This document shows positions 1 through 64,000 of a stretch of 64,000 bases of DNA, one piece after another. Numbering within the stretch: position 1 is the stretch's first letter; every line of letters begins with the position of its first letter. Source of the DNA: Cytophagaceae bacterium (GTDB taxonomy: Bacteria; Bacteroidota; Bacteroidia; Cytophagales; UBA9547); the NCBI GenBank assembly GCA_027488865.1, contig JAIYAU010000030.1, positions 1 to 64,000 of the forward strand, given 5' to 3'. The notes below the pieces were generated by a model that worked only from the letters and a program-made list of their open reading frames with translations, ran no database searches and was not told the DNA's origin. The position numbers and the translations under genes are program-made.

Positions 1-2812
1 TGTAGGCCGTGTTTTTGATCATCGTTTCCTCGGGCAGGTTGGCTTTGGGCTTGATGGTATAGCTCACAAAGCCGTGGCTTGCTTTTTCGTTGGTATTGCT
101 ATCAGCCAACATGATGTTGAAAAACATAAACTGGGTCAAGCCAGAGGTGCTGTCCAAAGTGGTACTTAAAGAGTGACTGCTTCCTGTGATTTGTAGAGAG
201 TTGTAATCGAGGAATTTACTGATGGTATCCTTGATCAGGACATGGTAGGCGGTGTCGTTGCCTGTGTTTTGAAAATGGACGGTATAGTTTAAAGGTTTGT
301 TCTTCAAGGTATAGTTTTTGGCACCTATCGGGGCGGGAGATACCTCTTTGATGTTGGGATCATAAGCACAAGTAACCCTTCTTTTAAGTGTATCGGCAAA
401 TACCTTTCCGTTGGCTATTAATTTACTGGTGTATAGGAGTGTATCACCACTGCGGGTAAAATCTGGATTTTGCACATTCAATTTGATTTGGCGGTCCGTG
501 CCTGCCTGAAAGTTTGCAAGTGTAAAGTACATCTTGTTGTTTTTGAGTGAATCGTACGCAGGAAATGAACTTTTAACAATAACATCCTTATCGAGTTGGA
601 TTTCTATTTTTGTGTTGTCTTTCGTGGTGCCGAAGTTATTATAGGTAAGCCACATGGTAGTTTCTTGGCTGCATCTTCCACTTAAAGTAACAATATTGCT
701 TTTGTAGACCGTGGTGTCTGGCGCATAAACGGCAAAATCAGGCAAGTTGATAGGGTTTGAACCTAGACGAAAAGTAAAACTGGTATCTTTGCTTAGTTTG
801 TAATTGCCTGCTGGGACATAGCTGAGTCTGTAGGTCTTACCCGTATCGGCCTCCAGCGTGTATATGCCTTGAGTGTTGGTGTAGGCGATTTGTTTCCCTT
901 GGCTTAAGCTTACCTTTTGGTTGGATAGGTAGTGTTCATTGGTATCTTTTATACTGTTTTTGTTTTTGTCAAGGAATACTTTGCCAGATATGGTTTTAGA
1001 GTAGGTGTAAGTAAAGGGGTTGTCTTCGAGAAGGACTGAAATTCCACGATTTGACCCAAACCATTTATTTCCGAGTGCATCGATGACTATGGAAGTAATA
1101 AAATTACCAGTAATACCCGAATTAAAACTATTGTATTTGGTCCATATGCTGTCGTCAAATTTGTAAACTCCATCCCAAGTCCCAAACCATTTATTGCCTT
1201 GCTCATCAATAGCTATAGCATGTACAACACTATTTACCAAAGCAGAATTAATAGAATTGTAAGTAAACCAAGTGCTATCGTCAAATTTGGATACGCCATA
1301 TCCAGTTCCAAACCATTTGTTGCCTTGCATATCAATGGCTATGGAAGTAACCTCATTACCTGCCAACCCCGAATTGGCAGTGTTATAGGGTGTCCAAGTA
1401 CTGTCGTCAAATTTGTATACCCCTCCAGAAATAGTCCCAATCCATTTGTTGCCTTTTGCATCTATGGCAATGGAACTTATATAATTGTATACTAACCCCG
1501 AATTGGCGGTGTTATAGTGCGTCCAAGTACTGTCGTCAAATTTGTATACCCCTCCAGAAATAGTCCCAATCCATTTATTGCCTTTTACATCGACTGCGAT
1601 CGAGGTAACTGTTGAGAAGTCTGAAAAGTAGATAGTCCATGTACTGTCGTTAAATTTGTGTAAAGCTCCAGCCCCAACCCATTTATTGCTTTGTGAATCG
1701 ATAGCAATGGACGTCACTAGTCCTCCTTTAAATTCTGAATTATTGCTATTATAGTTAGTCCAAGTGACGCCATCAAATTTTGATACTCCTGCTCCGTCAT
1801 AAATACCAACCCATTTGTTGTCTTGTGCATCGATGGCTATAGATCTTACATCATTATCGAATAAATCCGATTCCGAACTCTTATAGGTATTCCAATTGCT
1901 ACCATCAAATTTGGAAACTCCTTGGTAAGTCCCAAACCATTTATTGCCTTGCGCATCAATCGCAATGGAAGTTACCACATCATTTACCAAACCCGAATTA
2001 TTTACACAATAATAAGTTAAAGTGCTGTCGTCAAATTTATACAGTCCATGACCCGAATCACCCATCCATTTAATGCCTTTTGTGTCTATCGCAATGGAGG
2101 ATATCCAACCACGTGTTAAGCCGTAATTGTCTTCATTAAAGTTTGTTAAGGTGCTGTCATAGAATTTATATGCTCCACTTCCAGTCCCCAACCATTTATT
2201 GCCTTCTGCATCAATGGCTATTGCATTTATTGGATGGCGTAACAATTTGGTAACCTGATTACTGTCATCAAATTTGAATAGTCCTTCATTAGTGCCAACC
2301 CATTTACTACCTGTTGCATCGATGGCAATGGATCTTATCCAGTTATTTATTAAGTTAGAATTATCATAAGTAGTCCAAGTGCTGTCGTCAAATTTGGATA
2401 TCCCTTCACTAGAAGTCCCAAACCATTTGTTACTCTGTGCATCAATGACGATACATAATACATCATTACCTGCCAAACCCGAATTGAAGGTATTATAAGT
2501 CGTCCAAGTACTGCCGTCAAATTTTGATACTCCTCCACCATAAGTACCAAACCATTTGTTGTTTTGTGCATCGATGACGATAGAAGATATATCATTGTTT
2601 GCTAAGCCTTCAATTTTAGTATATTCAGCAAGTAATTTACCACTTGTATCCCTTAAAACAACACCACCTGTTGTGCCAATCCATACTTTGTTGCCTTCTA
2701 TTGCTATAGCATTGACTCGATCCTTATTGGTAAAGTTTTTCCACTTCTCCTGTGCGCATAGGCTTTGAATGGCAAATACTAAAAGAATGAGGGTTTTTAG
2801 GCTGGTTTTCAT
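1..2812 (-). CDS. Secreted multi-repeat propeller protein (partial, 3' end outside window)
   Basis: Read from the minus-strand ATG at 2812, the frame stays open to the left edge (about 937 codons), so the C-terminus is missing. It begins with a signal peptide (MKTSLKTLILLVFAIQSLCAQ). About 14 repeats of roughly 43 residues follow, each with a core such as SSIAIDAQGNKWFGT and a KFDDSTWT strand; this is the two-component-regulator-propeller type of repeat. After the repeats comes a SdrD/Cna-B-like beta domain (GKVFLDKNKNSIKDTNE), then a DUF11-like region (LNYTVHFQNTGNDTAYHVLIKDT). I infer a cell-surface or secreted protein, since most T9SS cargo of this build has a sorting domain at the end that is not visible here. 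No kinase or DNA-binding part is seen, so it is not itself a hybrid sensor in the visible part. Family assignment is good; the ligand is unknown. Confidence 0.85.
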   Translation of the reverse strand, partial: MKTSLKTLILLVFAIQSLCAQEKWKNFTNKDRVNAIAIEGNKVWIGTTGGVVLRDTSGKLLAEYTKIEGLANNDISSIVIDAQNNKWFGTYGGGVSKFDGSTWTTYNTFNSGLAGNDVLCIVIDAQSNKWFGTSSEGISKFDDSTWTTYDNSNLINNWIRSIAIDATGSKWVGTNEGLFKFDDSNQVTKLLRHPINAIAIDAEGNKWLGTGSGAYKFYDSTLTNFNEDNYGLTRGWISSIAIDTKGIKWMGDSGHGLYKFDDSTLTYYCVNNSGLVNDVVTSIAIDAQGNKWFGTYQGVSKFDGSNWNTYKSSESDLFDNDVRSIAIDAQDNKWVGIYDGAGVSKFDGVTWTNYNSNNSEFKGGLVTSIAIDSQSNKWVGAGALHKFNDSTWTIYFSDFSTVTSIAVDVKGNKWIGTISGGVYKFDDSTWTHYNTANSGLVYNYISSIAIDAKGNKWIGTISGGVYKFDDSTWTPYNTANSGLAGNEVTSIAIDMQGNKWFGTGYGVSKFDDSTWFTYNSINSALVNSVVHAIAIDEQGNKWFGTWDGVYKFDDSIWTKYNSFNSGITGNFITSIVIDALGNKWFGSNRGISVLLEDNPFTYTYSKTISGKVFLDKNKNSIKDTNEHYLSNQKVSLSQGKQIAYTNTQGIYTLEADTGKTYRLSYVPAGNYKLSKDTSFTFRLGSNPINLPDFAVYAPDTTVYKSNIVTLSGRCSQETTMWLTYNNFGTTKDNTKIEIQLDKDVIVKSSFPAYDSLKNNKMYFTLANFQAGTDRQIKLNVQNPDFTRSGDTLLYTSKLIANGKVFADTLKRRVTCAYDPNIKEVSPAPIGAKNYTLKNKPLNYTVHFQNTGNDTAYHVLIKDTISKFLDYNSLQITGSSHSLSTTLDSTSGLTQFMFFNIMLADSNTNEKASHGFVSYTIKPKANLPEETMIKNTAY
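1371..1628 (-). repeat. Recent tandem duplication of a propeller repeat unit
   Basis: Two adjacent 129-bp units (1371-1499 and 1500-1628) inside the propeller gene are much more alike at DNA level than the other repeats. They share a long almost unchanged block covering the codons for YKFDDSTWT and the I-D-A-KGNKWIGT core. The 129-bp period equals 43 codons, so copy number can change without a frameshift. Confidence 0.7.
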
Positions 2813-2848
2813 AAAGAAAAAATTAGAAATTATTAGTTTTACATTATT

Positions 2849-2879
2849 CAAAAGTAAGGGTTTGGGATGATAAAACCAA
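2849..2879 (-). promoter_or_regulatory. Bacteroidota-type promoter of the propeller gene
   Basis: On the minus strand TACTTTTG (2856-2849) fits the -7 box TAnnTTTG, and a TTG (2879-2877) lies 20 nt upstream. This puts the transcription start about 30 nt before the ATG at 2812. It is a consensus match by eye only. Confidence 0.5.
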
Positions 2880-2884
2880 TACAA

Positions 2885-2898
2885 CCTACCCCCGTAGG
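2885..2898. promoter_or_regulatory. GC-rich palindrome CCTAC-CCCC-GTAGG, possible operator
   Basis: A perfect 5-bp inverted repeat around four C stands out in A+T-rich sequence and sits just upstream of the -33 element of the propeller gene. The TAC-N4-GTA core resembles dyads bound by NarL/FixJ-type regulators. That resemblance is an inference; it could also be an incidental hairpin. Confidence 0.35.
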
Positions 2899-3611
2899 GA
2901 GCTTTTTGATGTCCTCCAAAGAGTGTGTAAATTTCTTGCATCTAACTTTTGTCTGAACTGTGATTTATTTGATTTTGGTGATTTAGTGATTTTGAAATCG
3001 AATGGATTGCTTTAATGCCATCATGAAATTGTATTCTTTAGGGTATCCAATCTTTGTTATTCCTGTTCTGCCCATTGGATGGCACTTTCTAGTGTATTTA
3101 TTTTAAGTTTAAGGGCAACTTGGGCATGGCGGCCAAACTTATCGAGTGCTCTCCAAGCGTCCCTTTCTAGCTTGTTCAGCACCGCTTTTTCCAATTCGCT
3201 GCCTACTAATTCCTTTTCTGTATTCACCAGTTGAAGCAAGTGCAAGACCATGAAGCAATCCCTTTGCCTTTGCCGTAATAGGTGCTAGGTTTAAATTTAA
3301 ATTTGAGTAATTTGTTGATTGATTCAAGAATAGTTGCTATTTTTAATAGTTGGGTAAAATTAGTATGAGTTAAACGAAATTTTAACTTGACCCCTTGGAA
3401 ATGTCCAATTATGGGATACTCGAAGGACTCTCGGAAGATACTCGGAAGACTCTTGGAAGATGAAAACAGCAAGAGTGGCGAAGAAATATTGGAAAAATAC
3501 AATTTAAGCTACTGCCACCGCTATCTTTTGTGAATTTTCTTTAACAAATGGTAACTAAGAGAGAATAACTGCACCCTAAACGTTATTTAAAACAATAAAA
3601 TTTAAGAATAG
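2899..3611. other. Long intergenic stretch with little coding content
   Basis: About 0.7 kb between the divergent propeller and LRR genes. It holds a run of TGATTT-like words (about 2958-2992), one doubtful minus-strand ORF (3057-3251), and a stretch near 3418-3462 with three close copies of an ACTC-GGAAGA-like word. No RNA gene or clear promoter for the gene at 3612 was seen. Confidence 0.5.
3057..3251 (-). CDS. Doubtful small ORF or gene remnant, 64 aa
   Basis: The ORF encodes a charged, probably helical peptide (ELVGSELEKAVLNKLERD) whose composition looks more protein-like than the surrounding shadow frames. The frame is closed by a TAG 24 codon positions or less upstream of the ATG, so it cannot be much longer. 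I do not recognise a family. It may be the tail of a decayed gene in this accessory stretch. No start signal supports it. Confidence 0.25.
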   Translation of the reverse strand: MVLHLLQLVNTEKELVGSELEKAVLNKLERDAWRALDKFGRHAQVALKLKINTLESAIQWAEQE

Positions 3612-4499
3612 ATGAAAAAAAATCTACTTTCGTTGCTTATTTTAACTACAGTTGCACTACATGCTCAGTTTGTAAGTATTCCAAATGCCAATTTTAGGAG
3701 CGCCCTTAAAGCAATCATTCCCAACGCGTTTAATATAGATAATTTATTGGATACCACTAGCAGCTTGGTAACGGGAACGACCAATCTGAACGTAAGTAAT
3801 AGTAATATATCTTCATTGGAGGGCATTCAATATTTTAAAGGATTGCTACGCTTAGATTGCTATTCTAATCAGTTAACTAGCTTGGATCTGCGTAGAAATT
3901 CAAATTTGCGAATCTTATATTGTTACTCAAATGAGCTAACAGCCTTAAATGTGAGCAAAAACACTGCTTTAACTGGTCTATTTTGTTATTCCAATTTGCT
4001 TACTAATTTAGATTTAAGCCAAAATATCGCATTGAGAGGATTGGAGTGTGACTTCAACAACATTACTAGCTTAGATGTAAGCAATAATGTAGAGCTGACG
4101 CAATTGTCTTGTAGCTCAAACCAACTGCTCAGTTTAGACTTATTGGGCTTGAGCAAGTTAACATATTTGAAAGCCGACGGAAACTGTTTTACTACGCCAC
4201 CGGCTAACCCTTTCCCTGCCACTCTTACCTCTTTTGTAGTAACTCCCAACAGAGCCAACTGCACCAATTCGTTAGAGGAAAATGACTATTCTTTAGAGAA
4301 AGTTGTAAGTTTCGCACCTAATCCTGTACAAACAACCGTCTATTTCCCCACTCCACAAACAGGGCAGTTACTTGATGCCTTTGGGAATGTAGTCGCCTCT
4401 TTCACTAATGCCTCTAGCTTATTGATGCAAAATTACCCTCAAGGAATGTACTTTATAAAACTAGAGAGCAGCAAACTTGAAAAGGTATTAAAACAATAA
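3612..4499 (+). CDS. Secreted leucine-rich-repeat protein with T9SS C-terminal sorting domain
   Basis: A 295-aa protein with an N-terminal signal peptide (MKKNLLSLLILTTVALHA, cleavage before QF). Residues of about 50-190 form LRR units of roughly 21 residues with a repeated CYSN-LT-LDLS-N pattern, as in internalin-like Bacteroidota LRR proteins. The last about 75 residues are a typical T9SS sorting domain: FAPNPVQTTVYF near its start, the GMYFIKL strand, and the terminal KVLKQ. I infer export by Sec then T9SS and attachment to, or release from, the cell surface, with the LRR as a binding surface of unknown partner. It stands alone; neighbours are more than 200 bp away. Confidence 0.85.
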   Translation: MKKNLLSLLILTTVALHAQFVSIPNANFRSALKAIIPNAFNIDNLLDTTSSLVTGTTNLNVSNSNISSLEGIQYFKGLLRLDCYSNQLTSLDLRRNSNLRILYCYSNELTALNVSKNTALTGLFCYSNLLTNLDLSQNIALRGLECDFNNITSLDVSNNVELTQLSCSSNQLLSLDLLGLSKLTYLKADGNCFTTPPANPFPATLTSFVVTPNRANCTNSLEENDYSLEKVVSFAPNPVQTTVYFPTPQTGQLLDAFGNVVASFTNASSLLMQNYPQGMYFIKLESSKLEKVLKQ

Positions 4500-4729
4500 A
4501 ATTGACTTAGAAGGATCATTTTTCTTAATCAAGAAAGAATTTAAGCATATCTAACCCTACCCTTTGGGCGATATCGTATTAAAGATAAAACTTCTTCGAT
4601 TTTAACATCAAAGACAAAATTGTTGGATTTAAGGTCAGGGTGAGGTATTAATGATAATAAAAGCAAGAGGGTTAACTTATAAGATATTCAAGCGCGCTGG
4701 AATTAATGTACCATACCTAAGCAAAAAAT

Positions 4730-5647
4730 ATGAAAAAAAGCAATTATATCGTTTTCATTGGCTTGTTTTTAGCATCAATGGGTTATGCCAATGCTCAAAT
4801 TGAATATTCGACTCCAAATTCATTCAAATACAAAAATCATTATTTCAGAAAAGATTCTCCTTCGATCACTCAAAGTAATATTGAATTAATTAGGCTAGAT
4901 AGTACAACAGCTGCTGAACGTATGCTAAAAACGATTACTCAATTGGGAACATTATACCCCTTTGATCATAATCGTTACAAAAACTATGTCAAACATAAGG
5001 TGTATGATATCCCTCAAGGGGTCGATTCACTAGTCTTTAATGTATATTGGTTAGTATTTAAAGATGATTTATATGTTTTTTTACGTGAGTTTAAATTTTA
5101 TCAAAACGGAAAAGCTAAAACATTTAATGTCTATATAAATCAGAACGAAGATAGTCTTGGCACCTACAAGCTGCTTGATTACCTTATAAATTTCAAAGAA
5201 AAAATTATTAACGAAATAAGCCAAGGTAATCATTTTGAATTGCAAGATCTAAGCATGATAACTTCGTATTCTGCACATTCTCGTCATGAAAAGAAAAAAT
5301 GTCCTCCCTGCGATAATGATACTACTAAGATTTATCAAGGGATAGAGGCTTATACAATTAGAGAAGATGTTTATGGATTGACTTTTCAGCTTGATTCCAT
5401 CAAAAAAATTATAGTTGACTCCCAAGAAATAAATGAACGATTGTTTTGTGTGTATAATCCACATCATTATTATAAATTTTATAATTCTTACGGTCGTAAC
5501 TTAGGGTACTTTGAACTATGCTTTGAATGTGGAGAATTTTCTTTATCAATCCCTGAAATAGGTTTTAAGCGATTTGGTTCATCTGCTGATTTTAAATTTT
5601 TAAAAAAACATTTACGATCGGTAGGAATACGGAAAATGTACAAATAA
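4730..5647 (+). CDS. Secreted hypothetical protein, 305 aa
   Basis: The protein starts with a signal peptide (MKKSNYIVFIGLFLASMGYANA). I recognise no family in the mature part. Visible features are a CPPC motif near residue 190 followed by an acidic DND, a second pair of cysteines (CFECGEF) near residue 263, and many aromatic residues. The four cysteines could bind a metal or form disulfides. No T9SS sorting domain is visible at the C-terminus, which ends in KKHLRSVGIRKMYK. It is a single gene, not obviously part of an operon. Confidence 0.6.
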   Translation: MKKSNYIVFIGLFLASMGYANAQIEYSTPNSFKYKNHYFRKDSPSITQSNIELIRLDSTTAAERMLKTITQLGTLYPFDHNRYKNYVKHKVYDIPQGVDSLVFNVYWLVFKDDLYVFLREFKFYQNGKAKTFNVYINQNEDSLGTYKLLDYLINFKEKIINEISQGNHFELQDLSMITSYSAHSRHEKKKCPPCDNDTTKIYQGIEAYTIREDVYGLTFQLDSIKKIIVDSQEINERLFCVYNPHHYYKFYNSYGRNLGYFELCFECGEFSLSIPEIGFKRFGSSADFKFLKKHLRSVGIRKMYK

Positions 5648-5681
5648 ATTCCTACGCATTGTATGTGTTTAGGTAATTGAT

Positions 5682-5756
5682 TTTGTGCCAGCTCACATGG
5701 TTTAAAGTTTAAGGCACAAAGCGGTTGGATTTATGGACGGGGTTGGGTAATATTGA
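5682..5756. repeat. Dispersed repeat copy 1 with inverted-repeat start
   Basis: An 8-bp inverted repeat (TTTGTGCC at 5682-5689, GGCACAAA at 5713-5720) leads into AAAGCGGTTGGATTTATGG. A diverged copy of the same core lies at 6325-6378 on the other side of the 5829-6260 gene. Confidence 0.45.
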
Positions 5757-5828
5757 AGAGTAATAGTCTCTGCACTCGACATTACAAGTGTCAAACAGCT
5801 TGCACCATTAAGGAAGAAACAAACTATT

Positions 5829-6260
5829 TTACTTCGATTGAATGAATTTCCCACTAAAAACAGTATTCTTACTACTAAGTTGACATTTTTGGTTACCCAA
5901 AGTAGCGTCCTTGATCTCAATAATAAAATAATCGCCGTCTTGCAATGTAGTTCCTTGTTGCGCTCTTATTGCTTTTATGTTAGAAAGTCTTAACATGCCG
6001 CCACTCAGGTATTTTTGTATGAACAATGGTCTCCTCTCTCTTACAAGTATAAACTCGAATTGAGAAATGACACAATTACATCCACTTCCGTCTTTTATAT
6101 AAAGTGTAGGCAACGCACCATTTATATCGAAAACAGGGGAAGTTTCTTTTCCCGAGGCACTATCAATCACCATTATTTTGCTGTAACATTTTGGCGGTGC
6201 TTGCGCAAAGGAATTTAAGTGGAATACGAGAAGGACGATGGTGCTAAAAATCAATTTCAA
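5829..6260 (-). CDS. Small secreted protein resembling the GldM/PorM C-terminal domain
   Basis: A 143-aa protein with signal peptide MKLIFSTIVLLVFHLNSFAQ. The mature part has the order of a GldM/PorM C-terminal domain: a strand around ISQFEFILV, a loop ending GGMLRLSNIKAIR, then a GDYFIIEIKDATLGNQ-like block that corresponds to the usual GD-x-x-x-I-E-x-I-x-A core. GldM is a periplasmic T9SS motor component of more than 500 residues, so this would be a free-standing domain. The match is by memory of the family pattern and is an inference. The start codon is TTG: a stop lies in frame upstream and no ATG precedes the signal peptide. Four cysteines (C25, GCNC and C-Q-L-S) may form disulfides. Confidence 0.55.
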   Translation of the reverse strand: MKLIFSTIVLLVFHLNSFAQAPPKCYSKIMVIDSASGKETSPVFDINGALPTLYIKDGSGCNCVISQFEFILVRERRPLFIQKYLSGGMLRLSNIKAIRAQQGTTLQDGDYFIIEIKDATLGNQKCQLSSKNTVFSGKFIQSK

Positions 6261-6324
6261 AGGTATTACTTTAGATAATTAAATAATATTATTCAACAAT
6301 AGTAGGAAATTATACTTTTGGCAT

Positions 6325-6378
6325 GGGGAAATAAAAGGTACGAAGCGGTAGGATTTATTGGTCGGTTCGGTATAGTTG
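6325..6378. repeat. Dispersed repeat copy 2
   Basis: The core GAAGCGGTAGGATTTATTGG at about 6342-6361, with flanking GGTAC before and GGTCGGTTCGGTA after, matches copy 1 at 5682-5756 with scattered substitutions. The two copies flank one small gene. Confidence 0.45.
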
Positions 6379-6434
6379 GAAATTAAAGATATTCATTTAA
6401 CTTTTTAACCATACCAGCACATGCCACCTCTACA

Positions 6435-7337
6435 TTATTCCCCAATAATCTCCTTTATTTCAGCCACAGTCTTTTCAATATCTATGGCTATTTCCTCTAC
6501 AGTAAACCCTTTGGATTGAAGCTTTAAAATTATTTTTTTTAGGTCTGCCTTTGCTTCTTGCTCCCTTGCCTTTGCTTCTTCTTTTTGTTTTCTTTCTTCG
6601 GCAACAGCGTCTTCTATGGCTGAGTCGATTTCACTTTGGCGGATGCGCTCAGCTTTTATAAAATGTTCGTATTTTTCCCTTTCTTCGGTGCTCATGCTGT
6701 CCACCCGCATCTTTTCTTTGGCTTGTGATAAGCCTTTGGCTCTAAACTCGTCTTTAATTTCACTGTTCTTCAAAAAATAAATCCATTCGTCCAACGGATC
6801 TTTGGCTATATTATTGAAGTTATTGACTTTTAGCAAATAATAAGTGGTGAGTATTTCATGTGGATATTGTATTTGGTACAATTCCTTTTGGGTTTTAGAA
6901 AGGGACAACTCGTTATGGGTATGGATGCCCTTGAAATGAGTCTCTCCCAAATACACATAATCGTCGCCATGGCCCAGTTCAAAATAAACAATATTTACAG
7001 AATATACTTTAACTACTTTGTCGTAGGCATCGCCCGAATTGAGTCTTTCGCTAATAGCCTTAGCTTGTCCAAAACTCATGCGATGAAAATAATCATGCTC
7101 TTTTTCGTTTTGAACTTCTATCAAAAAAAGTTTCCCTTGGGTATTTTTTACAAGGATGTCAACAATATTACTCTTATCAAATATATTTTCTTTGTTGCCC
7201 TCACTTTCTACAATCTCTTGAATAAAAATATCTTCATTTAACAGCACAGAGAGAAACCCCTCCAAAATATCAAAATTGGCTTTGTTGCGGAGAAGCTTTT
7301 TGATTGCCCAGTCAAAACGAATGTGTGTTTGAGCCAT
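6435..7337 (-). CDS. Rpn/PD-(D/E)XK nuclease family protein
   Basis: A 300-aa member of the Rpn (recombination-promoting nuclease, PDDEXK_2 transposase-like) family. Residues 1-16 show the typical opening with FDWAIKKLL. The catalytic core is visible as D60 in SNIVDILV and E74-V-Q76 in LFLIEVQNE, the D-x13-E-x-Q form of PD-(D/E)XK. The second half is a coiled coil rich in Lys, Glu and Arg (about 205-275) ending with a short helix-turn-helix-like stretch (GFTVEEIAIDIEKTVAEI). Family members cleave DNA and stimulate RecA-independent recombination; some are defence or selfish elements. It stands alone without a recognisable transposon end. Confidence 0.85.
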   Translation of the reverse strand: MAQTHIRFDWAIKKLLRNKANFDILEGFLSVLLNEDIFIQEIVESEGNKENIFDKSNIVDILVKNTQGKLFLIEVQNEKEHDYFHRMSFGQAKAISERLNSGDAYDKVVKVYSVNIVYFELGHGDDYVYLGETHFKGIHTHNELSLSKTQKELYQIQYPHEILTTYYLLKVNNFNNIAKDPLDEWIYFLKNSEIKDEFRAKGLSQAKEKMRVDSMSTEEREKYEHFIKAERIRQSEIDSAIEDAVAEERKQKEEAKAREQEAKADLKKIILKLQSKGFTVEEIAIDIEKTVAEIKEIIGE

Positions 7338-7640
7338 GAAATAAAATTATTTATACACAAAAATAAGCATAAATATAAGATGTAATAATGAACCTTTTCA
7401 AACTGCCAATATTAATTTATTGAGTTCAAAATTTATCATTTAGACACAATTGAACACAAATTAAGACCATTCAATTCGAATTATTATCATAGTTCTAGCT
7501 TCTATCGTTTTAATCAAATACTTCTAACCAAATAATTATCTTCTCACGAAGCTTATATTTTTAAAATGATACTTAAAAACATGCGATAGAATGATTTCCA
7601 AAGGTTTTTATTTGAAATTAGTAGGTGCTGAAATTGTTAC

Positions 7641-7680
7641 TTTTAAACTGTACGGAAATAAACTTCCGTACGGTTTAAAA
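7641..7680. terminator. Long inverted repeat, probable bidirectional terminator
   Basis: Arms 7641-7657 and 7664-7680 pair over 17 bp with a single T/G position (a wobble in RNA) around the loop ATAAAC. The arms begin and end in TTTTAAA and AAAA, so either transcript would have a U-rich side. It lies downstream of the FG-GAP gene. Confidence 0.55.
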
Positions 7681-7700
7681 GAACAAATTTTTAAAAAATT

Positions 7701-7724
7701 GTATAAACCTTTTATTGTTTATAC
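7701..7724 (-). terminator. Intrinsic terminator of the FG-GAP gene
   Basis: A perfect 8-bp stem (GTATAAAC / GTTTATAC) with an 8-nt loop starts 22 nt after the minus-strand stop codon at 7746 and is followed on that strand by AATTTTTT. Confidence 0.6.
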
Positions 7725-7745
7725 CCAATCTATTGGTTTGATTAA

Positions 7746-9143
7746 TTATTGTTTTACAATTTTGGCAATTTTGCTGTTACCATTGGATGCTACATGTAGA
7801 TAGTATATTCCACTTGCGTATGGAGCTATTTCTAAACTGATTAGCGATTCATCAGCGTCTTTGCTACAAACCAGCTCACCATACATGTTGAATAAGGATA
7901 TTTTTGTTTGGCTCAATTGATTGGAATGAAGATTTAGATGAATAACATTGCTGCTTGGGTTTGGATACACTTCAAACAAACTATTATCATTTTGTAAAAA
8001 GTCAAGAAGGCCTAAAGGTGTGCTTGTATTTAAAATTACAGACGCATTATTACCAGCAAAATTACAAGTAGCAATATCCAGCTTTTTATCTCCATTAAAA
8101 TCAGTAGCAATCAATGCTTGTGGGCTAGAACCTACTCCAAAATTTGTTGCTGTTGCAAAACTACCATCTCCTTTTCCTAATAAGATTGAAACATTTCCTG
8201 GCGTAGAGTTGCATGTGGCAAGGTCAAGCTTTCCATCATCATCAAAATCTGCCGATATTACTTCTGTAGGCACATTACTTACAGTATAATTTACCGCCGT
8301 GGCAAATGCACCTGTTCCATTACCCAACAAAACCGACACAGTGCTTCCTCCCGAATTAGCTACTGCTAAATCATTTTTACCATCTCCATTATAATCTCCC
8401 ACTGCTATAGATAGTGGGCTGGAGCCTACAGAATAATTTGATAAATAGGTAAATGTGCCATTGCCTACACCTAAAAGCACAGTTACATTGCTGCTATTGT
8501 AATTGGCCGTTGCCAAATCCAAGATTTTATCATTATTTAAATCAGCAGTAATGATAAAGTAAGGGTTTACCCCTGCAGGATAGCTTTGAGGAGTTGCAAA
8601 TATACTAGAGTCAGTACCTAGCATTACATATACTAAGCCTCCACTGGTATTGGTAGCTACTGCTAAGTCTATGATGCTGTCTTTGTTAAAATCTCCTGTG
8701 GTAACACTTCTACAAGTGCTGGTTCCAACATTGTAATTTCTTGCAGTAGCAAAAGTACCTGTGCCTGTACCCATAAAAACAGACACATTTTTATTTGTGC
8801 TTACCACATTTGCGGTTACTAAATCAGGCTTGCCATCTCTATTGAAATCAGCAGTTGCAATTCCGCTAGGTGCACCACCTGTGGTATAATTAACAGCACT
8901 TGAAAATGTATTTGTATTAGATTTTAACAAAACCGAAATATTCGAACCGTTCACATTGCTTATGGCCAAATCAGGATTACCATCCAGATTAAAATCCGCA
9001 GTACAAATGGAGTTAGGATTTACCCCTGCTCCAAAATTGGTAGCCGTGCTAAAATTTAATTGTGCATTGATATCGCCAATTCCCAAAAAACATATTAGCA
9101 TTAGCAATGCCAGGTACTTAAATCTGTAATTTCTTGCTTTCAT
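7746..9143 (-). CDS. Secreted FG-GAP/VCBS-repeat protein with T9SS C-terminal sorting domain
   Basis: A 465-aa protein. A signal peptide follows a basic N-terminus (KARNYRFKYLALLMLICFLG). Seven FG-GAP/VCBS units carry Ca-binding-type loops of the form D-x-N-x-D-G-x-x-D-L-A, for example DFNRDGKPDL, DYNGDGKNDL and DFDDDGKLDL, alternating with SVLLGNGTGAF strands; together they should fold as a beta-propeller. The last 75 residues are a T9SS sorting domain (FEVYPNPSSN, then GIYYLHV and the basic KIAKIVKQ end). I infer a surface or secreted adhesin-like or binding protein. It is last in a probable three-gene unit with the two lipoproteins upstream (27-bp gap) and is followed by two hairpins. Confidence 0.88.
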   Translation of the reverse strand: MKARNYRFKYLALLMLICFLGIGDINAQLNFSTATNFGAGVNPNSICTADFNLDGNPDLAISNVNGSNISVLLKSNTNTFSSAVNYTTGGAPSGIATADFNRDGKPDLVTANVVSTNKNVSVFMGTGTGTFATARNYNVGTSTCRSVTTGDFNKDSIIDLAVATNTSGGLVYVMLGTDSSIFATPQSYPAGVNPYFIITADLNNDKILDLATANYNSSNVTVLLGVGNGTFTYLSNYSVGSSPLSIAVGDYNGDGKNDLAVANSGGSTVSVLLGNGTGAFATAVNYTVSNVPTEVISADFDDDGKLDLATCNSTPGNVSILLGKGDGSFATATNFGVGSSPQALIATDFNGDKKLDIATCNFAGNNASVILNTSTPLGLLDFLQNDNSLFEVYPNPSSNVIHLNLHSNQLSQTKISLFNMYGELVCSKDADESLISLEIAPYASGIYYLHVASNGNSKIAKIVKQ

Positions 9144-9170
9144 TTTTTCTAAATTAATGTGAATAATTTC

Positions 9171-9707
9171 TTAGTCTTTTATATTATATACTTTGCGAAT
9201 ATTTTCATAACTCAAGTCATCAGGCAATTCTAACCTCATATTGCTATAGGCACTTTTGATTTCTACAATTTTAAACGCCAAAGTTGTAGAGGTGGTAAAG
9301 GCAGATGTATTTTGGCTATTATTAGGCTTTTGTGCATATATTTTTATCAAATCGTTGCACTTACATGTGCTTTTCTCTACTGTAGCCCAAAGGTATGCCA
9401 CTGCTGAAGATGTGCCATTGTACCACAAAAAGGGAGTTTGCACCAGCGAATTATTATTGGCTTGATCTTTGAAATATACAAGAATTGCAGAGCTATCAAG
9501 GTTAGCATAGGAAGAATAGGAATATGCCGAACTGCTTGCAGAAAACGTTGCAATTATGTCTATTGATAGAGCCTTTGGGCCAGCAGTACCTTGAGGACCC
9601 GCAGGGCCTTGCGGCCCTACAGCGCCAGAGTCTCCTTTTTGGCATGAAGATAATCCCAACACTAATACAAACAATATGGCAATAATAGGACGATAAGCCG
9701 CTTTCAT
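9171..9707 (-). CDS. Lipoprotein with short collagen-like Gly-X-Y region
   Basis: A 178-aa lipoprotein: signal MKAAYRPIIAILFVLVLGLSSC with the lipobox LSSC, then seven Gly-X-Y triplets starting GDSGAVGPQGPAGPQ, then about 130 residues rich in Ser, Tyr and Asn. Such collagen-like stalks are common just after the lipid anchor in Bacteroidota surface lipoproteins. The C-terminal part (KALSIDIIATFSASSSAY onward) has strands like those of other short-stalk lipoproteins but no family I can name; a CKCN motif is present. It lies 27 bp before the FG-GAP gene and 47 bp after the next lipoprotein, so co-transcription is likely. Confidence 0.7.
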   Translation of the reverse strand: MKAAYRPIIAILFVLVLGLSSCQKGDSGAVGPQGPAGPQGTAGPKALSIDIIATFSASSSAYSYSSYANLDSSAILVYFKDQANNNSLVQTPFLWYNGTSSAVAYLWATVEKSTCKCNDLIKIYAQKPNNSQNTSAFTTSTTLAFKIVEIKSAYSNMRLELPDDLSYENIRKVYNIKD

Positions 9708-9754
9708 AATTATAACGATTGATTATTTTGTATTATGAATTAATTTATAAAAGG

Positions 9755-10480
9755 CTATTTCCAAGTAAGCCAATACCAATGCTCTTGAAATCCGGCATTG
9801 CTGTTGAATAAAACATATACATAGTATGTGCCGGCACCAATCAATTTGTAATATACTTTGCCTCTATTAGCCACACTTATGGTTGAAAACACACTTGATC
9901 CATTGGCATCATAAATGTATACATCGGCATACTTGCCTGGGTCGCTTAGGTGGTTAAAATCTACAATTACAGAGTCTCCTATGGCAGCATTTTCTATTTT
10001 CACCACGTCTGCAAAATCTCCATAATTGTTGTTTTGTGCAGATACATCACCAGATACTCTTACATTTTTAGTCAATTGAGTATATGCCTTGTTTATCTCT
10101 GTATCTATTCTTAATTCATGGGTTGCAGTGGTTAAATGATTACCTGCTTCATCACTTACTTTTATTGTCATGTCACCTATAAAACTTTTGGCAGAAAGAG
10201 GTACATCAACAGTAAAATTTTGGTCATTTGAATATGCATCTGTAAGCACATCTTTTAAAGGGTTACCCGCGGCATCATACACTGTAATGAGCGCTCTTGT
10301 TGGAGTAGAGCCACCTACTGACACCTTAAATTTATAATTAAGGTCGCCAATCATGGAGTAGGTATTGCTAAAGTCATAAATGGTAAATGAAGTTGGTTTG
10401 TTTTCTTCTTTTTTACAAGAAGTAAGTGACAATACTGACACCAAAGCCAGCGCTGAAAGTAGATTAATTAGTTTTTGCAT
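9755..10480 (-). CDS. Lipoprotein, 241 aa, unknown beta-rich
   Basis: The signal peptide ends in LSLTSC (lipobox) followed by KKEENKP, giving a lipid-anchored protein. The rest is beta-rich: an Ig-like part (about 50-130, with ITVYDAAGNPLKDVL and KVSDEAGNHL) and a C-terminal part ending in GTYYVYVLFNSNAGF-x-E-H-W-Y-W-L, which resembles pre-peptidase (PPC) type domains. I do not assign a function. It is first of a probable three-gene minus-strand unit. An 18-bp palindrome lies 54 bp upstream of its start. Confidence 0.65.
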   Translation of the reverse strand: MQKLINLLSALALVSVLSLTSCKKEENKPTSFTIYDFSNTYSMIGDLNYKFKVSVGGSTPTRALITVYDAAGNPLKDVLTDAYSNDQNFTVDVPLSAKSFIGDMTIKVSDEAGNHLTTATHELRIDTEINKAYTQLTKNVRVSGDVSAQNNNYGDFADVVKIENAAIGDSVIVDFNHLSDPGKYADVYIYDANGSSVFSTISVANRGKVYYKLIGAGTYYVYVLFNSNAGFQEHWYWLTWK

Positions 10481-10533
10481 TTTAAAAGGATTTAATTTTT
10501 AAAAACAAATCTAATTTTTCACCTCAAAAAAAA

Positions 10534-10551
10534 ACTTAACAATTGTTAAGT
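10534..10551. promoter_or_regulatory. Perfect 18-bp palindrome between Crp/Fnr gene and lipoprotein gene
   Basis: ACTTAACAATTGTTAAGT reads the same on both strands. It lies 18 nt after the stop of the Crp/Fnr-type gene and 54 nt before the lipoprotein start. The minus strand continues with a long T run, so it may work as a weak terminator for the regulator gene. The TTAAC-N-NTTGTTAA symmetry would equally suit a Crp/Fnr dimer acting on the downstream operon. Confidence 0.5.
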
Positions 10552-10568
10552 GCTACATTAATATTTTG

Positions 10569-11162
10569 TTAAGCGGTTTGTCGCGACTTTATTCTGCTTA
10601 TAGATACCGGTGTTATTCCTAAAAAGTTGGCCAAATGCTTATCATGAATTCTTTTTACCAATTCAGGATTATTTTTTACAAAATCAAAATATCTTTCCTC
10701 CGGCGTTAAAAGCACAAATGATTCCAATCTTGTAATTGTAGTTTTTAATAAATCTGCAAATACCAAATACAAATTTTTCATCAAAACGGGAGATTTGTAC
10801 ATTATTTCAAAAATTGTATCGTAATCTATAGACAATGTGGTAGTTGGCTCTAAGGCCTGTATATAAACTTGATTAGTTCTTTCAAATAGGATGGTATCGT
10901 AACTACCAATCACCTGATTTTCTCTTCGAAAGCCCACTGTAACCTCATCTCCGTTTTCTTTTATCACATACATTCTTGCCAAACCATTATTAAAGTAAAA
11001 CACCTCTTTAGAATGGCTTCCGGCCTCCATAATCAAGTCTCCTTTGTTAAACCTTTTAAGCTTAGCCGACTTTATAAGCAATAAGAAATCGGAAAGTTTA
11101 AGGTCTTTGCCAGTGTTATAAATGCTCTTAATTTTACTGAACTCTGAAGTAAGCTTTTTCAT
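10569..11162 (-). CDS. Crp/Fnr-family transcriptional regulator
   Basis: A 197-aa protein with the Crp/Fnr layout. Residues of about 25-115 form a cyclic-nucleotide-binding-like beta-barrel (KRFNKGDLIMEAGSHSKEVFYFNNGLARMYVIKENGDE), followed by a dimerisation helix. The C-terminal helix-turn-helix is at about 173-192 (HLANFLGITPVSISRIKS). The barrel lacks the R-x-A-x-V phosphate-binding signature of cAMP receptors, as in most Bacteroidota members, and no cysteine cluster for an Fe-S centre is seen. The effector is unknown. It is transcribed in the same direction as, and just upstream of, the lipoprotein/collagen-like/FG-GAP set, which makes that set its likeliest target. Confidence 0.88.
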   Translation of the reverse strand: MKKLTSEFSKIKSIYNTGKDLKLSDFLLLIKSAKLKRFNKGDLIMEAGSHSKEVFYFNNGLARMYVIKENGDEVTVGFRRENQVIGSYDTILFERTNQVYIQALEPTTTLSIDYDTIFEIMYKSPVLMKNLYLVFADLLKTTITRLESFVLLTPEERYFDFVKNNPELVKRIHDKHLANFLGITPVSISRIKSRQTA

Positions 11163-11381
11163 ATTTTAATAAATTCCGCAGTTTTTTGTTTGAATTAAAG
11201 CTTGGCAAATACTTCGTCACTTACGGAAATCAAAGACAATTAGGTTGCATCATAGTAATAATAAAAAAATGGGCCTTTTTTGCCTTTTTCAACTTCAATC
11301 AAATTTTACGCAATCAGTTTCTTATATATCGTCAATTAATCCACTTCGGTGAATATCTTACTTTTTTGATTCATTAATATA

Positions 11382-11444
11382 ACAAAAAAATTCCCCAGCC
11401 TTAATAAGACTGAGGAATTCATAATTAGAATGCTTATGTTTTAA
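11382..11444. repeat. 63-bp direct repeat, left copy (duplicated ftsZ terminator)
   Basis: The 63 bases are identical to 19451-19513, immediately downstream of ftsZ. The copy contains the ftsZ terminator hairpin (11391-11417, A-run 11384-11390 giving U7 on the minus strand). Partial similarity continues for another 11 bp to TTAATC, which at the right copy holds the ftsZ stop codon. No minus-strand gene precedes this copy for it to terminate. Confidence 0.9.
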
Positions 11445-11781
11445 TGGGGTTAATCATCCCAAATATAGCTCTGCACTATATGAAACATATTGCAATATTC
11501 ATTATCAAATGAATATTATTCTTATGAACTCTAAAAACGACTCGGAGTGTCTACTCAACGCACGTAACCTTTGCGGAATATAATTTGACTATAAATCAGA
11601 TTAATATTTTTGAAAAACAGATATTAGTCAAGAGAATGGCTACCACCAATGGATACGCAATGCCAGTATTATTCGTACATTACTAGCATAAAAATCAAAT
11701 AGCTAGTTTTACCAAAAGCGTTAGCTGCCGAAGGTTCACAAAAAATGCATAAATAATTACCACAATTTGGGTGGTATCCCC

Positions 11782-11789
11782 TATATTTG
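11782..11789 (+). promoter_or_regulatory. Possible -7 box of the island's first gene
   Basis: TATATTTG matches TAnnTTTG and lies 16 nt before the ATG at 11806. No TTG occurs at the proper distance upstream, so the call is weak. Confidence 0.3.
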
Positions 11790-11805
11790 AGAGATTTTAA
11801 TAAAA

Positions 11806-12213
11806 ATGAAAGAATATCCTAGGCCACACATAATAGAATTTCCTAAACTAGGCGAGCCCACGATCGGCTACATTTCAGTTTCAGAGAATTACAGGCAGGT
11901 ACCATTCGAAATAAAACGGATATTTTGGACATACTTTACACCTGAAAGCATCGTAAGAGGTAGACATGCGCATTATGTAACTGAGCAAGTATTGGTGGCC
12001 GTGGCTGGCAGAATAATAGTTAATACTGAATTAGCCAACGGCGAATTAGACGCTTTCATCATAGACTCACCCAATAAAGGTGTATACGTACCCCCCAATG
12101 CATGGCATACCATGCAGTATTCTCATACCGCGGTTCAACTAGTGTTGGCATCTACTGAATACAATGAGAAAGATTATATCAGAAGCTTTGAGGAGTTTAA
12201 AAACAGGAAATGA
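11806..12213 (+). CDS. dTDP-4-keto-6-deoxyhexose 3,4-ketoisomerase (FdtA/QdtA/WxcM type)
   Basis: A 135-aa single-domain cupin of the WxcM-C/FdtA/QdtA family. The family's core is clear: RGRHAHYVTEQVLVAVAGRI with the two catalytic histidines, and YVPPNAWHTMQYS further on. These enzymes move the keto group of dTDP-4-keto-6-deoxyglucose from C4 to C3 so that C3 can be aminated. It is the first gene of the island and its stop overlaps the next start (ATGA). With the aminotransferase at 13354 it would give a dTDP-3-amino-3,6-dideoxyhexose. Whether the product is the galacto (Fdt) or gluco (Qdt) form cannot be told from sequence by eye. The dTDP-glucose 4,6-dehydratase is not in the window. Confidence 0.85.
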   Translation: MKEYPRPHIIEFPKLGEPTIGYISVSENYRQVPFEIKRIFWTYFTPESIVRGRHAHYVTEQVLVAVAGRIIVNTELANGELDAFIIDSPNKGVYVPPNAWHTMQYSHTAVQLVLASTEYNEKDYIRSFEEFKNRK

Positions 12214-13112
12214 TAATGAACAGAGAAGAAAAGCTATTGTTTTACAGTCCCTATTCATTTTTGAGATCAATATCGAAAGATAAACAACTTGCAGTAGTGG
12301 ATGCAATTTTTGAAAAACAAATAGGTACAGAGAAAATTTTAATTCAGGTTGAAGGCTATGATTTTATTTTTTACTTGAGAAAACTTGAATGGGACACTCG
12401 TTTTTTCAACAAAAACACTTTCAAGTTATTGACCATAATCTCGGATAACAATGATTTGGCAAAAGTCTCCGAAGCCATCAGGCAGCTATTGATCACAATT
12501 CCTAAAGATTCGTATGTGTTTACAGAAGTGCCCTCTGAAGATATACTTTTTCTACAAGGGTTGGGCAACAACTGCTTTAAGCTTCTAGAAACAAGGCTTA
12601 CCTATTACAATGACAATATTAAAAATTACGAATACAAAAGGTTTAAAGTAAGAGAGGCGGTAAAAAATGACATAGAAATATTGCAATACACCGCAAGTGT
12701 AATGAAGAATGAATATGACAGGATCCATGCCGATTACACCTTTGATGAAGTTTTGGCTAACAATTACTTGGCTAAATATGTAGAAAATTCAATAAAGGGA
12801 TTTGCTGATATAGTTATCGTCCCTGATGAAGAAGGAGTACCGATTGAAGCGTTTTTAACATCCAACTTTCTTACAGAAGATTGGGATAAAGTTGGTGTCA
12901 AAATTTCTAAAATGGTGCTTTCTGCCGTAAACACGAGCTGCAGGGGTTGGTATGTAAAACTTATTTCAGAAATGACCTTTATAATGAAAGAAAAGGGAGT
13001 CCAATGCATTTTTATGAATACGCAATCCACAAATAAGGCAGTAATCAAGACTTGGGAAACATTGGGATTCAAATACGGCTCAGCTACTCATATACTATCA
13101 CTAAATACTTAA
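12210..13112 (+). CDS. GNAT acyltransferase, WecD-like, for a nucleotide amino sugar
   Basis: A 300-aa protein with two parts. The first half includes LEWDTRFFNKNTFKL (about 57-72), the motif seen in WecD/RffC, the dTDP-fucosamine acetyltransferase (usually LPWDSxFFG). The second half is a GNAT fold with a late strand and helix CIFMNTQSTNKAVIKTWETLGF, which holds the typical N-x-x-A-x-x-x-x-x-x-x-L-G-F ending. I infer N-acylation of the amino sugar made by the neighbouring isomerase and aminotransferase. It overlaps the isomerase gene by 4 nt (ATG at 12210, or 12216). The broken acyl carrier protein directly downstream suggests the original donor may have been acyl-ACP rather than acetyl-CoA. 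Confidence 0.65.
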   Translation: MIMNREEKLLFYSPYSFLRSISKDKQLAVVDAIFEKQIGTEKILIQVEGYDFIFYLRKLEWDTRFFNKNTFKLLTIISDNNDLAKVSEAIRQLLITIPKDSYVFTEVPSEDILFLQGLGNNCFKLLETRLTYYNDNIKNYEYKRFKVREAVKNDIEILQYTASVMKNEYDRIHADYTFDEVLANNYLAKYVENSIKGFADIVIVPDEEGVPIEAFLTSNFLTEDWDKVGVKISKMVLSAVNTSCRGWYVKLISEMTFIMKEKGVQCIFMNTQSTNKAVIKTWETLGFKYGSATHILSLNT

Positions 13113-13123
13113 TCAACACTAAA

Positions 13124-13354
13124 ATGAATCTTGAAGAGTTTGTTAAATTGATAGCTGAATAATTTGAAGCATCAGACTACGACAATGTGACGGCAGATGC
13201 TAACCTTACCAATCTTGCAACATGGGATTAGTTGACTTCCTTTGTAGTTTTGTCAGTGATAGAAGATGAGTGCAATGTAAAAATAACGTACGAGGAACTG
13301 ATCTCAGCCGGATCAGTAGAAGAAATTTACGATTTCATAAATAATAAAATATAA
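13124..13354 (+). pseudogene. Acyl carrier protein with two in-frame stops, one at the phosphopantetheine serine
   Basis: Read from ATG 13124, 77 codons including the stop give an acyl carrier protein apart from two internal stops. These are TAA at codon 13 (13160-13162, one step from CAA) and TAG at codon 36 (13229-13231, one step from TCG). The second lies in W-D-stop-L, exactly where the family has the D-S-L serine that carries 4'-phosphopantetheine. The rest (NVTADANLTNLATWD, then VVLSVIEDECNVKITYEEL and [12 protein letters not shown]) is well kept and in frame, with no indels. The final TAA overlaps the next gene's ATG (TAATG). Most likely it is a young pseudogene; sequencing error or recoding are alternatives. 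Confidence 0.85.
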
Positions 13355-14460
13355 TGGAGATCCCTTTTTTGTCTTTTACTAAAACCAATTTGCAGGTTAA
13401 ATCAGGCATTGTCAATGCTTTGGAGCGCGTTATCGATTCCAATTGGTATGTTTTAGGAGAAGAAGTAAAGTCTTTTGAGAAGGCGTATGCAGAGTATAGT
13501 CAGGTGGACTATTCAATAGGTGTTGCCAACGGTCTCGATGCGCTCCATATCGCACTTAAAGTATTGGGGATAGGGCCTGGTGACGAGGTAATCGTACCCT
13601 CTAATACATATATTGCCACCGTTATGGCAGTTTCATTTGTAGGAGCCGTCCCTGTTTTTGTTGAGCCTAACATCGATACCTATAATATCGACCCCAACCT
13701 GATCGAGGCTGCGATCACCACAAAGACCAGGGCCATTATGCCTGTACATTTATATGGACAAGCCTGTGAGATGGGCAAGATCATGGAAATAGCAGCCAAG
13801 TATCGCTTATTTGTAGTGGAAGACAATGCTCAAGCCCATGGGGCACGCTTTGAAGGAAAGCTTACGGGCAGCTTTGGACATATAAACGGCACAAGTTTTT
13901 ACCCAGGCAAAAACTTGGGCGCATTGGGCGATGGAGGTGGTATCACTACCAACGATCAAGAGTTGTACAAAAAGGCCTTTACAATTAGAAATTATGGCTC
14001 ACAGAAGAAATATTACAATGAGGTAATCGGGCTCAACTCTAGGCTAGACGAAATGCAGGCGGCTATTCTGAAAGTAAAATTGCCCTATATGCATGAATGG
14101 ACAAAAGAAAGGCAACAAATCGCGGCATGGTATGATGCAAAACTGAAGAGCGTAGGGGATCTTATACTGCCGTCAATACACCCTAAGGCCACGCATGTTT
14201 ATCATCTTTATACCATACGAACTTCAAGAAGGGATGAATTACAAAAGTACCTTACCCTTACCGGAATCGGTACGCTCATACACTATCCAGTACCTCCTCA
14301 TTTGCAAGAAGCTTACCAATCAATGGGTTATAAAAATGGAGAGTTTCCAATAGCCGAGACCATTGCTGACACCACATTAAGCTTACCTCTATACATTGGC
14401 CTACAGGAAGATGGAGTAAATAGAGTAGTGAATATGATTAAATCATTTTTTAATTCTTAA
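13354..14460 (+). CDS. DegT/DnrJ/EryC1/StrS sugar aminotransferase (FdtB-like)
   Basis: A 368-aa PLP enzyme of the DegT/DnrJ/EryC1/StrS family, full length. Visible hallmarks are the cofactor-binding start ([31 protein letters not shown] in overlapping parts), [10 protein letters not shown] with the PLP-contacting aspartate, and the Schiff-base lysine in [28 protein letters not shown] is the usual family signature. It should transfer an amino group to the 3-keto sugar made by the isomerase at 11806, as FdtB or QdtB does. It starts inside the stop of the broken acyl carrier gene (TAATG) and is followed after 9 bp by the glycosyltransferase, so the island is probably one operon. Confidence 0.88.
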
Positions 14461-14469
14461 GCCAAAGAA

Positions 14470-15399
14470 ATGCCTAAACTCTCCATTATTATCCCTTGTT
14501 ACTTTAATGAACTAAATATCCCAGTTACCAGTACAGAGCTGAAGGATAATGAAAAAATTTTTCCACAAGATGTTACTTTTGAGTACATCATGGTAGACGA
14601 CGGATCGCGAGATAATACTTGGCAAACCTTAAAGGACTTTCACTCCCAGTATCCTCATCAGGTAAAAATAATCAAGCTAGCTGGCAATGTGGGTTCTTAC
14701 AATGCCATATTGGCGGGAATGAACTATGCAACGGGGGATGTCACCACTGTAATAGCGGCAGACCTGCAAGACCCACCTGAATTGATGGTTAAAATGTATG
14801 AATATTGGCAAAAAGGGATCAAACTCATTCTAGCCAACAGACAAGACAGGGAAGAATCGTTTGGGCAAAAGCTTTTTTCCAATGCTTACCATGGCTTAAT
14901 GCGGAAGCTAGCGATCCCCAGCATTCCTCCAGGAGGTTTTGACTTCGCCATGTTTGACAAACAGCTGCGGGAAGAAGTGGTAAAGATGAATGAGAAGAAC
15001 ACCAATACACTTTATTTATTGCCTTGGATGGGTTATGAGCATGTATGTATCCCCTACACACGTAGAAAAAGGCAAATCGGAAAATCTAGATGGACGTTAA
15101 AGAAAAAAATCAAGCTTTTTGTTGATTCCTTCGTCTCCTTCTCTTTTTTTCCGCTAAGGGCAATTTCAGTTACTGGATTGATCCTTGGATTTTGCGCTTT
15201 AGGCTATGGGGTATTTGTGTTAATTTCAAGGCTTTTTGGTCTGATACAACTAGAAGGCTGGACGGCCATTATGGTAGTGCTCCTGTTTGTCTCATCCTTT
15301 CAGATGGTGGCAATTGGAGTAATTGGTGAATACGTGTGGCGAACACTCGATTCTTCTCGCAATCGGCCTATTTATGTGGTGGAAGAAAAACTGATGTAA
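14470..15399 (+). CDS. GT2 polyprenyl-phosphate glycosyltransferase (GtrB/ArnC/DPM1 type)
   Basis: A 309-aa family-2 glycosyltransferase. The N-terminal GT-A domain shows SIIIPCYFNELNIP, MVDDGSRDNT (nucleotide site), LAGNVGSYNAILAGMNYATGD and AADLQDPPE (the DxD-like metal site), then RRKRQIGKSRWTLKKK. Two hydrophobic helices follow (about 228-255 and 262-290), as in GtrB and ArnC, ending in a short cytosolic tail (WRTLDSSRNRPIYVVEE). Such enzymes load a sugar on undecaprenyl phosphate for transfer on the far side of the membrane. That fits the two multi-pass proteins next door as possible acceptor transferases or flippases. Its own sugar is unknown. Confidence 0.85.
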   Translation: MPKLSIIIPCYFNELNIPVTSTELKDNEKIFPQDVTFEYIMVDDGSRDNTWQTLKDFHSQYPHQVKIIKLAGNVGSYNAILAGMNYATGDVTTVIAADLQDPPELMVKMYEYWQKGIKLILANRQDREESFGQKLFSNAYHGLMRKLAIPSIPPGGFDFAMFDKQLREEVVKMNEKNTNTLYLLPWMGYEHVCIPYTRRKRQIGKSRWTLKKKIKLFVDSFVSFSFFPLRAISVTGLILGFCALGYGVFVLISRLFGLIQLEGWTAIMVVLLFVSSFQMVAIGVIGEYVWRTLDSSRNRPIYVVEEKLM

Positions 15400-15419
15400 T
15401 TAACTCTTAAACATTAAGA

Positions 15420-16727
15420 ATGAACAAGCTTAATATTACTCTGTTGTCTATATTGGTTTTAACCCTCTTTGTTATATTCTTGGTAGTCCCACTTATGTGT
15501 GACGACCTATTGAATTCTTACCAAGTAAATAAAATGGGGTATTTTGAATACATAAGTTACAATTATAATAATTGGACAGGTAGGCTGCAAAATTTATTGT
15601 TGTTGGGATTGGTTTTTTCCACTGAATTATTCGTTGTGACCAAATTTGTTATAATTTCCATTTTTATACTTGTTCCGGTACTTGTATTTCTTATTACACA
15701 TAAAAAACTGCCAAGTAATGCGCTTGATTTTTTACTAATTCTTTTTTGTCTAGCTTTTTTATGGTTTTGCACAAGTGCTTTGGATGAAAACATTTTCTGG
15801 ATTACCGGAGCAATTGTTTATCTAATACCAACTACCCTATTCTTACTTTTGGTATATTTATCAAATAGTGCATCAAAATCTATAATTTTTCGTTTTTCCA
15901 TATTTTTACTTTCAATTTTCACTTTTCTAGGACTAGAACAAATTACTATTTATGGTCTTATCTTTTTTGGCTTATATAGTCTTAGTGAATTTAAAATAAA
16001 GTCAATTGTTAATAATTACAATATAATCTTTTGCGGAGCATTGATTTCGACATTTATAATGGCTTTGAGTCCAGGAAATTATGTAAGGTTAAAATCCGAT
16101 GGACAGTTTTCCTCCTATCCTTTTAAAGATCGTGTTTTACAATTCCTAGATTATTTGGTCTCCTATTTCAATGCTCCCCACCTTGTATTTTTGGGAATGA
16201 TGGGAATTTTAGTTATCTTAAATTTTCAGAGTTTTAATTCTTCTATTTCATTAAAGCAACTAATTGCCAAATTTTTAGATTACAAATTTATTTTTTTTAA
16301 CATTATTTCAGTAGTCATCTGTGTCATTTTTATTGTTTCGATTAACGCAGTATACAACCGTACTCAACTTATTTTTTATATTGTCGAAATAATGTTGTTT
16401 TGTAAATATCTGGCAAATATTGATCCGAAGTATCCGAATCTCACCAACAAAAAGGTAAATATTTTTATCACGATGGTATTGATAATTTTTAGTTTAGACA
16501 TTCTATATTGTTTAAAATCAGCGTATTATTTTAATAGGTTTGAGAATTATCGACACTTAAATCGTATTAGTCTTCCTGACGGAACAGTTGAAATAAAAAA
16601 GCTTCCTCCAAAGTGTAGACTTCATAGAAATATTTATTCAAATGACATTACTGAGTACCCCGAAAACATTTACAACCTCTCCTATGCACACTATTTAAAG
16701 TTGGATAAAGGGATTTATGCAAAATAG
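15420..16727 (+). CDS. Multi-pass membrane protein, DUF6056-like (possible GT-C transferase)
   Basis: A 435-aa protein with about ten hydrophobic segments. After the first helix comes PLMCDDLLNSYQVNKMGYF followed by a YNNWTGRLQNL block. An acidic DD pair plus a W-x-GR in the first external loop is the pattern of DUF6056-type proteins, often predicted as GT-C sugar transferases that use polyprenyl-linked donors. The C-terminal about 50 residues are soluble. It is 20 bp downstream of the GT2 gene. The family call rests on the loop motif and topology only. Confidence 0.6.
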   Translation: MNKLNITLLSILVLTLFVIFLVVPLMCDDLLNSYQVNKMGYFEYISYNYNNWTGRLQNLLLLGLVFSTELFVVTKFVIISIFILVPVLVFLITHKKLPSNALDFLLILFCLAFLWFCTSALDENIFWITGAIVYLIPTTLFLLLVYLSNSASKSIIFRFSIFLLSIFTFLGLEQITIYGLIFFGLYSLSEFKIKSIVNNYNIIFCGALISTFIMALSPGNYVRLKSDGQFSSYPFKDRVLQFLDYLVSYFNAPHLVFLGMMGILVILNFQSFNSSISLKQLIAKFLDYKFIFFNIISVVICVIFIVSINAVYNRTQLIFYIVEIMLFCKYLANIDPKYPNLTNKKVNIFITMVLIIFSLDILYCLKSAYYFNRFENYRHLNRISLPDGTVEIKKLPPKCRLHRNIYSNDITEYPENIYNLSYAHYLKLDKGIYAK

Positions 16728-16806
16728 ACACCGAAACTATTTCAACTAGTCTCGATTTAAAGTTGATTATACTAAACCCCAATTGTTATTCGCAAAAATA
16801 TTTCTA

Positions 16807-18702
16807 ATGGATCAATTACTTGGCATTGCTTTTTTAAAACTTTTAATTTTCTATTTAATAATTGCGTGCTGGGGAGGTATTACGTTTTTTATATTTAAGT
16901 ATTTTTTTAAAATAAAACTAAACTCATTCTATAAGTTGAGCTTAGGTTTGTTTTTTACGTTACTAGTTATAATAATAGGTTACTCTTGCTATCATACCCA
17001 GTTTGTTACAAATAATATTTTCTTAATTCCACTGATCCTCCTATTTATTTATAAAAATAAAAACAATCAAGACGAAAGTGGTCAACTCAAATTGAACAGA
17101 TCTACAATTCTCATAATTTTTATACTACCCCTTTTTAGTTTTTTATTATTTGAACCAAGAAACTTTGGGATTAGCATTGATGATCGAGAAATCGTGTTAG
17201 ACAATTATTTTTATTCTTTGATTTCTAGGGGGCTTACTGATTTTGGGAATGAAAATTATTATCATAGCTACGCGGATTTTAACGAAAAATATTCTCATCC
17301 TTCTGGCTACCATTTTTTGGAATTATGGCTAAACAGCCTATTTACAAAAATTGTAGGTTATAATAATCACACCAATTTTTACAGCTTTACCTACCCCTCC
17401 ATCTTCTTTCTATTATCTATATGTCTTATTGCTATAGCTGAGGCAATTAACAATAAAAAAATTAATTATTGGATTTTGGTCCTAGTCCCTTTCTTGGATG
17501 GAAGACTGTTTAATGAAGCTGGTTTGCAATTTATGTTAGGAGGATACTTTCTAGGTTCTATTTTGACATCGCCACTAGAATTTAAATATTACTGGTTTTA
17601 CATAATTCTCATTTTTGCGTTGACAGATCAACTAAAGGGAAGAAATGTAAACTGCTTGATGTATTTCACAGCATTGCAACTGTTTAATAAACTTTACATA
17701 CCTATATCCGCTTGTTACATAATTTATTATTTTACAGAGAATTATATTTCCAAAAAGAAACCAGACTACTTAGTTTGTTGTATTTGTTTAGCAATTATTT
17801 TTACCAATGCTTACTTTGGAAGTCATTATAAGGTCGAAGTAAGTTCCATAAGGTTCTTCGACTATGATGGCAGCCTTGGTCTCATGAAAAGGATTAAATA
17901 TCCAATGCTTCTTTTAATCTTTTCTTTTACATCAATTGTTCTATATTTCTACCCAATCGCTAAAATATTTTTATCAAAAGACAAGATGGCTTTGCATATT
18001 TTATTCATATTATGTATTTCTTCTGTCTTTTATTCTCTATTATATTTTAATCCGGACAGTATACAACTGTACAATAGTGTACAGTACGGTTGCCTTTTTG
18101 TATTGATATATATAGCGGTTTATAAATATTGTTTTCTTAAGCCTAATTGGTTCTTTACGATTTTCTTAGTTTTTATTTGTTTCCTAAATGCCTTTTTGAC
18201 CTTTAAAGATTTGAAAATCCATCATAAGAAATCTTATTACTCTTTTTCAGATAAAGGGAAAAAGTTAGCTTCAAGCATCAAAAACGAAAGCAAGGTCGCG
18301 CTCTTTAAAAGCTATTTTGATTTAAAATTTCAGGATAATGAATTTAATCCCTTTTTTAAAACTCCTTTTATTGCTTTTGATTGTTTTGAAGTTCTTTTTG
18401 AATCAAATGCATACCCAGTAGCTATTTATGATTTTGAAGTATTAAAAAATAAAGGGCCTTACAAAAAGGAATATGAAAACATTATGAAATCAGGAGCTTT
18501 GTATGCTTTTACTAACAATAAAGCTCAAAATGTTACTATTGACAACTACGACGTTTATATTTTCGAGTTTCTTAAAAAAAATCAAATCAAATTTATTTTA
18601 ACCTCATCACCAACCGATCTACCCAAATATTTGCTTTTAAAATCAAAATCAATAATCACTGATAAGGGAGTCAATGCCAGTTTGGTTGAGATCCAATTAT
18701 GA
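16807..18702 (+). CDS. Large multi-pass membrane protein (possible GT-C transferase)
   Basis: I chose ATG 16807 (MDQLLGIAFLKLLIFYL); an in-frame TTG at 16783 would add eight residues. This gives 631 aa with roughly 12 hydrophobic segments. A large loop after the first few helices holds GISIDDREIVLDNYF, NEKYSHPSGYHFLELWLN and other acidic and aromatic residues, consistent with a GT-C type active-site loop (D-D pair). A C-terminal soluble part of about 150 residues follows. I cannot name a family. It may be the polymerase or a transferase of the island's glycan, which otherwise has no visible Wzx or Wzy. Confidence 0.55.
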   Translation: MDQLLGIAFLKLLIFYLIIACWGGITFFIFKYFFKIKLNSFYKLSLGLFFTLLVIIIGYSCYHTQFVTNNIFLIPLILLFIYKNKNNQDESGQLKLNRSTILIIFILPLFSFLLFEPRNFGISIDDREIVLDNYFYSLISRGLTDFGNENYYHSYADFNEKYSHPSGYHFLELWLNSLFTKIVGYNNHTNFYSFTYPSIFFLLSICLIAIAEAINNKKINYWILVLVPFLDGRLFNEAGLQFMLGGYFLGSILTSPLEFKYYWFYIILIFALTDQLKGRNVNCLMYFTALQLFNKLYIPISACYIIYYFTENYISKKKPDYLVCCICLAIIFTNAYFGSHYKVEVSSIRFFDYDGSLGLMKRIKYPMLLLIFSFTSIVLYFYPIAKIFLSKDKMALHILFILCISSVFYSLLYFNPDSIQLYNSVQYGCLFVLIYIAVYKYCFLKPNWFFTIFLVFICFLNAFLTFKDLKIHHKKSYYSFSDKGKKLASSIKNESKVALFKSYFDLKFQDNEFNPFFKTPFIAFDCFEVLFESNAYPVAIYDFEVLKNKGPYKKEYENIMKSGALYAFTNNKAQNVTIDNYDVYIFEFLKKNQIKFILTSSPTDLPKYLLLKSKSIITDKGVNASLVEIQL

Positions 18703-19450
18703 TTTTTTGAAAGCTAGAAATGCAGGAGTCTCTCAAGAGTGTTACTATGATACATTCAAACCAGAAAACGCAGTTGTTTATTTATGTAGAACTGGAATTC
18801 ATTTCTTTCCGGTAAACAATGTTGTAATATGATATTTCCAATATCTTAGAACTGATATTATCAACGTTTGACACAGAATTATAATGGGAGATTTTGTACT
18901 GATTAATCTTGAAACCATTCTTAGTAACATAGTATTTTCTTATATACGTCTCAATAGAGAGAACTTCGCTTGCAAATCTATCCTGCTTATTCTTTTCAGG
19001 TTTGGGTTTATACCCAATAAAATTGTTATTTTATCAATAGCTTTTTTTATGTTGCCTATTTGATGTTGACAGTCCAACGAGCCAGCATACAGAAGCGTAA
19101 ATACATCATTTGTTTTTCCCGAATTTATAAACGAACTGATGGGAAATTCATGTCTAATGCAGCTAATTTTCCTACCAATTGCTAGTCCATCTTTTTCTGC
19201 CCATTCAAGGGAAACATGAACTATTCTTTTCTAAAATGAATTTTTCTTTCTCCTAAGAACTATAAACAAAGTGTTACAAAAAAACTTTATTTGCATAGAG
19301 TCCTATGAGGCCTACTTTAAGTTACCAAAACAATACTAAAATTGTCTATTATAAAAAATTAGAATCAAATATATCAAGAACATATTTTAATCTGTAAAGT
19401 TTCAATTAACGACTTTGTAAAAAAATGTTCTATATTTAATTTATTACCAC
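18703..19450. other. Right border of the sugar island, decayed sequence
   Basis: No intact gene between the membrane protein and the ftsZ terminator. The region includes the frameshifted remnant at 18782-19236; the rest (18703-18781 and 19237-19450) shows no recognisable features. Confidence 0.5.
18782..19236 (-). pseudogene. Frameshifted gene remnant, family not recognised
   Basis: Two minus-strand frames join into one protein-like sequence. The first reads VHVSLEWAEKDGLAIGRKIS, HEFPISSFINSGKTNDVFTL and LYAGSLDCQHQIGNIKKAI. Around 18955 the frame shifts and continues as IETYIRKYYVTKNGFKINQY to NIVYRKEMNSSST and a TAA at 18782-18784. The 5' end also has stops in all frames and no start codon. 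Composition is clearly coding-like, unlike the flanks. I do not recognise the family. It is a decayed passenger at the island's right end. Confidence 0.6.
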
Positions 19451-19513
19451 ACAAAAAAATTCCCCAGCCTTAATAAGACTGAGGAATTCATAATTAGAAT
19501 GCTTATGTTTTAA
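19451..19513. repeat. 63-bp direct repeat, right copy (at ftsZ)
   Basis: Identical to 11382-11444. This copy lies 5 bp from the ftsZ stop codon, so it is the original location. The two copies bracket about 8 kb of sugar genes. Confidence 0.9.
19453..19486 (-). terminator. Intrinsic terminator of the dcw cluster after ftsZ
   Basis: On the minus strand a 12-bp hairpin (stem from TTCCTCAGTCTT with AAGGCTGGGGAA, two G-U wobbles) is followed by seven T. It lies 33 nt after the ftsZ stop. Confidence 0.8.
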
Positions 19514-19518
19514 CGTGC

Positions 19519-21039
19519 TTAATCTACATTGTCATGTAGAAATTTATTGTTTCCAAGTATTTCGTTGTCGTCATTCAAATTAAAACGTGAAATACTGCGT
19601 TCAGATGAATGTGGTGTATCTTGAAGATTCACATTTTTACGTAAATACGCAGGGGTATTCATGCGATCCTTCAATTCCTCAGGCTTCATGCTACTCCATT
19701 GGGTGTTTACATTAAATTTATTGCTCAATTCTTTCAGCTTGGCAATTCTATTTTTGTTTTGCTCCTCCAGTTTTCGAGCCCTGTTCTCATTCAATAGTTC
19801 TTCTTCAAACAAGGTAGGTTGTTTTACTTCCTCCTTTTTGTCTTTAATAATGTATTGACTATCCAATTGCATCAAAAACTGCTCATTTTCGCGTTCTTTT
19901 TGTTTTTCGCGCAAAACTGGATCTTGAATTTCGTGATTGTAAGCCGCTACTATTGGGTCTGTAATAATAGGATTATTTACAATTTGAATGTTGGTGTCTT
20001 CGATAATCTGTTTTTTCTTGTTCGAATCAAGATCATAGACTGTTTTGGTAAAATACTGTGCGTTTCGTTCTTCAAAACCGGTAGCAATTACTGTCACTTT
20101 TACTTGATCACGAAGTAGTGGGTCTAGCACTTGGCCAAATTTCATTTCTGCTTCGTAGTCAGCCTTTTCGTACATAAATCCGGTAATTTGATCCATTTCG
20201 TCCATGGTTAGCTCTGGACTGTCACCATAAGAAACAGAGATTAGAATGTTTTTAGCTCCACTTACATCCGTATTATTAAGCAATGGTGAAGTAAGCGCAT
20301 CTTCTACTGCACGAATGGCTCTGTTAGCCCCTGATGCCGTGCCAGAACCCATTACAGCAGCTCCTGATTCTTTTAAAACGGTTCGAACGTCGTTAAAATC
20401 TACATTCACTTCGCCTGTAACCGTTATAATTTCTGCAATGCTTTTGGCAGCATTGGTTAAAATATTGTCTGCTTGAGCAAATGCCTCACGGATGGACAGG
20501 TTTCCGTAAATTTCCCTTAGTTTGTCATTAAGAATAACCAATACGGTGTCACAATATTGTTTCATCTCGCTAATTCCTTGATCAGCTTTCATTCTCTTTT
20601 TGGGCCCTTCAAATGCAAATGGAGCAGTAACGATACCTACTGTCAGGATATCAAGCTCTCTTGCAATTTTAGCAATAATAGGTGCCGCACCAGTGCCAGT
20701 TCCACCGCCCATACCTGCTGTAATAAACACCATTTTGGTATCAGTGCTTAGTAAATTTCGGATGTCTTCCTTGCTTTCCAATGCAGAGTTTTTTCCTACT
20801 TCTGGAATAGAGCCCGCACCTAGCCCTTCAGTCAAATTGGCCCCAATTTGTACTTTGTTGGGCACAGGGCTGCTCTTTAATGACTGGGCATCAGTGTTGC
20901 AAATAAAAAACTCTACGTCTTTTATTCCTTTGTTATACATATAGTTAACGGCATTGCTGCCTCCACCACCCACACCAATCACCTTTATGATTGATTTTTG
21001 GGTTTGTGGTAGTTCAAATTTGTAAGATACATTTAACAT
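19519..21039 (-). CDS. ftsZ: Cell division GTPase FtsZ
   Basis: The tubulin-like GTPase that forms the Z ring. From ATG 21039 it has 506 residues; a GTG two codons earlier is the alternative. GTP-binding signature GGGTGTG is at 111-117, with IGVGGGGSNAV at 21-31 and the synergy-loop region (NVDFNDV) near 215. The globular core ends near 330. A long charged linker (about 350-480) follows, as in other Bacteroidota, which have FtsZ longer than the 380-400 aa norm. The C-terminus ends in FLHDNVD; the conserved tail motif that binds FtsA may be the RKNVNLQDTPHSSERSISRF stretch. It is last in the dcw cluster and is followed by a strong terminator. Confidence 0.98.
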   Translation of the reverse strand: MLNVSYKFELPQTQKSIIKVIGVGGGGSNAVNYMYNKGIKDVEFFICNTDAQSLKSSPVPNKVQIGANLTEGLGAGSIPEVGKNSALESKEDIRNLLSTDTKMVFITAGMGGGTGTGAAPIIAKIARELDILTVGIVTAPFAFEGPKKRMKADQGISEMKQYCDTVLVILNDKLREIYGNLSIREAFAQADNILTNAAKSIAEIITVTGEVNVDFNDVRTVLKESGAAVMGSGTASGANRAIRAVEDALTSPLLNNTDVSGAKNILISVSYGDSPELTMDEMDQITGFMYEKADYEAEMKFGQVLDPLLRDQVKVTVIATGFEERNAQYFTKTVYDLDSNKKKQIIEDTNIQIVNNPIITDPIVAAYNHEIQDPVLREKQKERENEQFLMQLDSQYIIKDKKEEVKQPTLFEEELLNENRARKLEEQNKNRIAKLKELSNKFNVNTQWSSMKPEELKDRMNTPAYLRKNVNLQDTPHSSERSISRFNLNDDNEILGNNKFLHDNVD

Positions 21040-21097
21040 AAGCACGAAATTTATTTATATGAGTAATTAGATTATTTATCAATCAAATTTTTGGCTT

Positions 21098-22435
21098 TTA
21101 TTGATAATTAGTTTTGTCATCAAAATCATCAATTAACAATCCTTTGGTTCTTTCTAGCAAGGTTTTGAACAAATCTTTCCCAGGCAATTGCAGATCCTTT
21201 TTGGAAATTGTTTTAGTTGATAGATTTTTTGGAATTGTGCCATTTACCGTCGTTTTTTCATTGTAACGATTTTCTCGTTCGTCGACCGCTTGAAATCCAG
21301 CTAGCACCAACCCTACAGCAGTGGCGTACATTGGACTTTTTACAGCCTCAATTTTACTTTTTCCTAAATGTTCATTGGGATAACCAATTCTGGTGTCCAT
21401 ACCAGTGATGTATTCAAAGAGTTGCTTTAAATATTTAAGTTGAGACCCTCCTCCAGTAATTACTATACCGCCAGCAAGCTTTTTTTGGTAATTACTATAA
21501 TTAATTTCTGCCAAAACCAACTCAACAATCTCTTCCATTCTTGCTTGAATGATATTAGCTAGGTTTTTGATAGAAATTTCTTTCGGCTCTCTATTGCGAA
21601 GTCCTGGAATGGAGATGATTTCATTTTGATTGGCTTCAGCAGCTATGGCATGGCCAAACTTTACTTTCAGGAGTTCAGCTTGTTGCCCCATCACTTGTAA
21701 TCCTTCTTTAATATCTTGGGTAATAATGTTGCCTCCAAAAGGTATCACAGCAGTATGACGAATGATGCCATCATGAAAAATAGCCACATCTGTTGTACCG
21801 CCCCCAATATCAACCAAGACCACACCAGCTTCTTTCTCTTCTTCACTTAGAACAGCCATGCTTGAGGCAATTGGCTCAAGAATAAGATTGTCCGTTTCAA
21901 GACTTGCTCTTTTTACACACTTGTTAATATTGTTAATGGCCGAGGTGTGTGCCGTAATTATGTGAAAATCAGCTTCTATTCGTACACCAGACATTCCTAC
22001 CGGGTCTTTAATGCCATCTTCGTAGTCAACCGTGTAGTCTTGAGGCATAACATGAATTATTTCATTGCCTGGTTGCACCACAATTTTAAACATGTCTTGC
22101 ATCAATCGGTTGATGTCATTCACACTTATTTCATCGTCAGCGCCATTTCGGGTAATACTTCCATGGTGTTTCATGCTACGAATGTGTTGCCCAGCAATAC
22201 CCACATTAACCACAGCAATATCAATTCCAGCATTTTCACTGGCTTCTTTTATGGCCTTAGCAATAGCATCCACTGTTTTTTCAATGTTTACTACTACACC
22301 ACGTGTAACCCCTTCAGATACAGCCTTGCCCATTCCTAAAATCTCCAATTTTCCAAATTGGTTTTTTATTCCTACCAAGGCACAGATTTTGGTAGTTCCA
22401 ATGTCGAGTCCTACTACTATTTTATTTGTTTCCAT
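21098..22435 (-). CDS. ftsA: Cell division protein FtsA
   Basis: An actin-like ATPase of 445 aa that tethers FtsZ to the membrane. The N-terminal phosphate-1 motif VGLDIGTTKICALVG (about 8-22), the phosphate-2 motif VVLVDIGGGTTDVAIF (about 205-220), and the adenosine motif GGIVITGGGSQLKYL (about 325) are all present, with the FtsA-specific SHS2 (1C) domain between. The C-terminal end (KDLFKTLLERTKGLLIDDF) is amphipathic and likely the membrane-targeting helix. Its ATG overlaps the ftsQ stop by one base, so the two are translationally coupled. Confidence 0.96.
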   Translation of the reverse strand: METNKIVVGLDIGTTKICALVGIKNQFGKLEILGMGKAVSEGVTRGVVVNIEKTVDAIAKAIKEASENAGIDIAVVNVGIAGQHIRSMKHHGSITRNGADDEISVNDINRLMQDMFKIVVQPGNEIIHVMPQDYTVDYEDGIKDPVGMSGVRIEADFHIITAHTSAINNINKCVKRASLETDNLILEPIASSMAVLSEEEKEAGVVLVDIGGGTTDVAIFHDGIIRHTAVIPFGGNIITQDIKEGLQVMGQQAELLKVKFGHAIAAEANQNEIISIPGLRNREPKEISIKNLANIIQARMEEIVELVLAEINYSNYQKKLAGGIVITGGGSQLKYLKQLFEYITGMDTRIGYPNEHLGKSKIEAVKSPMYATAVGLVLAGFQAVDERENRYNEKTTVNGTIPKNLSTKTISKKDLQLPGKDLFKTLLERTKGLLIDDFDDKTNYQ

Positions 22436-23205
22436 TATTCTGTTATTATCTGATTGTCATATTTTAAACACACTCTTTCGTACCTATTCCAGCCCTTAAC
22501 TGGTACTATCTTGGTATAAAATAATTTAAGTTTGTCAAACTTGTCTGTTGGGTGATCAGGAAAGCCCATTTCAAAAATCTGCTTACCTATTTGCGGGTAG
22601 ATGGTCATTTCACCTTTGCCATTAATGTCTATTTCAGCCACAAGCGCTTTTAAGAATTTATCTTTATCTAATAACTGCAACACAGTAAAATATGGAGCAG
22701 TGGTATTGTCATTGGCAAAATCCTCAATCAAAAGTTTACCTGTGTGTATGCCGGTAATCACAGGAACACGGGCGGTAAACTGGTCAGACATTGGCAAAAT
22801 GGTGCCTTTATCACTAATATAAAAGTCTGAATCTTTGTGAATGACCCTTGCAATTGGCCTACACTGTTTTACATCAGCATATATTACCCCTTTTAAATCT
22901 TTATAAACTTGCACTTCATGCGCGAAGGTGTTTCGCTTAATTCTTTGCTCTAGTTCTTTCAAATTAATCTTAACTAGCTCTATTCCTTCTAGTTCTTCTT
23001 TGCCATGATTGCTCATTAAACTATGAACCTCCTTTTCATCTATGAAATAGATATCATCTTGGGTGTCAATGTTTATAACCACCGTCTGTACCAATTTTGT
23101 GGCTTGCTGAGTTATTGTAAATAGGATGGCCGCAACAAGCACTCCCAAAACAATAATGGCAATCACTCCTAGTTTTAAGTTTATTTTTGGTATTTTAAAT
23201 TTCAA
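22435..23205 (-). CDS. ftsQ: Cell division protein FtsQ
   Basis: A 256-aa bitopic division protein: a short cytosolic N-terminus (KFKIPKINLK), one transmembrane helix (about 12-33), then a periplasmic POTRA/beta region with IYADVKQCRPIARV and ISDKGTILPMSD, typical of Bacteroidota FtsQ. It connects early and late divisome proteins. The start must be TTG: two stops lie in frame upstream, and TTGA overlaps the murC stop by 4 nt. Confidence 0.9.
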   Translation of the reverse strand: MKFKIPKINLKLGVIAIIVLGVLVAAILFTITQQATKLVQTVVINIDTQDDIYFIDEKEVHSLMSNHGKEELEGIELVKINLKELEQRIKRNTFAHEVQVYKDLKGVIYADVKQCRPIARVIHKDSDFYISDKGTILPMSDQFTARVPVITGIHTGKLLIEDFANDNTTAPYFTVLQLLDKDKFLKALVAEIDINGKGEMTIYPQIGKQIFEMGFPDHPTDKFDKLKLFYTKIVPVKGWNRYERVCLKYDNQIITE

Positions 23206-24584
23206 TTTGATTTATCATTTAAATTAACCCTTAATATATTTTCTTTGATAGGTTCTATCATTCTATCAATATCACCTGCGCCAGCAGTAATAAACACATC
23301 AGTATCTGGTCTAATCGCCATTTCAGCCAAATCCTCCTTTTTACAAATCTTTTTATTTGGGTTTTTCATTAGCTTTAAAAGCATTTCTGAAGTTACCCCT
23401 GCTATTGGAAGTTCTCTTGCAGGATAGATGTCAAGTAGTAACACCTCGTCGGCAAGGTCAAGGCTTTGGGCAAATGCTAAGGCAAAATCCCTCGTGCGCG
23501 TAAAAAGGTGCGGTTGAAAAGCAATAGTTACTTTTTTGTTTGCAAACAAAGCTTTTGCCGAGGTTAATAATGCAGCCAACTCTTCAGGATGATGTGCATA
23601 ATCATCGATATAAATAATTGACCCTTCGGCTACTATATATTCAAATCTTCTTTTTACGCCTCTAAATTGCTCAAGCCCAGCTTTTAAGCTATTTGGTTGA
23701 ACGCCATATTCTATTGCTGCTGCAAGAGCGGCTGTGGCGTTTTCAACATTATGAAAACCTGGTATGGCCAGCTTAATATCCGCCAAGGAAATACCATTTT
23801 TGCCCTTAAAGTCAAAAACAAACATTCCGTCGGCAATTCGAATGTTTGTTGCATAATAATCAGCCTCTGATTTAATGGAATAAGAAACTATTTTATCAGA
23901 AGGCTTAAGTGCTTCAATAATCTCTTTCTTTACGATTACCGTAGTAGTTACTTGGGCAATAAAATCATTAAATGATTGTTTTACAGCGTTATGGTCACCA
24001 TAGATATCCAAATGATCTGCATCGATAGAAGTTACTATGGCAATTTTTGGATAAAGTGTTAAGAAAGAACGATCATATTCATCCGCCTCTACTACTACAG
24101 GGTCATTAGGGCCTCCAATTAACATGTTTGTGCCAAAGTTGGCAGAAATTCCGCCCATAAAAGCAGTACAATTGACCTCAGCATGGCGTAATAACTGCGT
24201 CACCATGGTCGTGGTGGTAGTTTTACCATGAGTGCCAGCTACGCCAATGGTTGGATAATTTTGTGTAATCAACCCTAACACCTGCGCTCTTTTGAGCATG
24301 TTATAATTGTGACCTTCAAAATATTGAACCTCTATATTATCCTTAGGCACGGCTGGTGTATATATAACCAAAGTTTCCTCTTTTTTATAAAATATGGTTG
24401 GAATACGCCCCACTTTGTCATCATAATGCACATCTATTCCCTCTGCAACCAACTGGTCGGTTAGCGTGGAACGGGTTTTGTCATAACCACCTACATGATA
24501 CCCTTGCACCTTAAACCAACGTGCTAAGGCCGACATGCCAATGCCTCCAATTCCCAAGAAATAAATGTTTTTATACTGTTTCAT
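23202..24584 (-). CDS. murC: UDP-N-acetylmuramate--L-alanine ligase
   Basis: A 460-aa Mur ligase that adds L-Ala to UDP-MurNAc in the cytosol. It opens with the Rossmann motif FLGIGGIGMSALARW, has the ATP-binding GVAGTHGKTTTTTMV (about 113-127), the metal/ATP site VVEADEYDRSFL, and IDDYAHHPEELAALL in the C-terminal domain. Motifs and length fit MurC rather than MurD or MurE. Confidence 0.97.
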   Translation of the reverse strand: MKQYKNIYFLGIGGIGMSALARWFKVQGYHVGGYDKTRSTLTDQLVAEGIDVHYDDKVGRIPTIFYKKEETLVIYTPAVPKDNIEVQYFEGHNYNMLKRAQVLGLITQNYPTIGVAGTHGKTTTTTMVTQLLRHAEVNCTAFMGGISANFGTNMLIGGPNDPVVVEADEYDRSFLTLYPKIAIVTSIDADHLDIYGDHNAVKQSFNDFIAQVTTTVIVKKEIIEALKPSDKIVSYSIKSEADYYATNIRIADGMFVFDFKGKNGISLADIKLAIPGFHNVENATAALAAAIEYGVQPNSLKAGLEQFRGVKRRFEYIVAEGSIIYIDDYAHHPEELAALLTSAKALFANKKVTIAFQPHLFTRTRDFALAFAQSLDLADEVLLLDIYPARELPIAGVTSEMLLKLMKNPNKKICKKEDLAEMAIRPDTDVFITAGAGDIDRMIEPIKENILRVNLNDKSN

Positions 24585-24624
24585 GTTTGTTTAACTATTG
24601 AAAGTTAATTTGTCAATTATTTAA

Positions 24625-24765
24625 TCAATCCGTCTTTTTCTTCAATCCTTGATTAAGAAACAAATGCTTTGAACAAATCTTAGAGGCACTTGCTTGCTTA
24701 GTTTCTTGCGACTGTTTTACTGGAAAACTTGCCACTACATTGGCTAATTTTACTCCTGTTTTCAT
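24625..24765 (-). CDS. Small ORF of 46 codons between murG and murC
   Basis: The minus-strand ATG at 24765 opens 46 codons (MKTGVKLANVVASFPVKQ, then a Lys/Ser-rich part, ending LNQGLKKKTD) to a TGA at 24625. It fills most of the 217-bp murG-murC gap in an otherwise tightly packed cluster. I do not recognise it. It has one cysteine and no membrane segment. It could be a real small protein, a leader peptide, or chance; A+T-rich spacing DNA would often contain more stops. Confidence 0.4.
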   Translation of the reverse strand: MKTGVKLANVVASFPVKQSQETKQASASKICSKHLFLNQGLKKKTD

Positions 24766-24801
24766 TTTTTAATAATTAGTTAAAACTCTATTAACAAAAT
24801 A

Positions 24802-25917
24802 CTATTTAATCTTAATCAACTTTAAAACCTCCTCAGCAATCTCTGATGCCGCATTTGGCTTTGCAAACTGATGTATATTTTTTCTCATTTCATCTTTTAG
24901 CTCATCGTTGTTCAAAAGCGCGAGCGCTTCAGGAATCAACTTCTCTCTGGCTTCAAGGTCTGCAACCAAAATCGCTGCCTTTTTACTTACCAATGACAAT
25001 GCATTCACCGTTTGATGGTCTTCTGCTGCAGTGGGCAAAGGCACTAAAATTGCCGGTTTTGCAACTATACAAAGCTCGCTTATGGACAATGCTCCTGCCC
25101 TAGAAATTACTATATCAGCTGCTGCGTAAGCCAAGTTCATGTGGGTGATAAAATCAAATACCTTCACATCTCCCCAGCCATTACTTAAAGGGCTAGGTTT
25201 TGTTAATTCTAAGGCCTTTTCATAAAAAGCCTTACCTGTTTGCCAAATTAACTGACATCCAGATTTTTGAATCAATGCTAAGTTTGAGGCCACACTTTCA
25301 TTAATGGTTCTCGCACCTTGGCTGCCACCAATCACCAAGATGGTTTTTCTCTCAGCGGACAACTTAAAATGAACCATGGCCGAAAGTTTTAGCAAATCAG
25401 CGTTTTGTATGTCTTGACGAACAGGATTTCCAGTAATGATAATTTTCCTTTTTGGAAAAAACTTATCCATATTTGGATAGGCCACACATATTTTTTTTGC
25501 CCTACCAGAAAGAAGTTTGTTGGTAATACCTGCATAACTATTTTGTTCTTGTATTAATGTTGGTACTCCCAATGATGCAGCTGCATATAACATCGGGCCA
25601 CTGGCATATCCACCAACACCAATAGCCACATCTGGCTTGAAGCTTTTAACAATCTTATGGGCTTTTAAGAGGCTATTAATTAATTTAAAGGGTAAAGTCA
25701 GATTTTTAAGCAAATTTTTACGTTGAAATCCTGCAATATCCAAGCCTTCAATTTTATAACCATTTGCAGGTACTTTTTCCATTTCCATGCGACCAATTGC
25801 TCCTACAAATAGAATTTCTATTTCGGGGTTCTTAGCTCGTAAAGCATCGGCAATAGCAATCGCAGGGTAGATATGTCCACCTGTTCCTCCACCACTTATG
25901 ATTACCTTTATAGCCAT
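24802..25917 (-). CDS. murG: UDP-N-acetylglucosamine--LPS-type N-acetylmuramyl transferase MurG
   Basis: A 371-aa GT-B glycosyltransferase that adds GlcNAc to lipid I to make lipid II on the inner face of the membrane. The glycine-rich loops are clear: GGGTGGHIYPAIAIADAL near the start, GVGGYASGPMLYAA (about 96-109) and LVIGGSQGARTINESV (about 190-205). The UDP-GlcNAc site ISRAGALSISELCIVAKPAILVPLP lies in overlapping parts at about 270-295. The gene is 14 bp downstream of ftsW. Confidence 0.97.
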   Translation of the reverse strand: MAIKVIISGGGTGGHIYPAIAIADALRAKNPEIEILFVGAIGRMEMEKVPANGYKIEGLDIAGFQRKNLLKNLTLPFKLINSLLKAHKIVKSFKPDVAIGVGGYASGPMLYAAASLGVPTLIQEQNSYAGITNKLLSGRAKKICVAYPNMDKFFPKRKIIITGNPVRQDIQNADLLKLSAMVHFKLSAERKTILVIGGSQGARTINESVASNLALIQKSGCQLIWQTGKAFYEKALELTKPSPLSNGWGDVKVFDFITHMNLAYAAADIVISRAGALSISELCIVAKPAILVPLPTAAEDHQTVNALSLVSKKAAILVADLEAREKLIPEALALLNNDELKDEMRKNIHQFAKPNAASEIAEEVLKLIKIK

Positions 25918-25931
25918 TTTATTTATGCTAA

Positions 25932-27083
25932 TTATGATTTTACAATTTCACCGTTAGAACCAAACTCTTCCCCTTCGCCTTTACTTACACTTATAATAAT
26001 GCCAATAGAAATACCAGTAAACAACAAAGACGTACCACCCATACTAAGCAATGGCAGTGGTTGTCCTGTGATAGGACCTAGCCCTACGGCCACTCCCATA
26101 TTAATAAGTGCTTGAATCACAATCATAAAACTTAAGCCTGCTGACAATAAACCTCCAAAAGCGCGTTCGCTATTCTGTACAGTTATCATTCCTCGGTAGA
26201 GCAATAAAAGAAATAACAGCAATACGATTATCCCTCCAACCATGCCCGTTTCTTCTATGATACTTGCATAAATAAAATCAGAATATGGATGAGGTAAAGA
26301 ATCACAAGCCACACAATTGCCAAATCCTCTGCCCATAATATTACCACCAGCAATGGCAATATGTGACTGTTGCGCTTGGTAAGGCATTTTATCAGGATCT
26401 GACATGGTTTCTGCGAAGGATTTTATCCTGTTTACCGCCGTGCCTAATCGCTGACCTACAGCTAAAGCCACGCTAAAAAACAAAAGACTTACCACACATA
26501 ACATCAACAGATATTTAACAGGCACACGACCAATAAACATGAGCAACATGCAGGTAGCAAACATCATAGCAGCAGTAGAAATATTACTTAAGGCAATAGC
26601 TCCGCAAATGGCACCACACCATAGAAGCATTGGTACCAAAGTTTCTTTGATGTTATCAATCTCCTTTTGTTTTTTTGCCAACATACTAGCCAAATTGGCT
26701 ATAAGCGCAAACTTGGCTAAGTCAGAAGGCTGAAAAGTGATTCCTAACCCTGGTATGGCCAACCACCGTGATGCGTCGTTTACACTTGTGCCAAACTTCC
26801 ATGAAATGATCAGCAACGGCAATGAAATCCATAAAGCAACTTGAGATATTTTAGAATAATATCTGTAGTCTATTTTATGTGCAAGCCACATCGCCACAAA
26901 ACCCAAAAACATATAACCTGTGTGTTTTATAAGATAATATTCGGTATTGCCCCCCATCTTTTTAAATGCCAAAGCACCAATAGCGCTATAAACAATTAAG
27001 ATGGAAATCAACCCTAAACTCAACACCACAAACCAGATGATTGGGTCACCTCCAAGATTTTTATCAAACCAACGTTTTAACAT
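25932..27083 (-). CDS. ftsW: Peptidoglycan glycosyltransferase FtsW (SEDS family)
   Basis: A 383-aa SEDS polymerase with about 10 transmembrane helices. Conserved SEDS loops visible include NDASRWLAIPGLGITFQPSDLAKFA (in parts, about 103-125), the extracellular loop QQSHIAIAGGNIMGRGFGN, SDFIYASIIEETGMVGG with the glutamates, and MGVAVGLGPITGQPLPLLS. It polymerises lipid II at the septum with the PBP encoded at 31309. The C-terminal tail is short and acidic. Confidence 0.97.
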   Translation of the reverse strand: MLKRWFDKNLGGDPIIWFVVLSLGLISILIVYSAIGALAFKKMGGNTEYYLIKHTGYMFLGFVAMWLAHKIDYRYYSKISQVALWISLPLLIISWKFGTSVNDASRWLAIPGLGITFQPSDLAKFALIANLASMLAKKQKEIDNIKETLVPMLLWCGAICGAIALSNISTAAMMFATCMLLMFIGRVPVKYLLMLCVVSLLFFSVALAVGQRLGTAVNRIKSFAETMSDPDKMPYQAQQSHIAIAGGNIMGRGFGNCVACDSLPHPYSDFIYASIIEETGMVGGIIVLLLFLLLLYRGMITVQNSERAFGGLLSAGLSFMIVIQALINMGVAVGLGPITGQPLPLLSMGGTSLLFTGISIGIIISVSKGEGEEFGSNGEIVKS

Positions 27084-27093
27084 ATATTCTTTC

Positions 27094-28476
27094 TTAAACC
27101 TTAAGTTCCATTTGTAATGCTAAAACTGCTTCCTTAAACTTATTACCTCTATCTTCATAATTTTTGAACAAATCGAAGCTTGCGCAACAAGGAGAAAGCA
27201 AAACTATGTCTCCAGATTTGCCCAATGTTAAGGCCAATTTCACGGTTTCAACTATATTTTGAGACTCATTAATAACTGGAATTATCCCTTTAAATGACTC
27301 TTTTAATTTGTCCGAATCTTTGGTAAGGCAAATAAGTGCTTTTACTTTCCCTATGACCACTTTGTGAAGCGCTGTGTAATCATTTCCTTTATCTGTACCG
27401 CCAGCTATCCAAATAATAGGTTCTTTATATGCGTCTAAAGCATACCAAGCAGAATCCACATTGGTGGCCTTGCTGTCATTAATAAACTTGATGCCATTAA
27501 TCTCAGCTACTAGTTGCATTCTATGCGCTGCATTTTCAAAAGTTGCAAATGCTGCCTCTATTTGTGAGGCATTCAAACCTAGTTTTACACCAATCAAAGA
27601 GGCAACCATCATGTTGTACACATTGTGTTTGCCTTTTAAAACTGCAGAGTTCAAATCTATAAATGTCTCTTCGTTGTCAATCTGTATGGTAATTCCTTCT
27701 TCGTCACCACACGCCCCATCTAAGTCATCGGGATAAATGCTAAAGGGTAGCTCTTCAGCATCCGTCTCAAAGTCTGGCAATGTATTTTCTATTAGTTCAC
27801 TATCAATGCCGTAGATTAAAGTGCATTGCTCGTCCATATTTTGTGCAATTCTAAATTTGGACGCCACATATTTTTCTATTTTATAATCGTATCTATCCAA
27901 GTGATCAGGGGTAATATTGGTAATTACGCCTATGTCTGCCTTAAAATCATACATTCCGTCCAATTGAAACGAGCTTAGTTCTAACACATAAATTGGTTCA
28001 TCGGAATTGATATCTTTCTCTTTATTTTTACATTCTTCATAAACCGCTTTGGCAAAACTCTCTCCAATATTGCCAGCCAACACCACACTCATTCCTCCAG
28101 ATTGGAGCAAATGGTAAGTAAGTAATGTTGTAGTAGTTTTGCCATTAGTTCCAGTGATGCAAATCTTTTTGGCTGAGGTATATCTGCCAGCGAACTCTAT
28201 TTCTGAAACAACAGGTATCTTCTTTTCTTTAAGTGCTTTTATTAGAGGGGTTTTGTCAGGTATGCCAGGGCTTTTAACTGCTTCACAGGCATTTAAAATC
28301 AAATCCTCGGTATGCTTTCCTTCTTCAAAGGCAATATTTTCCTCGCTCAAGACTTTTTTGTACTTGTCTTGAATAACACCCATGTCAGAGACAAATACCT
28401 CAAACCCTTTAGCTTTTGCTAAAAGTGCGGTACCTGTACCACTTTCACCTGCCCCTAAAATGACCAATCTTTTCAT
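27094..28476 (-). CDS. murD: UDP-N-acetylmuramoylalanine--D-glutamate ligase
   Basis: A 460-aa Mur ligase that adds D-Glu. It begins VILGAGESGTGTALLAKAKG and has the ATP site ICITGTNGKTTTTLLTY (about 111-127) and the C-terminal signature HRMQLVAEINGIKFINDSKATN with the D-S-K-A-T-N motif typical of MurD. An acidic insertion (about 235-262, with DDLDGACGDEEG) makes it a little longer than the E. coli enzyme. Ends 11 bp before ftsW. Confidence 0.97.
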   Translation of the reverse strand: MKRLVILGAGESGTGTALLAKAKGFEVFVSDMGVIQDKYKKVLSEENIAFEEGKHTEDLILNACEAVKSPGIPDKTPLIKALKEKKIPVVSEIEFAGRYTSAKKICITGTNGKTTTTLLTYHLLQSGGMSVVLAGNIGESFAKAVYEECKNKEKDINSDEPIYVLELSSFQLDGMYDFKADIGVITNITPDHLDRYDYKIEKYVASKFRIAQNMDEQCTLIYGIDSELIENTLPDFETDAEELPFSIYPDDLDGACGDEEGITIQIDNEETFIDLNSAVLKGKHNVYNMMVASLIGVKLGLNASQIEAAFATFENAAHRMQLVAEINGIKFINDSKATNVDSAWYALDAYKEPIIWIAGGTDKGNDYTALHKVVIGKVKALICLTKDSDKLKESFKGIIPVINESQNIVETVKLALTLGKSGDIVLLSPCCASFDLFKNYEDRGNKFKEAVLALQMELKV

Positions 28477-28528
28477 TTACCTTCCTTCAACTAAATTTTT
28501 CTTTTTACATTAATTTCAGTGGATATTA

Positions 28529-29749
28529 CTAGCGTATTTTCAAGGTGGACAATGTTAAAACAGCAAGCAAAATCCCTATGATCCAAAAACGAGTCACTAT
28601 CTTCGGTTCTGAGTGACCGAGTTTTTGGTAATGATGGTGCAATGGTGACATTTTGAATATTCTTCTGCCTTCACCGTATTTCTTTTTAGTATATTTAAAA
28701 TAAGATACTTGTATTATAACCGAAAGATTTTCAATAAGAAATACTCCACAAAGTACTGGAATTAGTAATTCCTTTCTTATGGCCAAAGCCAAAACTGCAA
28801 TAGTACCTCCTAATGACAAACTTCCAGTATCTCCCATAAATACTTGTGCTGGATAAGTATTATACCATAAGAAACCAACACAAGCACCTACAAATGCAGC
28901 ACAGAAAATTACCAGCTCGCCGGTATTGGGTATGTACATGATATTGAGATAGTCCGCAAAAATGGTATTACCCGATACATAGGCCAAGATGGCAATAGTA
29001 AGACCCACAATGGCAGAGATACCAGCGGCTAGCCCGTCGATGCCATCTGTAATATTAGCACCATTAGATACGGCAGTAATTATAAATATTACCACCAGTG
29101 TGTAAATGGCCCAAGTGTAATCAGGACAAAGGCCTATCCAGTCGAGTAAGTCACAATAGTCAAACTCATTATCTTTTAAAAACGGAATGGTAGTTATAGA
29201 AGAATGCACATCTACATAATCTTCTGATACTTTTGAGGTTGTGTAAATTCCTGAATCTCCAAGTGCATATTCTCTTACAACAACGTCATTGTCAAAATAT
29301 AACATTAATCCTACAAACAAACCCAAAGCAACCTGACCAGCGATTTTGAACTTGCCCGCCAAGCCTTCCTTATTTTTCTTAAATACTTTGATGTAATCAT
29401 CTAAAAATCCAATTAGCCCTAGCCACAAAGTGGTTACCAACATTAAAATGATGTAGATATTAAGCACTTTGGCAAAAAGCAAGGTTGGGATGATGATGGA
29501 GGCTATAATGATGATACCACCCATGGTAGGAGTGCCTTGTTTTTGCATCTGACCTTCCAAGCCCAAGTTACGAATCGATTCGCCCACTTGCAGTGCGCGC
29601 AACATATTAATCAATCGTTTTCCAAATACAGCGCCTATTACCAACGACAAAATAATTGCTAAAAAAGCCCTGAAGGAGATGTACTTAAACAAGCCAGCTC
29701 CAGCGAGATCATAATTTTTTTCTAAAAAATCAAATAAGTAGTAGAACAC
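28529..29749 (-). CDS. mraY: Phospho-N-acetylmuramoyl-pentapeptide-transferase
   Basis: A 406-aa polytopic transferase that makes lipid I. Visible hallmarks: [14 protein letters not shown] (about 72-85), the first aspartate pair [16 protein letters not shown] (about 115-130), the [13 protein letters not shown] loop, and the final metal loop [12 protein letters not shown]. It is about 45 residues longer than the usual 360 because of an insertion (about 165-210) between the Asp pair and the NxxxxxD loop, as seen in other Bacteroidota MraY. The start is GTG; no ATG precedes the first helix. Confidence 0.97.
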
Positions 29750-29823
29750 GTTAGTATCGAATTATGTAGTTTAAATTTCTTTTATTTCACATTTTAAACG
29801 AGCTGTTCCAAACCAAATTCGGT

Positions 29824-31287
29824 TTATTTAAGGTCATTTATTACTTTAATCAGTTCCTCTTTGTCATCAAAAGGGTGTTTAACTCCTTTTATTTCTTGAT
29901 AATTTTCATGCCCTTTGCCTGCAACTAAAATGATATCATCTTTGCTAGCTAGCATACACGCAGTTTTAATGGCCTCACGCCTATCAATTATTTTAAGCAC
30001 CTTTTTATAATTCACTGCGCTTACTCCTTTCATCATTTCTTCAATTATTGCTTCAGGCTCTTCAGAGCGAGGATTGTCAGAAGTGATGATTACTTTATCG
30101 CTCAGTTTACAAGCGATTTCGGCCATAATTGGTCTTTTTGTTTTATCTCTATCACCTCCACAGCCAACTACGGTTATTACCTTTCTTACTCCTGTCTCCT
30201 TAAATGTTGATATTGTTTCTAATACATTTTTAAGCGCATCTGGGGTATGTGCATAGTCCACAATAGCCGTAATGCCATCATTACCAATGATTTGTTCAAA
30301 TCTACCTTTGGCAGTTTCTATGGCGCTTAACTGGGTTAAGACCTCCATTGGATCTTCGCCCAACAAACAAGCAGCGCCATAAATACCAACTAAGTTATAA
30401 GCATTAAATTCTCCTATGAGTCTAAACCATGCTTGCTGTCCGTTAATATCCAGTTCTAAGCCTTCCAATGTGTTGGAAACTATTTTTCCCTTGTAATCAG
30501 CAGGTGTTTTTAAGGCAAAGGTATATTTAGATGCCTTAGAATTTTGAAGCATAATTTTACCCCTTTTATCATCCACATTCACAAGTGCAAATGCCGAAGC
30601 TGGCAAGTCATCAAATAATTTCTTTTTGGCTGCTATATAGTTGTCAAATGTGCCGTGGTAGTCAAGATGATCGTGTGTGATATTTGAAAACATCGCTCCC
30701 GTAATTTGTATGCCAGCCATGCGTTCTTGATGAATGGCATGTGAACTTGCCTCCATAAAACAATGTGTACAACCTTTATCGATCATCAGTCTCAGGAGTT
30801 GATTGATCGCTAAGGCATCAGGCGTGGTGTGTGTGGAAGGAATAATTTCCTCGTTAATTTGATTTTGCACTGTGCTCAACAACCCCACATTGTAACCTAA
30901 AGCACGAAAAAGCTTAAATAATAAGGTGGCGGTGGTAGTTTTACCATTAGTGCCTGTTACAGCCACTATTTTCAACTTTTCAGAAGGATTATTATAAAAG
31001 TTGGCGGCCAAATGACCTAATGCCACAGCGCTATTTTTTACTTGTACAAAAGCGACATTATCTGGCGTATTAAGCGGTAATTTTTCACAAACAATGGCTA
31101 TTGCTCCATTTTCAATGGCTTTATTGATATAGTCATGACCGTCCACTACTGTGCCAGAAGTAGCCACAAATAGTGAGCCTTTAGTCACCTTTCTAGAATC
31201 AAAAGCAATTGCACTAACCTCCGTTTCTGGATTTCCAGAGGTTGACAATAATGAAACTTTGTTTAATATGTCTTTTAATAAAGTCAA
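29824..31287 (-). CDS. murE: UDP-MurNAc-L-Ala-D-Glu--meso-DAP ligase
   Basis: A 487-aa Mur ligase that adds the third stem residue. ATP site VAVTGTNGKTTTATLL is at about 108-123. The DNPR motif at 404-407 (SDNPRSEEPE) is the meso-diaminopimelate specificity mark, so peptidoglycan here should be of the DAP type. The start codon is TTG (TTG ACT TTA TTA), since no ATG is available near the expected N-terminus. Confidence 0.96.
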   Translation of the reverse strand: MTLLKDILNKVSLLSTSGNPETEVSAIAFDSRKVTKGSLFVATSGTVVDGHDYINKAIENGAIAIVCEKLPLNTPDNVAFVQVKNSAVALGHLAANFYNNPSEKLKIVAVTGTNGKTTTATLLFKLFRALGYNVGLLSTVQNQINEEIIPSTHTTPDALAINQLLRLMIDKGCTHCFMEASSHAIHQERMAGIQITGAMFSNITHDHLDYHGTFDNYIAAKKKLFDDLPASAFALVNVDDKRGKIMLQNSKASKYTFALKTPADYKGKIVSNTLEGLELDINGQQAWFRLIGEFNAYNLVGIYGAACLLGEDPMEVLTQLSAIETAKGRFEQIIGNDGITAIVDYAHTPDALKNVLETISTFKETGVRKVITVVGCGGDRDKTKRPIMAEIACKLSDKVIITSDNPRSEEPEAIIEEMMKGVSAVNYKKVLKIIDRREAIKTACMLASKDDIILVAGKGHENYQEIKGVKHPFDDKEELIKVINDLK

Positions 31288-31308
31288 ACTTTAAACTGTT
31301 AAATTTTT

Positions 31309-33402
31309 TTAGCCTAATTTCAAATAAATAACTTCACCTTTTCCGGCCCTTACGCCAGGCAGAATCGACTGCTCTTGCACCCGGCCTTTGCCATCAAACC
31401 GAACTTTAATTTTTTTATTTTCAAGTAGATACAGTGCATCTCTCAGGGTCATCCCCACAACATTGGGGATCAGGTTTTCTACTTGGCTTCTGCCTTGCCA
31501 CATAATGGCATTATTCACAGGCACCGCAGCAACCCACTCTTCTTGGCCTGTGTAATGGTTAGATACCCCGAGGGTGTTACATAGGTATTGTAAATCTTTT
31601 ACATTACCGGCCCTAAGGAGAGGAAACTCGTCTTTTTTAGCTTCTATCTCTTGCTCAGAAATATCTCGGTGCATTTCAAAATCTAAAGAATATATCTTGT
31701 CTGCAACCTCCTTAAAAACGGGTGCAGCCACATCAGCGCCATATTGTGAAAAACCTTTAGGACTATCAATTACCACAATACAGCTGTATTTTGGCTTGTC
31801 AGCGGGGAAAAATCCACAAAATGAGGTATAGTAGTTTTTGATATATTTGCCTCCTTTTATCTTTTGAGCAGTTCCCGTTTTGCCCGCAATCAGGTAATTA
31901 TTTGTTTTGATATTATCAGCAGTACCATGATCTACAACAGCTTGAAGCATTTTATTAAGTTTATCCAAAGTTTTGTCAGAACATAGTTTTTCCACTAAAA
32001 CCTCGGTTTTGTATTCTTCAATAATTTTGTCTGATTGCCATACTTTTTTTACGATCATGGGCTTTATCATTTTTCCGCCATTAGCCACCCCATTGTAGAA
32101 CGAGAGTGTGTGCAGTGGAGACATGCGCATTTCATAGCCAATACTCATCCAAGGCAACGAAACAGGACTCCAAGTACTATCTTTTGGAGACGGTAAATAA
32201 GGCTGTGCTTCGCCCTTCATTTGAAAATCGATTGGTTTATCTAAGTGAAAGCTTTTAAGATAGTTTACATATTTTAATGGATTTTTAGCAAACTCTTGAT
32301 AAATCAATTTGGAAGTACCTACATTCGAAGATTTGGCAAAAACATCTATTATGGCCAAGGAACCATAAGCATGCGCGTCTTTCATGGTTCTGTCAGAGAA
32401 TTTGGTTTCTCCATTCCCGGTGTTAATGGTATCATAAAGATCTACCTCTTTTTCTTCCATTAAGGCCATCATGGAGGCGAGCTTAAAAGTGGAACCTGGA
32501 TCGGTGAGGCCTTGATTTCCTACGGCATAGTTGTAGTTTTCGCTGTATCCACCTTGTTTGTTTTTACCCAAGTTAGCTATAGCTTTAATTTCGCCAGTGG
32601 CCACTTCCATCAAAACTACACAGCCGTAATCTGCGTCATGTTTTAATAAATGGCTGTTTAAGGCATCTTCCGCCACATCCTGTAAATTAATATCGATGGT
32701 GGTTTGGATGTCGTAACCTTGTTCTGGTTTTATTTCTGTATCATCGTGTATGGGCTTCCAGTTGTTGCCAGCCATTTTTTGAAATAAAGCTTTTCCTGCC
32801 CTACCTGCCAGCCTACTATTATAGCTAATTTCAAGTCCTGCTCCAGCGCGATCTTCATTTACAAAACCAACGGTGCGATAAGCCAATTGTCCAAATGGCA
32901 TATAACGTTTGTCCATTTTTTCAAATATGATTCCACCTTTAAGCCTTCCCTGTCTTATCAAAGGCCATTGCATCATAGTTTTCTTTTGTTGAAAATTTAA
33001 TGTTTTGTGGCTAAGAACCAGATAGCGTTTAGAATCTTTGCGAGCAGCAATAATTTTTCGTTTGTAATCGGTGGCTGATTTTTCTTGGTAAAATTGTGCA
33101 AGTTGCAATGATAAGGAATCGATACTTGCTTTGAACAGCTCATCGCTAGCCACTGTTGGGTCCATAACTAGCTTATAAAACGGTAATGAGGTGGCTAACA
33201 AGCTTCCGTTATCGGAATAAATGTTCCCACGAGTTGCTTTTACAGTCATATACCGAAGATTTACCTCTTCTGCCATCTTGCGCCATTTGCTTCCTTCCAA
33301 GAGTTGAATTTTACCAATTTTCCAGACAATAAGCATAGCAAACACCGCCACTGCAAGAAAGGCCAATCGGACGCGAAGCAATATGGATTTTTTAATATTC
33401 AA
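31309..33402 (-). CDS. ftsI: Septal penicillin-binding protein (FtsI/PBP3 type) with PASTA domain
   Basis: A 697-aa class-B PBP, the septal transpeptidase. One N-terminal membrane anchor (about 10-28) is followed by the dimerisation domain (RGNIYSDNGSLLATSLP). The transpeptidase motifs are S304-TFK, SSN (358-360) and a KTGTAQK near 515. A single PASTA domain closes the protein (about 635-697, with LIPNVVGMTLRDALYLLENK), a common Bacteroidota arrangement. The start must be TTG at 33402, because a stop codon lies two codons upstream and the next ATG would cut into the membrane helix. Confidence 0.95.
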   Translation of the reverse strand: MNIKKSILLRVRLAFLAVAVFAMLIVWKIGKIQLLEGSKWRKMAEEVNLRYMTVKATRGNIYSDNGSLLATSLPFYKLVMDPTVASDELFKASIDSLSLQLAQFYQEKSATDYKRKIIAARKDSKRYLVLSHKTLNFQQKKTMMQWPLIRQGRLKGGIIFEKMDKRYMPFGQLAYRTVGFVNEDRAGAGLEISYNSRLAGRAGKALFQKMAGNNWKPIHDDTEIKPEQGYDIQTTIDINLQDVAEDALNSHLLKHDADYGCVVLMEVATGEIKAIANLGKNKQGGYSENYNYAVGNQGLTDPGSTFKLASMMALMEEKEVDLYDTINTGNGETKFSDRTMKDAHAYGSLAIIDVFAKSSNVGTSKLIYQEFAKNPLKYVNYLKSFHLDKPIDFQMKGEAQPYLPSPKDSTWSPVSLPWMSIGYEMRMSPLHTLSFYNGVANGGKMIKPMIVKKVWQSDKIIEEYKTEVLVEKLCSDKTLDKLNKMLQAVVDHGTADNIKTNNYLIAGKTGTAQKIKGGKYIKNYYTSFCGFFPADKPKYSCIVVIDSPKGFSQYGADVAAPVFKEVADKIYSLDFEMHRDISEQEIEAKKDEFPLLRAGNVKDLQYLCNTLGVSNHYTGQEEWVAAVPVNNAIMWQGRSQVENLIPNVVGMTLRDALYLLENKKIKVRFDGKGRVQEQSILPGVRAGKGEVIYLKLG

Positions 33403-33427
33403 GTGTTACTTACTTTCGTTTATCTTT

Positions 33428-33832
33428 TTAAGGTAAATTTTCTGTTTCTTCTGTTTTTACCAACATTTTATATGGAGGTGTTTTACTTTCTTCTAAACTA
33501 AAAGCTTGTACTTTTTTTGCCACTTCTGATTGTTTGCTATCATACATATAGCTTGCTTTCAATGTGGTATAATCGGCACGTAAATCTTCAACCTCAGTTT
33601 TTAACTTTTCTATTCTTCTTATGTTTTTGTCCGCAAAATGACTGTTTGCAATATATATCAGTGCAACAAAAGTGAGAAAAACCACTTTAGGAGCGTGTTT
33701 CATGGGTATTCCATTCCCAAAAAACCTGTCAAGATTTAGTGCCCCATCCAACAAGGAAAAAAGGGATTTCCCATTAGACTCCTTAGTGTCTGTTGATGAA
33801 TCTTCTTTTTGTTTAAATGAATTTTGAGCCAC
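33428..33832 (-). CDS. FtsL-like division protein
   Basis: A 134-aa bitopic protein between rsmH and ftsI, the place of ftsL in dcw clusters. A cytosolic N-terminus of about 45 residues is followed by a hydrophobic helix (about 48-62, PKVVFLTFVALIYIAN), then a coiled-coil segment (KNIRRIEKLKTEVEDLRADYTT in parts). Sequence is not close to E. coli FtsL, so the name rests on position and topology. The start is GTG. Confidence 0.8.
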   Translation of the reverse strand: MAQNSFKQKEDSSTDTKESNGKSLFSLLDGALNLDRFFGNGIPMKHAPKVVFLTFVALIYIANSHFADKNIRRIEKLKTEVEDLRADYTTLKASYMYDSKQSEVAKKVQAFSLEESKTPPYKMLVKTEETENLP

Positions 33833-33848
33833 TATATATCTTTAGTTT

Positions 33849-34766
33849 TTAGTTATTCAATTTTTCTGCAATTCTCAACTTGGAGCTTCTTGCCCTGTTG
33901 TTAATTTTTATCTCATCTTCAGATGCTTCAATTACCTTCCTATTTACTGCTTTTAAGGGCTTACTTTCGTTTCCAAATAGATCTTTTTCAACTTCGCCGT
34001 GGAACTTACCTTTGGCAATGAAATTTTTTACCAAACGGTCTTCAAGAGAATGATAACTCATTACCACCAACCTGCCCCCTGGTTTTAATATTTCAGCAGC
34101 CTGTACGAGCATTTCTTCCAAGGCCTTCAATTCATCATTTACTTCTATTCTCAATGCCTGAAATACCTGCGCCAAATATTTATTTTCCTCTCGTTTTGGC
34201 ACTAACGGCCCAATAATTGTCTTTAGTTGAGTAATTGTTTCAATTTTATTATTTACCCTAGCGCTTACTATTTTAGCTGCCAGTGTTTTAGCATTAGTTA
34301 CTTCTCCGTACATTCCAAATATCCTATGCAGGTCTTTCTCTAAGTAGGTATTAAGAATTTTTTGAGCAGTTAGTGTTCCGTTTTGATTCATCCGCATATC
34401 CAAGGGGGCATCAAAACGAATTGAAAAACCTCGTTCGGCAGTGTCAAATTGATGAGATGAAACTCCTAAGTCTGCCAATATCCCATCTACTTCTGTTACC
34501 CCATGCAGCCTTAAATACTTTTTCATATACCTAAAATTGGTATCAATAAGGGTAAACTTATTGCTTGAGAAATCTAAACTATTTGTCTGTGCGTCAATGT
34601 CTTGATCAAAACCATACAAATGACCTTCTGTGAGCTTTTTCACGATTTCTCTACTGTGTCCTCCACCACCAAAAGTCACATCCACATATACTCCGTTAGG
34701 CATAATATTGAGCCCATCAATACATTGATCAAGCATGACAGGAATATGGTATGGAATGTTAGTCAT
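33849..34766 (-). CDS. rsmH: 16S rRNA (cytosine(1402)-N(4))-methyltransferase
   Basis: A 305-aa SAM-dependent methyltransferase (former MraW). SAM-binding start VYVDVTFGGGGHSREIV (about 27-43), the family motif DGILADLGVSSHQFD, RGFSIRFDAPLDMRMNQ and the C-terminal VMSYHSLEDRLVKNF are all visible. It methylates C1402 of 16S rRNA in the ribosomal P site. Its ATG overlaps the mraZ stop by 8 nt. Confidence 0.97.
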   Translation of the reverse strand: MTNIPYHIPVMLDQCIDGLNIMPNGVYVDVTFGGGGHSREIVKKLTEGHLYGFDQDIDAQTNSLDFSSNKFTLIDTNFRYMKKYLRLHGVTEVDGILADLGVSSHQFDTAERGFSIRFDAPLDMRMNQNGTLTAQKILNTYLEKDLHRIFGMYGEVTNAKTLAAKIVSARVNNKIETITQLKTIIGPLVPKREENKYLAQVFQALRIEVNDELKALEEMLVQAAEILKPGGRLVVMSYHSLEDRLVKNFIAKGKFHGEVEKDLFGNESKPLKAVNRKVIEASEDEIKINNRARSSKLRIAEKLNN

Positions 34767-35217
34767 TGCTTTTGCTTCCTAAATGTTTTTGCATCAGGGT
34801 GGCAAGCTCTTTCTGGTCTTTCACCAGACTTTGTTCATACTTTTCAGCATTCCAAATCTCAAGTCTATTTCCTAGACCGACCATAATAGCATCTTTGGTA
34901 ATTTCAGCAAACTCAAGCAAACGCTTAGGAATCAAGAATCTACCTAAGTTGTCAAGTTCAATTTCGTTCGTATTTCTTAAAAAATTTCTTTGAACAAAGG
35001 CTGTGTTTTCATCAAATTCATTTAATGAGGTAATCTTTTCTGCCACTTTTTCCCACTCTGGAAGTGTGTAAACAAGCAGACAAGGGTCTGATGGACTCTT
35101 AGTAACAAAGATAGCTTGTGCGTTATTTTCAGGTAAACGTGCCTTCACACGAGAAGGAAGCAACATTCTGCCCTTCGCGTCTACAGTACATTCATATTCG
35201 CCTGAAAAATAAGCCAT
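34759..35217 (-). CDS. mraZ: Transcriptional regulator MraZ
   Basis: A 152-aa protein with two tandem AbrB-like (SpoVT/MraZ) domains: YECTVDAKGRMLLPSRVKARL (in parts, about 6-26) and NEIELDNLGRFLIPKRLLEF (about 85-104), each with the D-x-x-G-R core. MraZ oligomers bind repeated boxes in their own promoter and repress the dcw cluster. Three matching boxes are found 64-88 bp upstream of this ATG (35281-35305). Confidence 0.96.
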   Translation of the reverse strand: MAYFSGEYECTVDAKGRMLLPSRVKARLPENNAQAIFVTKSPSDPCLLVYTLPEWEKVAEKITSLNEFDENTAFVQRNFLRNTNEIELDNLGRFLIPKRLLEFAEITKDAIMVGLGNRLEIWNAEKYEQSLVKDQKELATLMQKHLGSKSND

Positions 35218-35251
35218 TGTAAGGATAGTTCTTTAGTAATTAACCTAGCTA

Positions 35252-35281
35252 CAAAGGTACGGAATCAAAATAAAAAATCAA
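35252..35281 (-). promoter_or_regulatory. Promoter of the dcw cluster
   Basis: Minus strand: TTG (35281-35279), 19-nt spacer, TACCTTTG (35259-35252), a full match to the Bacteroidota vegetative consensus. It lies about 35 nt before the mraZ ATG. Confidence 0.8.
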
Positions 35282-35305
35282 CCACTTTTTACCATTTTTT
35301 ACCAC
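35281..35305 (-). promoter_or_regulatory. Three MraZ boxes at 10-bp spacing
   Basis: Minus strand GTGGT-AAAAA-ATGGT-AAAAA-GTGGT: three TGG-containing pentamers, start to start exactly 10 bp, the arrangement bound by MraZ in other bacteria. The last box touches the -33 TTG, so occupancy would block the promoter. Confidence 0.75.
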
Positions 35306-35694
35306 AATATTCCAAATTGATTCAATTAATTTAGAATATATCTTTAAGTGCATAGATTTTATCAATTATTAAATGTGGATTAACTCTTACAATTTTACTA
35401 ATTAATTGAAAATATGATGAATATATAATTTGTTGAAAAGTGGGTGAAAGTGGAAGGCGTATATTGAGGCTAGTTTCCAATTTAAGTTGAGTAAGTAGTC
35501 CAATCCGACAATGTTAGCCTTAGGTTAGAACAATTTGGAGAGAGTGGCAACTGTTTTCAGAGTTATAAATTAATGGAACCATGAGTTGACTAATTTTTAT
35601 TTTCTTAACAATTTGATAATTGTTCATATTTTGGTTTAATAGATGTAATCCTTATTTTTATACCATTCATTTAATAATTTCAACCGATAACCTT
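35306..35694. other. Intergenic region between mraZ promoter and a divergent secreted-protein gene
   Basis: About 390 bp. One pair of GTGG words on the plus strand (35440-35444 and 35450-35454, 10-bp spacing) resembles two further MraZ half-boxes in the opposite orientation. Nothing else is recognisable. A plus-strand frame upstream of 35695 has no ATG. Confidence 0.45.
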
Positions 35695-37149
35695 ATGATC
35701 CTCAAAATTTTTTTGTTCGCCAGTTTACTTCTAATGGCACATGTTGTCTTCTCTCAAAATTACAAGCCTGTTAGTTTGGATAAAACGTATGAATTCAGGC
35801 TTGTAAATTCAACAAAAAAAGAATTGGCAAATTTTAGGGTAGATTCTGTAAAAAGATTAAACAACAGTGATTCGGCCTATTTTTTTAACAAAAGGGTTTT
35901 TAACTATCAAACAAAAATTTATTCTGGTGATATTGATTCAATCCAAAATATTTGGGGTGTAAAGATGATAGCTAAATCCAGAGGTGAGTTTGATTTTATA
36001 ACCACTTGGAATGATACCTTCAAACTTAGCACCAAGGACACCAATTGGGTTTTCAACAAAAAGCGTGGTATAACAGCCAAAAGCAAGCGTCGATATCAGA
36101 CTTATATTGCATTCAGTGATTCTATTATCGATATTGCATTGAGTAATGGGAAAAAGATAATTTTAAGTAAGAACCACGGTATTTTAGAGGGTATTACTTT
36201 CATTTATGGCAATTCTAAAAACTGGTGGAGTGGTTTTGGTCAAAAAGTGACCTTTGAAAACATTCAGTCCACCATGATATTGATTAACCCAGATGACAGA
36301 GAAAATGGATTAGCTTCAACTTTTGAATTTAGTACAGGTTCCATTTTGGGGTATAAATATGTTGAGTCGCCTTATAATAACCTAGAAAAACTCTTTAAGA
36401 TAGAGATATTGCAGGCAATTTGTACAGCTTCAATACCTAGTAGCTGTATTTACTACGCTAAAGTAACCCAAAAGAATATTGATAAAAATGGAATAGAGGA
36501 GAAAATCACCTATTTGGATACTATCTATGTAGATAACAACCAGTTAAAAGGAAAAGTATACAATTATTTATCGGCCATTGGGATAGAAAACATAAATAAA
36601 ATCATTTCTGAAAACTACCTGACTGGCGAGGTACGTAACTTTCGTGATTATTCGGATTACACGTTTATATATGACAGCACATTTTCTAGGCGCATCATAC
36701 ACCTATTTGACCCAATAAATGTTATTGATAAAAATAGAGGAGGTAGTGAAATTTATCAACGTCCTGCTGGCTTATTTAGCTCAGACCTATCTATATCTCC
36801 CTTCTTAGGGCCGAGTACTTTTGATGATTTATATAGTACCTCTTTAGTTTATTACAAAATTGGCAATGAGCAGTATGGAGACTCTACTGAACTTTTTAGC
36901 CGAATCTTGGATGTGGAAGATAAAGAGACCCCAACCACTAAAGTGAATATTTACCCAAACCCATCAGAAAATGAGATGATTGTGGATGCAGACGGATTTC
37001 AAAGTGTGGTACTAATTGATGTATTTGGGAAAGAGAAGGCAAGATACCATCATCCCAAACTGGACATTTCACTTCTTCCCGCTGGAGCTTATATTGCCCA
37101 AGTAAAAACGGTTAATGGTACTTATTTTGTGAATCTGGTCAAAAGATAG
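35695..37149 (+). CDS. Secreted protein with T9SS C-terminal sorting domain, otherwise unknown
   Basis: Start chosen at ATG 35695 because it gives a clean signal peptide (MILKIFLFASLLLMAHVVFSQ); the open frame extends upstream without an ATG. The protein is 484 aa. The mature part of about 380 residues has no family I recognise; it is rich in Tyr, Ser and Asn and contains two cysteines close together (CTASIPSSC). The last 75 residues are a T9SS sorting domain (VNIYPNPSENEMIV, VLIDVFGKE, GAYIAQVKT, end NLVKR). It is transcribed away from the dcw cluster and followed by a hairpin. Confidence 0.8.
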   Translation: MILKIFLFASLLLMAHVVFSQNYKPVSLDKTYEFRLVNSTKKELANFRVDSVKRLNNSDSAYFFNKRVFNYQTKIYSGDIDSIQNIWGVKMIAKSRGEFDFITTWNDTFKLSTKDTNWVFNKKRGITAKSKRRYQTYIAFSDSIIDIALSNGKKIILSKNHGILEGITFIYGNSKNWWSGFGQKVTFENIQSTMILINPDDRENGLASTFEFSTGSILGYKYVESPYNNLEKLFKIEILQAICTASIPSSCIYYAKVTQKNIDKNGIEEKITYLDTIYVDNNQLKGKVYNYLSAIGIENINKIISENYLTGEVRNFRDYSDYTFIYDSTFSRRIIHLFDPINVIDKNRGGSEIYQRPAGLFSSDLSISPFLGPSTFDDLYSTSLVYYKIGNEQYGDSTELFSRILDVEDKETPTTKVNIYPNPSENEMIVDADGFQSVVLIDVFGKEKARYHHPKLDISLLPAGAYIAQVKTVNGTYFVNLVKR

Positions 37150-37154
37150 CTGCT

Positions 37155-37198
37155 TTGCTGTGTTTTCTGTACTCAACTAAAGGCAGGAATCACAGCAA
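37155..37198 (+). terminator. Possible terminator after the T9SS-cargo gene
   Basis: Inverted repeat TTGCTGTG (37155-37162) and CACAGCAA (37191-37198) with a 28-nt loop, followed by a short T run at about 37209-37215. It lies between convergent genes. The long loop makes it a weak call. Confidence 0.35.
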
Positions 37199-37236
37199 GG
37201 CAACTATTACTTTTTACAATAAAAATTAATATTTTC

Positions 37237-38106
37237 TTAGATTTTGTATTTTAATAAATCCATCAAATACTTGCCATAACCACTTTTAATTAAAGGTGCT
37301 GCAAGTTTTTTAAGTTGATCTTCATCAATGAATTTCATCCTAAAAGCAAGTTCTTCAATACATCCTACTTTAAGACCTTGTCGTTCTTCTAACACTTGCA
37401 CAAACTGGCCCGCTTGCATGAGAGAAGCAAATGTTCCAGTATCAAGCCAAGCGGTCCCTCTACTTAAAATCCTTACTTGCAGCTTCCCACGCTCTAAGTA
37501 TATTTTATTAACGTCAGTAATTTCTAGTTCTCCTCTTGGGCTAGGCTTCAGGTTTTTAGCAATATTTACTACCTCGTTATCATAGAAATAAAGACCTGGT
37601 ACCGCATAATTAGATTTAGGCTCAGCAGGCTTTTCTTCAATAGAAAGGGCTTTAAGATTTTCATCAAAATCTACAACGCCATATCGCTCAGGATCAAGCA
37701 CATGATAAGCAAATACGATGCCGCCATCAGGGTTATTAGCACTTTGAAGTAACTCGATCATTCCTGCCCCATAAAAAATATTATCTCCAAGTACCAATGC
37801 CACATTATCTTGACCAATAAATTTTTCGCCAATTATAAACGCTTGTGCTAGGCCATCTGGACTTGGCTGTTCTGCATATTCAAATTTACATCCTAGATTT
37901 TCACCATTGCCAAGAAGCTTTTTGAAATTGGGCAAATCGTGCGGGGTGGAAATAATAAGGATTTCTCTTATACCTGCCATCATCAAGATGGACAAGGGAT
38001 AATAAATCATTGGTTTATCATAAACGGGCATTAATTGCTTGCTTACGGCTAAGGTAAGTGGGTGCAGCCTTGTACCGGAGCCACCTGCTAAAACAATTCC
38101 TTTCAT
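37237..38106 (-). CDS. rfbA: Glucose-1-phosphate thymidylyltransferase
   Basis: A 289-aa nucleotidyltransferase that makes dTDP-glucose from glucose-1-phosphate and dTTP. The start [20 protein letters not shown] holds the G-x-G-T-R loop. Other family hallmarks are [24 protein letters not shown] (metal aspartate) and [21 protein letters not shown] in parts; length and sequence are typical of RmlA/RfbA. The product is the first dedicated precursor for the dTDP-amino sugar of the 11.8-18.7 kb island. rmlB, C and D are not adjacent. Confidence 0.95.
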
Positions 38107-38196
38107 AAGGGTGTAGGATTAAATTAAAACTAATTAAAAATCAAATTTATTTAATATTATCGAAAAACAGTCTAAAATTACATTTTAAATAAACGA

Positions 38197-38748
38197 CTAA
38201 TACCCCAACAATCTTGCAGCTTTTAATAGACCAGCAACACTGATGGCGTCAGTAATTTTGTTTTGCATAATTAGTTCGATGGCATCGGGTAAATATATTT
38301 TTTTTATGTGAATTACCTCGGTATCTTCAAATTCTGTTTCTCCACTGGTAAGTTGTTCAGCCAAAAACACAAAACCTTCTTCATCGGTAACAGAGTTAGA
38401 GGTGTGTATCCGCATAATGTTGGTCCATTTTTCGGCGGTGAATCCTGTTTCTTCTTTTAACTCTCTTTTTGCAGAATCCAAAATATCAATATCTAGAGGT
38501 CCTCCACCCATGGGTATTTCCCAAGAGTATTCTTCTAATGGGAATCTGTATTGCCCTACTAGCCAAGTGTTGCCGTGTTCGTCCACAGGAATTATACCTA
38601 TGGCCTTATTTTTAAAACTCACTACACCATAAATTCCCTCACCACCGGTAGGATTAAGTACTTTGTGTTCTGTTACCTTGATCCATTTGTTATCATATTG
38701 CTCCTTGGAGCTTAAAATTGCCCACGGATTGTGCTCATTATTTACCAT
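38197..38748 (-). CDS. NUDIX hydrolase, ADP-ribose pyrophosphatase-like
   Basis: A 183-aa NUDIX protein. The Nudix box is complete: G in MGGGPLDIDILDSAKRELKEETGF, with R-E-L-x-E-E-x-G. The flanking YRFPLEEYSWEIPMGG and NSVTDEEGFVFLAEQL fit the ADP-sugar pyrophosphatase branch (NudF-like). It probably hydrolyses ADP-ribose or another nucleotide sugar. It lies 9 bp downstream of the amidohydrolase and is likely co-transcribed with it. Confidence 0.85.
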   Translation of the reverse strand: MVNNEHNPWAILSSKEQYDNKWIKVTEHKVLNPTGGEGIYGVVSFKNKAIGIIPVDEHGNTWLVGQYRFPLEEYSWEIPMGGGPLDIDILDSAKRELKEETGFTAEKWTNIMRIHTSNSVTDEEGFVFLAEQLTSGETEFEDTEVIHIKKIYLPDAIELIMQNKITDAISVAGLLKAARLLGY

Positions 38749-38757
38749 AAAATTTAT

Positions 38758-41700
38758 TTAATTAAGATCATCACAGTGATAATGTTTAGGTTTTTTGGGA
38801 TTAGGTTTTTCTGTTTTTTCTCCCTTGTTTTTAAGTGCCACCAATTTCTGGATAATTCTGGCACGTTCATTTCTGATGTAAGCTTGCAAAAGCAAATCTG
38901 CTTCTAGTTCAAAATAAATGACGCCATCAATCATGTTCTTTTCAACCTTGGCATAGACCGAAAGCGGGTTATCGCTCCATAATACTAAATCGGCCGATTT
39001 TCCTTCTTTTATGCTCCCAGTGTATTGGTCAATTTTTAATAATTGTGCCGGAAATAAGGTCACCATTTTCCATGCATCCTCTTCACTCAAATTGCCATAT
39101 TTAATTGTCTTGGCGGCTTCTTGATTAAGTCGGCGACCCATTTCTGGATCATCGCTATTAATACATGTCAATACGCCCATTTTATGCAGAATAGCGGCAT
39201 TATATGGTATAGCTTCCTTAACTTCCGCTTTAAATGCCCACCAATCACTAAAGGAGGAGGCGCCTGCACCATGTTTTTTGAGTTTATCAGCTACTTTGTA
39301 ACCTTCTAGTATATGTGTAAAAGTGTTGATTTTAAAATTAAATTTTTCAGCAACTTTTATTAGCATATTAATTTCGCTTTGGGAATAGCTATGGCAAGTA
39401 ACAAGACGTTTTTTATTAAGTACCTCCAGTACAGCCTCTAGTTCAAGTACCTTTCTTGGCATTTTATTATTTGCCTTGTTGCCTATTGATCGATAACTCT
39501 GCCATTCCTTTTCATATTCCCTAGCTTTTGTAAAAATATCAATAAATACCTGTTCTACGCCCATCCTTGTTTGAGGATATCTTTCGGTATATTTATCTCC
39601 CCAGTTGGACTGTTTTACGTTTTCGCCTAAGGCAAATTTAATAAAAGGATAAGATTCCGTCATTATCAATTTTTCTGGAGATTTACCCCACCGAAGCTTA
39701 ATCACTTGCGCTTGACCTCCCACGCAGTTTGCAGAACCATGAAGAATATTGGAGGCTGCCACACCTCCAGCCAATTGACGATAAATGCTCACATCTTCAT
39801 TATTTAATACATCTTGGATGCGTACTTCTGAGGTGACAGACTCACCTGTTTCATTAACGCCTCCATTGATACAAATATGTGAATGCTCATCAATAATGCC
39901 TGAGGTCAGGTGCTTGCCAGTAGCATCAATTACAATAAAATTAAGGTTGGGGAATAACTCTTTTTCTTTAAGATTTTTACCTATTTTCAAAATTTTCCCA
40001 TTTGCCACTATAACGTCAAAATTCGCCACTATTCCTTGGGATTCATTGGTCCATACGGTTGCATTTCTAAATAAGTAATTGTTAGTTTTTGGCAGGGTAT
40101 CACGCCCAAACGCCATAAAGGGGTAAAGAATTTTACCTAATTCTTCTTTCTTAACATCCTTTTTTGATGAGTCTTTTTTCACTTCAGCAATCAACTTATT
40201 ATTAAAAATCGCCTCCCAATTTGCCAATTCTCCATTGGGCCATTGGGCTATTCCCTTAATGTTATTGTTTTTATTATAACCATTTAGCCGCAAGTTTCCT
40301 TTGACGGTGTCGAGTATATTGTCAAAAACCAAGTTAATTACTTCATTATCAACCTTTAGCTTAACTTTAGTTTGTATAGTATCTTTTTTAGTATTTTTTA
40401 TGAGTACAGCCTCAGGTGCCTCTGTCTTACCAGATATTTTTAGTTCTAAAGAATCATACCTCCCAATATTAAATTTATATTGTCCCCGCAGATCTTGTTC
40501 GGGTATTTTATTAAGTATGTACTTTTCACCCAAGTTCCAGTTTTCGTAAATAATATTCTCTTCTGCAAATAATTGTGATGAGCAAATCAAGAAATTGGCC
40601 AACTTATTTTTGGCCAACGTACCAAGTACATTGTCTACTTTTAACAGTTTTGCAGGTGTGTAAGTAAGTGCTTTTAGGGCTATTTCTTCAGACAGACCAA
40701 GGTTAATGGCTTTTTTAATATTAGGAAAAAAATCCTTTTTATCTTTTAATCCATCCATAGTAATGGCAAAATTGATTTCTTTAGCAGCTACCAAAGCAAG
40801 ATTTTTAGGGGCCAGTTCCCAATGTTTAAGGTCTTCAAGTGTGGCATAGTCTGCATCATAAGGATCTTCAACGTCTATAGCCATAGGATAATTTATTGGG
40901 ATGATTAGATTTGCTTGGGTTGCTTTAATTTCGTCCAATCGTTGATACTCGTCACCACTTCCTTTTATTATCCATTGTTGTCCAAATTCGTCACCAATTT
41001 TGTCAGCCCTCAGTAATGAAAGCTTGTTATTTGTTTCAAATATCAAGGGCAATTCGCTATCTGTAACCAGCGCGTCTAGTGCCAAATTTGTTGGTAATTT
41101 GTTTGTATTTTGTTTATGCCATTGGGCATCATATAATGTTTGTCGAATTAGTGCTATCGTACCCATGAGCGAACTTGGATATTCTTGTGTTGAGCTTCCT
41201 TTGCTAAAAGACGCATGTTGTGCTGCTTTTTTGACGAGAATAAGGTCGTTTTCTTTTCTTTCAGCCAGCCCAACTAGGCACGAACTTCCACGTAAGATTC
41301 CATCTTTGTTAGCGCAAAGTACCGCACCAAAACCTCCATTACGAAGTTCCTTTGCTTTAGCCGCATCGTAGGTAAAAATTTTAGCCGCTTCAATCTCAGG
41401 CTTTATGGCTAGGTTGGTGTGATAAGCACCCTTTTTGGAGGTTTCATATTGAGGTTTAGGACCTGTAGTATATTTTATTTCACCAACCCCAAAGTCAGAA
41501 ATCATTTCGATAAAGGAGGGATATATGTGTTTTCCTTTGAGGTCAATTACTTGGCCACTTACAGTGGTAGAAAGTGTTTTACCTACTGCCACAATTTTAT
41601 TTTGTTTAATTACCAATGTGGCGCTATCCAACACAGTACGATAATCTATATGTATGGTGGCATTGATAAAACTGTAAGTAGCTGGTCGATTGTCAATTAG

Positions 41701-41784
41701 GCTGTTAGCTTGTGGAAGCGTTTGTGATGTAACAAATGTACTAATGGTTAAAAATGGAATAACAACAATTAAGATTTTATACAT
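38758..41784 (-). CDS. Exported tandem amidohydrolase, N-terminal half degenerate
   Basis: ATG at 41784 gives a signal peptide (MYKILIVVIPFLTISTFVTSQ); an upstream in-frame TTG is less likely. The 1008-aa protein holds two imidazolonepropionase-like amidohydrolase units. The C-terminal unit has a full metal site: LTSGIIDEHSHI (HxH), TCHSYSQSE, FTHILEGYK, and CINSDDPEMGRRL for the catalytic aspartate, ending in GSIKEGKSADLVLWSDNPL. In the N-terminal unit the matching place reads IYPSFIEMISDFG, with no HxH, so it is probably structural or regulatory. A beta domain (about 430-540) lies between. The substrate is unknown; family members process cyclic amides or dipeptides in the periplasm. Confidence 0.85.
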   Translation of the reverse strand: MYKILIVVIPFLTISTFVTSQTLPQANSLIDNRPATYSFINATIHIDYRTVLDSATLVIKQNKIVAVGKTLSTTVSGQVIDLKGKHIYPSFIEMISDFGVGEIKYTTGPKPQYETSKKGAYHTNLAIKPEIEAAKIFTYDAAKAKELRNGGFGAVLCANKDGILRGSSCLVGLAERKENDLILVKKAAQHASFSKGSSTQEYPSSLMGTIALIRQTLYDAQWHKQNTNKLPTNLALDALVTDSELPLIFETNNKLSLLRADKIGDEFGQQWIIKGSGDEYQRLDEIKATQANLIIPINYPMAIDVEDPYDADYATLEDLKHWELAPKNLALVAAKEINFAITMDGLKDKKDFFPNIKKAINLGLSEEIALKALTYTPAKLLKVDNVLGTLAKNKLANFLICSSQLFAEENIIYENWNLGEKYILNKIPEQDLRGQYKFNIGRYDSLELKISGKTEAPEAVLIKNTKKDTIQTKVKLKVDNEVINLVFDNILDTVKGNLRLNGYNKNNNIKGIAQWPNGELANWEAIFNNKLIAEVKKDSSKKDVKKEELGKILYPFMAFGRDTLPKTNNYLFRNATVWTNESQGIVANFDVIVANGKILKIGKNLKEKELFPNLNFIVIDATGKHLTSGIIDEHSHICINGGVNETGESVTSEVRIQDVLNNEDVSIYRQLAGGVAASNILHGSANCVGGQAQVIKLRWGKSPEKLIMTESYPFIKFALGENVKQSNWGDKYTERYPQTRMGVEQVFIDIFTKAREYEKEWQSYRSIGNKANNKMPRKVLELEAVLEVLNKKRLVTCHSYSQSEINMLIKVAEKFNFKINTFTHILEGYKVADKLKKHGAGASSFSDWWAFKAEVKEAIPYNAAILHKMGVLTCINSDDPEMGRRLNQEAAKTIKYGNLSEEDAWKMVTLFPAQLLKIDQYTGSIKEGKSADLVLWSDNPLSVYAKVEKNMIDGVIYFELEADLLLQAYIRNERARIIQKLVALKNKGEKTEKPNPKKPKHYHCDDLN

Positions 41785-41917
41785 TAGATGTGTCAAAATG
41801 GATTGATATCAAAGTTTTTCTATATAAACCTTTAAATTTAAGGAAGATATTGTATGTTGAAGTTAGAAAATTTTTTAATTTTTTGAATATAATAAATTTT
41901 AATGAAGGGCATAAAAC

Positions 41918-41948
41918 TTAAAAAGCCTCCAAATAGGAAGCTTTTTAA
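41918..41948. terminator. Bidirectional terminator after the 86-aa gene
   Basis: TTAAAAAGC and GCTTTTTAA (41918-41926, 41940-41948) pair around CTCC-AAATA-GGA. The stem has a run of T on either strand. It begins 20 nt after the stop of the 86-aa gene and lies upstream of the amidohydrolase gene. Confidence 0.65.
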
Positions 41949-41967
41949 AATGTCAAATTAAGAAAAA

Positions 41968-42228
41968 TTATTTAGTAGCAGCCCATTTAGCTATTTCTGT
42001 ACGAAACCAAGCATCAGCTTCTTCTGTCCATTTGAAGTTCTCGCGAATGTATTTGATTGTATCCTTCTCAACGTCAGTATACGTGTCACCATCTTTAACA
42101 CCTTCAAGAAGTGAAGCAGCATCTTGAACAGAAATACGTCCATCGCCAGCTCCAGCAACTGCTTTTTCGGCTAGTTCGATTAACTCAGCATCCATTTTAA
42201 CACCGTCGATTGTTTTGTAATAAGCCAT
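41968..42228 (-). CDS. Small acidic protein of 86 aa with an EF-hand-like loop
   Basis: MAYYKTIDGVKMDAELIELA opens a soluble, acidic, probably all-helical protein without signal or membrane segment. The stretch AGDGRISVQDAASLL has the D/G/I/D spacing of an EF-hand loop, and a second acidic turn (KDGDTYTDVEKDTIKYI) follows. The C-terminus contains the aromatic helix NFKWTEEADAWFRTEIAKW. I know no function. It has its own terminator and its own upstream region, so it is probably a stand-alone, well-expressed gene. Confidence 0.7.
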   Translation of the reverse strand: MAYYKTIDGVKMDAELIELAEKAVAGAGDGRISVQDAASLLEGVKDGDTYTDVEKDTIKYIRENFKWTEEADAWFRTEIAKWAATK

Positions 42229-42442
42229 GATTTTTTTATTTAATGGTTAAAGAAATTTTAAATTAAAAATATTCGTAGAATTATACAAATTGTTAACAAA
42301 AACATAACATTGAAATAAATTCTACAGGTTAAATAAGGTGCAAGTTTTAACAAAAACTTTATATTTATTTTAAGGTAAAAAAATATAAATTTTTGCCTCA
42401 TTCTTTAACTAGCAGGAATTTTACTGGTTCAAAAAAAGAAAA

Positions 42443-42610
42443 TTAACAATCTAAAACTGGGCATGTGGTGGCGCCTTTTTTCTTCTTTTTCTTTTCCATT
42501 TTTGACTTTCTTTTTTCCAACGCACTTTTCTTTTTAGCACACGAGGTTATTAATGGTATCGTACTAGCAGTAAATAGTATTATTACGGAAAAAATTAGTA
42601 TTCTTTTCAT
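42443..42610 (-). CDS. Small Lys-rich lipoprotein, 55 aa
   Basis: The ATG at 42610 opens MKRILIFSVIILFTASTIPL followed by the lipobox ITSC, then a strongly basic tail with a run of six lysines and a C-terminal CPVLDC. The signal sequence and lipobox make it a convincing short gene despite its length. The basic tail could lie along anionic surface polymer; that is an inference. The next gene upstream on this strand is the sugar-phosphate transferase, whose stop is 40 bp from this start. Confidence 0.7.
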   Translation of the reverse strand: MKRILIFSVIILFTASTIPLITSCAKKKSALEKRKSKMEKKKKKKGATTCPVLDC

Positions 42611-42650
42611 ATTACAAAAATAGAGGAAAAAGTCAGATTTTCAAAGTGTC

Positions 42651-43256
42651 CTAGTTACTTCCCATGAATTTTTCCATGGTTGCATTATTTTCTGCTGAAA
42701 TGCCCTCTGACTTGACAATTTTAAGAATAGTTTTAAAAAATATCATCATATCTGTTTTAAAACTTATATTTTGAACATACCAAATATCCAGTTCAAACTT
42801 TTTTTCCCAAGAAATGGCATTTCTACCATTAATTTGCGCCCAACCAGTAATTCCTGGTTTTACATTATGCCTTTGCATTTGGTAGGGACTATATTTTTCT
42901 AAATATTCCATTAATAAAGGACGTGGACCAATGAGACTCAGGTCACCTTTAAGCACATTAATTAGTTGAGGAAGTTCGTCTATTGATGTTTTTCGTATGA
43001 AACTGCCTACTTTAGTAAGTCTTTCTGCATCAGACAATAGCTGCCCATCATTGTCGGTGAAATCGTTCATAGTCTTGAATTTGATAATACAGAAAGGATT
43101 TCCCAAATAGCCTGGCCTTAACTGATAAAAAAAGACCTTGCCTTTATTGGCTTTGAATAATAAAAGTGAAACTACTAATAAGATGGGGCTTGTTATTAAA
43201 AGCAATATGCTAGCAAAAACAAAATCAAATAACCTTTTATAATATTTTTTATACAT
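42651..43256 (-). CDS. Initiating undecaprenyl-phosphate sugar phosphotransferase (PglC/WcaJ C-terminal type)
   Basis: From ATG 43256 the protein has 201 residues, the size of a minimal monotopic PglC-type enzyme. A GTG frame extension upstream runs through a terminator and is rejected. An N-terminal reentrant hydrophobic helix (about 6-30) is followed by IIKFKTMNDF, then SIDELPQLINVLKGDLSLIGPRPLL and KPGITGWAQINGRN, all diagnostic of bacterial sugar transferases. It would transfer hexose-1-phosphate to undecaprenyl phosphate, starting a repeat unit. The glycan made by the 11.8-18.7 kb island is one candidate. Confidence 0.9.
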   Translation of the reverse strand: MYKKYYKRLFDFVFASILLLITSPILLVVSLLLFKANKGKVFFYQLRPGYLGNPFCIIKFKTMNDFTDNDGQLLSDAERLTKVGSFIRKTSIDELPQLINVLKGDLSLIGPRPLLMEYLEKYSPYQMQRHNVKPGITGWAQINGRNAISWEKKFELDIWYVQNISFKTDMMIFFKTILKIVKSEGISAENNATMEKFMGSN

Positions 43257-43284
43257 AGTTTTCAACAAATCCAACTGTGAATAT

Positions 43285-43325
43285 AAAAAAGAGGTGGACA
43301 GTAGCGAAAGTCGCACCTCTTTTTT
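43285..43325 (-). terminator. Strong terminator after the DHS-like gene
   Basis: Arms AAAAAAGAGGTG (43285-43296) and CACCTCTTTTTT (43314-43325) pair perfectly over 12 bp; GAC/GTC extends the stem inward. It starts 14 nt after the stop of the deoxyhypusine-synthase-like gene and can act in both directions. Confidence 0.8.
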
Positions 43326-43338
43326 GAAAACTTAGTTT

Positions 43339-44310
43339 TTACCAACCTAAAACCCAAGCAAATATAAGTGGCGCCACTATAGTAGCGTCTGATTCCACTA
43401 CAAATTTAGGTGTTTCTATGCCAAGTTTTCCCCAAGTTATTTTTTCATTTGGTACTGCTCCTGAGTATGACCCGTAAGAAGTAGTGGAGTCAGATATTTG
43501 GCAAAAGTAGGACCAAAACGGGATTTCATGCATTTCCATATCTTGATACAACATTGGAACAACACAAATTGGAAAATCACCAGCTATTCCACCACCTATT
43601 TGGAAGAAACCTACTCCTTTACCTGCGCAATTTTCAGGGTACCATTTAGCCAAAAACATCATATATTCTATCCCTGATTTGACAGTACTTGCTTTGAGTT
43701 CTTCTTTAATACAATAGGAAGCAAAAATGTTACCCATGGTGCTATCTTCCCAGCCTGGTACCACCATTGGAAGGTTTTTTTCCGCCGCGGCCAACATCCA
43801 AGAGTTTTTAGGGTCAATTTCGTAATATTGTTCTAAATCGCCAGAAAGCAACAATTTGTACATGAACTCATGTGGAAAAAATCTTTCACCAGCTTTTTCA
43901 GACTCTGACCAAATTTTAATTAAATGTTTTTGTAATTTTCTAAATGCCTCTTCTTCAGGGATACACGTATCTGTAACTCGGTTATAATGATTTTCTAACA
44001 AATCCCATTCATCTTGAGGGCTAAGGTCACGGTAGTGTGGTACACGTTTGTAAGAGTTATGTGCAACTAGATTCATAATGTCCTCTTCCAGATTAGCTCC
44101 TGTACAAGAAATGATATGAATCTTATCTTGACGGATCATTTCAGCAAGTGATTTGCCAAGTTCTGCTGTGCTCATGGCACCAGCTAAGGTAACCATCATT
44201 TTACCATTATCTAGTAAATGGGTTTCATATCCTTTGGCAGCGTCTACAGCTGCTGCTGCATTAAAATGGAGATAGTTGCTCTCCATAAATTTTGAAATAG
44301 GCCCTTTCAT
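43339..44310 (-). CDS. Deoxyhypusine-synthase-like enzyme
   Basis: A 323-aa member of the deoxyhypusine synthase (DYS1) family. NAD-binding and active-site blocks visible are VTLAGAMSTAELGKSLAEMI, ISCTGANLEEDIMNLVAH, QIGGGIAGDFPICV and SDSTTSYGSYSGAVPNEKITWGK in parts. K295 in the T-W-G-K motif is at the place of the catalytic lysine of the eukaryotic enzyme (S-W-G-K). Bacteria lack eIF5A, and characterised bacterial relatives use polyamines, for example as homospermidine or carboxy-type synthases. I infer NAD-dependent aminobutyl transfer to a small amine; the true acceptor is unknown. It is monocistronic, with a strong terminator. Confidence 0.88.
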   Translation of the reverse strand: MKGPISKFMESNYLHFNAAAAVDAAKGYETHLLDNGKMMVTLAGAMSTAELGKSLAEMIRQDKIHIISCTGANLEEDIMNLVAHNSYKRVPHYRDLSPQDEWDLLENHYNRVTDTCIPEEEAFRKLQKHLIKIWSESEKAGERFFPHEFMYKLLLSGDLEQYYEIDPKNSWMLAAAEKNLPMVVPGWEDSTMGNIFASYCIKEELKASTVKSGIEYMMFLAKWYPENCAGKGVGFFQIGGGIAGDFPICVVPMLYQDMEMHEIPFWSYFCQISDSTTSYGSYSGAVPNEKITWGKLGIETPKFVVESDATIVAPLIFAWVLGW

Positions 44311-44384
44311 TGTTAAAAGATTTTAAGGTTTAAGACTTACGACAATTTTAAAAACTGTTAATAAAAATGTTACCAATTGATGTG

Positions 44385-45494
44385 TTACTTTAATAATGCA
44401 GCTACTTTAGCTTCTAGTTCGGCACCCCTCAAGTTTTTTGCCACAATTTTACCTTCTTTGTCAAGTATAAATGTGGCTGGTATACCTTCTACTTGATATA
44501 ATCTTGCCACATCAGATTCCCAACCTTTGAGGTCAGAAACATGTAGCCAACTTAGTCTATCTTTTTTAATGGCTTCCATCCAATCTATTTTATCGTTGTC
44601 TAGTGAAACACCTAATATTTCCAAGCCTTTAGGTTTATATTTAGAATACATTTTTACCACATTAGGATTTTCGGCACGACATGGACCACACCAAGATGCC
44701 CAAAAATCCAACACCACAATTTTGCCTTTTAAAGACGACAATTTGATAAATTGACCATCAGATGAGGCAAGTTCAAAATCTGGTGCATGCTTGCCTATTT
44801 CTATATTTTTCTTTTTATTAATTATTTCAGCAAATTTTATTGTATACTTTGAATTTGGCAATGCTTTTGTCATTTTTTGAGCTAAAGAGTCCATATAATC
44901 AAAATGTTCATTCACATTTAAGAAATTGGTGGCCAAACTTATTGAAACAATGCTAGTACCCGCAGAATCAATTAATTTTTTACAATTTTTAATATGTAAA
45001 TTAGTGAGTTGTTCAAATTGGCTAAAAATGATCCCTTGACCCACGGTATCACCTATGGAGGCCTTTTGCTCAAACTGTGATCTTAATGCTGCAACACTTT
45101 CTTGATAGGTTTTTACTTTTGCATCAGCAATCATCAATATGTCATTGTCATTATTGCCAGTCACTTTGTAGTTTCCATTGGCACGATTACCTTCAGCTTC
45201 TATTTTAAGTTCATCTCCAGGCCCTGCCACAAACAATCCGTATTGTTTGCCAAAAAAGTTAATTTGATAAAATGTGTTTTCTTTGGAGGCAATTTTAAAT
45301 TGAAATGATTTACCTTGAGGTTTTACCGAGTCAATTTTTACGATTTTGTTATCGGTTGTTTCTTGAATATAGATAAAATTTTCTTCAGGATTCTCCACTT
45401 TACCTTCAATTACAAAAACTGCATTATCCTTGCTTTTGCTACAGGATAAAAAGATAACGGAACAACTGAAGATTAGAAATACAATACTTTTCAT
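44385..45494 (-). CDS. TlpA-type thiol-disulfide lipoprotein with DUF4369 domain
   Basis: A 369-aa lipoprotein. Signal and lipobox: MKSIVFLIFSCSVIFLSCSK. Residues of about 28-125 form a DUF4369 domain (VFVIEGKVENPEENFIYIQE), followed by a helical linker. The C-terminal thioredoxin fold (about 235-369) has the active site FWASWCGPCRAENP and the cis-proline loop VEGIPATFILDKEGKIVAK. It probably acts as a periplasmic thiol reductase, a very common Bacteroidota design. Confidence 0.92.
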   Translation of the reverse strand: MKSIVFLIFSCSVIFLSCSKSKDNAVFVIEGKVENPEENFIYIQETTDNKIVKIDSVKPQGKSFQFKIASKENTFYQINFFGKQYGLFVAGPGDELKIEAEGNRANGNYKVTGNNDNDILMIADAKVKTYQESVAALRSQFEQKASIGDTVGQGIIFSQFEQLTNLHIKNCKKLIDSAGTSIVSISLATNFLNVNEHFDYMDSLAQKMTKALPNSKYTIKFAEIINKKKNIEIGKHAPDFELASSDGQFIKLSSLKGKIVVLDFWASWCGPCRAENPNVVKMYSKYKPKGLEILGVSLDNDKIDWMEAIKKDRLSWLHVSDLKGWESDVARLYQVEGIPATFILDKEGKIVAKNLRGAELEAKVAALLK

Positions 45495-45525
45495 TACTTT
45501 AATGTCTAAATTGTGTATGTTTTAA

Positions 45526-46977
45526 TTAAGCATCTAACTGTTTTTTTAACAGTTCAGTAGTTATTTTTGGATCGGCCTTTCCGCCACTCAGTTTCATTAC
45601 CTCACCCATAAACAAGCCTAAAAGACCAGTTTTGCCTCCCTTATATTGTGCGACTTTATCGGGATATTTAGCCAATACCTCGTCCACAAATCTGCCAAGT
45701 GCCGAAGTATCGCTTTGCTGAATAAGATCTAGCTCTTCAGCTATTTTTTGCGCCGATTTAGTCGGACTGGCAATAAGTGCTGGGTAGATTTTGTCTTTAG
45801 CAGCACTATTACTCACGCTGTTGCTATCTACTAACGCTATCAGTTCAGCAATCTGTTGTGGTTGTAAAGGGAAATCGTTGATGGAAAGGGTGAGCTCATT
45901 TAAGTAGGATTTCACTGCGCCCATCATCCAGTTAGAAGCAGCTTTAAAGTTGTTTGTTTGAGCACAAATTTTATCAAAATACAGGGCAATTTCCTTGTCT
46001 TCTGTTAAAACCAACGCATCGTATTCAGGCAATCCATAAGTTTCAGTAAATTTCTTAACCAATTCTTGCGGTAACGCAGGCATCTTTTCTTTTATAGATG
46101 TTAGCCATTCGTCACTTACTACAATAGGTTGTAAATCAGGCTCTGGGAAATAACGATAATCGTTTAGATCTTCTTTTGAGCGCATACTATAGGTATCGCC
46201 AGTACTTGCATCAAAGGTTCGGGTTTCAGAATTAATCGAATGCCCTTCTTCCAACAAATCTATTTGTCGCTTTATTTCATAATCGATAGCACGCTGCACA
46301 TTACGGATGGAGTTCATGTTTTTAACCTCCACCTTTTTGCCATATTCTTTGGCTCCTTTTAACATAACTGATATGTTAGCATCGCAGCGCATAGAACCTT
46401 CTTCCATATTGCCATCACATACCTCTAAGTAACGAACCAGTTTTCTGATTTCTGACAAAAACACATAAGCTTCTTCGGAAGTGCGAATATCAGGCTCACT
46501 TACAATCTCAATAAGTGGTGTACCAGCCCTATTCAAATCTACTAGCGTATCCAACTCTTCCGCTAAGTGCATGGATTTGCCAGCATCTTCTTCCATATGG
46601 ATACGGTTCAATGCAATATTTTTCACCAAACCATCTTTGGTTTTTATGCTAATTGTACCACCTACACATATGGGCGTTTTGTCTTGAGTAATTTGATAAC
46701 CCTTTGGTAGATCGGGATAAAAATAGTTTTTTCTATCAAAAAAATTATATCTGGTAATCGTACATCCACAGGCTACTCCCATTTTAATTGCAAACTCTAC
46801 GGCCTTTTTATTACCTTTTGGTAAAGTGCCGGGATGCGCCAACGTAACCACTGTTACATTGGTATTAGGTAAAGCACCATACTCTGAGGCCTCCCACGAA
46901 AATGCTTTAGTATTGGTAAGTAACTGAGCGTGAACTTCAAGGCCAATTACTGGCTGATATTTATCGTAAACAGACAT
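45526..46977 (-). CDS. gatB: Aspartyl/glutamyl-tRNA(Asn/Gln) amidotransferase subunit B
   Basis: A 483-aa GatB, the kinase and tRNA-binding subunit of the GatCAB amidotransferase. The start YQPVIGLEVHAQLLTNTKAF, YFYPDLPKGYQITQ and RMEDAGK-like IHMEEDAGKSMH, DLNRAGTPLIEIVSEPD and YRYFPEPDLQPI are all GatB hallmarks, with the YqeY-like helical tail at the end. gatA is 11 kb away at 58421; gatC is not in the window. Confidence 0.97.
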   Translation of the reverse strand: MSVYDKYQPVIGLEVHAQLLTNTKAFSWEASEYGALPNTNVTVVTLAHPGTLPKGNKKAVEFAIKMGVACGCTITRYNFFDRKNYFYPDLPKGYQITQDKTPICVGGTISIKTKDGLVKNIALNRIHMEEDAGKSMHLAEELDTLVDLNRAGTPLIEIVSEPDIRTSEEAYVFLSEIRKLVRYLEVCDGNMEEGSMRCDANISVMLKGAKEYGKKVEVKNMNSIRNVQRAIDYEIKRQIDLLEEGHSINSETRTFDASTGDTYSMRSKEDLNDYRYFPEPDLQPIVVSDEWLTSIKEKMPALPQELVKKFTETYGLPEYDALVLTEDKEIALYFDKICAQTNNFKAASNWMMGAVKSYLNELTLSINDFPLQPQQIAELIALVDSNSVSNSAAKDKIYPALIASPTKSAQKIAEELDLIQQSDTSALGRFVDEVLAKYPDKVAQYKGGKTGLLGLFMGEVMKLSGGKADPKITTELLKKQLDA

Positions 46978-47141
46978 GAATTAATAATCAATAATAAATT
47001 GTATTCCAATTAACACTTCAAAATTAGAAAGTTGCACTAGAATAAAAAAGCTTTATTTTGATACCTTGCTAATTTAAAAAAATATAAATGTACTAACTCG
47101 TAATTGGTCTTTTTAAGATTTTAAAATAGCCCCAAAGTCCA

Positions 47142-48173
47142 TTAATTTAAGTTAAACTTTTGTTTTAATATTTTTTGATTGGCCAACATGGTTTCAAAAC
47201 TTTTTGGGTCTACCATCAAAAAACTCACTGAGTCTTTTATTTTGTTTATGGTTTGTACAAGAGGATCTTTAATTGGATGTTTTGGCATACCAATTATGTC
47301 TGCTACATAACTCCCCAACCAATAACGCACTTGTGCATCCATAAGCGAAGATTGTGCGCCTTCGGTAATTGATTTATAGTAGGTCATGAGTTCTTTGGTG
47401 AGTACTTGGCCTTCCTCTGATGGTTTAAAATGTCTGCGTCTAATGGCACGTTCGAGGTCTCCTGCTTCTTTCATGGTAACAGCGAGTAATTGCTCATCAA
47501 TATTCATCTGATAGCCGATATATCTCCACAATGCCAAAAAATCTTCCTGCTCTTGTTGGCTTATACGATAGCCAATTTTTGTGAGCCCTTTTAAAATTAT
47601 GTATGAAAAGGCAAGGTTAGTGCCCGCCATATCTTCTTGATTAATAGGCTGCCCCCATTCTAACCGCCATTTGCCAGAACTCAAAATATAATAACGAGCA
47701 ATGGCATGTATTAATCTGATTTTGTTTATTTGCAAATGCCCTTCTTGAGAAGCGTCAAGCTGGTAAGGGGTGGAGACGTCGATGATAAAGTCCGCTGTTT
47801 CGGCTAACCTTTTAGCGGGTGACTGACGCATTTTTTCTGAAAAGTAGAGGGCCTTGTTGCCTGGTGTGGCTGCATAACAATAAGGGAGCGACAAACCTCC
47901 CAGTAAAGTCATAATGGGAGTGGCATATTTTTTAAAGAATTGCTGTCCAGCTAGTATTTGTTCTGAATTAAACCATTGAGGTTTTTCTTTCTGCTGGTTC
48001 AAAAATAGTTGTAAAGGCTCATAATCAATAGTTTCAATTTGTGTAGTGTTTAAACGAAAAACTGCATATAGTTTTGATTGAGATTGTGCCTCAAAGATTT
48101 GTTTTACCAAATTGTCAGCCTCACGATCAGCTAATTGCCTTTGGGCATCAAGAAATAAACCAGAAATATCCAT
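47142..48173 (-). CDS. MpaB/DUF2236-type oxygenase
   Basis: A 343-aa protein of the oxygenase MpaB family (DUF2236, related to latex-clearing protein). Visible family features: a conserved histidine in IRLIHAIARYYIL, the block WGQPINQEDMAGTNLAFSYIILKGL, and FLALWRYIGYQMNIDEQLL. These all-helical proteins bind haem b through a histidine and an acidic residue and oxidise hydrophobic substrates. The substrate here is unknown. No signal peptide is visible. Its neighbours are unrelated. Confidence 0.8.
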   Translation of the reverse strand: MDISGLFLDAQRQLADREADNLVKQIFEAQSQSKLYAVFRLNTTQIETIDYEPLQLFLNQQKEKPQWFNSEQILAGQQFFKKYATPIMTLLGGLSLPYCYAATPGNKALYFSEKMRQSPAKRLAETADFIIDVSTPYQLDASQEGHLQINKIRLIHAIARYYILSSGKWRLEWGQPINQEDMAGTNLAFSYIILKGLTKIGYRISQQEQEDFLALWRYIGYQMNIDEQLLAVTMKEAGDLERAIRRRHFKPSEEGQVLTKELMTYYKSITEGAQSSLMDAQVRYWLGSYVADIIGMPKHPIKDPLVQTINKIKDSVSFLMVDPKSFETMLANQKILKQKFNLN

Positions 48174-48476
48174 AACATTAATTTACGCCTTAATTAAGCT
48201 AAAAACAAAGGAGTTTGTTTTAAAAAACTTAGCAATGTTGGTTTATAATTTTTGTTTGTATTGTTTAGCTGATGTGGTAATTCTTAAGCAAGATGTTGAA
48301 GCTCAATTTAAACAATGTAAATAGAATTGTCAATGTACGTTAGTACATTTTTCGAATCACCTTTTATTATGCTTTATTAATGCTTCCTTAGTTTAGGATT
48401 TTAGCTATTTTTCGTTGAGTTTTGGTCAATTTCAAAGATGTATTTTAAAATTGGTTTAATTGCAAAAGGTCAATAC
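48174..48476. other. Intergenic region with one short perfect hairpin
   Basis: About 300 bp between minus-strand genes. It holds AATGTAC-GTTA-GTACATT (48332-48349), a 7-bp perfect hairpin followed on the plus strand by T residues. Its role is unclear. No gene seen. Confidence 0.4.
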
Positions 48477-48908
48477 TTATTTAAGTACAACTTGGTCGCC
48501 TATTTGCACAGTACCGCTGGTTAATACCTCGCCATAACAACCGCCTGCCCAATTTGGCATTAATGCTTGCATCAGCCCAGGATAAACGTCGTTCATCCGT
48601 TGGCATGGTTTAGTTTCTCCATGTATTAAAAACTGAACTTGGCCAATTTCAATAATCTTACCTTTTGTTTTGTATAAATCTATTCCTTTAATTAAAAAAT
48701 TAGCTCTTCTTTGAATAGGATGAATGACCATGTCCAACTCTTTCGTAGCGATACTCCACGCATCAATATCCAAAAAGGTGACCTGTCTTTTTCCATTTTG
48801 GTTATAATTGCCTTCTATTCCTTTATTTTTGAGCAAAACTGCATGGCTAGCTTCGTAAAGTAAGTTAAATTTTTCCTTTTTAATAAAAATATTTATTAGT
48901 TGTGCCAT
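48477..48908 (-). CDS. MOSC-domain protein
   Basis: A 143-aa MOSC (molybdenum-cofactor sulfurase C-terminal) protein; I prefer ATG 48908 over a TTG two codons upstream. The fold shows KNKGIEGNYNQNGKRQVTFLD near the start, ANFLIKGIDL, then HGETKPCQRMNDVYPGLMQ with the conserved cysteine, and GGCYGEVLTSGTVQIGDQV at the end. Family members handle sulfur or N-hydroxylated substrates with molybdenum cofactor; the exact role is unknown. It is directly downstream of murA (6-7 nt), so probably co-transcribed. Confidence 0.82.
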   Translation of the reverse strand: MAQLINIFIKKEKFNLLYEASHAVLLKNKGIEGNYNQNGKRQVTFLDIDAWSIATKELDMVIHPIQRRANFLIKGIDLYKTKGKIIEIGQVQFLIHGETKPCQRMNDVYPGLMQALMPNWAGGCYGEVLTSGTVQIGDQVVLK

Positions 48909-48914
48909 TGACAA

Positions 48915-50219
48915 TTACATTCTAATAATTTTTGCTCCTAAGTTATTAAGCCTAGTGTCAATGAATTGATAACCTCTATCTATTTGCTCCACATTATTTA
49001 TTACACTTGTACCTTGGGCAGATAGTGCAGCAATTAAAAGAGATACACCCGCTCTTATATCTGGAGAAGTCATTGTAATTCCACGTAATGGCACTCTTTT
49101 ATCAAGTCCAATAACGTTAGCACGGTGTGGGTCACAAAGGATGATTTGCGCACCCATGTCAATTAATTTATCCACAAAAAATAATCGACTTTCGAACATT
49201 TTTTGATGAATTAATACCGAACCTTTGGCTTGGGTTGCTACAACCAGTATAATACTCAACAAGTCTGGTGTAAAAAGAGGCCAAGGACCATCAGAAATGG
49301 TCAAGATGGAACCATCGATAAATGTATCTATTTCATATCTATCTTGTGAGGGAATAAAAATATCGTCACCTTTAAACTGCATCTGAATACCCAGCTTACT
49401 AAAAACATCAGGTATTTGACCGAGCATGTCTATTCTTGCATTTTTGATTGTAATTTCAGAGCCTGTCATGCCAGCCAACCCTATAAAACTTCCGATTTCG
49501 ATCATATCAGGAAGCATGGTATGTTCTGTTCCTCCTAGGTAGTCTACCCCTTCTATCGTGAGTAAATTACAACCAATACCTTCAATTTTAGCACCCATGC
49601 GCACCAGCATAGAGCAAAGCTGCTGTAAGTATGGTTCACAGGCGGCATTATATATTGTGGTTTTACCTTTTGCCATAACCGCAGCCATTACGATATTAGC
49701 CGTACCAGTTACAGACGGTTCGTCAAGAAGCATGTAACAGCCTCTCAAATCACTTGCATCTATGTGGTAAAATACATCTTTGGAATCATAATTAAACTTG
49801 GCTCCTAACTTTTCAAATCCCAAAAAGTGTGTGTCTAACCTTCTTCTACCAATTTTGTCTCCACCTGGTTTTGGCATTTTTGCTTTGCCAAACCTTGCCA
49901 ACAAAGGTCCAAGAATCATTATTGAGCCTCTAAGTGCACTAGCTTTTTGCTTAAAAACTTCTGTTTCGAGGAAGTTAATGTTTACGTCCTTAGCTGTAAA
50001 TCTATAGCTAGATTCAGTCAGTTTTTCAACGAGTACATTAAAATCGCCGAGTAACTCGATTAATTTATTAACATCTCTAATATTAGGTACATTGTTAATA
50101 ATAACGGGTTCTGGGGTAAGTAGTACTGCACAAAGAATTTCTAACGCTTCGTTTTTAGCTCCTTGGGGAATTATTTCGCCTTGTAGACGGGTTCCTCCTG
50201 TGATTTCAAAAGATGCCAT
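48915..50219 (-). CDS. murA: UDP-N-acetylglucosamine 1-carboxyvinyltransferase
   Basis: Catalyses the first committed step of peptidoglycan synthesis (enolpyruvyl transfer to UDP-GlcNAc). From ATG 50219 it has 434 residues. The lysine-asparagine pair in PQGAKNEALEILCAVLL, SIMILGPLLARFGKAKMPKPGGDKIG in parts, and GMTGSEITIKNAR are typical. In the usual active-site loop the E. coli-type cysteine position reads aspartate (MPKPGGDKIGRR), which in other bacteria gives fosfomycin resistance. It is followed by the MOSC gene and preceded by the DUF4290 gene. Confidence 0.95.
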   Translation of the reverse strand: MASFEITGGTRLQGEIIPQGAKNEALEILCAVLLTPEPVIINNVPNIRDVNKLIELLGDFNVLVEKLTESSYRFTAKDVNINFLETEVFKQKASALRGSIMILGPLLARFGKAKMPKPGGDKIGRRRLDTHFLGFEKLGAKFNYDSKDVFYHIDASDLRGCYMLLDEPSVTGTANIVMAAVMAKGKTTIYNAACEPYLQQLCSMLVRMGAKIEGIGCNLLTIEGVDYLGGTEHTMLPDMIEIGSFIGLAGMTGSEITIKNARIDMLGQIPDVFSKLGIQMQFKGDDIFIPSQDRYEIDTFIDGSILTISDGPWPLFTPDLLSIILVVATQAKGSVLIHQKMFESRLFFVDKLIDMGAQIILCDPHRANVIGLDKRVPLRGITMTSPDIRAGVSLLIAALSAQGTSVINNVEQIDRGYQFIDTRLNNLGAKIIRM

Positions 50220-50256
50220 GGACAAAAATAAAATAGTTGTTTTAAGGGGCTAAAAA

Positions 50257-50952
50257 TTATTTTCTTCTTCTTTTTTGTTGATATTGGTTATTGCTTCCGC
50301 CATTATTTTGGCGTCGGTTATTATTTTGACTTCCATTTCTATCTCGAGAAGTATGGCTTGAGCCACTGTTATTATTATTTCTTCTTTCTCGTTGATTGGC
50401 TAATATATTTTCCGATTTTACTCTTTCTAAATCTAAAGTTAATCTTCCGTTCGAAAGTTTCTTTAAATCATTTAGTATAATCTGTTCATCTGTAAGTTCT
50501 CTATTCCAAATAGTATAAAATGTCTTCATTAATTTGGCTATGTATATCGTGGCAGCATCTTTTTCAGTTTCATCCTCGATGTTACATGCTTGTTCAATTA
50601 ACAAATCAACATTTCTACCGTAATGCTTTGCACGTACTTTATTAGTAGCATATCCAATATGTGCAGGTTTTTTGCCAAGCAATTCCTTCTCTGGCATAGG
50701 ATAAGCACTTTCTAGGTCCAATGAAAAATTGGACATGATATGTAAATCATCCCAAAGTTTAGGATATTGATCGATATTGTTGTTCTGCGTCGGGCTCAAT
50801 TGTTTCATGAGCTCTATTATAATTTTTGCTTGTTGGGTTCGTTTGTCTTTATCTTCAATTGTGAAAAGGTGTTCCACCATTTTTTGAACATTGCGGCCAT
50901 ATTCTTTTAGTATCACGTCAGGTCTTTGCGTGTTGTATTCTTCGTTAAACAT
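50257..50952 (-). CDS. DUF4290 protein
   Basis: A 231-aa Bacteroidota-specific DUF4290 protein. The helical domain (about 1-175) starts FNEEYNTQRPDVILKEYGRN and contains YPKLWDDLHIMSNF and AKHYGRNVDLLIEQACNIED. The C-terminal about 45 residues are low-complexity, rich in Asn, Arg and Gln and probably disordered and RNA- or polyanion-binding. In this phylum the gene usually precedes murA, as here (37-bp gap), which suggests a role tied to cell wall synthesis, but no function is established that I know of. Confidence 0.88.
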   Translation of the reverse strand: MFNEEYNTQRPDVILKEYGRNVQKMVEHLFTIEDKDKRTQQAKIIIELMKQLSPTQNNNIDQYPKLWDDLHIMSNFSLDLESAYPMPEKELLGKKPAHIGYATNKVRAKHYGRNVDLLIEQACNIEDETEKDAATIYIAKLMKTFYTIWNRELTDEQIILNDLKKLSNGRLTLDLERVKSENILANQRERRNNNNSGSSHTSRDRNGSQNNNRRQNNGGSNNQYQQKRRRK

Positions 50953-50991
50953 TGGATAGTATGGAGAGAATTTTAAAAAGGTAATTAATCA

Positions 50992-51021
50992 CAAAGCTAA
51001 TGAATTAACATTTAAGTGCAA
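50992..51021 (-). promoter_or_regulatory. Promoter of the DUF4290-murA-MOSC unit
   Basis: Minus strand TTG (51021-51019), 19-nt spacer, TAGCTTTG (50999-50992): a full consensus match about 40 nt before the DUF4290 ATG. Confidence 0.7.
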
Positions 51022-51059
51022 GGTTCAAGTAGCTTTATGTTTAGGATTATACTAAATCT

Positions 51060-51617
51060 TTAGTTTCCTGAACGCATACATGCTTCTCTTAAAATTTTCA
51101 TAAATGCTAGACCTTTTGCTCTAGTGTATTCAATGTTTCTCTGGGGTATTTTATCTGTATTAGGATAGTTTTCTACTGCCTCTGTAATACTTTCCTCCCT
51201 TAATATGTGAAGCATAGGGTAAAGCGACCTGTTGGTATAATTTGCAGCGTCATTTTCGTCACTATCCTCAAACTGGTATAGGGGATGAAAACTCGCAATT
51301 TGATAAATCCCTTCATAGCCAGCCTCTTCAACCAGTACCTCTGCTAAATCTACCAGATCTAGGTAATTTTCAAACTCCTCCAACCCAACTGGAAAAATTA
51401 TAAGGGTGGTTTCTATGGTGGTGTCCTCATCCAATCTGTTTAGCTCTTTCATTATAGTCTGAAGGTGCTCCTCCATGGCAATACCTTCAGCGACATAATA
51501 ATAAATACTGCCACGATTATATTCTTTGGCGGCAAAAGGACAAAAATTATGACCGATTACCACATCTTTTAACCAAGTCTTCGTTTGGGTAATTATTGTC
51601 TCTTTTGTATTTAACAT
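51060..51617 (-). CDS. DUF1415 protein
   Basis: From ATG 51617 the protein has 185 residues (a TTG six codons upstream is less likely). The conserved DUF1415 start is VIGHNFCPFAAKEYNRG, followed by TTLIIFPVGLEEFENYLDLVD and the IASFHPLYQFEDSDENDAAN region, all typical of the family. It is cytosolic, and its function is unknown. Confidence 0.85.
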   Translation of the reverse strand: MLNTKETIITQTKTWLKDVVIGHNFCPFAAKEYNRGSIYYYVAEGIAMEEHLQTIMKELNRLDEDTTIETTLIIFPVGLEEFENYLDLVDLAEVLVEEAGYEGIYQIASFHPLYQFEDSDENDAANYTNRSLYPMLHILREESITEAVENYPNTDKIPQRNIEYTRAKGLAFMKILREACMRSGN

Positions 51618-51638
51618 GATTAATCTTTCTAGCAATAA

Positions 51639-52370
51639 TTATCGTTTGGGAGCAGGAGTGTTGGTGGGTAATTTGCGTTTAGGGTCAATCTTTTTTTCTT
51701 CTCTTGCCCCCATTGGATCTTCCACGTCGTTTGCGTTCACTCTTTTTAAACTTAGAAGCTTATTAGGGAAATCAAGTGTCAACTTAGATCCTTTTAAATT
51801 GTATGGGATAACTTTACTTCCATTGCTTCCAATAAAAGTAATTTCTTCAAATGAGGCAGTATAATCATAAACTTGTCCACTCATAATCATTTTTCCATCT
51901 GTAGTAAATTCCACGTTGCCACCATTTTCAATATTTTTCCATTTTCCAATTAAATGTTTAGGTTCATTTATTACCCGTTTTATGTAACTTTCGTCACTAC
52001 CTTTTTTATAGAATTTATGAGGTATAATAAATTCGTTACCTGTAAGAGTTATACCTTTTACATCACAAACATATTGATATTCAAGTATATTTCCCTCGTA
52101 GTCAGTTATTATAAGTTTTTCTGGATTTATTTTATATGAAAATTCTGAAGAACCTAATGCCCCCATTCCATCGTCCTTTAGTAATAGGATGGTCTCTTGT
52201 CCATTTTCATCGGTTCGCATCCATTCGCCTAACAAATGAGAATATTCAGAAGGCTTTGTTGTTGATGTTTTTTTTGAAGCAATAGAACTTTGTCCTGTTT
52301 TCGGTTGGGCTAATATTTTAATAGACAGAATTAAAAACAATACTCCAAACAAGTACAACAATTGGTTCAT
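51639..52370 (-). CDS. Exported hypothetical protein with lipocalin-like repeats
   Basis: ATG 52370 gives a 243-aa protein with signal peptide MNQLLYLFGVLFLILSIKILA. Two copies of a short beta motif (HLLGEWMRTDENGQETILLL at about 45-64 and HLIGKWKNIENGGNVEFTTD at about 138-157) resemble the opening of lipocalin-like domains, so it is probably a duplicated beta-barrel domain. The C-terminus is basic and proline-rich. No function assigned. Its stop is 22 bp from the DUF1415 start, so the two may form a unit. Confidence 0.6.
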   Translation of the reverse strand: MNQLLYLFGVLFLILSIKILAQPKTGQSSIASKKTSTTKPSEYSHLLGEWMRTDENGQETILLLKDDGMGALGSSEFSYKINPEKLIITDYEGNILEYQYVCDVKGITLTGNEFIIPHKFYKKGSDESYIKRVINEPKHLIGKWKNIENGGNVEFTTDGKMIMSGQVYDYTASFEEITFIGSNGSKVIPYNLKGSKLTLDFPNKLLSLKRVNANDVEDPMGAREEKKIDPKRKLPTNTPAPKR

Positions 52371-52533
52371 ATTTAATCTATTTAAAGGATGTATTCTATA
52401 AAAAACCTTTATCAACGATTACAGCAAACAAAAATAAACAAAAATATTAAAAACTTATTGAAATAATTCATTGTTAGAAATGGAAAATGGCCTTAGTGTA
52501 ATGTAGGTGACAAACGACCATTTCAATAAATTT

Positions 52534-52541
52534 TATCTTTG
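52534..52541 (+). promoter_or_regulatory. Possible -7 box of msrB
   Basis: TATCTTTG matches TAnnTTTG and lies 12 nt before the ATG at 52554. No clear -33 element is seen. Confidence 0.35.
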
Positions 52542-52553
52542 GTAAAAAAAATA

Positions 52554-53018
52554 ATGAAAACAAAAAATAGTGCATTTTGGGCAATTGCCATCATTAGTTT
52601 ATTGCAATTAACGGCCTGCGGACAAACATCAAACAATAAAAAAATGGATAATAACTTGAAATTAAACGAACTCAATAATGAGGAGAAACGTGTGATCATT
52701 AATAAGGGGACAGAAATGCCTTATACTGGCAAATATTATAAAAATAAAGACAAAGGCACTTATGTGTGTAGGCAATGTAATACACCTTTATATACATCAG
52801 CAGATAAATTTGATTCACATTGTGGATGGCCAAGTTTTGACGACGAAATTAAAGGTGCTGTAGAGCGGGTATTAGATTCTGACGGTAGACGTACCGAGAT
52901 TATTTGCGCTAAATGTAAGGGACATCTTGGTCATGTATTTGAAGGAGAGGGTTTTACAAAGAAGGATACTCGGCATTGTGTTAATTCTATATCGTTAGAA
53001 TTTATTCCTGCCAAATAA
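52554..53018 (+). CDS. msrB: Lipid-anchored peptide-methionine (R)-S-oxide reductase
   Basis: A 154-aa protein from ATG 52554; an in-frame TTG five codons earlier would spoil the signal. The signal ends in QLTAC22 (lipobox), so this MsrB should be anchored in the periplasm or outer membrane. Zinc pairs C72/C75 (CRQC) and C118/C121 (CAKC), the substrate block HCGWPSFDDEI, and the catalytic C142 in RHCVNSISLEF are all present. It repairs methionine-R-sulfoxide in exported proteins. Confidence 0.93.
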   Translation: MKTKNSAFWAIAIISLLQLTACGQTSNNKKMDNNLKLNELNNEEKRVIINKGTEMPYTGKYYKNKDKGTYVCRQCNTPLYTSADKFDSHCGWPSFDDEIKGAVERVLDSDGRRTEIICAKCKGHLGHVFEGEGFTKKDTRHCVNSISLEFIPAK

Positions 53019-53208
53019 AAACTCAAATTATCACGTTGGCAGTTTGGTTAAGTATGAGAAAAGATATAAATACAATATCTAATACTTTTCACGGGCAAAA
53101 TTGGCACAGTTATAATTAATATTGGTAAGGACAAATTGTAAACTTTTGAAGTTTGAATGTTACCACTTAAATTACTACACTGGTTCTTTTTGGAGAAAAT
53201 GTAAATCA

Positions 53209-53243
53209 AAAAAAGAGCCATCTTATAAGAATGGCTCTTTTTT
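53209..53243. terminator. Bidirectional terminator between msrB and the peptide-binding gene
   Basis: AAAAAAGAGCCAT (53209-53221) pairs perfectly with ATGGCTCTTTTTT (53231-53243), and CTTA/TAAG extends the stem. It lies between convergent genes and has a T run on both strands. Confidence 0.85.
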
Positions 53244-53270
53244 AATAAAAAGAATACTTTAATTTTATTC

Positions 53271-55034
53271 CTAGTTATTAGTTAATTTTTTAGTTTTTTC
53301 TAGATACACCTCACTATAATCTCTTAATTGCATAGGGTTATTTGGGAAATTTTTAACATTGGATTGAAGTAATCTGTATCCTTCATCATACCAAAGTACG
53401 ATAATTGGGGCGTCTTCCATCAATAATTTTTCTGCTTGTAAGAAATTAGCATAAGATTCTTCTTTCGTCTTAGCATTTACACCAGCTTCGTAGTATTTAT
53501 CAAAACTTGCATTTGTATATCTAGCGAAGTTAGGGAAAGATTTTTGTTCTATTGATTTTGGAACATCTTTACCATAAAACAGTGCTAGGAAGTTTTCTGG
53601 GCTAGGATAATCAGCAATGTATCCACTACGGAAGAAGTTGGATTTACCTCCAATTATATTTTCTACCAATTGAGCGAATGGTACCACATCCAACTTAACA
53701 TTTACATTCAAATTTTCTTTTAACTGTTTTTGAATTTCAATAGCCACATTTGAATTGCGCTCTCCATCAGAATTTAATTGTAACACCACCTCTGGAAAAC
53801 CTTTACCATTTGGAAAACCCGCTTTAGCTAAGAAATATTTAGCTGAATCAGCATTGAGTTTGTAACCTTTTATCTCCTCAATTTTATAATCACCAAACGT
53901 AGGCGGAGTGATGCCATGAAAACCAGGTGCAAAACCTTCTCCATTTAAAACAAAATTTAAAATCTTCTCTCTATCTATGGCATAAGAAATAGCTTTTCTT
54001 ACATTTTTATTTTTGAAAATGTCACCCTGATTCATAAATGTTAAGAACTGTGTGGCCATTTCAGGTTTACGTTGTAATTCAAATTGACTATATTCACCAG
54101 TTTTATCAGGTCCTGTTTCTTCAAGAATTTCAATGATATATTCTGTTGGTAAACGATAAATCATATCAAGATTTCCTTTTTTGAACTCAAACAATTCGGT
54201 TTTTTTATCCTTAATAAAGCTAATGTCTATGGCTTCTAGCAGTGGTAGCGTGTTGCCATACTGATCAATTCCATAATACTTAGGATTTTTCTTCAGTATT
54301 ATTTTAATATCCTCATCCATCGATGCTAAGAAATAAGGACCAGTACCTACGGCCTTAGATCTCATTTCTAAGCCATATTTATCTAATGCTTCTTTAGGAT
54401 AAATTGAAGCAAAAGGTCGAGCTAAATTGGTTAAAAATAAGGAGTTAGGAGCATTCAATTCTACTTGAATGGTATAATCGTCAATTACTTTTATCCCAGA
54501 TACTTCACCTGACCCAGATTTGCCTCCTACTGTTGAGGCGTAATATTCATCTGCTCCTTTTAATACTCCTTTGAAAATTATAAAACCTTGGTTGTTTACA
54601 TTTTGAGTACAAAGCTGGGTAAAACAATATTTCACGTCATTAGCCTTTAGTTCTCTGCCTTTGCCGTCAGAGAAACATGGATTGTCATGAAATTTGACAC
54701 CTTTTCTTAATTTAAAAGTATATATTTTACCAGGTTCGTCTACAGTGTAGTCTTCAACTAAACATTTTTTTACAGAAAGATCGGATTGGTCAAATTTAAA
54801 TAGACCTTCGTAAATTTGTGTAGCTATGCGTGTTGAAAAGCCATCAGTTATATTAGGAGGAAACAAAGTTTTAATAAACTCGGATTCATTTAACTTAAGA
54901 ACACCTCCATAAAATCTACCTCCTTTGGCTTCTGTAAGTTCAGGACCTTCTCCCTTACCTGACTTCCCTTTGCAAGAAAATAACAAAGTCCCTGCTAAAA
55001 GGGCTAAAACAACACATTTACCGGCTATTTTCAT
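53271..55034 (-). CDS. Family-5 extracellular solute-binding lipoprotein (oligopeptide type)
   Basis: A 587-aa SBP_bac_5 protein related to OppA/DppA. Signal and lipobox: MKIAGKCVVLALLAGTLLFSC. Family features are LKLNESEFIKTLFPPNITDG, IATQIYEGLFKFDQSDLS, YTFKLRKGVKFHDNPCFSDG, KAVGTGPYFLASMDEDI, NKNVRKAISYAIDREKIL and DVVPFAQLVENIIGG. It should bind peptides or similar ligands. No permease or ATPase gene is next to it, so it either serves a transporter elsewhere or has another role. Confidence 0.9.
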   Translation of the reverse strand: MKIAGKCVVLALLAGTLLFSCKGKSGKGEGPELTEAKGGRFYGGVLKLNESEFIKTLFPPNITDGFSTRIATQIYEGLFKFDQSDLSVKKCLVEDYTVDEPGKIYTFKLRKGVKFHDNPCFSDGKGRELKANDVKYCFTQLCTQNVNNQGFIIFKGVLKGADEYYASTVGGKSGSGEVSGIKVIDDYTIQVELNAPNSLFLTNLARPFASIYPKEALDKYGLEMRSKAVGTGPYFLASMDEDIKIILKKNPKYYGIDQYGNTLPLLEAIDISFIKDKKTELFEFKKGNLDMIYRLPTEYIIEILEETGPDKTGEYSQFELQRKPEMATQFLTFMNQGDIFKNKNVRKAISYAIDREKILNFVLNGEGFAPGFHGITPPTFGDYKIEEIKGYKLNADSAKYFLAKAGFPNGKGFPEVVLQLNSDGERNSNVAIEIQKQLKENLNVNVKLDVVPFAQLVENIIGGKSNFFRSGYIADYPSPENFLALFYGKDVPKSIEQKSFPNFARYTNASFDKYYEAGVNAKTKEESYANFLQAEKLLMEDAPIIVLWYDEGYRLLQSNVKNFPNNPMQLRDYSEVYLEKTKKLTNN

Positions 55035-55308
55035 AAAAATGAATTATAAATTATACTCTAGTCTGTAATTAAACTAATTTAACAAATTTCAGGTATCTCA
55101 ACCTAAATAAATTTAACTTTTAAAAATACAATCAACAAATGACCGATTAATATTATTTTGGCCTTAAATTTATAAAGTGTATTATTATAATCCAAATAAC
55201 ATCAATGATTTGTTTTAAATTTAATATTTGTAGAAAACATAAAACAAATAACGTTCAAAAATTGTATACCTATAAATACCTTGTAAGGTTACAAAAAATT
55301 CGGAATAA

Positions 55309-56070
55309 TTAATTAATTTCTAACAAAACAGGACAGTGGTCAGCGTGTTTGGCATCACTAAGGATAATTGTGCGCTGCAATCTATCACTAAGTTCCTTTG
55401 TAATCATTTGGTAATCAATTCTCCAGCCTAAATTTTTTGATCTTGCTCCAGCCCTATAGCTCCACCAAGTGTAATGGTGCGGTTCTTGGTTGAAATATCT
55501 AAAACTATCAATAAAACCTAAATCCAGAAACTTACTTATCCATGCACGTTCCTCAGGTAAAAATCCGGATGAATTGGCGTTTGATTTTGGATTATGAATA
55601 TCTATTGGTTGGTGGCAAATATTATAATCACCACAAATTATCAAATTAGGATATTCGACCTTTAACTTGGAGATATAGTCATAAAAATCATCTAGCCACA
55701 TGTATTTAAACATTTGGCGTTCTTCTCCACTTGTACCAGATGGCATATATACATTTAGAATAGAAAAATCGTTAAAATCTATTCTAATTACTCTACCCTC
55801 TCTGTCGTACACCTCATTATCCATGCCAATTTGAACATTTACAGGATTAATTTTCGAAAAGATTGCCACACCACTATAACCTTTTTTCTCCGCAGGATGC
55901 CAATAGGCATTATACCCAAACGATTCAAAAATGGAATGGTCGATCTGTTCTGGCGTAGCTTTTACTTCTTGCAGACAGAGTACATCACAATCTACTGCTT
56001 TTACCCAATCATAAAAGTTTTTATTAATTGCTGACCTTAAACCATTTACGTTATACGTTACTATCTTCAT
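55309..56070 (-). CDS. xth: Exodeoxyribonuclease III
   Basis: A 253-aa AP endonuclease/3'-exonuclease of the EEP superfamily. Motifs: YNVNGLRSAINKNF (N7), LCLQEVKATPEQID (E35), ICGDYNICHQPIDIHNPK, TWWSYRAGARSKNLGWRIDY and the C-terminal DAKHADHCPVLLEI with the D-H pair. It acts in base-excision repair. It follows the ZIP gene by 9 bp. Confidence 0.93.
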   Translation of the reverse strand: MKIVTYNVNGLRSAINKNFYDWVKAVDCDVLCLQEVKATPEQIDHSIFESFGYNAYWHPAEKKGYSGVAIFSKINPVNVQIGMDNEVYDREGRVIRIDFNDFSILNVYMPSGTSGEERQMFKYMWLDDFYDYISKLKVEYPNLIICGDYNICHQPIDIHNPKSNANSSGFLPEERAWISKFLDLGFIDSFRYFNQEPHHYTWWSYRAGARSKNLGWRIDYQMITKELSDRLQRTIILSDAKHADHCPVLLEIN

Positions 56071-56079
56071 GCTGTTAAA

Positions 56080-56817
56080 TTAATGAAAATAAAATTGTGC
56101 AATAACTGCTAAAGTAGCGCCAATCAATGACACTATAAGGCGGTTGGCTTTAAATTTATGTTCTGGACTTGTTTCAAAAAAGATTGTGGTGGAAATATAT
56201 AAAAAATTCCCTGCAACTAAAGCAAAAATGGTCATAATAAAATCGTTGTAAACTTGTTGCACCAATTGACTAAATATCATTCCTAATGGAGATGCTACTG
56301 AAAACAAGATTAATATAAATATAGAAAAAAGTCGCTTTTGGTGATTTAAAACCATAATTGACATTAACGCAAATGCCTCAGGTACTTTATGAACTATTAA
56401 GCCAAGCATAATGGTAAGGCTATTGTGCTGGGCATGGTGTGATGAAGGATGCACAAGAATCATTCCTTCTAAAAACGAATGAAAGCATAATGAAACGATT
56501 AATGAGAATGGAATAATGTGTTCGGTGTTATGATCATGATGGTGAACGTGCATGTGACCATGTTCGACCCCTTGAGTAAAATGCTCTAGAACCATTTGAA
56601 GAAAAAAACCTAGTAACACAAAAATGGCTGCTGTGGTAGGGGAGGTTGCCTCCGAAAAAAGTTCAGGCAAAATGTGAATAATGGTGGTTGAAAAAAGATA
56701 AGCTCCACTAAATGCGAGTATAATTCTAAAATTTTTGTCTTTTAGCAACGGTATGTAGTTGACTAAAATGCCTGGAACAAATGCAGAAAGGAATACAATA
56801 ATGGTGTTGAGTAGCAT
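56080..56817 (-). CDS. ZIP-family metal transporter
   Basis: A 245-aa membrane protein with about 8 helices. Between helices 3 and 4 a histidine-rich loop (VEHGHMHVHHHDHNTEH) should bind Zn or Fe. The metal-path motifs are clear: CFHSFLEGMIL (helix 4) and LIVHKVPEAFALM (helix 5). It imports divalent metal, most likely zinc. It lies 19 bp downstream of the transglycosylase gene and 9 bp before exonuclease III. Confidence 0.92.
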   Translation of the reverse strand: MLLNTIIVFLSAFVPGILVNYIPLLKDKNFRIILAFSGAYLFSTTIIHILPELFSEATSPTTAAIFVLLGFFLQMVLEHFTQGVEHGHMHVHHHDHNTEHIIPFSLIVSLCFHSFLEGMILVHPSSHHAQHNSLTIMLGLIVHKVPEAFALMSIMVLNHQKRLFSIFILILFSVASPLGMIFSQLVQQVYNDFIMTIFALVAGNFLYISTTIFFETSPEHKFKANRLIVSLIGATLAVIAQFYFH

Positions 56818-56836
56818 TAACTATATAAAAAAGTGA

Positions 56837-58321
56837 TTAACCTACAATTAATCTTTGTCCGGTGTTTATTTTATTCCCTTTTATTTTATTGAGTTTTCTA
56901 ATTTTTTCAACAGGAATACCACCATTCTTCTGTGATATTTTCCAGAGTGTGTCTCCTGGTTGAACAGTATAAAATTTGGAAGGAGATTTTTTTGATTTTT
57001 TTACTTTTGAGGTATTTTTATAGGCATATTGGGGTTGATTGTTATTTGATGGATTATATTTTACCGTTTTTTTATAAATAACTAACTTTTGTCCAAGCCT
57101 AATTTTGTTACCTGCTATTCCGTTCCAAGTTTTAAGTTGAGAAACTCTCACACCATATTTTGCTGCGATTCTACCTAACGACTCACCTTTTTTTACTTTA
57201 TGATATTTTTTGAGGCCTACTACCGTTGTTTCCTTGTAACCATCTTGAGTTTCAAATCGAGTAGACCTAGCAAGAAGTTCTGTTTGTTTTAAGATTGCTG
57301 CTGAATCAAGAATTTTTTTTCTATTTGCCTTAAATTCCTTTATTTTATCCGAAGGTAAATTAAGGATATAGTTTTTGTAATAGCCAGGAATTACATTTCT
57401 TTTAAGTTCTAGATTAATTTTATTCAAATCTTCTGGACACAGGTTAAGCATAAGTGCTACTGTGTTTACATCACAATAACCATTTACTATGACCGTATCG
57501 GTTTTTACAGCCTGCTCGCAATATGCTGGAAACAAGTTATGTTCTTCTGCATGACTCATCATATAGGTAACTGCAATAAATTGAGGCACATAACTTCTAG
57601 TTTCTTGCGGTAAAAAATTATAAATTTGCCAAAAATCATTTTTACCTCTAGCTAATCTTACTGCTCGTTTTACATAACCAGGGCCACAATTGTATGAGGC
57701 AAGGGCAAGATGCCAATCTCCAAAAGCGTTATACAACCATTTTAAGTATTTACATGCGGCTTCACTGGATTTATAAGGATCGAGACGTTCATCTATGTAA
57801 CTATCGATTTTTAGGTTATACATTTTACCAGTACTAGGTATAAATTGCCACAAACCTAATGCATTGGAAGGAGAAAGTGCGTTTGGTTTAAGACCTGACT
57901 CTACAATGGCCAAATACTTAAGTTCATCAGGCATGTTATATTTTTGCAAAGCTGCCTCAAAAACAGGAAAATATAAATTTTTTCTTTGTAGCATTAATAA
58001 GGCATACTCCCGCCTTCGCCTTACATAAAAATCAATAAAAGAATTTATTTTAGGATTGTATTTTAATTTGATATCACCTTCGATGCACGACATACGATCG
58101 ATGATAATTTCGTCGGTTACTTCAGGAACATATTGATAATTAGCAATTGGAATATCTTGACCGTCCTCAATATCATCCACAAACCCAGTATCAGCAGCAG
58201 CAATTATTTCAGTGGTATCCAAAATATCCTTTTCAGCTTGTGTATTTGTAACGCTATCTTGGGCGTAGCCCCCCAAGACAAACATAAAGACCGAAAATTG
58301 TAAAATACTTTTTAAACCCAC
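56837..58321 (-). CDS. Membrane-bound lytic transglycosylase with two LysM domains (MltD-like)
   Basis: I take GTG 58321 as start (VGLKSILQFSVFMFVLGGYAQ gives a signal peptide); a TTG at 58354 would add 11 residues. The protein has 494 aa. The SLT catalytic domain (about 110-255) has the catalytic glutamate in LAIVESGLKPNALSPSNALGLWQF, then KYLKWLYNAFGDWHLALASYNCGPG. Two LysM domains follow (KVKKGESLGRIAAKYGVRV and TVQPGDTLWKISQKNGGI), which bind peptidoglycan. It cleaves glycan strands with formation of 1,6-anhydro-MurNAc. Confidence 0.9.
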   Translation of the reverse strand: MGLKSILQFSVFMFVLGGYAQDSVTNTQAEKDILDTTEIIAAADTGFVDDIEDGQDIPIANYQYVPEVTDEIIIDRMSCIEGDIKLKYNPKINSFIDFYVRRRREYALLMLQRKNLYFPVFEAALQKYNMPDELKYLAIVESGLKPNALSPSNALGLWQFIPSTGKMYNLKIDSYIDERLDPYKSSEAACKYLKWLYNAFGDWHLALASYNCGPGYVKRAVRLARGKNDFWQIYNFLPQETRSYVPQFIAVTYMMSHAEEHNLFPAYCEQAVKTDTVIVNGYCDVNTVALMLNLCPEDLNKINLELKRNVIPGYYKNYILNLPSDKIKEFKANRKKILDSAAILKQTELLARSTRFETQDGYKETTVVGLKKYHKVKKGESLGRIAAKYGVRVSQLKTWNGIAGNKIRLGQKLVIYKKTVKYNPSNNNQPQYAYKNTSKVKKSKKSPSKFYTVQPGDTLWKISQKNGGIPVEKIRKLNKIKGNKINTGQRLIVG

Positions 58322-58360
58322 TTCAAATAATTTATTAGTATTTAATATACTCAAATCAAA

Positions 58361-58390
58361 ATGGGTTTACAAAAATAAATGCAAACCCAT
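58361..58390 (-). terminator. Hairpin after gatA, possible weak terminator
   Basis: ATGGGTTT (58361-58368) and AAACCCAT (58383-58390) pair perfectly; with an A/C mismatch the stem continues by CA/TG. On the minus strand only four T follow. It lies between the gatA stop and the transglycosylase start. Confidence 0.45.
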
Positions 58391-58420
58391 CTAATTACCT
58401 CAACGTAATCTTGGCGAATA

Positions 58421-59851
58421 TTAGTTCTTATTCATTAAATATTTTGAAAAGGCTAATAATGAGTCTTCTTCAAAATAATTACTTACCAGTTGCATTCCTA
58501 TTGGCAAACCACTACTGTCCTTTCCAATTGGCAACGAAATAGCAGGTAAACCAGCTAAGTTTGCATGCACAGTAAAGATATCAGCGAGGTACATCGCTAA
58601 TGGATCTTCGTTCATTTCACCAATTTTAAAAGCCGTAGTTGGGGTAGTTGGCATTAGTAAAAAATCATATTGTTCAAATAATTTCACCGATGAATCTTTG
58701 ATCAATCGTCTTACTTTTTGAGCTTTATTATAATAAGCATCAAAATAACTTGCACTTAAAACAAAAGTGCCCAACATAATACGTTTTTTAACCTCTTTGC
58801 CAAATCCTTCCTCACGTGTTTTTTTATACATTGATTCAAGATCTTTGGTGTTCGCACTGCGCATTCCGTATCTAACTCCATCATAACGAGATAAATTGGT
58901 ACTAGCTTCGGCTGTGGTTAAAATATAGTATACTGGCAATAAATAATCTAGGTAAGGTAATTCAATTGGCGTTAGTTCGTGCCCGTCTGTTTTAAGTTTA
59001 TCAATTGTATTTTGTAATTTTTCTCTAATTTCAAAGCTTACTCCTTCACTTTCTACAGATTCTTTTAGATAGCCTATTTTAACTTTTTTATTAAAGTTTA
59101 ACAAATTAGAATATTGAGGCACAGTTGATTGTGAAACTGTACTGTCATAATCATCTTTACCAGCTATGATTTCAAGTAGCAAAGCAGCATCTTCGACACT
59201 GCGAGTTATTGGGCCTATGCAATCAAATGATGAAGCATAAGCAATAAGACCAAATCTAGATACGCGAGAATACGTAGGCTTAAGACCAACCACACCACAA
59301 AATGCCGCTGGCTGACGAACGGAACCGCCAGTATCAGAACCTAATGAAGCGAGACATAGATCTGCTTGAACAGCTACTGCCGACGCCCCTGAAGATCCAC
59401 CTGGTACTCTTGAGTTATCAGCTTCATTTAAGACCGGACCAAATGCTGACTTTTCGTTAGAAGAACCCATTGCAAACTCATCACAACTTTGTCTTCCTAT
59501 TACAATTGCGTCTTCATCTAAAATTCTTTGTATTGCCGTTCCATTAAACTGAGACACAAATTGACTCAAAATTTTACTAGAACCTTGTAAACCATGATCT
59601 TTATGACACAAAACGTCTTTCAGACCAATGACCATACCTGCTAAACGACCTGCCGTTCCATTTGCAATTTTTGCATCTACCTCCTTAGCTTTAGCAGTTG
59701 CCTCTTCCGCGTACACTTCCAAGAACACGTTTAGGTGTTTTTTCTTTTCAATATTATGAAGATATTGAGCTACAAGTTCTGTACAAGTGAGCTGAGATTG
59801 TGAAATCTCATTTTGAATCTCCTGTAGTGAAAAATAGGTCCTTAAACTCAT
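58421..59851 (-). CDS. gatA: Aspartyl/glutamyl-tRNA(Asn/Gln) amidotransferase subunit A
   Basis: A 476-aa amidase-signature enzyme, the glutaminase subunit of GatCAB. The catalytic Lys-Ser-Ser set is visible as VIGLKDVLCHKDHG, GGSSGASAVAVQADLCLASLGSDTGGSVRQPAAF in parts. GCTA-type motif SFDCIGPITRSVEDAALL follows. Its ATG overlaps the tatA stop by one base (TAATG on the minus strand), an unexpected but tight linkage. Confidence 0.97.
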   Translation of the reverse strand: MSLRTYFSLQEIQNEISQSQLTCTELVAQYLHNIEKKKHLNVFLEVYAEEATAKAKEVDAKIANGTAGRLAGMVIGLKDVLCHKDHGLQGSSKILSQFVSQFNGTAIQRILDEDAIVIGRQSCDEFAMGSSNEKSAFGPVLNEADNSRVPGGSSGASAVAVQADLCLASLGSDTGGSVRQPAAFCGVVGLKPTYSRVSRFGLIAYASSFDCIGPITRSVEDAALLLEIIAGKDDYDSTVSQSTVPQYSNLLNFNKKVKIGYLKESVESEGVSFEIREKLQNTIDKLKTDGHELTPIELPYLDYLLPVYYILTTAEASTNLSRYDGVRYGMRSANTKDLESMYKKTREEGFGKEVKKRIMLGTFVLSASYFDAYYNKAQKVRRLIKDSSVKLFEQYDFLLMPTTPTTAFKIGEMNEDPLAMYLADIFTVHANLAGLPAISLPIGKDSSGLPIGMQLVSNYFEEDSLLAFSKYLMNKN

Positions 59852-60075
59852 TATTTATTCAAGTTAAGCGGATCAGAATTGGCTTTGTCAATTCCTTTAT
59901 TTACTTCGTCCTTAATTTCATTAGTTGCATCTTTAAATTCGCGAATGCCTTTGCCCAATCCTCTGGCAAGTTCCGGAATTTTTTTTGCACCAAACAAAAG
60001 AAGTAAAACAAACATTACCAGTACAATTTCACCCCAACCTAGGCCCATAAAGAGCAGTATATGTAACATATTCAT
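59851..60075 (-). CDS. tatA: Sec-independent translocase TatA
   Basis: From ATG 60075 the protein has 74 aa. It has one N-terminal hydrophobic helix ([20 protein letters not shown]...LLLFG), the hinge [20 protein letters not shown], and a charged tail, all standard for TatA. It forms the pore of the Tat pathway with TatC (not in the window). A VanY-type peptidase with a Tat-like signal lies 160 bp upstream. Confidence 0.92.
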
Positions 60076-60110
60076 ATGAGTTGCTTTTAGAAATAAGACG
60101 CAAATATGCA

Positions 60111-60118
60111 CAAAGATA
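60111..60118 (-). promoter_or_regulatory. Possible -7 box of the tatA-gatA unit
   Basis: Minus strand TATCTTTG matches TAnnTTTG and lies 35 nt before the tatA ATG. The expected TTG at 19 nt upstream is absent. Confidence 0.4.
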
Positions 60119-60235
60119 ATTGATTTATACTTTTAGTATTCGGATTTTTGAACATTCATATTCTAAATTTTAAATGTCTACTTGCAGTTTACCTTGTTAC
60201 AATGAAACAATTTACAAAATTATGATAAAGAAGAA

Positions 60236-60955
60236 CTAGGGGAGAAGTGCTGGATTGATACCCAAAACGTACTCTTTTTTGTATTTATTCCAAAAATTTT
60301 GATCTATAAATTGATGACCTTTAATACTTTTAGTTGATAAATGCTGTTTGAAATCTAACTCCAGAAATGCTTGAAGCATGGGCTTTGATAGTCCAGCATA
60401 GCTGTAATGCCAGGGTTCAAAATTAAATCCTTTACGGTTGGTTTCATTTGTATAAACTTCATAAAAATCAAATTTTTGGGCATTAATGCTCATCCAATTG
60501 TATAGGTTTTCATAGACGCCACCTTTTTTAAAATGTTTCGGATTAAGCGGGTCACTTGGCTGTAAAAAATTAAGGTCTGATACATCAAGATCTGTACCCC
60601 AATGATGGCGAGAAGCACCAGGATAAGCGGAATATTCAATTATTTTGGCTATTACTTCTTCGGGTTTAAGTCCTGTTTTTAAATATTTTTCATATTTATT
60701 ATTCCAAATATTTTGCTGTGCATCAAAGCTTCTATAACTACTCACTGAAAAAAGTTTAATTCCCTCTTTTTCAGCAGACTTTTGCATTTCTACAAATGCT
60801 TCAGCAGCCTTTTTTCTTAACCTGTGGTTTTTGCCAAACAGCACTGGTGAATTGTGACCTGTTAATTCTTCTGATGAGAATAACTTTTTTTGGGCTAATA
60901 GTCTAAAGGATAAAGGTAAAATTGCGGCTGATAACAAAAAAGTTCTTCTATTCAT
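60236..60955 (-). CDS. M15B (VanY-type) D-Ala-D-Ala carboxypeptidase with Tat-like signal
   Basis: A 239-aa secreted zinc peptidase. N-terminus MNRRTFLLSAAILPLSFRLLA has a twin-arginine motif (N-RR-T-F-L) and a mildly hydrophobic core, as in Tat substrates. Zinc ligands of the M15B pattern S-x-H-x-x-G-x-x-x-D are H117 and D124 (SRHHWGTDLD), and the third ligand is H183 in EPWHYSY, with catalytic E180. It removes the terminal D-Ala from peptidoglycan stems. It follows the VIT gene by 9 bp. Confidence 0.88.
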   Translation of the reverse strand: MNRRTFLLSAAILPLSFRLLAQKKLFSSEELTGHNSPVLFGKNHRLRKKAAEAFVEMQKSAEKEGIKLFSVSSYRSFDAQQNIWNNKYEKYLKTGLKPEEVIAKIIEYSAYPGASRHHWGTDLDVSDLNFLQPSDPLNPKHFKKGGVYENLYNWMSINAQKFDFYEVYTNETNRKGFNFEPWHYSYAGLSKPMLQAFLELDFKQHLSTKSIKGHQFIDQNFWNKYKKEYVLGINPALLP

Positions 60956-60964
60956 GAAAATGTT

Positions 60965-61684
60965 TTAGAATATTTTTACGAGTATATTTCCAACAAAATA
61001 GGCTAAAAATGCCGCCAAACCTCCTAGTAATACTGTCTCTAAAATACCAGTTATCCAGTTTTTTTCTGTAACTATACTTTTAAGATATCCCACTAGCGTA
61101 AGTCCAATGGCCGTGGAAATACAGGACAACAAAAACAAATGGTCTTGATTTAGATTAAAACTAAGAGCGATTAGGTAAGATAATAGTGGTATAAGACCAA
61201 TTATTACAAAAGAAACAAAGGTAATAAATGCTGTCATAAATGGCGTTTTGCTGTCTTTGACCATTTCTAGTTCTTCCTTCATCATTGTGTCAACCCATAC
61301 GTCTTTATCTGCAATTATTACCGACACTACCTGATCGAGGAGATCACCTTTGAACCCTTTTTTTTCATAGATTTCTTTTATTTCTTGGATTTCCCGTTCT
61401 CTTAGGTTTTCAATTTCCCAATATTCTAAATTTTTATGTTTGTCATAGCTGTCCCTATCAGCTTTGGTGGAAAAAAATGCTCCGACTGACATAGAAAATC
61501 CATCGGCTAATAAATTTGCAAATCCTAGTATGATTATGACAGATACGCCCATATCAGCACCAACAGCACCAGCTACCACTGCAAATGTTGTGATAGCTCC
61601 GTCAATTCCTCCGTATACAAATTCGGCAATGTAAGCTTTATCAAAAAACAGGAAGGTATTTCCCGAATGTAATTTTTCTTCCAT
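60965..61684 (-). CDS. VIT1/CCC1-family iron/manganese transporter
   Basis: A 239-aa membrane protein of the CCC1/VIT family with five helices. The first-helix motif [20 protein letters not shown] (about 20-39) and [19 protein letters not shown] (about 58-76) are diagnostic. The cytosolic helical metal-binding domain follows (about 75-140, with [20 protein letters not shown] and [11 protein letters not shown]). It exports Fe2+ or Mn2+ from the cytosol. It lies 33 bp downstream of the menC-like gene. Confidence 0.9.
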
Positions 61685-61717
61685 TTTATTGTTAAAAATT
61701 GTTTTAACTAAAATTAA

Positions 61718-62785
61718 CTAACTAAGAATAGGAGTTAAATCCCATTTTTCAGCAATATCGTAAAAAATAGTACCATTTTTAACTTTTAATGGAGATTGGA
61801 TGTTATTATTATACAGATTTCCAGTGCCAAGCCCATGAACTTTATGTGGGTCTAAATGGCTTGCAAGCTGAGCGATTGTATTTAGCCCAATATTTGATTC
61901 AAGGGCAGAAGTAATCCAGTAACCGATTTTTTTGGTTTTAGCCAGCTCTACCCATTCAATGGTTGCTTTAATACCACCTAATAAAGATGGCTTCAGAACA
62001 ATATAACTAGGTTTGATTTTGTCTAAAAGATAATGTTTGGCATTGATTTCATGTACACCTATAAGTTCTTCATCTAAGGCTATAGGAATGTAGGATTTAG
62101 AAACTACTGCATGCATCATATTTGGATAACCTGCCGTAATCGGTTGTTCAATTGAATGGATCTGATATTTACTATAATCAAAAATTTTTTTCAAAGCTGA
62201 TGTTCTTTCCCATGCGCCGTTGGCATCTAGCCTGATTACAAGTTTATCTTGACTTGGCATTGATTTTCTTAGTTTTTCTATGAGCTGGAGTTCTTCACGG
62301 TGGCGCAGCGAACCAACCTTAAACTTAATACAAGTATAACCTTCCTCTATTTTTTCCATGGCTTGGTTATACATTTCATTAACGTTGTTCATCCACACCA
62401 ATCCATTAATGTGTATTTTCTCAATGCCATTATAAAAAAAAGTATCAAATATTTTACGTTTGCCACCTAACTTTAGATCCAACCATGCGGTTTCAAGTGC
62501 AAAACGAATGGAAGGAAATTCTAACGGGACCAAAGTATAAATGTCATTTATGGATTTTATTAAACTGACTTTTGATAGTATGGTGCCTAATGTTTCTTCA
62601 AAATCAAGTCTATCATCGATACTAAGATTTTTTATCAAACTTGCCTCGCCAATTCCCACCAAATTTAAATTGTTCGTATCTTCTAGTATAATAAACCAAG
62701 TATCTTTTTCTTTTAGCACACCACGAGATGTGCCAGCATCAAATTTAAATTGAAGCGTGTATTTTTTGAATTTTGCTATTAACAT
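61718..62785 (-). CDS. menC: o-Succinylbenzoate synthase-like enolase-superfamily enzyme
   Basis: From ATG 62785 the protein has 355 residues (19 codons downstream of an in-frame TTG). It is a member of the muconate-lactonising/OSBS branch. The catalytic KxK is CIKFKVGS. Metal ligands are in RLDANGAW, SIEQPI and IALDEELIG, and the second lysine is in IVLKPSLLGG. The ending TSALESNIGL and HGLGTGNLY is typical of MenC, which makes o-succinylbenzoate for menaquinone. Dipeptide epimerases share the fold, so the specific name is a good but not certain call. Confidence 0.75.
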   Translation of the reverse strand: MLIAKFKKYTLQFKFDAGTSRGVLKEKDTWFIILEDTNNLNLVGIGEASLIKNLSIDDRLDFEETLGTILSKVSLIKSINDIYTLVPLEFPSIRFALETAWLDLKLGGKRKIFDTFFYNGIEKIHINGLVWMNNVNEMYNQAMEKIEEGYTCIKFKVGSLRHREELQLIEKLRKSMPSQDKLVIRLDANGAWERTSALKKIFDYSKYQIHSIEQPITAGYPNMMHAVVSKSYIPIALDEELIGVHEINAKHYLLDKIKPSYIVLKPSLLGGIKATIEWVELAKTKKIGYWITSALESNIGLNTIAQLASHLDPHKVHGLGTGNLYNNNIQSPLKVKNGTIFYDIAEKWDLTPILS

Positions 62786-63114
62786 TGGGTTAGTGAGGTT
62801 ATAAATAATTTTATTAAGGTAACTGAAGTCTTTTGTCACCAATTATTATTAATTATTTAAAAACTAATTATAGAAATCGACAATTAAGTAATGAGATTTT
62901 ACGAATCAATTTTATGCTGGGTTATTGTTATAATAATCTATCTTGGAGATAATATTACATCAACTTTAACCTATTTATATTGTGTATTAACATACAAATT
63001 TGGCAAAAATTACTTAATAATAAAGATAAGTAGATAAAAAAATATTATTTTAAACCCCTAATAGCAAGTATTAAGCATGAGTTATGGCATAAATATAGCT
63101 AAGGGTGTTTAAAT
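62786..63114. other. A+T-rich intergenic region, nothing recognised
   Basis: About 330 bp between the CPBP gene and the menC-like gene, both on the minus strand. No ORF, hairpin with T run, or consensus promoter stands out. Confidence 0.5.
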
Positions 63115-64000
63115 TTATCGATGAAAATAGGTTTGTAAAAAAGCAGCTGCTTCCATAGAAAACGCCACACCCAAGTGTATACAAATACCTCCATAAATGG
63201 ACCTGGTATAATAAGCGATTATACCTAAAATTGAACCACCAAATATTGCGCTAATGGTTTCACCCATAGGTTTGCCAAAATGAATAATACAATATAAACT
63301 TACCATAGGCATGACTGTAGCCTTCCCCATCACATCAGCCAAGGCTAGTATCAAAAAGCCTCTAAAAAAAAGTTCAACAGACACAAAATCAAGGCCATAA
63401 CAAAATTCAAAGATTAGTATAGTATAGATTTTTGGAATATCCCAATATTGGGTCACTCCAAAATCTTTGTATACAGGATAGGTTTTTTGGAAATCTTGTT
63501 GAAAAGATGCCCAGGAGATTAATGGAATCATTATAAACATCATTAATAGGTATGGTTTGTATTCAAATTTACCTTTGGCTAATCCATAAAATGACATTTT
63601 TTTTCTATCGGTATAATACCAATAAATGGATATCGGAATAACGTATAATAAAAAACTTATTAAATTATTTAAGCATTTGCGAATAAACCACATTTCTGAA
63701 AATACTTCAAAAGTGTGTTCGAGCCATACCCTATGCCAAAAAAAACATTCATTAAATGTGAGAGTTAGAATTGCTATAAAACTTACAAACCAAAATTTTT
63801 TAAGTTTCAAATAATTGGCTTGTGGATGCATAAAAGCATAGGTGATCGCAGTAAAATAATATGGAATGCCGTAATAAACAAATGTAAAAATGAAATGCCA
63901 CACTGTTCTTTTGTAACTCTCTAGTATGGTGTTTTCGAAATCATATTTATAATTGAAATATATGCAAAAAGCTAAAAATATTGTTTGTATTAAGTAGAAT
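63115..64000 (-). CDS. CPBP-type intramembrane protease homologue (partial, 5' end outside window)
   Basis: The frame remains open without a stop from 63115 to the right edge, reading IQTIFLAFCIYFNYKYDFEN before the GTG at 63903, so the start lies outside. About 295 codons are visible with 7-8 helices. The CPBP (CAAX protease) motifs are VELFFRGFL, HFGKP and HLGVAF. The usual pair EE-x-x-x-R is V-E-L-F-F-R here, so the first of two glutamates is replaced by valine. The protein may be an inactive or altered member. Confidence 0.8.
   Translation of the reverse strand, partial: FYLIQTIFLAFCIYFNYKYDFENTILESYKRTVWHFIFTFVYYGIPYYFTAITYAFMHPQANYLKLKKFWFVSFIAILTLTFNECFFWHRVWLEHTFEVFSEMWFIRKCLNNLISFLLYVIPISIYWYYTDRKKMSFYGLAKGKFEYKPYLLMMFIMIPLISWASFQQDFQKTYPVYKDFGVTQYWDIPKIYTILIFEFCYGLDFVSVELFFRGFLILALADVMGKATVMPMVSLYCIIHFGKPMGETISAIFGGSILGIIAYYTRSIYGGICIHLGVAFSMEAAAFLQTYFHR

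Follow-up and report, generated by a model that had tools for sequence, protein, structure and literature searches.

The mraZ locus and its promoter region

The window, by which we mean the whole 64-kb stretch of DNA that was analysed, contains a dcw cluster of 13 genes, mraZ to ftsZ, which all lie on the minus strand from 35217 down to 19519. The dcw gene names were assigned from NCBIfam and Pfam matches; the FtsI- and FtsW-like proteins score under the NCBIfam curated cut-offs, and ftsQ, for which NCBIfam and Pfam gave no match, was named by its position. The MraZ protein resembles solved MraZ chains in the PDB. Intergenic gaps are mostly 74 nt or less, or replaced by overlaps; the gap between murG and murC measures 217 nt, and no terminator-like site was seen in it. 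It is plausible that the 13 genes are carried on one transcript. The murG-murC gap also holds a 46-aa open frame (24625-24765, minus strand), and the divergent neighbour of mraZ (35620-37149, plus strand) has a weak, just sub-threshold match to a type IX secretion sorting tail. The features of the locus are as follows:

19519..34766, minus strand: rsmH, ftsL, ftsI, murE, mraY, murD, ftsW, murG, murC, ftsQ, ftsA and ftsZ
34759..35217, minus strand: mraZ, 152 aa, matching Pfam MraZ and TIGR00242 (116.9 bits against a curated cut-off of 98.35)
35247, minus strand: predicted +1, with TACCTTTG counted as -12 to -5
35252..35259, minus strand: -7 element TACCTTTG, which fits the TAnnTTTG sigma-A box
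35278-35260, minus strand: spacer of 19 nt between TTG and the -7 element
35279..35281, minus strand: -33 element TTG, whose first T is the last T of box 3
35281..35285, minus strand: MraZ box 3, GTGGT, starting 26 nt upstream of the first base of the -7 element
35291..35295, minus strand: MraZ box 2, ATGGT, conserved across relatives
35301..35305, minus strand: MraZ box 1, GTGGT, its position conserved across relatives
35431..35439, minus strand: DnaA-box-like 9-mer TTTTCAACA, adjoining the inverted array
35440..35454, plus strand: inverted two-box array, GTGGG-TGAAA-GTGGA, at a distance of 135 bp (G to G) from the main array's box 1

On the minus strand the array reads GTGGT, AAAAA, ATGGT, AAAAA, GTGGT and TG, followed by 18 nt, a G and then TACCTTTG. 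The first bases of the boxes (35305, 35295 and 35285) keep a 10-bp period and both spacers are AAAAA, which bears out the boxes, A5 spacers and exact period of the original prediction. When both strands of the window were scanned, a triple with the full score (24 of 24) was found nowhere else, and the single other match scoring at least 21 is the same array one repeat out of register. The pattern RTGGKN5RTGGKN5RTGG matches the 4.33-Mb assembly once, at this array, and the backwards pattern matches three times. The weight therefore falls on conservation at the same place and not on the rarity of the pattern by itself. The array combines the marks of an MraZ operator, namely at least three direct repeats with a GTG/TGG core at a 10-bp period, a location in the promoter of mraZ and the dcw cluster, and orthologous positions in relatives.

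A MraZ-like pair inside mraZ (35056-35042, minus strand, GTGGGAAAAAGTGG) was considered as an intragenic auxiliary operator and rejected. Its codons spell EWEKVA, and of the family members compared only G000 and G002 keep it intact, so it is probably a coding coincidence.

The -7 element of the window conforms to TANNTTTG, and TACCTTTG with TTG 19 nt upstream resembles the Bacteroidota sigma-A promoter, for which a TAnnTTTG box was mapped at -12 to -5 in Flavobacterium psychrophilum (PMC9723704, excerpt). Counted in this way, transcription would start near 35247 and the box starts would fall near -58, -48 and -38; between TACCTTTG and the ATG of mraZ at 35217 there are 34 nt. The -33 TTG, the 19-nt spacer and the -7 element lie where they had been placed beforehand, TTG overlapping box 3 by one T. 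The description as a consensus promoter needs qualification: the window has a good promoter of the Bacteroidota type, but its TTG, which in a departure from this type is shared with an operator box, stands at that place in just 12 of 28 genomes of the order, and in the other orders of the class TTG is outside the twelve commonest trinucleotides at -33. Since TTG is so scarce in relatives, the promoter may not rely on it.

Conservation, placement and probable regulatory role of the array

A search with the window protein found MraZ in 24 of 39 relatives, and TIGR00242 detected it in 281 of 296 genomes of the phylum and 129 of 139 of the class. TIGR00242 was unmatched in both f11 genomes sampled (G019, G037) and in ten genomes of family f43, where MraZ may have been lost or may have strongly diverged. 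Its named relatives place the window genome among Cytophagales MAGs. One locus labelled Bifidobacterium breve (L004, CALPQG020000057.1) has an mraZ 73% identical to the Cytophagales one and looks mislabelled or contaminated.

We compared 240 mraZ upstream regions, 29 from the window's order, 147 from other orders of the class and 64 from other classes of the phylum. Three boxes were counted as an array when they reached a score of 22 or more out of 24 in the 300 nt before mraZ, and the null expectation was obtained by first-order Markov resampling of each upstream region. Such arrays precede mraZ in 27 of 29 regions of the order (null 0.0), in 107 of 147 regions of the other orders (null 0.1) and in 27 of 64 regions of the other classes (null 0.4). 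The boxes are thus conserved upstream of mraZ in other Bacteroidota, and the absence from relatives that would have refuted the original prediction is not seen. The three repeats are very likely a genuine, widely conserved operator of the MraZ type, to which MraZ is predicted to bind. A search of the open-access literature, with subscription papers mostly outside its scope, found no report on MraZ operators in Bacteroidota.

The placement of the array relative to the promoter was followed in two ways. In an unconstrained scan, 20 of the 27 genomes scanned in the order have TANNTTTG exactly 26 nt from the first base of box 3; the remaining offsets are 16 (three genomes), 25 (one) and 27 (one), and none further was found within -60 to +90. 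The same scan in other orders of the class placed TANNTTTG at 15 or 16 in 27 of 107 cases, plus 12 scattered matches; the 27 cases are so few because the -7 element there often ends in A or C. An anchored scan, with a looser -7 element and offsets restricted to 14-17 and 25-27, yielded an operator in 194 of 209 regions. Here the offset is 26 in 22 of 28 regions of the order, the window's value being the commonest; elsewhere in the class 152 of 166 regions show 15 or 16. A box thus lies near offset 26, over -33, in both sets: in the window's order this is box 3, whereas the other orders of Bacteroidia, whose arrays sit one repeat further downstream, have box 2 there. The register between a box and -33 is therefore fixed across Bacteroidia. 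The boxes appear to follow the -10 in the sister classes of the phylum: of the 45 regions (out of 64) that reached both thresholds, 39 have their best sigma-70-like -10 beginning 4 to 18 nt ahead of box 1, a raw count without shuffled control.

We regard the three boxes as the operator of the mraZ/dcw promoter, where MraZ bound over -33 would repress transcription by negative autoregulation, and give this reading a probability of roughly 0.7. MraZ is encoded directly downstream of the array and scores above the TIGR00242 cut-off. An oligomeric MraZ ring would bind the boxes from a single face of the helix. Since the -33 element is overlaid by box 3, binding of MraZ and of sigma region 4 should be mutually exclusive at this site, and accumulating MraZ would repress mraZ together with however many genes are transcribed with it. 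In view of the overlap, occlusion of sigma would be the simplest mechanism, in line with the repressor of E. coli (PMC8475190, excerpt).

Against repression it can be argued that the position from about -58 to -34 would equally suit an activator. Class-II activators usually occupy the position which the array covers, and MraZ, as an activator or dual regulator, could there recruit RNA polymerase and replace a poor -33 element. The -33 trinucleotide is TGG in four genomes of the window's family (G001, G005, G006, G008) and mostly TAA, GTA or GGG elsewhere in the class; furthermore, MraZ of Mycoplasma gallisepticum is linked to more FtsZ in an excerpt of PMC8475190. Activation is retained as an alternative that is compatible with the position and the poor -33 elements, but we consider it quite unlikely: in the other orders the third box lies inside the -33/-7 spacer (offset 15 or 16 in 152/166), which is normally obstructive, and the same excerpt describes E. 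coli MraZ as a repressor of its own cluster. It is improbable that a regulator other than MraZ reads the array; HsdC, a small regulator of Mollicutes, has related direct repeats (PMC5282649, excerpt), but the array stands at mraZ across the phylum and has the MraZ period and GTG core of other phyla. That AT-rich intergenic DNA with occasional GTGG produced the repeats by chance or through its composition, for which the comparable genome-wide frequency of the backwards pattern might speak, has a negligible probability, as it is contradicted by the conservation before mraZ against near-zero nulls and by the fixed offset to the -7 element.

Inverted upstream arrays and the DnaA-box-like element

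Opposite-strand pairs of the GTGGN6GTGG type occur upstream of the operator in 45 of 147 regions from other orders of the class (null 1.8), 4 of 29 from the window's order (null 0.3) and 10 of 64 from other classes (null 0.4). Additional same-strand pairs number 3, 0 and 2, respectively (nulls 0.65, 0.15 and 0.65). To this set we added pattern searches over 396 genomes of the class, in which 28 and 53 genomes matched, chance matches included; ten fetched loci without mraZ (L285-L290, L311, L312, L333, L334) were dropped, as were three matches by eye (G502:C4, G633:C128, G487). Among the 194 anchored regions, 77 have an inverted array, which is no estimate of frequency because 33 of the 209 regions had been fetched for having one. 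Within the window's family the inverted array is present in G000 and G002 alone among seven members (G000, G001, G002, G003, G005, G006, G008), the G002 counterpart (L034) being the only one in the six other members examined. With the pair in two of seven family members, its function in the window genome is doubtful.

In the class, the inverted arrays usually lie 60-120 bp upstream of the main operator, at distances that are periodic near 11 bp. Before the second of the pattern searches we predicted that distances would cluster at 93-96, 103-106 and 114-116 and avoid 88-91, 98-101 and 108-112. Of 40 distances from that search, 29 fell into the predicted ranges (17, 12 and 0 at 114-116), seven into avoided ranges (six of them from one genus) and four at 97, 107 and 117 (twice). 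This unanchored set took in G481, G457, G454, G453, G614 and G523, matches that may not lie at mraZ and that the anchored set omits. The class near 105 bp was rejected as a separate helical step at the loci read: with box 1 degenerate at these loci, distances anchored on the -7 element come to 94-97. Part of the success of the prediction therefore reflects the 10-bp step of the array, and the claim of phasing rests on the anchored distances and not on the unanchored set. Anchored distances, counted once per family and value, cluster at 61-62, 70-74, 82-86 and 93-97, with others at 99, 101, 117, 118 and beyond. For all 35 of them the best period is 11.3 (R 0.56, smoothed-null P 0.0003), and for the 26 up to 130 bp it is 11.4 (R 0.65, 0 of 4000); R at a period of 10.5 is lower (0.40 and 0.46), and in these figures families are not fully independent and the 10-bp array step blurs the period. 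DNA loops in vivo show repeats near 11 bp. The inverted pair of the window fits the mean phase at 10.5 bp and misfits at 11.2. A role of the inverted array as operator of a divergent promoter is not supported, since TANNTTT on the strand of the array within 90 nt gave 11 matches for 45 arrays, one at 16, and no preferred offset.

The second element beside the main operator is a DnaA-box-like 9-mer. The form TTTTCAACA, which adjoins the inverted array in the window, is also the 9-mer most often seen on the 5' side of the main operator elsewhere in the class. Among the anchored regions of other orders, 109 of 134 have TTWTNMACA, on either strand, in the 30 nt preceding box 1 (null 2.35), against 3 of 28 in the window's order (null 0.5); the motif was picked after viewing the sequences, and the excess is far beyond what such selection could produce. 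It is found in 45 of 53 families, and the AAAGTTWTYAACA element keeps a nearly fixed distance from box 1, 11 or 12 nt in 63 cases and 21 or 22 in 16. Around inverted arrays, the 9-mer occurs in the surrounding 70 nt in 10 of 44 cases, the window excluded (null 1.5).

The consensus of the DnaA box is TTATNCACA, in either orientation and clustered at the origin. Most copies of the 9-mer read TTTTCAACA, TTATTAACA or TTATCAACA; a minority, often reversed, has canonical DnaA-box forms or reads TTTTCCACA or TTATCCACA. Upstream of dnaA itself, which is not evidently at the origin in most genomes tested, enrichment in 28 genomes is weak (TTWTNCACA 10 against 3.7 expected, TTWTNAACA 14 against 7.5). 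Since the element also fits the palindrome GTTN3AAC in 60 of 134 regions (null 0.9), a binder other than DnaA may be responsible.

The conserved inverted site and the DnaA-box-like element of relatives may be signs of DNA looping and of a coupling between chromosome replication and division. One might conceive the dcw promoter of Bacteroidia as a composite switch, with an MraZ loop between two operators, an input of the DnaA type and a shifted arrangement in the window's lineage, a proposal which we regard as tentative and rather doubtful as a whole. An MraZ ring would bridge the operator at -33 and the inverted operator, usually 60-120 bp upstream, and the helical phase, kept in steps of about 11 bp, would allow a small repression loop. 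Outside the window's order, DnaA at the box beside box 1 would compete with MraZ or assist it, and the initiation of replication would thereby gate the expression of division and cell-wall genes. In the window's lineage, the operator would have moved one repeat upstream, with a weaker and more distant inverted array that has its own DnaA-like box. The class-wide inverted array and DnaA-like element are a more surprising part of our results than the placement of the operator. If functional, they would offer a molecular handle on the coupling of replication and division in Bacteroidia.

Comparison with described MraZ operators

Few bacterial regulators are as conserved as MraZ, whose role in division is unsettled. 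It binds repeated motifs with a GTG core (PMC5282649, excerpt), and octamers are reported for Mollicutes in excerpts of PMC5282649 and PMC7761207. The window array is, judged by its sequence, a genuine member of the MraZ operators with a placement unlike that of the described ones, and MraZ binding is predicted. The Mollicutes site (AAAGTGKN3)3 likewise has three repeats, a GTG core and a 10-nt period, and differs in its GTGK core from the GTGGT of the window (PMC5282649, excerpt; Fisunov 2016 as cited there). The Burkholderia cenocepacia promoter PmraBc, which is bound by MraZ, shares the repeated GTG core, the 10-bp period and the position in a dcw promoter, but has four repeats that lie downstream of the -10, as in E. 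coli, and overlap the start (PMC7761207, excerpt).

The mraZ promoter of E. coli (Pmra) also carries three GTGG-type boxes with an exact 10-bp period directly before mraZ; in K-12 we read GTGGG at -44, -34 and -24 from the ATG. By our own reading of that sequence, box 1 begins 13 nt downstream of the first base of TAAACT, the -10, whereas in the window box 3 lies on -33. The E. coli type of placement, downstream of the -10 and over the start, is not a defining feature of MraZ operators and is absent from the window, whose boxes lie over -33. Of the earlier claim that the geometry known from other phyla is kept, the repeat period inside the array stands and the placement relative to the core promoter does not, since the boxes of E. 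coli and Burkholderia follow the -10 and Bacteroidia have a box on -33. The inner geometry of the operator has thus been preserved while its placement changed along with the type of promoter. This makes the mechanism testable in genetically tractable Bacteroidota, with a -33 box rather than a roadblock at the start.
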